IMG/VR virus record: IMGVR_UViG_3300027796_000297
Span: 1 to 24,933 of that record
DNA length: 24,933 bases
Direction: 5' to 3' (one strand)
Source: a virus
The notes beneath the pieces are model-generated. The model was given only the letters and a program-made list of their open reading frames with translations. It searched no databases and had not been told where the DNA came from. The translations under genes were made by a program, and so were the position numbers. How positions within the stretch are numbered: position 1 is the stretch's first letter; each line of letters begins with the position of its first letter. Below are positions 1-24,933 of this stretch, piece after piece.

Positions 1-1026
1 ATGACCGGGAGCGAGATGCGGGCCATCCGCGAGCGACGGGGCTTGACGCAGCCCGATTTCGCCGCATGGCTCAACGACACGCTCAACCGCCGTTACGACG
101 GCGCGAAAATCAGCCGCTGGGAAACGGAGCGGGAGAAAATCCCCCGTGAAATCGAAGGCACTTTGTTGATCGCCTCGCTGGGCGGGCGGGAGCTGCGCGG
201 CGGCGGGCGCCCGCTGGTGCTGTCCACCACCCTGACCAAGGGCGGGTCGGCGAAGACGGAATCGGCGGTCAACATCGCCTATATTCTGGCCCGCGCCGGT
301 TATCGGACGCTGCTGGTCGACGCCGACAGCCAGGCGAACGCCTCGGTTCACGTCGGGCTGGACAAGGAGCGTCTGGTCGCGCTGACCAAGGCGCGTTTGA
401 CGCTGGCCGACGTCATCCTGGACCGGGCGACCGCCGCCGACGCCATCGTGGCGGTGGAGCAGGCCCCCAATCTGGATCTGCTGCCGTCGAGCATCGCGTT
501 GGCGCGGGCGGAAAGCGAACTGAACGGCCAGCCCTTCGGACGTTTGGCCCGCTTGTCGGAGGTGATTCGCAGCGTCGGCGACCGTTACGACTTCGTCATC
601 ATCGATTGCGCGCCCGCCATCGGCACGGTGACGCTCAACGCCCTGGTGGCGGCGGATTGCGTGCTGATGCCCTGCCAGACCGAAAGCTTCGCCGTGATGG
701 CGGTGGAGGATCTGGTGCAGGAAACCATCGGTGCCTTGACCAAGCGGGAAAACCCGCGTTTGAAGGTTCTGGGCATTCTGCCCACCCTCTACAACGCGCG
801 GCAAACGCAGGACCGCGCCTCGCTGGATGAGATCCACGCGCTGTGGGGGCCGCGTTTCAAGGTGTATGATCCGGTGCCGCGCAGCGCCGTCTACGCCCAG
901 GCGTCCGCCGCGCAGACGATCACCCTGGCGGCGGATCCGGGCGCGCCGGGGGTGGAAAGCTACGTCGCCATCGCCCGCGATTTGATCGACGCCGCCGAAC
1001 GGATGGAGGCCGCCGATGCCGCCTAA
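1..1026 (+). CDS. parA: ParA-type partition ATPase with N-terminal Xre-like HTH
   Basis: This 341-aa protein is a deviant-Walker ATPase of the ParA/MinD family that should drive segregation of a low-copy replicon together with the overlapping ParB. Residues ~5-50 look like an Xre/Cro-type helix-turn-helix (LTQPDFAAWLN then KISRWETEREKIP), which in type Ia systems allows autorepression of the par operon. The deviant Walker A is KGGSAKT at 80-86, the A' segment is LLVDADSQAN at 104-113, and Walker B is FVIIDCAP at 198-205. The ATG is the first base of the window, so the promoter and ribosome site lie outside and a longer N-terminus cannot be excluded; Met6 is an alternative start. The HTH plus ATPase layout resembles P1 ParA rather than the short chromosomal Soj type, although P1 uses a different HTH fold. 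Confidence 0.93.
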   Translation: MTGSEMRAIRERRGLTQPDFAAWLNDTLNRRYDGAKISRWETEREKIPREIEGTLLIASLGGRELRGGGRPLVLSTTLTKGGSAKTESAVNIAYILARAGYRTLLVDADSQANASVHVGLDKERLVALTKARLTLADVILDRATAADAIVAVEQAPNLDLLPSSIALARAESELNGQPFGRLARLSEVIRSVGDRYDFVIIDCAPAIGTVTLNALVAADCVLMPCQTESFAVMAVEDLVQETIGALTKRENPRLKVLGILPTLYNARQTQDRASLDEIHALWGPRFKVYDPVPRSAVYAQASAAQTITLAADPGAPGVESYVAIARDLIDAAERMEAADAA

Positions 1027-1873
1027 ACTGGTGCGCAAGCCGACCCGGATCGGCGCCTATGAACAGGGCGGAATCGGCGTGGTGGATGGCCTGACCGGGG
1101 TGTCCGGCGATTTCCCCCGCTTGATCGAGGTTGGCCTGGACGCCATCCGCGACAACCCCGACCAGCCCCGCACGGTGTTTGACGAGGAGGCGCTCCGCTC
1201 CCTGGCCGACTCCATCGCGCGCCACGGGCTGCAACAGCCGATCCTGGTGGCCGAATTGCCGGAACGCGGCGTCTATCGGCTGGTGGCGGGGGAACGGCGT
1301 TTGCTGGCCCATCGGATGCTGGGGCGGGCGACGATCTTCGCCATCATCACCGCTGGCAAACCCGAAGAAATCAGCATCATCGAGAATGTGTTGCGCGAGG
1401 ATCTCGACGCCGTCGATTTCGCGCGCGGGCTGGAACGGCTGATCGACATTCACGGCTACACCCACGACGCGCTTGGCGCGTTGATCGGCAAGGACGCGAC
1501 CGTCGTCACCAAATCCCTGGCGGTGTTGCGGCTTCCGTCGGACATTCTGGCCGATTACCAGACCAACCGCGCCCGTCTGGTCAGCGCCAGCGTGCTGCGC
1601 GAAATCGCCGAAGCGGGCGAGGAGCCGGCGCAGCGGCGCTTGTGGCGCAAGGCGTCGGAGGGGTTGACGGTCAAACAGCTCCGCGTCGCCAAAAAGGCGG
1701 AGGCCGCTGGCGAGACGGACGACGCGCTCGCCTTGCGGGTCGCGAAAAGCGTCAAGACCATCGGGCGCGAGGTGGAGGCGTTGAAGGCCGCCCGCGACGG
1801 GTTGAGCGCGGCGCACCGCAGCCGTTTGGCCGAACTCCACGCCGAGATCGGGCGCTTGCTGGCCGGTGATTGA
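1016..1873 (+). CDS. parB: ParB-type centromere-binding protein
   Basis: This 285-aa ParB/Spo0J-family protein should bind the centromere and stimulate ParA. The N-terminal ParB/Srx (CTPase) domain spans ~38-130: NPDQPR at 47-52, the LADSIARHGLQQPILV segment at 63-78, the GERR motif at 92-95 and ENVLREDL at 123-130. The DNA-binding HTH follows at ~150-195 (DALGALIGKD then VTKSLAVLRLP). The C-terminal ~60 residues are charged and helical and probably dimerise. The start overlaps the parA stop by 11 bp and has GGAGG at 1005-1009 with a 6-nt spacer, so translation is coupled to parA. The next thing downstream is a large inverted repeat, a natural candidate for its target. Confidence 0.92.
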   Translation: MPPKLVRKPTRIGAYEQGGIGVVDGLTGVSGDFPRLIEVGLDAIRDNPDQPRTVFDEEALRSLADSIARHGLQQPILVAELPERGVYRLVAGERRLLAHRMLGRATIFAIITAGKPEEISIIENVLREDLDAVDFARGLERLIDIHGYTHDALGALIGKDATVVTKSLAVLRLPSDILADYQTNRARLVSASVLREIAEAGEEPAQRRLWRKASEGLTVKQLRVAKKAEAAGETDDALALRVAKSVKTIGREVEALKAARDGLSAAHRSRLAELHAEIGRLLAGD

Positions 1874-1880
1874 TCGCATC

Positions 1881-1947
1881 CTGCGACGTCACAGCTCGCC
1901 ATAGGATTGTTTGTCACTCAATTTTTGGGCGAGCTGTGACGTCGCAG
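1881..1947. repeat. 20-bp perfect inverted repeat behind parB, candidate parS
   Basis: The arms 1881-1900 (CTGCGACGTCACAGCTCGCC) and 1928-1947 are exact reverse complements. They are separated by 27 bp that are unusually AT-rich for this window. Each arm begins, at its outer end, with a 14-bp near-palindrome of the form CTGYGACGTCRCAG. The element starts 7 bp after the parB stop. P1-type parS sites also lie just downstream of parB and use inverted protein-binding motifs flanking a bendable segment; the match here is architectural, not sequence identity. It could also act as a transcription terminator, since TTTT follows at 1950-1953, but the long loop makes that less attractive as its only role. 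Confidence 0.6.
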
Positions 1948-2065
1948 CGTTTTGGGCGTGACGGCCCCGCGCGCTGCGGCGCGCCCGCCTTTTGCAAATT
2001 TTGATCCGGCGCGCTTGAGATTTTGTTCCTGTCGTGTTCTGGTTTTCCCGTCGGTGGGGCGGGAG

Positions 2066-2080
2066 GATGGTCGTGACGGG
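2066..2080 (+). promoter_or_regulatory. GTCGTGACGG element before the replication module
   Basis: GATGGTCGTGACGGG on the + strand shares 14 bases (GATGGTCGTGACGG) with the copy at 23.67 kb and the core GTCGTGACG with the copies at 10.86, 15.63 and 19.73 kb. It reads in the direction of the downstream genes, as do the copies in the tail operon. The function is unknown. Confidence 0.45.
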
Positions 2081-2338
2081 TTCGGCGCGCGCGGGTGGCC
2101 AAGGCTGCAAATCAGCGGATAGAAATTCAGGAAACCCGCCGGTTCGGGCGTTCGGGCGGCCCAATGGCCGATGGCCAGCGGGTGACGAACACAAGACATT
2201 GTTCCTGTCCGCCAGCCGATCCGCCTTCCCTCCCCTGCCCTGTTCCTGGCCGCGCGCGGGCGGCTTGCGGTCGCCGCCCGCCTGACGGGTCGGGCCGCAA
2301 GACGCGACGCAGAACATCCACAATAAAGGAGACGCGCC

Positions 2339-2443
2339 ATGGGCGCAGGGTTTCGGCGACGCGCGGCGCCGGACGCCGCCCCCGCGCGTCGATTGGCGGG
2401 CGGCGGCGGTCTGTTGGGCGCGCAACCAGGGAGGATTCGGTGA
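2339..2443 (+). CDS. 34-aa leader ORF coupled to the replication gene
   Basis: This short frame runs from ATG 2339 to TGA 2441-2443. It has one of the best ribosome sites in the window: AAGGAG at 2326-2331, 7 nt before the ATG. Its TGA overlaps the GTG start of the next gene as GTGA, the same type of junction used elsewhere here. The peptide begins MGAGFRRRAAPD and is rich in Arg, Ala and Gly, with no recognisable domain. It could be a coupling leader that sets translation of the replication protein, or a small protein in its own right. The strong ribosome site and the exact overlap support translation; the composition says nothing about function. Confidence 0.5.
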   Translation: MGAGFRRRAAPDAAPARRLAGGGGLLGAQPGRIR

Positions 2444-3348
2444 GAGACTATGGAAAGGTGCGGACGGTCTTTTGGACCGATGACCGCGTCGCGTCGCTCA
2501 GCGACGATGGAAAGCTGCTGGCGCTGTATCTGCTGACCAGCCCGCACGCCAACGCGGTTGGGTGCTACCGGCTGCCCAGCGGCTATGTGTCCGACGATGT
2601 GGGGTGGGAGCGGGCGCGCGTGGAGCGGGCCTTTGGCGAATTGGTCGAGGCCCGCTTCGCCCGCCGCTGCCCCCGCACGGGCTGGACGCTGATCGTCAAT
2701 TATCTGCGGCACAACGAAATTGAAAACGGCAATGTCGGCAAGGCCTGCGTGCGGATGCTGGAACAGGTGCCCGCCTCCGTGCCCTTCGCCGACGCGCTGT
2801 TGCGCGCGCTGTCGCCCTGCCGGGAACGCTTCCCCGACGGGTTCCTGGAACGGTACGCCAAACGGTTTCCGAACCCTTTGCCCTTCCCAGAACCTGAACC
2901 CAACCCGGAACCCACCACAAAGGCTGACGCCTTTGCGGCCGCGTCCCGTGAAGCGCCCGCCGCGCCGACCGACGCGGAACTGGTCTGGGGCGACGGTTTG
3001 GCGTGGCTGTCGCAGGCCAGCGGCAAGGCGGCCAGCGGCCTGCGCGCCCTGATTGGCCGCTGGTGCGCGGTGTATGGCGCCGACCATGTGCTGGTCGTGA
3101 TGTCCGATTGCCGAAGCCAATCGCCCCCCGTCGTTGGTCCCGTCGCCTGGATCGAAGCCGCCCTCAAACACCGGAAGACCGCCCATGACCGACATCGTTC
3201 CTCTGTCCAGCCGCCGCGCCGCCGCAACGGCCTGCTTGAACTCCGCGAACAGGAGCTTGGCCTCAGCCCTGGAAAGCCGGATGGAGGTGTTGCCGGATGG
3301 GACGGAACGGCCTTCGATCTGGACGCCGCCGCCGTCCGTGTCGCCTGA
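2440..3348 (+). CDS. Phage replisome-organiser-like protein, winged-helix N-terminus
   Basis: The gene encodes 302 aa. The start is GTG 2440, chosen because AGGGAGGA at 2428-2435 precedes it and the protein then begins VRDYGKVRTVFWTDDRVASL, a beginning typical of phage replication proteins. Residues ~18-95 look like a winged helix (LLALYLLTSPHANAVGCYRL; then GWERARVERAFGEL and a strand pair ending TLIVNYLRH). Residues ~143-160 form an acidic, proline-rich linker (PFPEPEPNPEPTT), common in phage replisome organisers. A helical C-terminal part follows (~180-250). By analogy it should recognise the origin and recruit helicase factors; this is inferred from architecture. The last ~55 codons are also read in another frame as the start of the next gene, and their third-position GC is lower than in that frame. 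Confidence 0.6.
   Translation: MRDYGKVRTVFWTDDRVASLSDDGKLLALYLLTSPHANAVGCYRLPSGYVSDDVGWERARVERAFGELVEARFARRCPRTGWTLIVNYLRHNEIENGNVGKACVRMLEQVPASVPFADALLRALSPCRERFPDGFLERYAKRFPNPLPFPEPEPNPEPTTKADAFAAASREAPAAPTDAELVWGDGLAWLSQASGKAASGLRALIGRWCAVYGADHVLVVMSDCRSQSPPVVGPVAWIEAALKHRKTAHDRHRSSVQPPRRRNGLLELREQELGLSPGKPDGGVAGWDGTAFDLDAAAVRVA
2871..2935. repeat. GAACC-rich stretch and small hairpin inside the replication gene
   Basis: GAACC occurs at 2871, 2890, 2896 and 2908. It is followed by a perfect 7-bp hairpin with a 4-nt loop (CAAAGGC at 2918-2924, GCCTTTG at 2929-2935). Lambda-type origins lie inside the initiator gene, which makes the position suggestive. However, the GAACC copies mostly reflect the Glu-Pro codons of the linker, so this is weak evidence for an origin. 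Confidence 0.2.
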
Positions 3349-3889
3349 CCTGCGGGCGGAGGCCGCCGCCGCCCTGGCGGCGATGGACGCCGCTGAATCG
3401 GTCGCGCCGCCGTCGCGCGTCCGGCAATGGCTGATTGATCTGGCCCCGCTGGTCGCGGGCGTCATGACGCTGGAAGACGCCCGCCAGCGGGTGGACGCCC
3501 TGGCCGTCAGCCTGGACTATCCCGAGGCCTGCTTCACCCCGGCCTCGCTGCGCAAGGCGGCCCGGCGCTTCACCTTCTTTCCCGGTTACAAGGAGCTGTG
3601 CGACGTTCTGGACGATCATCGGACCGAATTGCGGGTGAGACGCCAGCGGCTCGCCGCCATCGTTCAGGCGGACGGCCAAGCCGGACCGGCGGCGGCCGGA
3701 CGGAAAAGGCCGCCCTCCCCCGCCCCCTCCCCCGCCCCCTCCCCCATCGACCGCAGCGCCCCGGCCCAGGACCGCGTGCGTCGGATTCTGGCGGAGGCGG
3801 GAATCGCCCTGCGCCGTCCGGGAACCGGGCCGGGCCGACCGACGGCGGACGGCCCGGGGGACCGTCACCAACCGGCGGCGATGTCGTAA
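3185..3889 (+). CDS. Putative replication accessory protein overlapping the previous gene
   Basis: The gene encodes 234 aa. The start ATG 3185 is supported by GGAAG at 3173-3177 with a 7-nt spacer and by good third-position GC from the first codon on. It lies 164 bp inside the previous gene, in another frame. Residues ~77-160 form a compact helical segment (WLIDLAPLVAGVMTLEDARQ, then a FFPGYKELCDVLDD motif and a basic helix) of a kind seen in phage replication accessory proteins. Residues ~176-188 are a Pro-Ala-Ser repeat, followed by a second short helical segment and a disordered tail. The order of winged-helix initiator then small partner recalls lambda O and P, so a helicase loader is possible, but no defining motif is visible. 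The 3' end overlaps the convergent tail gene by 25 bp. Confidence 0.5.
   Translation: MTDIVPLSSRRAAATACLNSANRSLASALESRMEVLPDGTERPSIWTPPPSVSPDLRAEAAAALAAMDAAESVAPPSRVRQWLIDLAPLVAGVMTLEDARQRVDALAVSLDYPEACFTPASLRKAARRFTFFPGYKELCDVLDDHRTELRVRRQRLAAIVQADGQAGPAAAGRKRPPSPAPSPAPSPIDRSAPAQDRVRRILAEAGIALRRPGTGPGRPTADGPGDRHQPAAMS
3713..3745 (+). repeat. Tandem C-rich 12-bp repeat coding for Pro-Ala-Pro-Ser
   Basis: About three copies of a CCCTCCCCCGCC-like unit with a 12-bp period (T at 3716, 3728 and 3740) lie in frame in the 3185-3889 gene. They encode a short Pro-Ala-Pro-Ser linker. The unit keeps the frame, so copy changes would only alter linker length. Confidence 0.6.
3830..3857 (-). terminator. 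Possible stem-loop terminator of the tail operon
   Basis: CCGGGCCG at 3830-3837 and CGGCCCGG at 3850-3857 form a perfect 8-bp GC stem with a 12-nt loop. Read on the - strand it starts 8 bp after the stop of the last tail gene. No U-tract follows, so it would be a weak or factor-assisted terminator. It lies inside the 3' end of the convergent + strand gene. Confidence 0.3.
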
Positions 3890-4464
3890 TCCCGCACCGC
3901 CGGGACCGAGACAAGCCCTACGCTCAACAGGGCGTCCTTGTGCTGGCGGGCGCGCAGGACGATGGCCTCATAGGCGGCGTCCACCGCCAGACCGAAGGCC
4001 ACCATCGCTTGCGCCGTCGGAACCGGCATCAGGGCGTTGTCCGCGTCGATCCAGACGCGGTTGTCCGGCCAATCCGCCGCCCCTTGCAGCGCCAGGGCGG
4101 CGCGAGCTACGCCGCCGCCGATGTCCGTCCGGTCTTGGGCGGTCAAGCGAAAGCGGTGGCCGTTGTGGACGACGCCGACGGCCAGCTTGTCGGCCTTCAA
4201 CCGTTCCACCTCCGCCACCCGCCGCAACCGCAGCGTCGGCAGTCCTTCGACCCGCAGCGACCAGACCGCGCCGTCATAGAGCGTGTCGCCGGTCAACGGC
4301 ACGTCAGGATCCGGCGCGTCCCGATGCAGGACGGCGGCGTCGGGCGTCGCCCACGGGAACAGCGTGTCCCCGATCATCAGGCCGTCGGCCCCAAAGGCGG
4401 CGGGGGTGTCGTCCGGGGCGGTGTGGACCACCGCGCCGCTGTCCTTGTGCGTCAGAACCAGCAT
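3865..4464 (-). CDS. DUF4376 protein, tail-fibre accessory
   Basis: This 199-aa protein is the last of the tail run. Its C-terminal ~110 residues match the DUF4376 pattern: a KADKLAVGVVHNGHRFRL segment near 90-107, a WPDNRVWIDADN stretch near 132-143, a helix with AYEAIVLRARQHKDALL and a final YDIAAGW. DUF4376 proteins sit beside phage tail fibres and are thought to be fibre-assembly factors or fibre parts. The first ~85 residues, with a FPWATPDAA stretch, resemble the N-terminal half of such proteins. The gene starts 3 bp after the fibre gene stop and has AAAGGG upstream. It converges on the replication module with a 25-bp overlap. Confidence 0.75.
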   Translation of the reverse strand: MLVLTHKDSGAVVHTAPDDTPAAFGADGLMIGDTLFPWATPDAAVLHRDAPDPDVPLTGDTLYDGAVWSLRVEGLPTLRLRRVAEVERLKADKLAVGVVHNGHRFRLTAQDRTDIGGGVARAALALQGAADWPDNRVWIDADNALMPVPTAQAMVAFGLAVDAAYEAIVLRARQHKDALLSVGLVSVPAVRDYDIAAGW

Positions 4465-4467
4465 GGT

Positions 4468-6171
4468 TCAGCCCTTTCTGAGTTTGATGGCGTAGCCGGG
4501 GCCGCCCACCCCGAAGAAAAACACGGCGCTGCCGTCGGGCAGGCGTTTGATCTGGTCGCCCACCTGATAGACGTCGGGGCTTGCGTTGTTGACGCCGGTG
4601 AAAAGCTCCACAGGTTCGCTGTTCGGCGTCGTGACCTCCACCGAATTGTCGGCGTTCTGGCGGAACCGCACCGTCGTGTAGTCGCACTTGTAGCCGGCCG
4701 CCCCGAGACCGGCGTAGGCGTAATAGATCGCGATGATGGGGGCGACGCCGTCGCTGTCGGTTTCGCCGACATACAGCGCGTTGGTGAAATTGTTGTTGCC
4801 GTCGTAACTGGTGCGCCACCAGCGGACCGGCAGGCTGTATTCCTGCCCCCACACCCAGCCTGTGCCCGCCGCGTTCAACCACACCGGCCGCACGCACAGC
4901 CGCGTGCTTTTCAGGTTGGTCCCCACATTTTGCACATCCGCCTTGAAATAAGCCAAGGCGAACGCGGTGGAGGAGATCACCGTCAGATCGGTGTGCCGCG
5001 CCCGATCACTGCTTCCTTCGCCGTTGCGATGCATCGTCAGGAAGCGGCTTGCCGCCGACTGCATGGAGTTCGGGTCATCCATCGACCAATCCCAACCGCT
5101 GTAATCGGCGGTGAATTTGCCGATCTGCACATAGGTGTCCTGGACATTGTCGCTGCGAACGCGGTTGGTGATGACGGCGAAGGTCCGGGCGTCGATGCGG
5201 TGGAACCGCTGGTCCATGTAGTTGGCGCTGTTCGTTCCGTTGGCCCAACCGTAAGGGTAACTAAAGGCGGCGAGTTTCTTCGTGGTTGAGTTGACGGAAA
5301 ACACGCCCCAGTTGCGGGCCTGGTTGCCGGAGTTGTCCCAGTTGAGCTGATACATGCGGAACAGGAAGGCTTGCGGGGCCACCTGCATCACGTCCAACAG
5401 ATAAGCGGCCGCCCAGTTGTAGGCGGTTCCGTTTGGGTAGAACTGGCGGCCGTCGCGGTATCGCATCATCCCGGTCGCGCCGTCATACTCGAACAGATGA
5501 AAGCACCCGACGCCGTTGTAGCCCTGCATGACGATGTAGAGGTTTTCCGCCACCTTGCGCGGGCGCATCATGGTCCAATCCAGGACGCGGGCGTCGATGG
5601 CGGCGTTGAAGTTGGCGGGGGTGTAGCCGGTCCAATCGAAGCTGGCGCGGCGAAGTTCGGTCAGGCTGTTGTCGGCGTTCAACCGCCACCAGACGAACTG
5701 TTTTTTGGCCAGGCTGTGGCTGTGCGTCACGGTCAGAACGTCGCCGTTGGCCTCCAGAAACAGGCCGCCCGGCGTCCCTGAAATCGCCGTGGGCGTGGGA
5801 ATGTCGATCTTGACGCCGGGCGTGTCGCCACTGAAGTCGATCACCTGGATCTGAAGATTGGCGTTGACGTTGGGATTCAGGATCATCCGCCCGTCCGTCG
5901 TCCACTGGACATCCGAATAATGCAGACCAACCGTGGTGTAGGGATGGACGTTGACCAGCGGGGATTTGACGGTTCCCGACAGGCCGCCCCAGGCCGGGGT
6001 GTAGGGCAGGTGGCCACGGTCGCGCAGCGCGAGCGCCTCTTGCAGCGAATAGGCCCCCTGCACGTCTCCGGTGGCCTGCGTCGGAAGGGCCATTTGGGCG
6101 CCGCCGCTGTGCAGAAGGCCGCGAGCGCCTTGCCAACCGTCCACCAAAAGGCCGTTGTTGCGGTCATACAT
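4468..6171 (-). CDS. Putative tail fibre / receptor-binding protein
   Basis: This 567-aa protein is rich in Trp, Tyr, Asn and Thr, with many short beta-like segments and no hydrophobic membrane stretch. Several segments of similar style recur, such as HYSDVQWTTDGRMIL, RIDARTFAVITNRV and VISSTAFALAYFKA, which would fit a beta-propeller or beta-solenoid, but I cannot assign a fold. The first ~65 residues (YDRNNGLLVDGWQGARGLL to LRDRGHLPY) could be the base-plate attachment region. Its position between small tail-tip proteins and a DUF4376 gene supports a host-recognition role. A strong site, GAGGAGGGA, precedes the ATG. I see no enzymatic motif. Confidence 0.6.
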   Translation of the reverse strand: MYDRNNGLLVDGWQGARGLLHSGGAQMALPTQATGDVQGAYSLQEALALRDRGHLPYTPAWGGLSGTVKSPLVNVHPYTTVGLHYSDVQWTTDGRMILNPNVNANLQIQVIDFSGDTPGVKIDIPTPTAISGTPGGLFLEANGDVLTVTHSHSLAKKQFVWWRLNADNSLTELRRASFDWTGYTPANFNAAIDARVLDWTMMRPRKVAENLYIVMQGYNGVGCFHLFEYDGATGMMRYRDGRQFYPNGTAYNWAAAYLLDVMQVAPQAFLFRMYQLNWDNSGNQARNWGVFSVNSTTKKLAAFSYPYGWANGTNSANYMDQRFHRIDARTFAVITNRVRSDNVQDTYVQIGKFTADYSGWDWSMDDPNSMQSAASRFLTMHRNGEGSSDRARHTDLTVISSTAFALAYFKADVQNVGTNLKSTRLCVRPVWLNAAGTGWVWGQEYSLPVRWWRTSYDGNNNFTNALYVGETDSDGVAPIIAIYYAYAGLGAAGYKCDYTTVRFRQNADNSVEVTTPNSEPVELFTGVNNASPDVYQVGDQIKRLPDGSAVFFFGVGGPGYAIKLRKG

Positions 6172-6185
6172 GGGGGCGTCCCTCC

Positions 6186-6554
6186 TCAGGCCGCGCGTTC
6201 AAGATAGGACAGGATCATCCGCCCATCCGTGGCGCTGCCGAATTTGTGGCGAATGCGGTCGCCCGCCTTCAAAATCATTCGCTCGCCGTTCGGCAACAGG
6301 TTGATTTTCGATCCCTTGGGCAGGGAAAAATCCCGGACCTGGAAATCCTCGTCGGCTCCGGCGACGCCGCCGGACCGCAGCAACGCCGCTTCCAGCAGAT
6401 AATTCGCCGACGTGCTTTTGTTGGTGTAGATCCAACCGATCAGCACCCATTGCTTGCCGGGCGGAACCTGGACGACGGCGCTGTCGCCCAGGTTGGTCGC
6501 GTCGGCGAGGGTGGTTCCGGGCGTGGACACCTTGCGGTCAAAAGTCGAGGCCAT
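6186..6554 (-). CDS. Small tail-tip/fibre-associated protein
   Basis: This 122-aa protein is not recognised as a named family. It is predicted to be mostly beta: an opening TTLADATNLGDSAVVQVPPGKQW, then WVLIGWIYTN, NYLLEAALLRSG and a final ATDGRMILSYLERAA. Its last ~10 residues resemble the TTDGRMILNPNV segment of the adjacent fibre, which may be chance. Such small beta-sandwich proteins between baseplate and fibre genes are often collar or fibre-adaptor subunits; this is inferred from position. TAGGAGC lies upstream of the ATG, overlapping the previous stop codon. Confidence 0.55.
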   Translation of the reverse strand: MASTFDRKVSTPGTTLADATNLGDSAVVQVPPGKQWVLIGWIYTNKSTSANYLLEAALLRSGGVAGADEDFQVRDFSLPKGSKINLLPNGERMILKAGDRIRHKFGSATDGRMILSYLERAA

Positions 6555-6566
6555 GGGCGGCTGCTC

Positions 6567-6935
6567 CTAAAGCACCAGGGAAAGGGCGATGGCTTCTTCG
6601 GTCGCGGCGTCCGTCATGGTCGCCGCGCCGGTGGCCAACAGGCTGTTCAGTTGCGCGATGGCGGCGTCGCGGGTTGTTCCCACCTCGTCCAACGCGTCGG
6701 TTCGGGCGGCGGCCAGGGCGGTCAGGGCGCTGGTCCCCGCCGTCTGGAGGTTGTCCACCTGGAGACCGCCCTCGTCCTTGACCTGCTGCATGGTCACAGA
6801 GCCGGTCAGGGATTCCACGCTTTTGGCGAGGAAGGCGATCTCCTTGGGATCGGTCAGGCCGGTGATGACCTGTTCGGTTTTGGCCTTGATGGCGTTGATG
6901 GCGCCGGTCAGGTCCGGCGTGGTCGCATAGGGCAT
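6567..6935 (-). CDS. Small helical tail-region protein
   Basis: This 122-aa protein is almost wholly helical in composition, with long Ala/Thr/Leu stretches (TSALTALAAARTDALDEVGTT, in part, near 70-90) suggesting a coiled coil. The N-terminus reads MPYATTPDLTGAINAIKAKT. It belongs to no family I recognise. It is followed after 12 bp by the next small tail protein and preceded by AGGGGAA. A trimeric connector between baseplate and fibre would fit such a helix-rich protein, but this is a guess from context. Confidence 0.5.
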   Translation of the reverse strand: MPYATTPDLTGAINAIKAKTEQVITGLTDPKEIAFLAKSVESLTGSVTMQQVKDEGGLQVDNLQTAGTSALTALAAARTDALDEVGTTRDAAIAQLNSLLATGAATMTDAATEEAIALSLVL

Positions 6936-6945
6936 GTCGTTTCCC

Positions 6946-7155
6946 CTAAACCAGATCCTGGAAACCCAGGAACAGGGCGTCTTCGATGGTGAGCAGGCGG
7001 CGGCGGGTCTCCGTCATGTCGGCGTCCACCATCGCCGTCGCGGTTCGCAGCCGGGCGACGTCGTCGCGCAGGCGGTTGTCGGGGTGGGGAAGCGGGTAGC
7101 CCCGCGTCGCCGACCGTTCGTCTTTGGGATCATCAGTCATCATGCCCCCGATCAT
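6946..7155 (-). CDS. Small charged helical protein
   Basis: Up to 69 aa are encoded. The start at ATG 7155 overlaps the stop of the previous gene as TGATG. ATG 7143 and ATG 7140 are alternatives, the latter with GGGGG four bases upstream. The C-terminal half is one helix (VARLRTATAMVDADMTETRR) ending in FLGFQDLV. No family is recognised. It is short and in the same operon as the baseplate and fibre genes, so a small tail-tip component or assembly factor is likely. Confidence 0.5.
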   Translation of the reverse strand: MIGGMMTDDPKDERSATRGYPLPHPDNRLRDDVARLRTATAMVDADMTETRRRLLTIEDALFLGFQDLV

Positions 7156-8354
7156 CAGGTCACGACCGCGCGCAGCTTGCTGACTTTCGGGCGGTACAGG
7201 GCCGTGCCGGACAGCGTGACGCGGATACGGGTGGTGGTGGCGGTGAAGCCGGTCAGGATGTGCGTGCGCTCCTCCCAACCATCGCCCGAGGGGGCGGCGG
7301 CGCTCAGCGGAACCGTGACGTAGGTTCCATCGTCCTTGCGGACCTCGACCTTCACGGCGCTGACGCCCGGCGTCAGGCTGTCCAGCAGAACCGTGACTTT
7401 GGAGTTGGCCCCGCAGGGAAAGGCGCGGCTGATGTAGGTCGCCGTTTCCTTCAGCTTGCCCAGCACCGTTTGCGCGCCCGGATACAGCACCGGCGACCGC
7501 AGGGCCGATCCCTTCAGCACCGCCGACACGCCCAGCGCGCCGGTCAGCGGTTCGGTCAGCGTGACGGTCTGGCCGTCGCCGACGCGGATCTGGCGGCCAT
7601 TGTCCTGGGTGAACACGAACTCCACGTTGGTGTCCGCCGCCGGGCGCTCCACGGTGGCCGAGGCGATGATGTCGGTGGCGTCCGCCGCCGAGATCACCCC
7701 CAGATTGACCGTGCGGGTCAGGCTGGTGAATTTCGCCGCGTGCAGCCGGAACGCCAAATCCCGGTCCTGATGCGGGGTCCAGGTGCTGGCGTTGGAGCTG
7801 GAAAGCAGCACGCCGACCTGATAGGGCTGCTGCGTGACCCAGCCGGTGGCCGGGTCGTATTTGCCCAATTCGGCCACCGCCAGGGCGTGCCCCGGATCGT
7901 CGGTCAGAACGACGATGGCGTGTTCCTTGTTGGCCTCGACCCAGATCGGATCAAAGACGCAACGGGTGTGCGCGCCGCCCAACCGGATGTCGGCGGCGGC
8001 GATGACGCCCTGGGCCAGAACCTCGCTGGTCGGGATGCCGACCGACACGCCGCGAATCTGGACATAGACCGGCTTGGCCCCGCCCTTGGCGGTGAACCAC
8101 AGGTCGATGGCGGCCAGATGGCGCCCCGCCGTCAGGGTGAAGGTCTGGGCCAGCGGATCGACGTGGTATTCGCTGATCGTCACGATCCGGCGGCGCTGCT
8201 CCACGGTGATCGAGCCGCGCCCGGTGAACGCCGCGTCGCCGTGGGAGCCGCCCGCCCCCTGGAAGGACACCTTTTTGGCGCCCGCCGGAACGTTGGGCGG
8301 GATCGCGAAGGATCCGGTCAGTTCGCCCTGGGCGTTCGCTTGCAACTTTGCCAT
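7155..8354 (-). CDS. Tail/baseplate structural protein with DPLAQTF motif
   Basis: This 399-aa protein has the segment RIVTISEYHVDPLAQTFTLT at ~55-75, followed by alternating beta segments (AIDLWFTAKGGAKPVYVQIRGV). This DPLAQ(S/T)F pattern occurs in large virion structural proteins of several contractile-tailed phages, usually near DUF4815 proteins as here. The C-terminal ~120 residues repeat a beta-rich style (TYVTVPLSAAAP, RTHILTGFTATTTRIRVTLSG) that could be a carbohydrate-binding-like jelly roll. It has a GAGGGG site and starts 12 bp after the DUF4815 gene. A role at the baseplate periphery or as a fibre anchor is inferred. Confidence 0.6.
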   Translation of the reverse strand: MAKLQANAQGELTGSFAIPPNVPAGAKKVSFQGAGGSHGDAAFTGRGSITVEQRRRIVTISEYHVDPLAQTFTLTAGRHLAAIDLWFTAKGGAKPVYVQIRGVSVGIPTSEVLAQGVIAAADIRLGGAHTRCVFDPIWVEANKEHAIVVLTDDPGHALAVAELGKYDPATGWVTQQPYQVGVLLSSSNASTWTPHQDRDLAFRLHAAKFTSLTRTVNLGVISAADATDIIASATVERPAADTNVEFVFTQDNGRQIRVGDGQTVTLTEPLTGALGVSAVLKGSALRSPVLYPGAQTVLGKLKETATYISRAFPCGANSKVTVLLDSLTPGVSAVKVEVRKDDGTYVTVPLSAAAPSGDGWEERTHILTGFTATTTRIRVTLSGTALYRPKVSKLRAVVT

Positions 8355-8366
8355 GGATCAATCCCC

Positions 8367-10310
8367 TCAGACCGGCGTGACGTCCAGACCGTCGAACGTG
8401 ACCTTGTCCAGGATCTCGTTCGGGCCGAACCCTTTGATGGTGAAAGCGACGGTGATCGGACGCAGATGTTCGATCTGCGCGGTGGCGCTTCCCACCACCT
8501 CCTCCGACACGCTGGTGGACGTCCAGGCGACGTGGCTGGTGTCGGTGACGTGCCCGGTTTGGATGAAGCGCGTGGTGCTGTCGCCCGTCCATTGCGTTTG
8601 GATCTGGGTCCAGAAATCCACCTCGGGCGTCAGCGTGACGGTGGCCGGAATCGGATCGAAGGCCATGTAGGGGTTGATGAGCATCGAGCCGGTGCGCTTG
8701 GTCTGGGCCAGAACCTCGTCCAGCTCATAATCCAGCGTGACGCGCGTCGATCCCTTGGGGTCGATGATGGCGGCCTCGATGGGCAGCATCAGCTCGCCGT
8801 TGATGACCGCCGCGTCCTGCGCCAAGCCCGGATCGCGCAGGTCGTTGTCCAGGAACGGATCGGCGAAGATGCCCTTTTTCGCCGCCGGGTCGGCGATGGT
8901 CGCGTCAACGCGAAGCTGTTGGGTGGCCACCAGCGCGAACAGGGTGTCGATGCGCGTCTGCATCGCTTCAAGCTGGGACATCGACACCGCGCGCGTGGCG
9001 TCGGAGACGATCTTGCGGTTGGCGTCCCAGCTTTGCAGCACCGAGGCGATGGGCAGCAGGCCCGACGGCGCGTTCGGGATCGACGGCGTCGTTTCGCTCG
9101 GCGTTCCGACGATCCAGGTGGTGGAGCCGTCCGGCCCCAGACACAGGCGATCCACGCGCGGCAGCCGCCATTTGTAGGTGGTGTTGACCAGCGTGCCGGG
9201 CACGGCCCCGGAAATGGTCAGGCCGGTGGCGTCCACCGCCGTCGGCGTGACCGTCTTGATGCAGCGGTAGGTGACGCTGTAGGTCGAACCGGGGGCGACC
9301 TCCGCCCCCGTCAGGCTCCAATCCACCTTGTCGCTGGTCAGCTTGTAATCGGTTCCCTGGACATAGGTGACGGCGCCCTGCGTCACCGACGCCAGGGCGA
9401 TGACGGGGCTGTCGGGCAGGGCGTCGGCGACCCCGGCGAAGCCGCCATGCTGAAGGGTGACGGTGCGTTCGACGGTGATCGTCACCTGGGTGACGGTGTG
9501 GATGGGGCCATGGTTCAGGGTGACGCGCTCGCTGCCCCCCGCCGCCGCGTGCGGTTCGGCGACGACCTCCTTCAGGTCGGGCGTGGCCGCTTGGGTCAGG
9601 CGCAGGGCGTGGGCCAACCGCACGGCGCGCCCGTTGACGCGGGCCGATCCCTCGGTCAGCGAATAGACCTGATCGCCGTTGACGTCGGGAAGCAGGGTCA
9701 GGCGCAGGCCGGAATCCACGTAATTGCCGCCGGTGGAGGCCAAATCATAATCGGCGATGGCCACGGCCACGCCGTCGATCTGCGGCGGCGGCTCCTTGGA
9801 CAGGATCACGCCGTTGACGACGGTGTAGACCGGATAGAATTCGCCGCTCTGGCCGTCGCCCTGGAAGCCCCAAAGGGCGTCGACGCGCAGACGGGCCGCC
9901 CCGCCCTCGCTGTAGTTCAACACGTCCTGGGCGGGATCGCGCAGGCTGGGATCCTCCAGCTCCGTCACCACCAGATCGCGCAGATAGACGCCGATCTGAA
10001 CCGTGCCGGACAGGGCGATGGTGAAGGTGGCGGGGGGAAGGCCGCGCACCGCGCCGCGCACATAGACCGCGCCGCTTTCGGCGGTGACGGCCCCGCTGTT
10101 GGGATTGACGACGATCCGGGCGTCGCGGATGATCGACCCGTCTTTGAACAGCACGTCGGCGATGCGCCGGACGCGGTCGATCTGCGCCTCTTGCGTTTCG
10201 TTCAGCTCCGCGCCTTGCACCACGCGCCCGGTGCGGTAGAGGACGCGTTCGTAATCGCCGTGCCGTCCGGTTCCGTACCGGCTGTAGTAATCTTGCAGTT
10301 GGATGGCCAT
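8367..10310 (-). CDS. DUF4815-type baseplate/fibre protein
   Basis: This is a 647-aa protein. The N-terminal ~200 residues fit DUF4815: a YYSRYGTGRHGDYERVLYRTG start, GAELNETQEAQIDRVRRIAD near 33-52, then IRDARIVVNPNSGAVTAESG and beta segments with VQIGVYLRDLVVTELEDP. A long middle part (~200-400) is beta-rich with Ig-like strands. The end contains IEHLRPITVAFTIKGFGPNE, a pattern that recurs in phage wedge proteins bearing fibres. DUF4815 proteins are found in myovirus tails and are taken to be baseplate or fibre-attachment proteins. AAGGA lies 7 nt before the ATG. The antisense strand is open for more than 1,000 codons, a composition artefact. Confidence 0.78.
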   Translation of the reverse strand: MAIQLQDYYSRYGTGRHGDYERVLYRTGRVVQGAELNETQEAQIDRVRRIADVLFKDGSIIRDARIVVNPNSGAVTAESGAVYVRGAVRGLPPATFTIALSGTVQIGVYLRDLVVTELEDPSLRDPAQDVLNYSEGGAARLRVDALWGFQGDGQSGEFYPVYTVVNGVILSKEPPPQIDGVAVAIADYDLASTGGNYVDSGLRLTLLPDVNGDQVYSLTEGSARVNGRAVRLAHALRLTQAATPDLKEVVAEPHAAAGGSERVTLNHGPIHTVTQVTITVERTVTLQHGGFAGVADALPDSPVIALASVTQGAVTYVQGTDYKLTSDKVDWSLTGAEVAPGSTYSVTYRCIKTVTPTAVDATGLTISGAVPGTLVNTTYKWRLPRVDRLCLGPDGSTTWIVGTPSETTPSIPNAPSGLLPIASVLQSWDANRKIVSDATRAVSMSQLEAMQTRIDTLFALVATQQLRVDATIADPAAKKGIFADPFLDNDLRDPGLAQDAAVINGELMLPIEAAIIDPKGSTRVTLDYELDEVLAQTKRTGSMLINPYMAFDPIPATVTLTPEVDFWTQIQTQWTGDSTTRFIQTGHVTDTSHVAWTSTSVSEEVVGSATAQIEHLRPITVAFTIKGFGPNEILDKVTFDGLDVTPV

Positions 10311-10320
10311 CGCGGTGTCC

Positions 10321-10803
10321 TTACAGCGTCAGCACCAGCTCGAAGCTCTGGCGGGTGGATGGGGAACGGGTGATCGCCGGGATGCGCTGCAAGGCCAGCA
10401 GCGTGCCGGCTTTCTCCAGCTCCGTCGGGGCGAAATAGGTTTGTCCGGGCGGCAGGCCGCTTTTCGGCGCGGCGCCGGAGAACACGCCCAATTCGCGGAT
10501 TTTCGCCGCGCTCGCGTCGGCGTATTCAAAGTTGAAGCGGACATAGAGGTGGTTGGACGGCTCCGCCGTCTCGCGGTAGCGCCCGGTCGGCACGTCAATT
10601 TCACCCGCCGGATCCGGCGTGCAATATTTCAGCGCCGAGACGGCGCGGCGTCCCAATTCGTTGACCAGCGCGGTGGCGGCGGTTGGTTCGGCTTCGGGGG
10701 CGGCGTCCCAGGCGCTGTCGCCGGTCCCCCACGCCAAATGAATCGGTTGAGCGGCGAGCGCGACGGCGATCGCCGTGCGTCCGCTGGTCGTCAGGATGGC
10801 CAT
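10321..10803 (-). CDS. Conserved phage tail/baseplate protein
   Basis: This 160-aa protein opens MAILTTSGRTAIAVALAAQP and continues IHLAWGTGDSAWD. It then has an NHLYVRFNFEYADASAAKIRELGVFSG stretch near 84-110. I recall such an opening followed by a RELGVF-type segment from small proteins of contractile-tail modules, but I do not know a named family. The position just before the DUF4815 gene suggests a baseplate or fibre-attachment role. GGGAG precedes the ATG by 9 nt. The gene starts after the largest gap in the tail run (78 bp), so it may have its own promoter. Confidence 0.6.
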   Translation of the reverse strand: MAILTTSGRTAIAVALAAQPIHLAWGTGDSAWDAAPEAEPTAATALVNELGRRAVSALKYCTPDPAGEIDVPTGRYRETAEPSNHLYVRFNFEYADASAAKIRELGVFSGAAPKSGLPPGQTYFAPTELEKAGTLLALQRIPAITRSPSTRQSFELVLTL

Positions 10804-10823
10804 GCAGGTCGTCTCCCAGAGTT

Positions 10824-10840
10824 GCGCCTGTGACAGGCGC
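10824..10840. repeat. 17-bp perfect palindrome in the 78-bp gap
   Basis: GCGCCTGTGACAGGCGC is fully symmetrical around a single G at 10832 and could form a 7-bp stem with a TGA loop. It lies between the 129-aa gene and the 160-aa gene, 20 bp upstream of the next start. No T-run follows on either strand, so an operator or an RNA hairpin near the ribosome site is more likely than a terminator. Confidence 0.55.
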
Positions 10841-10859
10841 GCCAGTCACGCGACCATGG

Positions 10860-10868
10860 CGTCACGAC
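10860..10868 (-). promoter_or_regulatory. GTCGTGACG element in the 10.84-kb gap
   Basis: On the - strand this reads CCCGTCGTGACGCC, sharing the GTCGTGACG core with the other gap elements. It has 4-bp dyad arms (CGTC/GACG) around GT. A second near copy, GTCGCGTGAC, follows a few bases downstream. The element lies 57 bp before the start of the 160-aa tail gene. Confidence 0.45.
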
Positions 10869-10881
10869 GGGCCGCCGTGCG

Positions 10882-11271
10882 TCACCATGTGATCGCGTCG
10901 AGGTCTTCAAGGGTCGCCGCCGCGTCCACCGCCGCCGTCAGCGCGGTCAGACGGTTGGCGATGGCGGCCAGGGCGTTGTCGAACTCCGTCTTCACGCCGG
11001 GAAGGCTCAGCGCGCCGGGCATGCCGGACAGGACGCTGGCGTGTCGCGCGTGCGCCCTCAGCCGCCGCGACGCCGCGACGGCGGCCATCGCCTTGCGCTT
11101 GCTCTCGCGGCCCTGGGCGAGCGGCGATCCGGCGGCGTCGGCGATCAGGTCGGGGGACGCCTGCGCGGCGTCGGAACAGGCCAGCAGCATGGCTTGCCCG
11201 TCGCGCAGGATCAGGAGCTTTTCATCGCCGGTCAGGCGGTCGGCGACTGGCAGGCTTGCAATCGAAATCAT
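10882..11271 (-). CDS. Small protein of the baseplate operon, function unknown
   Basis: This 129-aa protein starts with an ATGA overlap on the baseplate I-like gene. Residues 1-35 read like a short beta/alpha segment (ADRLTGDEKLLILRDGQAML). Residues ~45-75 are basic and helical (ESKRKAMAAVAASRRLRAHA), and the C-terminal ~35 residues form an Ala/Leu-rich helix (LAAIANRLTALTAAVDAAAT) likely to coil. It belongs to no family I recognise. The opening GDEKLLI...DG phrase occurs in several phage tail-fibre leader segments, so an adaptor role is possible. Confidence 0.55.
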   Translation of the reverse strand: MISIASLPVADRLTGDEKLLILRDGQAMLLACSDAAQASPDLIADAAGSPLAQGRESKRKAMAAVAASRRLRAHARHASVLSGMPGALSLPGVKTEFDNALAAIANRLTALTAAVDAAATLEDLDAITW

Positions 11272-12788
11272 AGGGTCCTCTCAATGCGCAAGGGCGCGCC
11301 GTCGGCGTCGGTGAATGGTTCGCCCGTTCCGCTGGCCAGCGTGTCCGGCGTCAGGCTGGTGACGCGCGGGCTGGAGAAATCCGGGCCGACGAAGGCGATG
11401 GCGCCCCAGCGGCGTTCGTCCCACCCCGCGACCCAGGCGTCGCCATACAGGGTGGGGACCGCCAGGGCGTGGGTGTCCTCCCAGCCGGTCGGGCTGTCGT
11501 TCCCGTCGTCGCGCGCGGCGGTCAGGAACCGGGTTTCCAGCCGGGCCAAACGGAAGGGGCCGGGGTAATCGGGCGCGGGGTTGGCGACCGGCAGGCGGTC
11601 CACCCGCCACTCCTCGACCGGCTCGGCGACCAGCCGCCAGAGGTGATCGGACAGGCGCGCCGAACCGGACGCCGTCAGCGGCGCGCCGCGTTCGACCCGG
11701 CGGCGGCCGGGCAGGCGCGCTTGCAGGCCGCCCAACGGCCCCTGGACGTTGAGGATGATTTCGCCCTTGCAGACCGTCCGCGTCGGTCGGAAACCCGCCG
11801 GATCCGGCAGGCCGTCCGCCTCGCCCGACCAATTGTCGAAGATGGCGAAGGCCGGGTTGCGGCGGACGAAGCCCGTCGACGGGCGGAAATTATACCCGAT
11901 GATCTGGCCGTCGGAATCCTGCACCCGCCCGGACCACAGATCATGGCGGGCCAACCCGGCGGCGACGCCCGCGTCGGCCACGACGCCGAAGGGCGGCGGA
12001 AGGGTGACGGGCGGCAGCAGCCGCGTTCCGGCGGGGCGGTCGGCCTCCGCCTCCCGCGTCACGGCGTCCCAATCCTCGAACCGGCGCGAAACCAGTTGAA
12101 GCGTGTGATAGCCGTATTCCCGACCGTCGGGCAGCTTGTCGCCGCCGCTCAGGCGGGACCGGCCCAGGGTCATCATTTCCCGCCAGGGTTCGCGCGTGTG
12201 AACCTCCGCCCCGGTGGCGCGGCGGATGTTGGCGCGCATCGCGGCGGGGTTGGAGCGGGGGCGGCGGGGTTCCTGGAGGATCCGTTCGGCGAAGGCCGCG
12301 TCCGCTTCGTCGGCGCGGCGGGCGACGCCGAAATAGCTCCCCCACAGATCCAGCCATTCGCCGTCCGCCGTGGGAACCGTCAGTTGGTTCAGCGCCTGCC
12401 CGATGTCGGCCTTCGCGCGGTCCAGCGCCCGCCCCACCGCGTCGGCCCAACTCCACAGGATGGAGCCATAGGCGTCGAGGCGGTCGCCGTCGCTGGCGTC
12501 CTGGTCGCCCGCGCCGGGCAGCAGCGCCAACGCCCCCAACCGTTCAAGCGCCGGGTCGGGCAGGGCGACGGCGACGCCCGCCGCCGCCAGATGATTTCCC
12601 AACGCGGCGATGGTCAGGCCCGCCAGCGGCGTCGTCAGGTCGGGCTGTCCGGGGCGGGCGACGGTCAGGGCGTCGTCGGCGATCCGCCACCGCAACCCGC
12701 CGGGCGACCGCAGGCGCAAGGCGGGCGCGGCCTCCGGGGTTGGGTTGAAGACGCGGTGCAGCCGCGACAGAAGCCGGGTCCGCATCAT
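11268..12788 (-). CDS. Baseplate wedge protein, gpI/gp48-like
   Basis: The protein is 506 aa from ATG 12788, which overlaps the stop of baseplate J as TGATG and has GGAG 8 nt upstream; a GTG at 12797 would add three residues. The position directly after the J protein is that of tail protein I (P2) or gp48 (Mu). The segment ~100-200 supports this: LDAYGSILWSWADAVGRALDRA, then GEWLDLWGSYFGVARRADEADAAFAERILQE and NIRRATGAEVHTREPW, the usual wedge-protein phrase about one subunit's path and transitions. The remaining ~300 residues are beta-rich and longer than in P2 I (~176 aa) or Mu gp48, so it carries a large extra C-terminal domain (YNFRPSTGFVRRNPAFAIFD). Confidence 0.7.
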   Translation of the reverse strand: MMRTRLLSRLHRVFNPTPEAAPALRLRSPGGLRWRIADDALTVARPGQPDLTTPLAGLTIAALGNHLAAAGVAVALPDPALERLGALALLPGAGDQDASDGDRLDAYGSILWSWADAVGRALDRAKADIGQALNQLTVPTADGEWLDLWGSYFGVARRADEADAAFAERILQEPRRPRSNPAAMRANIRRATGAEVHTREPWREMMTLGRSRLSGGDKLPDGREYGYHTLQLVSRRFEDWDAVTREAEADRPAGTRLLPPVTLPPPFGVVADAGVAAGLARHDLWSGRVQDSDGQIIGYNFRPSTGFVRRNPAFAIFDNWSGEADGLPDPAGFRPTRTVCKGEIILNVQGPLGGLQARLPGRRRVERGAPLTASGSARLSDHLWRLVAEPVEEWRVDRLPVANPAPDYPGPFRLARLETRFLTAARDDGNDSPTGWEDTHALAVPTLYGDAWVAGWDERRWGAIAFVGPDFSSPRVTSLTPDTLASGTGEPFTDADGAPLRIERTL

Positions 12789-13891
12789 CAGACCCACTCC
12801 ACCAGGATGGCGCCGGGAACCAGAACCGCGCTCGCGGGGCAGGGGACGGACAGGGTGGGTTGCGCGATCTCCGCCCCTTGAATCTCGGCGAGCGCCAGCG
12901 TGGCGTTGACCAGATCCAGGGGGCGCAGCTCGCCGCCGCTGCGGGTGGCGCGGATGACGCGCGACAGCGCCGCCGCCACCTGCCCGCGCGTCTCCTCGGT
13001 CTGGCGCAGCGCCGGGACCTGCGCCCGGATGGCGACGGCGACCGGGATTTCCGTCATCGCTTCGACGTCCACCCGCATCCCCGCCGGACGGTATCCCGGG
13101 GTGATCGTCCCGGTCGCGGGATCCTCGCCGCCCTCAATCCGGTCCGTCACCGCTTGCACAAGCTGGGCGGAGGTGGCGCCCGCCCCGTTGTGGACGTAGA
13201 GCCGGACATGGCCCGGCCCTTCGCGCACCGCCACCCGCGCGACGCGCTCCAGCGTCGTGGCGCCGGTCGGGTCGGTCACTTTGGCCGCCTTGGCGGCGAA
13301 GATCAGCGATCCGACGGTGCCGCGCGCCAGGCTTTGGATGAATTCGGCGAAGCGCAGCTTGCGCTCCGCCTCCGTCTCCGCGCCGCGCCCGTTGCTCAGC
13401 GCGGCGGGGTTGGTGACGGCGGAAACCCCGCTGATCGGCGAAATCAGCCGGGTGACGGCGTCGGGCAGGGCGTTGCCCCCGCTTCCCGGCGCGACCGCCG
13501 ACACCAGCACCTCGACGCTGGTCTGGCCGACGGCGATGACGGCGGCCTCGACCGTGCGGTATTCGACGGCGCTGTCGCTGGCCACCCGAACCCCGACCGG
13601 CAGAACCACCGTGTCGGCGTGACCGGCGGGGGCGGAAAAGCGCGCCAGACCCGACGCGGCGACGGCGGGCAGCAGCGGAAAATCGAAGGAGCGGTAGACC
13701 GCCGTCGGAATCCCCTCCACCAGCCCGGCCAGCATCTGCTGGTACAGCTCGTCGATTTCGACGGCGGGGGCCTCGATCATCGTGCGCGCGACCGAGCCGA
13801 CGTTGAAATCGGTGATCGCCCGCGACGTCGTCCGCATGTGGTTGACCATCCCGGCGACGATTGAAAGGAAGTCCTTAATTTGAAAGGGCAT
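12788..13891 (-). CDS. Baseplate J-like wedge protein
   Basis: This 367-aa protein fits the baseplate J/gp47 family in length and pattern: ITDFNVGSVARTMIEAPAVEIDELYQQML at ~26-55 (SxTR-type start), a beta region with GVRVASDSAVEYRTVE, SAVAPGSGGNALPDAV near 135-150, the conserved ISGVSAVTNPAALSNGRGAETEAE at ~155-177 and a C-terminal ferredoxin-like part with VAVAIRAQVPA. J forms the baseplate wedge with the gp25-like and I proteins. It overlaps the LysM-gp25 gene by 17 bp, with AGGA upstream of ATG 13891. Confidence 0.92.
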   Translation of the reverse strand: MPFQIKDFLSIVAGMVNHMRTTSRAITDFNVGSVARTMIEAPAVEIDELYQQMLAGLVEGIPTAVYRSFDFPLLPAVAASGLARFSAPAGHADTVVLPVGVRVASDSAVEYRTVEAAVIAVGQTSVEVLVSAVAPGSGGNALPDAVTRLISPISGVSAVTNPAALSNGRGAETEAERKLRFAEFIQSLARGTVGSLIFAAKAAKVTDPTGATTLERVARVAVREGPGHVRLYVHNGAGATSAQLVQAVTDRIEGGEDPATGTITPGYRPAGMRVDVEAMTEIPVAVAIRAQVPALRQTEETRGQVAAALSRVIRATRSGGELRPLDLVNATLALAEIQGAEIAQPTLSVPCPASAVLVPGAILVEWV

Positions 13892-14510
13892 CGGTCATCC
13901 TCACGGGAACAGGGCGGCCATCGGCGGCGACCGCCGTGGCCTCCACGGACAGGGCGTCGCCGGTGACGGCGGCGGTCGCGTTGACGACGCGGGCGATCCG
14001 CCGGTCGGCGCGCAGCGCGCGCGCGACGAAGGCGGCGGCAAGCTGGTTGTTGACCGCGTCGCCGCCGCGCCCGATCAACGCGCGCGCCCGGCATCCGTAA
14101 CGCGGGTGGCGCGGCAAGGCGCCGGGATCAGTGGCGAGCGCGTGGCGCAGCGCCTGATTCAGATTGGCCACCCCGGCCACCAGCCGGAAATCGCCGCCAT
14201 CGGTCGCCGTGACGCGCCCGTTGGTCAAGGCGATGTCCTGACCGAACGGATCGTCGGCGTCGGTCACGCCCGCGCGCGCCAGGGCGGAGGCGGCGGGTGC
14301 GGGAATCTGGATCGGGTCGCCCGACAGCAGAACGCCCGGCCCGGCCTCGGCGGGGTCGTCGGTGACGTAGGGCGGGACAAGGCCGTTGATCTGCGCCAGA
14401 TCCGGCCAGCGGGCGGCGTCGCCCAACTCGCGTGCGGCGATGGTCGGCAGGCTGTCGCCAACGCGGGTTTCAACCCGGCGCCAGCCGGGAAGCGGTTTGG
14501 TCCAGCTCAT
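13875..14510 (-). CDS. LysM-gp25 fusion baseplate protein
   Basis: This 211-aa protein combines two tail modules. Residues ~14-70 are a LysM-like repeat (TRVGDSLPTIAARELGDAAR, WPDLAQINGL, ending at SGDPIQIPAP). Residues ~105-205 resemble the gp25/gpW wedge family (DFRLVAGVANLNQALRHALA, then HPRYGCRARALIGRGGD and strands with RVVNATAAVTGDALSVEATA). In many phages the LysM part (XkdP or gp53 type) and gp25 are separate. LysM in such particles usually holds hub and wedge together rather than binding cell walls. Joining them would fix the stoichiometry of clamp and wedge. The gene starts with an ATGA overlap on the 370-aa gene. Confidence 0.85.
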   Translation of the reverse strand: MSWTKPLPGWRRVETRVGDSLPTIAARELGDAARWPDLAQINGLVPPYVTDDPAEAGPGVLLSGDPIQIPAPAASALARAGVTDADDPFGQDIALTNGRVTATDGGDFRLVAGVANLNQALRHALATDPGALPRHPRYGCRARALIGRGGDAVNNQLAAAFVARALRADRRIARVVNATAAVTGDALSVEATAVAADGRPVPVRMTDALSN

Positions 14511-15619
14511 GGAAGGGTCGCTCCGGCGGCGAGCGCGGCGAGCGCGGCGGCGGCGGTCGTCGGCGTCAGGCCAAGGGGGTCGCGGCGCAGGGTGTCCAGC
14601 GCGTCGCGTCCGCTGGTGGACAGGGTCAGCCGGGCGGCGACCGGCGGAAACAGGCTGTGGAAGGGGTTGCTTCCCTCTTCGGCGAAGGTGGACCAGCCCC
14701 GCCCGCCGCCGGTGGACGAGCAGCTCGACGCGCCATACAGATCGTCATAGCTGGCGAATTGGCGGGACACGCCAAAGCCGTTGGCGAGGGTGCAAGCGAT
14801 GTCGTTCATCGTGCTGGCGGCGCGCATCAGAGCGCTTTTGACCGGGTTGGCGGATTGGACGCGGGCCAAGGCGCCGATGCCGTTGCGCGCCGCTTCGGCC
14901 AGCCGTTGGACCGTCTCCAGGAAGGGGGCGGTCAGGCGGTCGACGCCGCCCTCCACCGCGTCCACGGCGTCAAGCGCGCGTTGGGCGCAGCTCTGCATGA
15001 AGACGCAGATCTGCGTCACCGCGTCGGCGGCGTCGGCGTAGAGGCGCTGGACGTCGTCGATGATGACGCCGATTTCCGCCACCAGCTTTTCCAGCCCCAG
15101 CCGCGCCGCCATCCAACGCAGCGGATCGAACAGCGCGCCGGTGATGGCGTCGGGGGCGGAGGCGGGTTCGCCCTCGTCGTCGAGAACGGCCAGCTCGATC
15201 TTGTAGCGCATCAGCAGCGGCGAGGTTTTCGACCGTCGCAAGGTGAAGGATTTCGGCGCGACCAGGGCGGTGACGCGGTCCAGCGTGTCGGCGAAATACA
15301 GCGCGACGTCGTCGGGATCCTGCCCGCGCGCCGCCGCCAGGATGCGCCGGTCATGCCAGTCCTTGAACACCGTCGCGCGCAGCGTTTCAAACCGCCCCGC
15401 CCCGTCGCGCCAGCCGGTGTGACCCTCCAGCGTGATGGTGGAGACGTCCCGACCGGCGGTGTCCGCCCAGGCGCCGCCCAGCGTCGGTTGCACGGTCAGG
15501 CGCGAGGGTTCCTGACGATTCAGCTCCTCGGGACGGATGGCGAAGGTCCAGCTTGTCGCGGGACCGCCGCCGTCCAGATAGAAGCCGATCTTGCGGTGTT
15601 TTTGGGGTTCAGGTGCCAT
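14507..15619 (-). CDS. Tail/baseplate protein between spike and LysM-gp25
   Basis: This 370-aa protein has an N-terminal ~150-residue domain with FAIRPEELNRQEPSRLTVQP, GRDVSTITLEGHTGWR and a helix RFETLRATVFKDW. This layout reminds me of hub-proximal tail proteins that precede LysM modules in contractile phages. Residues ~165-290 are helical (LEKLVAEIGVIIDDVQRLYA, MQSCAQRALDAVDAVEGGVD, LIRA-like helices). The end is Ala/Leu-rich. A Cys/Ser/Gly-rich loop (YGASSCSSTGGGRG) is odd. Start ATG 15619 follows AGGA at 7 nt, which is part of the repeated gap element. I cannot assign a precise homologue; gp53-like or DNA-circularisation-like proteins are candidates. Confidence 0.55.
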   Translation of the reverse strand: MAPEPQKHRKIGFYLDGGGPATSWTFAIRPEELNRQEPSRLTVQPTLGGAWADTAGRDVSTITLEGHTGWRDGAGRFETLRATVFKDWHDRRILAAARGQDPDDVALYFADTLDRVTALVAPKSFTLRRSKTSPLLMRYKIELAVLDDEGEPASAPDAITGALFDPLRWMAARLGLEKLVAEIGVIIDDVQRLYADAADAVTQICVFMQSCAQRALDAVDAVEGGVDRLTAPFLETVQRLAEAARNGIGALARVQSANPVKSALMRAASTMNDIACTLANGFGVSRQFASYDDLYGASSCSSTGGGRGWSTFAEEGSNPFHSLFPPVAARLTLSTSGRDALDTLRRDPLGLTPTTAAAALAALAAGATLP

Positions 15620-15631
15620 GCCCGCATCCTG

Positions 15632-15641
15632 CCGTCACGAC
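15632..15641 (-). promoter_or_regulatory. GTCGTGACGG element in the 15.64-kb gap
   Basis: On the - strand GTCGTGACGGCAGGATG is identical over 17 bases to the copy at 19.72-19.74 kb. Here its AGGA acts as the likely ribosome site of the 370-aa gene (7 nt to ATG). It lies in a 47-bp gap behind the spike gene. Confidence 0.5.
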
Positions 15642-15666
15642 CGGGCGGGGCGGGCGCCTTGGGCGA

Positions 15667-16458
15667 TCACCCGGCCCCGACGCCGGTGTCGCCGCCCTGC
15701 GCGTCGGGGTGGGTGTGGGTCTTCAGCCCGACGCCGTCGGCTCTGACGTCGCCGTTGGCCACCGTCACGTCGCCCTGGATGGCGGCGGCGACGCCGTCGC
15801 CGCCCGACCCGGACAGGCCGCCCTGGTAGGTCAGCCGCCCGTTCACCGTCACCGCCCCGGTGAAGGTCGATTGCGGCGCCGCGACGGTCAGCGTCGGCGT
15901 GGTCAGGGTGACGGACTCCTCGGCCTCGATGGCGACGGTTCCGCCGGGGGCGACGGTCATCCTGAAGCCGGTCGTGGCCAGGGTGATGCGCGCCGGGCTG
16001 TTGGCGGGCGGGGTCCAGCCGCCCGCCGCCTTGCCCGCCAGATCCTCGTGATCGCCCGACCCGATGCGCAGATAGGCTCCGCCGGAATGGAAAATCTCCA
16101 CCGACCCGTCGGGCGCGATGGTCCAGCAGGTGCCGGACGGGTGGCGCCGCACCTCGCGATTCTGTTCGGTGAAGCCGATTTCCCCGGCCAGCGGGTTGAC
16201 CCAACCGACGACGACCGGCGTCCCGTCGAGAAAGCCGCACAGCGCCAGCAGGCTGCGCCCGTTGCGGCTGTAACCGCCCGCGTCGGCCTCGCTGGCCGGG
16301 CGGGGCACGTCGGGAACGTCCCAGCTTCCGCTGTCGGAACTGGCGGTTCCGGCGGCGACCAGCGCGTTGGCGACCCGCCAACCATCGTCGAGAAACACCA
16401 GATCGACGCGGCGGCGGGACGGGTGAACGGCGACCACCTGGGCGACGCGCAGGGTCAT
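15667..16458 (-). CDS. Baseplate spike protein, gpV/gp45-like
   Basis: This 263-aa protein has an N-terminal OB-fold-like region (RVAQVVAVHPSRRRVDLVFL) and a middle with GRSLLALCGFLDGTPVVVGW. The segment YLRIGSGDHEDLAG is typical of the phage baseplate V family. The C-terminal part is a beta-helix of repeated strands (GTVAIEAEESVTLTTPTLTV; QSTFTGAVTVNGRLTYQGG). The end GVGLKTHTHPDAQGGDTG matches the His-rich, metal-binding tip of trimeric spikes (P2 gpV, Mu gp45). It would cap the tube below the hub and puncture the outer membrane. The start shows an ATGA overlap with the hub stop. Confidence 0.9.
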   Translation of the reverse strand: MTLRVAQVVAVHPSRRRVDLVFLDDGWRVANALVAAGTASSDSGSWDVPDVPRPASEADAGGYSRNGRSLLALCGFLDGTPVVVGWVNPLAGEIGFTEQNREVRRHPSGTCWTIAPDGSVEIFHSGGAYLRIGSGDHEDLAGKAAGGWTPPANSPARITLATTGFRMTVAPGGTVAIEAEESVTLTTPTLTVAAPQSTFTGAVTVNGRLTYQGGLSGSGGDGVAAAIQGDVTVANGDVRADGVGLKTHTHPDAQGGDTGVGAG

Positions 16459-17864
16459 CGGTAGGGTCCTCCAAGGAATTCGGCCCGATAGGGCAGGTCG
16501 GCGCGGCGGGAGCGCTCCAGAAATCCGGTGCAGCGGTCCAGGGTCAGGGCCGTGGTCCAGGCGCGCAAAGGCTTGATCGTGTGGGCGACGGTCGTGATGT
16601 AGCCCTCCATGGTCAGGCCGCCGCGCGTCAGCCGCAGGCGCCGCCCGATCTTCAGCGTCTCGCTGCCCTTGACCGTCGCGGTCACGGATTCAAAGACGCT
16701 GTTGTCCCGGTTCATGGCTTTGAGCTGTTCGGCGCGGGTCCGGCGCCACGCGATGTGGCGGTCGGCCAGGGCCATGCGCTCCGCCGCCGGGGCGGCGGTG
16801 GGGGAAAGGGCGATGATCGGGCCAAGCGCGGTGTCCCGCTTCATCGCCTTGCGCCCGTACAGCTCCAGCCGCGCGTTCGGGTGGTCGCGGTCGTCCAGGC
16901 CGGGGACGGTCTGTTGGTTGACGGCGTTGTTGGTCAGGGCGGCGGCCTGCCCCGGCGGCACGACGTACCAGTTGGCGACGTTCGCGTCGGCGCGCCGCGC
17001 CGACCAGGACGCCACGTCGTCGATCGACAGGGCGACCATGCCGGGATCGCGCGCGCCGGGCATGATGAAACGCCCGTCGACGTCCTTGTAGGGCGTGGGC
17101 CGGAAGCGGAGGACCGGGCCGCTTTCCTCATCCTCGACAAACAGCTCGTTCCAGGGGCGATCCACGAACGCGTTCAACAGGGTCCAAACCGATTCTTCGG
17201 TCGGGGCCGTCATGCCGGGGATCAGCGCGCCGTCCACCGCCCCGGCGTCCAGCCGGAAGGGGCGCAGCGTTTTGCCTTCCACGGCGAACAGGGCCTGGAT
17301 CGCCGGGTTGGCGACGCGGGTGATGATCGTCTCCATAAAGGAAACCACCGGCATGACCCGCGCGCCCATCCCGTCTTTGCTGCTCAGCATCAGTTCCGAC
17401 AGGATCGGTTCGCTTCCCGGTTGGCGCGATTGGGGGCGGGCGGCGGTGATCTGCAACAGCTTCGCGCAATCATGGCCCTGAATGGTGACGGCGCGGTTCA
17501 CCGCGCCATCCTCGCCCACGGATTCGGCGCGCTGCACCGAATCGATAAAGCCGCGCATCACCAGGGGAAGCGGGCCGTCGCCCGTCGGGGTTCGGCTGGC
17601 GCGGATTTCCACCAGATCCATCGGTTCGGCCAGAGCGTAAACGGTGTCCTGCCCGTCGCGGGACCGATCCGCGACGGTGATGGAAAAATTGCCGTTGCCG
17701 TCCAGCAGGGACGTGTTGACCGTGACGTCTCCGGCGGTTCCCAGATAAGGCGTCAGGTCCAGATCGCGGGCGGCGGCGGCGAAACGCTCCGCCACGCCGT
17801 TGCGGCGGGCCACCAGCTTGACGAGGCGAACTTGGACGCGCGGGGCGTGGGTGCGGACGGGCAT
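16455..17864 (-). CDS. Baseplate hub protein, gpD/gp44-like
   Basis: This protein is 469 aa from ATG 17864, which overlaps the previous stop as TGATG; GTG 17867 is an alternative. Its position before the spike, its length and a pattern of beta-barrel segments fit the hub family (P2 D, Mu gp44, T4 gp27). They include VNTSLLDGNGNFSITVADRS near 48-67, YALAEPMDLVEIRASRT, LPLVMRGFIDSVQRAESVGE and VTIQGHDCAKLLQI. The second half has TLLNAFVDRPWNELFVEDEE and VLRFRPTPYKDVDGR, then a C-terminal segment SETLKIGRRLRLTRGGLTME typical of hub barrels. It should form the trimeric hub between tube and spike. Confidence 0.8.
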   Translation of the reverse strand: MPVRTHAPRVQVRLVKLVARRNGVAERFAAAARDLDLTPYLGTAGDVTVNTSLLDGNGNFSITVADRSRDGQDTVYALAEPMDLVEIRASRTPTGDGPLPLVMRGFIDSVQRAESVGEDGAVNRAVTIQGHDCAKLLQITAARPQSRQPGSEPILSELMLSSKDGMGARVMPVVSFMETIITRVANPAIQALFAVEGKTLRPFRLDAGAVDGALIPGMTAPTEESVWTLLNAFVDRPWNELFVEDEESGPVLRFRPTPYKDVDGRFIMPGARDPGMVALSIDDVASWSARRADANVANWYVVPPGQAAALTNNAVNQQTVPGLDDRDHPNARLELYGRKAMKRDTALGPIIALSPTAAPAAERMALADRHIAWRRTRAEQLKAMNRDNSVFESVTATVKGSETLKIGRRLRLTRGGLTMEGYITTVAHTIKPLRAWTTALTLDRCTGFLERSRRADLPYRAEFLGGPYR

Positions 17865-19723
17865 CACGCCACCCCCCAGGGCTGCGGCGGGCGGATCGGG
17901 GCGACGGTTCGATGTTCCACGTTCAAAACCTCTCCATTCGGTCCTTCATGCACGATGCGCAGGGGATCAATCCTGAAAGACAGGTCCATGGCCGGTTGGG
18001 GCCGGATGTTGCGGTCGCCGCCGGGGATCGGCGTGCCGACCGGCGGCCCTTCCAGCCGGGGCGGGCTGGGCGCGTGGTCCTTCGGGGCGGACAGCGTTGG
18101 GGCGGCGAGCGTTGGGGCGCCCGCCCGCCCGATGGGCGCGGCGAATTGAGGGGCGCGGCTTGGGGAAGCAACACCTAAGGTTGATGCCGATGCAACAGTT
18201 GTATCGCTATACGGGATGGCGCCGGACAGCGGACCGGAACGCGCGGCTTGGTCGGGGGCGGGCGGCGGCTGTCGCGTCGTTGGAAGCAGGGCGGGCGGCG
18301 GGAGAAGGGCGGGCGCGGGGCCGCCCTCCTCCCGGTCACTCCCCTCGGAACGCGCCGGGGCAGGGCCAAGCCGCCATCCGCCGTCGCCGGGCGTCGTCGG
18401 GCTGTCGGCGACCGGCGCGCGTCCCTCCGCGTGGCTCAGAAGGGAGGCGTCCGGGCGGGGGGAGGGGAGGGCGCCGACGCCGCGCGTCGGCGACGACCAA
18501 GCGTCCGGCAGGGTCAAGAACGGGGCGAGGGGCGCGGCGACCGGACGCGTGATGGAATGAGCCACGCCCGCCGCCGCCCGCGCGCTTGACGGCGGCGGAA
18601 GCGCGGGCGTGAACGGCGGCGGCGCGGGCAGGGGCGGAAGCGGGGCCGCCGCGTGTCCCATCTCCGGCTTGACCGGAGAGGGGAGGGCGGGCGACTGGCT
18701 GACGCCGCCCCCGGATCGGACGCCCGCCGTTCCGGTTGGGTCCGGGGTGGAGAGGGCAGGGGGGGCCGACCAGGGCGCGGCGCCGCCGACGGTCGCCGGT
18801 TCCCGTGGGGCGACCCCGCCCGCGCCGAACGGGCTGGCGTCACGGCGGCCCGCCTCCGCGTGGGGTGTGACCGCACCGATCCGCCCGATGACGGGGGCGG
18901 GGGTGGCGGGAAGGGCAGGGGGGAGCGGGATCGGCGCGGGATGACGCGGGTCGTCGTCGGATCGGCGCGGCGGCGCGTCGATTGGCGGCGCCTCCATCGG
19001 GCGCGAACGGGTCGGGGCGGGGCGCTCAGGCGGGGCGGGAACGGGCGTCGTCCCGCCCTCCCCCGCCGCTTGCGCCGTGGGAATCGCCGGAGTCGTCGGC
19101 GAAGCCGCCCGCTCCCGGTCCAGCGGGGCCGGGTGGCCGGGCGCGCCGTCGCCGCCGATGGGCGCGAGGGTCACGCCCGCCTGTTGGCCCATCGGTTGGT
19201 TTGCGGCGGCTTCAAGCCCGCTCGCGGGCGACGTCGGCGGGAACGGCGCGTCGTCCGGCGGGGCGTCCGCCGTCCGGCGGGCGGGCGGGGGCGGGGGCGC
19301 GGCGGGAACGGGGGTCAGGCCCGGTTCCTGCGGCGGCGCGGCGTGGCGGCTTCCCCGCAGGATGTGGCCGCCCACGCGGACCAGATGCCGCCGCCGGGCC
19401 TCGTCGTCGGGGAAGGCCGCCGCGTGGCGGTCGTGCCAGATCAACCAGTCCGCCGCGTCGATGGCGCGCAGGGCGGCGGCGGTTCCGCCGGGGCGCAGCC
19501 GCCGCAGCGCCTCATACTGGTCTTGCAGGCGGGGCAGGTCCGCCGCGACGTCTTGCAGGGCGGGGTGGGTCGGATCCAGGTCGGACAGGGCTTTGCCGTC
19601 CTGGCCGGACTGGCGGATGGCGGAGCGGACGCGGTCGAGGGCGGCGGCGACGCCCTCGGCGTCCAGGGACATCGGAAAAAGATCGGACACGGCGGTGGCC
19701 CATGCGGTGAGGCTATGGGCCAT
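17864..19723 (-). CDS. Pro/Ala-rich protein in the tape-measure position
   Basis: The protein is 619 aa from ATG 19723 (MAHSLTAWATAVSDLFPMSL). It lies exactly where contractile tails encode the tape-measure protein, between the chaperone pair and the hub. Yet residues ~130-570 are low-complexity Pro, Ala, Gly, Arg and Ser (for example PVPAAPPPPPARRTADAPP), about 30% Pro in a stretch I counted, with no coiled coil and no hydrophobic segment. Only the first ~125 residues (helical, AALDRVRSAIRQSGQDGKAL to DWLIWHDRHAAAFPDDEARR) and the last ~45 (DLSFRIDPLRIVHEGPNGEV) look ordered. A tape measure is normally helical, so this is either an unusual extended one or a different protein. A Met 15 residues upstream would read through the repeats and is not preferred. 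Confidence 0.7.
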   Translation of the reverse strand: MAHSLTAWATAVSDLFPMSLDAEGVAAALDRVRSAIRQSGQDGKALSDLDPTHPALQDVAADLPRLQDQYEALRRLRPGGTAAALRAIDAADWLIWHDRHAAAFPDDEARRRHLVRVGGHILRGSRHAAPPQEPGLTPVPAAPPPPPARRTADAPPDDAPFPPTSPASGLEAAANQPMGQQAGVTLAPIGGDGAPGHPAPLDRERAASPTTPAIPTAQAAGEGGTTPVPAPPERPAPTRSRPMEAPPIDAPPRRSDDDPRHPAPIPLPPALPATPAPVIGRIGAVTPHAEAGRRDASPFGAGGVAPREPATVGGAAPWSAPPALSTPDPTGTAGVRSGGGVSQSPALPSPVKPEMGHAAAPLPPLPAPPPFTPALPPPSSARAAAGVAHSITRPVAAPLAPFLTLPDAWSSPTRGVGALPSPRPDASLLSHAEGRAPVADSPTTPGDGGWRLGPAPARSEGSDREEGGPAPALLPPPALLPTTRQPPPAPDQAARSGPLSGAIPYSDTTVASASTLGVASPSRAPQFAAPIGRAGAPTLAAPTLSAPKDHAPSPPRLEGPPVGTPIPGGDRNIRPQPAMDLSFRIDPLRIVHEGPNGEVLNVEHRTVAPIRPPQPWGVA

Positions 19724-19727
19724 CCTG

Positions 19728-19737
19728 CCGTCACGAC
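19728..19737 (-). promoter_or_regulatory. GTCGTGACGG element before the Pro-rich gene
   Basis: On the - strand CCGTCGTGACGG forms a perfect 5-bp dyad around GT, the most symmetrical copy. GTCGTGACGGCAGGATG continues into the start codon of the Pro-rich gene, identical to the 15.63-kb copy over 17 bases. The ATG follows AGG directly, so ribosome-site spacing is poor here. Confidence 0.5.
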
Positions 19738-19747
19738 GGGGGCGCCG

Positions 19748-19786
19748 CCGATCATTCGGGCCGATCATTTGCGCCGATCATTCGTA
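19748..19786. repeat. Three tandem 13-bp repeats
   Basis: CCGATCATT recurs at 19748, 19761 and 19774 with an exact 13-bp period; the units are CCGATCATTCGGG, CCGATCATTTGCG and CCGATCATTCGTA. The array fills most of the 54-bp gap before the Pro-rich gene, and its third unit overlaps the last codons and stop of the chaperone frame. Such phased repeats behave as regulator or iteron sites elsewhere. A slipped duplication of the gene end is the simple alternative. Confidence 0.75.
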
Positions 19787-20110
19787 ATGGTCGGCGGCGA
19801 TCTCGTCCCATCCGTCGGACCCGTCGTCGCCGTCCGCCGCCGCCGCCCGCTCCAACGCCGCGATTTCGGCGTCGAAATCGGGGTTGACGACCTCGTCCTT
19901 CAACCGGGGATCATCCAGGAAACGATGCGCCCACCAGTCGATCAGCATGTCGTCCTGGCCGGTGTCGAGGAAACGCGGGTCGGTGGGCGACAGATTGTAG
20001 CGGCGGCGGAAATGGAACTCGACGGTTTCGCTGAGTTCCAATCCCCAGGCCCGCGCGTTACGGCTGAGACGTTCGGCGAAAGGTCTCCTCCTCGTCGAGG
20101 AGCCTCCCAT
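19778..20110 (-). CDS. Tail assembly chaperone, frameshift extension
   Basis: This frame is open for 110 codons from ATG 20110, but that ATG has only AAGG at 3 nt and the first 11 codons overlap the upstream chaperone ORF in another frame. I read it as the extension of the 106-aa protein through a +1 shift at ACC_TTT_C (20078-20084). That would give a ~199-aa fusion joining at Phe100 to AERLSRNARAWGLELSETVE. The frame continues VEFHFRRRYNLSPTDPRFLD and MLIDWWAHRFLDDP, with an acidic end (DGDDGSDGWDEIAADHYE). Tail chaperones made by frameshifting (lambda G/GT, P2 E/E', Mu 41/42) recruit the tape measure and tube subunits. Independent initiation at 20110 remains possible. Confidence 0.65.
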   Translation of the reverse strand: MGGSSTRRRPFAERLSRNARAWGLELSETVEFHFRRRYNLSPTDPRFLDTGQDDMLIDWWAHRFLDDPRLKDEVVNPDFDAEIAALERAAAADGDDGSDGWDEIAADHYE

Positions 20111-20378
20111 GCACCTTGTAGAGGGTGGCGACGTCGTCGGCGTCGAGCGGGTCGAGCGTTTCGACGTTCCAATCCCGGCTGGGGCCGGACACCATCAGAA
20201 CGCCGATGGTCGCCATCGCGGCGGCGCTGTTCCACAGCGTCGCGTCGTTGACCGGCCCGCCCAGGATGCGCGTCGTTTCGGCGTGGATGCGGAACTGGTC
20301 GCGCATGATCCGGCGTCGGAACACAAAGTCGCCGACGCCGTCCACGCTGACCGGATAGCTGCGGTCAGGGTTGCTCAT
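20058..20378 (-). CDS. Tail assembly chaperone, short form
   Basis: This 106-aa protein starts with a TGATG overlap on the tail-tube gene. Residues include FRRRIMRDQFRIHAETTRIL and the helical segment NDATLWNSAAAMATIGVLMV, ending DPLDADDVATLYKVHGRLLDEEETFRR. This is the position and size of the short chaperone (G-type) in contractile and siphovirus tails. Its last seven codons overlap the following frame, which lies +1 relative to it. ACC TTT CGC at codons 99-101 is the likely slip site, because the same Phe tRNA reads TTT and TTC. Confidence 0.75.
   Translation of the reverse strand: MSNPDRSYPVSVDGVGDFVFRRRIMRDQFRIHAETTRILGGPVNDATLWNSAAAMATIGVLMVSGPSRDWNVETLDPLDADDVATLYKVHGRLLDEEETFRRTSQP
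20078..20084 (-). other. Candidate +1 frameshift site ACC_TTT_C
   Basis: In the 53-bp overlap of the two chaperone frames the - strand reads ACC TTT CGC CGA in the first frame. A one-base forward slip of tRNA-Phe from TTT to TTC puts the ribosome on GCC GAA CGT of the second frame. The site resembles the UCC_UUU_CGU +1 site of influenza PA-X. TTT is a rare Phe codon in such GC-rich genes. A -2 shift, as in Mu, would give the same frame. Confidence 0.5.
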
Positions 20379-20800
20379 CAGAGGCTGGTCCCCACGACGT
20401 CCAGGGCCTTCAGGGTGGCGGTCTGCGCGACGATCTTGTTGGCGGTGATCGTCGTGTCGCCGCTTTCATAGGAACAGCCGATGTATTTGCGCAGAAGGCG
20501 GCCGCTGTCCTTGCTGTAGATGCACAGGTCGAACACCAGACCGCGCAGGACGTCGTCGCCGTTCTGCGGGGCGACGCCGGCGTCGCGCATGTTGTGCCGC
20601 ATCATCACCAGGGCGCTGACGGTCAGGATGTGCGTGGCCTTGGTCGGTACATATTCCTGAACATGGATGTCGCCGATGCCGACGGCTTCCTCCATCGGGT
20701 AGCTGTCCGCCATTTTGACGGATTGGACGAGGCCGATCACCTTGCCGTCAAATTCGACGACGATCCGGTTGCCGGAATGGGTTTGCAAGTTCTCGCGCAT
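20378..20800 (-). CDS. Tail tube protein
   Basis: This 140-aa protein lies directly after the sheath. It fits T4 gp19-like tube proteins: NRIVVEFDGKVIGLVQSVKM at ~11-30, then YPMEEAVGIGDIHVQEYVPT, HILTVSALVMMRHN and a beta-rich second half (VFDLCIYSKDSGRLLRKYIG; SYESGDTTITANKIVAQTA). Tube subunits of this type stack as hexamers inside the sheath. The sequence AAGAAGGAC before the ATG acts as the ribosome site in the 15-bp gap after the sheath stop. The next gene starts in its stop codon (TGATG). Confidence 0.85.
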   Translation of the reverse strand: MRENLQTHSGNRIVVEFDGKVIGLVQSVKMADSYPMEEAVGIGDIHVQEYVPTKATHILTVSALVMMRHNMRDAGVAPQNGDDVLRGLVFDLCIYSKDSGRLLRKYIGCSYESGDTTITANKIVAQTATLKALDVVGTSL

Positions 20801-20815
20801 GGCGGGTCGTCCTTC

Positions 20816-22546
20816 TTACGCGGCGGCGGCGGCGGCGGCGGCGGCGCCGGAATAGGGCACGACCGCGATGGACACAGGGATGAAATTGACGGGGACCACC
20901 GGCGAGCATTGGAACTGCACGCGCAGCACGTCGCCGTCCAGGGTGGCGGCGATTCCCTTGTAAGCCGGGTTGGCCGCGTCGCCGACGATGACGCCCGGCC
21001 CCTGCGGTTCCGGCCGCGCCAGCTCGCGCAGGGTGGTTTCGGCGATCGACACCGCGCGGGACAGCAGGATCGGCGACCCCTTGGCCCCGCGCAGAACGTC
21101 CAGCGCGTTGCGGACGTTGCGGGCGACGAAATCGGCGGCCACGCCGGTGGACACCTCGACCCGGTTGTAATTGTCGTTCACCAGCCAGGTGGACACCGAC
21201 CGGACCACCTTGAAGCCCGACGGCGTGTCCTCCAGGCACAGGACCCCGGCCTGGATCAGGTCGTCGGTGTCGGTCGGGTTGCGCGGGGTGAACTCCAGCC
21301 CCCGGATCTTCAGGCTTTTGTTGGTCAGCGGCGTGCCGGGGTTGGCCCCGGCGAAGGCCGCCGCGACGATGGCGGCGGTCATGTAGGGCGCGCGCAGAAC
21401 CCGCTTGCCAGCCGCGTCATAGGCGTAATGGCCGGGCCAAACCAGGCTGGTCCGGTCGCTGTTCAGCGCCTTGGGCAGGGTTTGCACCAGGGACAGGCTG
21501 GTGTTGGCGGCGGGGCCGACCAGGCAGCGGCGCTCCATGCGGGCGACGGCGCTCATGTAGGCGCAATGGGCGTCCGCCGCCGCGTGAATCGCCGGATCGC
21601 CGGTCAAGGGCACGATCCATTGGGCGTCGGCGGATTGAAGAACGGCGATGGCGTCGGTCCAATCGGCCATGGTCGGGGCCGGGCTGACGCCGCCGCTCAG
21701 ATAGGTCCAGGGGATGTTGGCCGGGACCGCGCCGACGCCGGGCGGGCGGGTGGCCGTGACATAACCCTCCGCCGTCGAATTCAGCCAATCGACGATGGCC
21801 TGAAGATGGGCGGTGACGGTGACGGGGGCGGATTGGACGTTCTGCGCGGCGAGGCTGTCCAGCCCGTTCAGGGCCGGGCGGTCTTCGGAGCCGGGGACGG
21901 CGGCGGCGGCGAAACCGGGCGTCGCGCCGACGCGGTCGGCAAGCTGGCCAACCGTCAGCCCGTCGGTCAGCTCGATCACCGTGGCCACGCCGTCCACCGT
22001 CAGCGTCACCGCCGCCGGGGCGACGGCCAGCGTCGCCGCCGCGCCCGCGCCGTTGTAACGCACGGTCAGGGCGTCGCGGGCGATGTTGTCGGCGCTGCGG
22101 TAGTCGTCGCCGATCTGGGTGGTGACTTTCTTGCCCTTGGCGGATCCGGCCTCGATCTTGACCTTGATCCGGTTGGCGCCTTGGCCGTAATCGTCGGACA
22201 GCAGGGTGACGACCGTGGCGTCGGCGGCGTCCTTCAGCGCCAGGGCCGCTTGCGTGGCCTGGCCGACGCGCACCGCCACCACCGTCGATGGGGCGTTGGT
22301 TTCCGCCGACGGGTCAAAGGCCGCCAGCACGGCGTCCAGCAGCTCGCCGCCGCGCAAGCTGGCCCGCGCCTCGTCGGGGGCGCCGAATTTCAGGACGGCG
22401 TTGGGCTGGCCGCCGTCGGCCTTGCCGACCAGGGCCAGAATGTTGCCGACCGTCAGCCCCTTGGGCTGCATGGCGGTGTCGTCGATGGTGGACATGGTGG
22501 CCGGCGTGGTCCACAGCCGACCGGAGAAAAACAAACGCGAAGCCAT
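20816..22546 (-). CDS. Contractile tail sheath protein
   Basis: This 576-aa protein is a tail sheath subunit. The C-terminal conserved region is clear: GFKVVRSVSTWL at ~444-455, NRVEVSTGVAADFVARNVRN at ~460-479, and the final VQFQCSPVVPVNFIPVSIAV. The middle contains YMSAVARMERRCLVGPAANT and LVWPGHYAY, usual in sheath domain II. The N-terminus, GLTVGNILALVGKADGGQPN, is followed by a glycine/alanine-rich insertion of ~150 residues (TVRYNGAGAAATLAVAPA), probably an outer decoration domain. The protein ends in nine alanines. GGGAGG precedes ATG 22546 by 8 nt. Its presence shows that the tail is contractile. Confidence 0.93.
   Translation of the reverse strand: MASRLFFSGRLWTTPATMSTIDDTAMQPKGLTVGNILALVGKADGGQPNAVLKFGAPDEARASLRGGELLDAVLAAFDPSAETNAPSTVVAVRVGQATQAALALKDAADATVVTLLSDDYGQGANRIKVKIEAGSAKGKKVTTQIGDDYRSADNIARDALTVRYNGAGAAATLAVAPAAVTLTVDGVATVIELTDGLTVGQLADRVGATPGFAAAAVPGSEDRPALNGLDSLAAQNVQSAPVTVTAHLQAIVDWLNSTAEGYVTATRPPGVGAVPANIPWTYLSGGVSPAPTMADWTDAIAVLQSADAQWIVPLTGDPAIHAAADAHCAYMSAVARMERRCLVGPAANTSLSLVQTLPKALNSDRTSLVWPGHYAYDAAGKRVLRAPYMTAAIVAAAFAGANPGTPLTNKSLKIRGLEFTPRNPTDTDDLIQAGVLCLEDTPSGFKVVRSVSTWLVNDNYNRVEVSTGVAADFVARNVRNALDVLRGAKGSPILLSRAVSIAETTLRELARPEPQGPGVIVGDAANPAYKGIAATLDGDVLRVQFQCSPVVPVNFIPVSIAVVPYSGAAAAAAAAA
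20819..20845 (-). repeat. Trinucleotide GCC repeat coding for the poly-Ala end of the sheath
   Basis: Nine consecutive Ala codons (one GCG, eight GCC) precede the sheath stop at 20816-20818. The tract is a perfect triplet microsatellite for 24 bp. Length changes would keep the frame and only alter the number of terminal alanines, so it is more a slippage product than a switch. Confidence 0.85.
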
Positions 22547-22562
22547 AGCCGCGACCTCCCTG

Positions 22563-22781
22563 TTAGACCGGACGCGCCGCGAAGGCGGCGAGACGGTTGC
22601 TGTAATTGCCTTCCAGATCGACGCGGCGTCCGGCGGACTCCTCGTCCTGGTGGAAGGCGGCGATCAGCTCGACGCGCTTGTCCGTCGCCGAAAAGCGCGC
22701 GCAAAATTCGTCCAGAGTGACGGGGTATTCCGACGCTTCGGCCCCAGCCGCAGCGGTTTTCGTGGTGTCGGTCTTGGCCAT
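22563..22781 (-). CDS. Small protein before the sheath gene
   Basis: This 72-aa protein starts with a TGATG overlap on the terminator-like gene. It has a short Thr/Ala-rich start (MAKTDTTKTAAAGAEASEYP) and a core VTLDEFCARFSATDKRVELI, followed by HQDEESAGRRVDLEGNYSNR. The core looks like a compact helical domain. Small proteins in this place, between terminator and sheath, occur in several contractile phages without known function. The overlap and the 16-bp distance to the sheath, with its own ribosome site, support translation. Confidence 0.65.
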   Translation of the reverse strand: MAKTDTTKTAAAGAEASEYPVTLDEFCARFSATDKRVELIAAFHQDEESAGRRVDLEGNYSNRLAAFAARPV

Positions 22782-23659
22782 CAGGTTGGCTCCATGCCAG
22801 AGGTGAAAAGGGTCGCGTCAACGTCCGTGATCGCGCCGACCGCGTCGCTGACAAGGGTCGGGGCAAGACAGACGAAGCTGCCGGTGGTCAGGAACAGCGG
22901 CCCGTCGGCCCGCGTCAGATCCTCGCCGTCCAGTTGGGTGAAGTCGCAGGCGGACAGGCCATGCGCGGCGAAGACCGGCAGGTTGCCGACGACGACGCGG
23001 CGGATCGCCTGACGAAGCGCCGACCGTTCGTCGGCGTCCCGGCTGGCGCCGACGACGCTGATTTGAACCCGCGACAACCAGCCTTCCGATTCAATCCAAC
23101 CGTCCTCAGGCCACCCACCATCCGGCCAGCCGTCCTCCGGGGCGCGGCGGTCGGCGGCGGGAAGGTCGCCAAGGCCGCGTTCGGCGGGGGCGTCGCTGTC
23201 CAGACGGACCGACAGGCAGGGAAAGGCGATGGTCGGAACCGCCGCCAGCGAGGCCGCAATCACCGGGACCGCGCCGCTTGCCGGGGTCAGCGCGCCGCGC
23301 CCGACCTCCACCGCCAGCCCGGCGGCCAGACGGTCGCGCAGGATCGACGGCGCGTCCGGCCCTTCGCCGCGATAGGTCGCCGCCGCGACGCCGACCGCCG
23401 GGCCGGAGGCGGTCCAGCCCTCCCCCACCCGGTAATAGGCGCGGTAGACATAGGGGACGCCGTTGACCAGGCCCGCGTCGTCCAGCAGGGCGTTGTCGGC
23501 GCACTGGTCGGCGACCCGAACCGCGCCCGGATCGTCGGGGCCGGTGAAGGCGTCGGCGGTTCGCCGCAGCACGCGCCACCAGTCCGCCCCGCGTGGCGGG
23601 GTGATGACGAGGCGCAGGGCGTTGCCGATCGGCAGGGGGTGGATGTGCGTGATGCTCAT
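22781..23659 (-). CDS. Tail terminator-like protein with FnIII-like N-terminus
   Basis: This 292-aa protein lies just upstream of the small pre-sheath gene and the sheath. Residues ~13-95 resemble a fibronectin type III fold (LRLVITPPRGADWWRVLRRT, then DAGLVNGVPYVYRAYYRVGE). Residues ~100-160 and 195-290 look like the alpha/beta fold of terminator/completion proteins (ILRDRLAAGLAVEVG; VQISVVGASRDADERSALRQ; VVVGNLPVFAAHGLSACDFT). Between them sits a Gly-Trp-rich linker with GW at 177, 182, 187 and 193. It should cap the tube and sheath and set the joint with the head, but both the role and the fold are inferred. The start sits 14 bp after the GTCGTGACGG element. Confidence 0.6.
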   Translation of the reverse strand: MSITHIHPLPIGNALRLVITPPRGADWWRVLRRTADAFTGPDDPGAVRVADQCADNALLDDAGLVNGVPYVYRAYYRVGEGWTASGPAVGVAAATYRGEGPDAPSILRDRLAAGLAVEVGRGALTPASGAVPVIAASLAAVPTIAFPCLSVRLDSDAPAERGLGDLPAADRRAPEDGWPDGGWPEDGWIESEGWLSRVQISVVGASRDADERSALRQAIRRVVVGNLPVFAAHGLSACDFTQLDGEDLTRADGPLFLTTGSFVCLAPTLVSDAVGAITDVDATLFTSGMEPT

Positions 23660-23671
23660 GACGGCACGATG

Positions 23672-23681
23672 CCGTCACGAC
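23672..23681 (-). promoter_or_regulatory. GTCGTGACGG element before the terminator-like gene
   Basis: On the - strand GATGGTCGTGACGGCATCG shares its first 14 bases with the copy at 2.07 kb. It lies in a 24-bp gap. Directly overlapping it, GACGGCA (23660-23666) and TGCCGTC (23670-23676) form a 7-bp inverted repeat around CGA, so the start of the next gene could be sequestered in a hairpin. Confidence 0.5.
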
Positions 23682-23683
23682 CA

Positions 23684-23971
23684 TCAGCGGCGCGAGGCGA
23701 ACAGGCCGTCGGTCGGCGGATCGGCGGCGGGCCGGGCCTTGGTCGGCGCGGCGGCGCTCAGGCGCGGCAGAAACTCATACGGGTTGGCGGCGCTGCGGGC
23801 GGGGTTGGCGGCGCAGCGATAGCCCTGGACCCCGCAGGCGCACAGCGCGGCGACCCGGCCCTTGGCCTCCACCCCGCACAGGGCGCAGCGGAACAGGCCC
23901 TCGCGCTCCAACACCCGCCCGATGCCGCAATGGCGGCAGCAATGCGGGGTCAAGGCCCAACCGCCGCTCAC
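23684..23971 (-). CDS. Small zinc-ribbon protein
   Basis: The protein is 95 aa from GTG 23971, overlapping the previous stop as GTGA. It carries CCRHC at 11-15, CALC at 29-32, CACG at 44-47 and C53, enough to bind two zinc ions. The pattern, with GVQGYRCAANPARSAANPYE after the last Cys, recalls conserved phage zinc-ribbon proteins of unknown function. The remainder is Pro/Ala-rich. Its place with a second zinc protein at the head of a late operon fits a regulator, a thought strengthened by Ogr/Delta proteins of P2-like phages, but no Ogr sequence pattern is present. Confidence 0.6.
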   Translation of the reverse strand: MSGGWALTPHCCRHCGIGRVLEREGLFRCALCGVEAKGRVAALCACGVQGYRCAANPARSAANPYEFLPRLSAAAPTKARPAADPPTDGLFASRR

Positions 23972-24504
23972 AGCGCCAACTCCAACTGGCGGGGCGCCGT
24001 GTGGGCGGCGCGGGGGCGGGCCACCAGCGGCGCGGGCGGGCGGGAGAACAGCAGGGCGCCGGTGGCGGCCTTGCCCAGCGTCAGCATCGCTTCGGTCGCC
24101 CCGGTGACGCGGCGCAGGGTGTGGCGGAACAACAGCCCGTCGCGGACGATCAGCACCGTTTCATCATGCAGGACGGCGGTCAATTGCGGCACGCCGCCCT
24201 TGGCGTTGCGCCCCTTCAACACCTCGCGCTCGCGGTTGTAGCAGCTGACGCACAGGCGGCCCTGAATGATCCGCATGGCGCGCCGCCCGCAGCGGGGGCA
24301 GACGCGCTGAAGGGATTCGACGACGGCGGCGGTTTCCGCCTGCGGGCGTCCGGCGTGGGCGGCGCCGACCGGGCAGGCCCGACAATGCCAGCGGCCTTCC
24401 CACGGGTCGGGCCGTTTGCGCTCCGCCGCCCGCCAGGACGCGGCGCAGCTGTCGCGGGAAAGCGTCAAGGCGCGCCGGTCGCACCGGATCAGCGTCAGTT
24501 CCAT
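23968..24504 (-). CDS. Zinc-ribbon protein at the head of the tail operon
   Basis: This 178-aa protein contains CRACPVGAAHAG at 41-52 and a CPRC (69-72) to CVSC (85-88) ribbon followed by YNREREVLKGRNAKG. This phrase (a CPRCG...CVSCYNRERE type) is shared by conserved hypothetical proteins of phages, whose function I do not know. The C-terminal half contains TLGKAATGALLFSRPP and ends LELAL. As the first gene of the run it would be made with the late genes. GGGGCAGG lies just before ATG 24504. It could be a transcription factor for the operon, or an assembly protein; neither is shown. Confidence 0.6.
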   Translation of the reverse strand: MELTLIRCDRRALTLSRDSCAASWRAAERKRPDPWEGRWHCRACPVGAAHAGRPQAETAAVVESLQRVCPRCGRRAMRIIQGRLCVSCYNREREVLKGRNAKGGVPQLTAVLHDETVLIVRDGLLFRHTLRRVTGATEAMLTLGKAATGALLFSRPPAPLVARPRAAHTAPRQLELAL

Positions 24505-24540
24505 GGCCTGCCCCGTCGGTCGTGATGGTTTTCAGTCCTA

Positions 24541-24569
24541 GGAATATCACCCCATCATCCGCCGCGCAA
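24541..24569 (-). promoter_or_regulatory. Candidate promoter of the tail operon
   Basis: On the - strand TTGCGC (24564-24569) and TATTCC (24541-24546) are 17 bp apart and about 36 bp upstream of the first start codon. The match to the sigma-70 consensus is only partial. The position and spacing are right, and AT-rich sequence is otherwise scarce. A phage-specific activator may be needed. Confidence 0.3.
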
Positions 24570-24587
24570 CGCGTTCTGGCTCAAGTC

Positions 24588-24613
24588 CAGGGCGATCCGT
24601 CAGGGCGATCCCG
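24588..24613. repeat. Two-copy 13-bp direct repeat upstream of the tail operon
   Basis: CAGGGCGATCC occurs at 24588-24598 and 24601-24611, a 13-bp period. It lies just upstream of the candidate promoter (-35 at 24564). It could be a regulator site for the operon. The period equals that of the three-copy array at 19.75 kb, but the sequences differ. Confidence 0.5.
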
Positions 24614-24756
24614 CCGCGTCGTAAGCCAACCAGTTCTCGACCCGGCAGCGGGGGCGCGGGGTGTTGGTGCAGCGAGGCGATGAGCGGGTTGGCAGGTGGT
24701 GGTGCGGCCCTGTAGAACGGCTTCTTTTTCTTTTCGTGGACTGGTCAGCGCCCGGC

Positions 24757-24933
24757 ATGCCGAACAAGCACAATGACGACCGTCGCCATCACATTCCGAA
24801 GATGCGGTTTCAGGTGACGAATTGGGCCGCGTACGAAGCCGGCTTGCGTCGGCGCGGCAGTCTGACGCTGTGGGGCGCCGTCCTCAATCGGATGATCGAT
24901 CAAGCACGCCCGAACTCCGTCCGCGCCGCCTGA
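24757..24933 (+). pseudogene. IS5-family transposase remnant with internal deletion
   Basis: A 58-codon frame begins MPNKHNDDRRHHIPKMRFQV and continues TNWAAYEAGLRRRGSLTLW, the beginning of IS5-family transposases. After residue ~39 it jumps to GAVLNRMIDQARPNSVRAA, which resembles the far C-terminal end of the same proteins. The DDE catalytic region is missing, so it cannot transpose by itself. The frame is preserved across the junction. It may be a decayed or internally deleted copy that full-length relatives can still mobilise. It reads to the last base of the window, so the right end cannot be seen. Confidence 0.75.

Follow-up and report, generated by a model that had tools for sequence, protein, structure and literature searches.

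A proline-rich tape-measure protein without a helical core, from what is most likely a headless contractile tail

Tape-measure proteins (TMPs) have been credited with three jobs, namely to measure the tail tube, to open the inner membrane so that DNA can pass, and to cut the cell wall. For the second of these, tape measures have been proposed to form a pore in the inner membrane (PMC8718954, PMC11948020). The described phages that are closest to the locus analyzed here are Bordetella PHB04, Pseudomonas Dolphis, Aeromonas ST4, and Morganella Mecenats66 (PHROG 669 type). In these complete phages, the slot between the tube and chaperone genes and the hub gene encodes a protein of 961–996 aa with a hydrophobic helical core and, usually, a muralytic domain. 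(The annotation of the slot protein in PHB04 and Dolphis is "internal virion protein with endolysin domain" or "lytic transglycosylase"; we found an SLT domain in the PHB04 protein, and those of Dolphis and ST4 are annotated as lytic transglycosylases.) The Mecenats66 protein has 996 aa and, as a helix with 0.15 nm per residue, it would extend for 149 nm, as compared with a measured tail length of 142.1 ± 3.7 nm (PMC9503643). Because the helix length fits the measured tail, we consider the slot protein to be the tape measure; the same argument has been applied to XM1 (PMC10457771).

Using alignments of the tube and sheath proteins, we collected over a hundred related loci, and we extracted the slot at 107 of them (71 distinct sequences). 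Most slot proteins are 800–1190 aa long and contain 2–6% proline, and they follow a common plan. An N-module of about 120 aa is followed by a long helical core of hydrophobic character and a muralytic domain, and a short C-module closes the protein. At two loci (L047:10470-11360 and L077:4734-5627), lysis-like genes are inserted between the tube/chaperone genes and the tape measure. We rejected the extra slot genes of relatives as separate tape measures, as the ones that we inspected look like lysis genes and none had a match to the TMP profile.

The stretch of DNA that we analyzed (the window) comes from IMG/VR as a fragment that comprises 24,933 bases. Its nearest phage relative is the 82-kb record IMGVR_UViG_3300004151_000007 (G002), whose map we treated as circular (the record stops inside a chaperone gene and resumes at the opposite end). 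A second close relative is the 29.7-kb record IMGVR_UViG_2884881887_000001 (L001). The window contains a complete set of contractile-tail genes, from the fibres through the sheath, and the TMP gene lies within this operon, between the chaperone ORFs and the hub gene:

3865..14510, minus strand: sheath initiator/gp25-like, baseplate J, gp48-like, baseplate wedge, and fibre genes
14507..15619, minus strand: tail-tube initiator, C-terminal half helical (PF23980; phage G002 has it too)
15667..16458, minus strand: spike protein (80% identical to G002)
16455..17867, minus strand: tail hub protein (PHROG tail match; 55% identical to G002; 4-base overlap with the TMP stop)
17864..19768, minus strand: core-less tape-measure protein in the slot (both ends orthologous to the slot proteins of G002 and L001)
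17867..17989, minus strand: C-module of the TMP, residues 594–634, beta hairpin (55–57% identical to the C-termini of L001 and G002)
17990..19327, minus strand: Pro/Ala-rich disordered linker of the TMP, residues 148–593, standing where relatives carry the helical core and the transglycosylase domain
19328..19672, minus strand: N-module of the TMP, residues 33–147, five-helix domain (AlphaFold2; family-profile match; 52–53% identical to G002 and L001)
19778..20110, minus strand: second tail-assembly-chaperone ORF (by position; 72% identical to G002)
20058..20378, minus strand: first tail-assembly-chaperone ORF (by position; 89.5% identical over 86 aa to G002, 75% to L001)
20378..20800, minus strand: tail tube protein (PHROG 985; 71% identical to G002)
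20816..22546, minus strand: tail sheath protein (PHROG 279, E = 4e-70; 81% identical to G002)
22781..23659, minus strand: tail-completion-like protein, orthologue of Dolphis gp15, the final structural gene, after which the head module is missing
23684..24504, minus strand: two Cys-rich proteins, which in G002 lie beyond the head module (47.4–48.3 kb); the head-deletion junction is here

The stop codon of the TMP gene is at 17864, and the protein has 634 aa if translation begins at the ATG at 19768 or 619 aa if it begins at the ATG at 19723. Because the homology to relatives begins only around residue 32, both starts are possible; the 619 residues given in a preliminary description of this DNA hold for the second start. 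That description reported a Pro/Ala-rich disordered protein in the tape-measure slot, with short ordered ends only and no hydrophobic segment, and the composition of the protein, its position between the chaperones and the hub, and its AlphaFold2 model all agree with this. In the model, residues 35–145 of the N-module form five helices (pLDDT ~90), the middle of the protein lacks secondary structure (pLDDT 30–50), and residues 603–620 form a beta hairpin (pLDDT ~77); our AlphaFold2 models were built on shallow alignments of 20–21 sequences. The Kyte-Doolittle 19-mer maximum is 1.03, versus 1.17 for G002 and a family median of 1.64. Neither a helical core nor a hydrophobic or membrane-active segment was found in the window TMP by AlphaFold2, frame comparison, or the Kyte-Doolittle scale. 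Profile searches had been proposed for the ends along with structure prediction: the TMP family profile matches the window at the two ends of this gene only, and the N-module aligns to canonical family positions 12–147. At the level of this profile, both end modules are homologous to those of the PHB04, Dolphis, ST4, and Mecenats66 proteins. The identities of the end modules to L001 and G002 (52–53% for the N-module and 55–57% for the C-module) resemble those of the hub (53–55%). Judged by sequence, the window gene is an orthologue of the family's tape measure that has been reduced to both ends and a linker.

The preliminary description had also raised the possibility that this is a different protein and that the tape measure has been lost or lies elsewhere. 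In favour of replacement of the tape measure by an unrelated Pro-rich gene, the whole protein (P0001) has no family matches in Pfam or PHROGs and no tblastn matches in phage genomes. A fold search of its model against a viral library gave no match better than E = 2.3. However, the ends (residues ~33–147 and ~594–634) are orthologues of the end pieces of the tape measures in this family, which contradicts the idea of a different protein. The loss concerns the helical core and the muralytic domain, the ends were kept, and no core turned up in any of the window's reading frames or elsewhere in the complete island of L001. The extra genes in the slots of some relatives, being lysis-like, do not point to a tape measure elsewhere either. 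Replacement of the tape measure thus seems very improbable. As another candidate for a replacement tape measure, we considered the tail-tube initiator (P0009), because its C-terminal half is helical, and we rejected it because its orthologue in G002 stands beside a full TMP.

The linker (residues 148–593, 446 aa) is 23.8% Pro and 18.4% Ala, and P, A, G, S, and R together account for 66% of it. (The figure of roughly 440 in the preliminary description is the length of the low-complexity region; 295 of the residues in this region are P, A, G, S, or R.) Pro-free runs within the linker never exceed 16 residues, and prolines this dense make a long helix impossible. Over the whole protein, the Pro content is 19%, as compared with 2–6% in most other slot proteins; the others above that range are L120 (7%), L001 (11%), and Rhodovastum (16%). 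The base composition of the linker is coding-like, with GC3 above GC1 and GC2, and the codon bias of the true frame (0.24) is the highest among the six, as compared with 0.65 for the N-module and 0.52 for the hub. We rejected the linker as a frame-shifted core: the family core had no matches in any of the six frames of the linker region, and the sole weak core match (8.5 bits) sits in the N-module. A transglycosylase domain was not found in the window slot protein either (Pfam, PHROGs, and six-frame comparison), whereas G002 and L001 each have one.

The 912-aa slot protein of G002 consists of the N-module, a Gly-rich linker, the core, a Pro-rich linker, the transglycosylase (PHROG 4067, E = 1.5e-13), another Pro-rich linker, and the C-module. 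Its model is all-helical from residue 177 to 606, a core of ~430 residues (pLDDT moderate, mostly 60–84), and terminates in the same hairpin as the window TMP. The ends of the two proteins are 53–57% identical, and only G002 retains the core, the transglycosylase, and a complete head module. The linkers of G002 total ~200 aa, so the 446-aa linker of the window has been expanded and is more than a leftover. The L001 slot protein (675 aa) has the N-module, a Pro-rich stretch, the transglycosylase (E = 9.6e-16), and the C-module, without the core. L001 and the window are both core-less, Pro-rich, and headless, but L001 retains the transglycosylase. The L001 protein appears to be an intermediate, with the core lost and the enzyme kept. 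The gene trees for the window, L001, and G002 conflict as to whether the headless pair are sisters, and both a single loss and two losses fit.

The head genes are missing at a defined place. In G002, an endolysin-holin-two Cys-rich cassette (45.8–48.3 kb) is followed by the head module (terminase to connectors, ~30 kb), the tail-completion gene (78.6 kb), and the tail. The tail-completion gene of the window, and likewise that of L001, directly adjoins the Cys-rich proteins, so the junction is identical. Queries for capsid, portal, terminase, protease, and connector proteins found nothing in the window or L001 and found all of them in G002, which served as a positive control. The window stops 430 bases beyond the junction genes; its headlessness holds for this fragment, the replicon may carry head genes elsewhere, and lysis genes would lie past the end of the window. 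L001 has flanking holin (PF11351), muramidase (PF11860), and Cro/C1-type repressor genes, then a host methyltransferase, and on the other side is a host chemotaxis receptor. L001 is a complete headless island between host genes, and its gene content has the anatomy of a tailocin. The Cys-rich pair itself (23684–24504), which sits between the lysis and structural genes, is conserved both in the phage and in the headless records; it has no family matches above the cut-off, and the two proteins are possibly regulators.

Tailocin tape measures that lack a helical core are not known to have been described. In R-type tailocins such as pyocins and BceTMilo, as in L001, genes for lysis and regulation accompany a contractile tail that has no head, but these tailocins descend from phage families other than the window's. 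BceTMilo carries an annotated tape measure gene (PMC5411513). Within the family studied here, the 134 tail loci other than those of the window and L001 all have the core (several of these loci share contigs), and 85 of them have a capsid gene in the stretch examined. The core-less records are thus exactly the two headless ones. When we queried with the N-module, baseplate J, and the hub, we obtained no further core-less records, and a 398-genome sample of the phylum contained, apart from the seed genome, no further relatives. The headless records number only two and have their deletion boundary in common, so the core and the head may have been lost together, in a single event. Overall, the window protein is probably the TMP of a contractile tail from a PHB04/Dolphis/Mecenats66-type myophage that has lost its head, most likely an alphaproteobacterial tailocin.

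The tail cluster adjoins parA and parB (window 1–1873, plus strand). The window's ParA is 48–50% identical to Azospirillum replicon proteins, and parAB are absent from G002 and L001. Thus, rather than a phage-plasmid, which we considered and rejected, the tail cluster probably adjoins the partition locus of a host replicon, and the host is probably an Azospirillum-like alphaproteobacterium. A megablast search of the whole window against plasmids gave no matches.

We read the window TMP as a tape measure that has been relieved of DNA delivery. The retained N- and C-modules would dock the protein at the two ends of the tail (at the hub and at the chaperones or terminator), and the linker would span the tube lumen between the docked modules. 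The core and the transglycosylase presumably serve mainly in DNA delivery, by filling the lumen, forming an inner-membrane channel, and cutting the wall. They would have become dispensable once the head was lost and there was no genome to inject, so the absence of head genes offers a plausible cause for the loss of the core. Contraction would release the chain from the tube, which, once open, would depolarise the target membrane. The chaperones are up to 89.5% identical to those of G002 despite the loss of the TMP core, their presumed client, which points to binding of the end modules that were kept.

How would the length of such a tail be set? One possibility, which we raise tentatively, is that the Pro-rich chain is itself the ruler: as a polyproline-II-like strand, with ~0.31 nm per residue, it would make tail length scale with the linker. 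Both anchoring ends are retained, the chaperones are conserved, and a long helix is precluded by the density of the prolines. Also, 446 × 0.31 nm gives 138 nm, which is near the ancestral 137–149 nm expected from 912–996 helical residues. However, this match may be due to chance, as the disordered parts of the L001 protein would give ~111 nm. A relative on the Rhodovastum atsumiense plasmid RHOApe (L003:3677-10948) poses another difficulty. Its slot protein, of 2423 aa, has a complete helical core; well over 1,000 Pro-rich residues come next, then a glycosidase-like domain (PF21277), and finally the C-module of the family. By the same sum, the tail would have to be longer several times over. 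That a functional tail has its length set by an end-anchored polyproline-like chain, with a switch from a helical to a non-helical ruler alongside head loss, is a rather doubtful proposal.

Rhodovastum is alphaproteobacterial and, like the window, combines long Pro-rich stretches with the C-module, but it keeps the core, the glycosidase-like domain, and a capsid gene on the plasmid. As this head-bearing element also has a very Pro-rich TMP, proline expansion alone is no mark of headlessness. The Rhodovastum sequence shows a tendency of the alphaproteobacterial branch to grow Pro-rich stretches in the slot protein.

Another explanation is that the protein is a cargo or plug that fills the lumen, and that the length of the tube is set by a terminator or by protein supply. 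We know of no terminator-based length control in this family. The linker lacks helical or membrane features, and the lumen of the mature Afp tube holds a toxin instead of the tape measure (PMC8718954). However, Pfam and PHROGs do not recognise a toxin or enzyme domain in the protein, and both the ends and the slot of a tape measure were retained, so we think this quite unlikely.

Finally, the gene could be a decaying remnant of a prophage that lost its head and then does not make a functional tail, with the core gone from its TMP and the linker under little constraint. Three observations go in this direction: the codon bias of the linker is weak, at about half that of neighbouring genes; the branches of the TMP modules are longer in the window (0.42–0.46 versus 0.20–0.29); and we found no conservation of sequence between the linkers of the window and L001. 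The weak codon bias and the longer branches would also fit relaxed constraint. On the other hand, the TMP gene runs for 1.9 kb without a stop or frameshift, the tail genes from the fibres to the sheath are intact and 50–81% conserved, the end modules and the chaperones were kept, and a second record retains the same gene set. Decay therefore seems unlikely.

Two features were missed by the preliminary description: the slot proteins of relatives are ordinary helical tape measures, and the element is without head genes. The core-less, Pro-rich protein amounts to a natural experiment on the requirements of a tape measure: an element without DNA to deliver has kept the ends of the protein but neither the membrane/helical part nor the part that cuts. 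Should tails still form, then the jobs of the tape measure have been separated, and it would be directly testable which part of the protein measures and whether a helix is needed.
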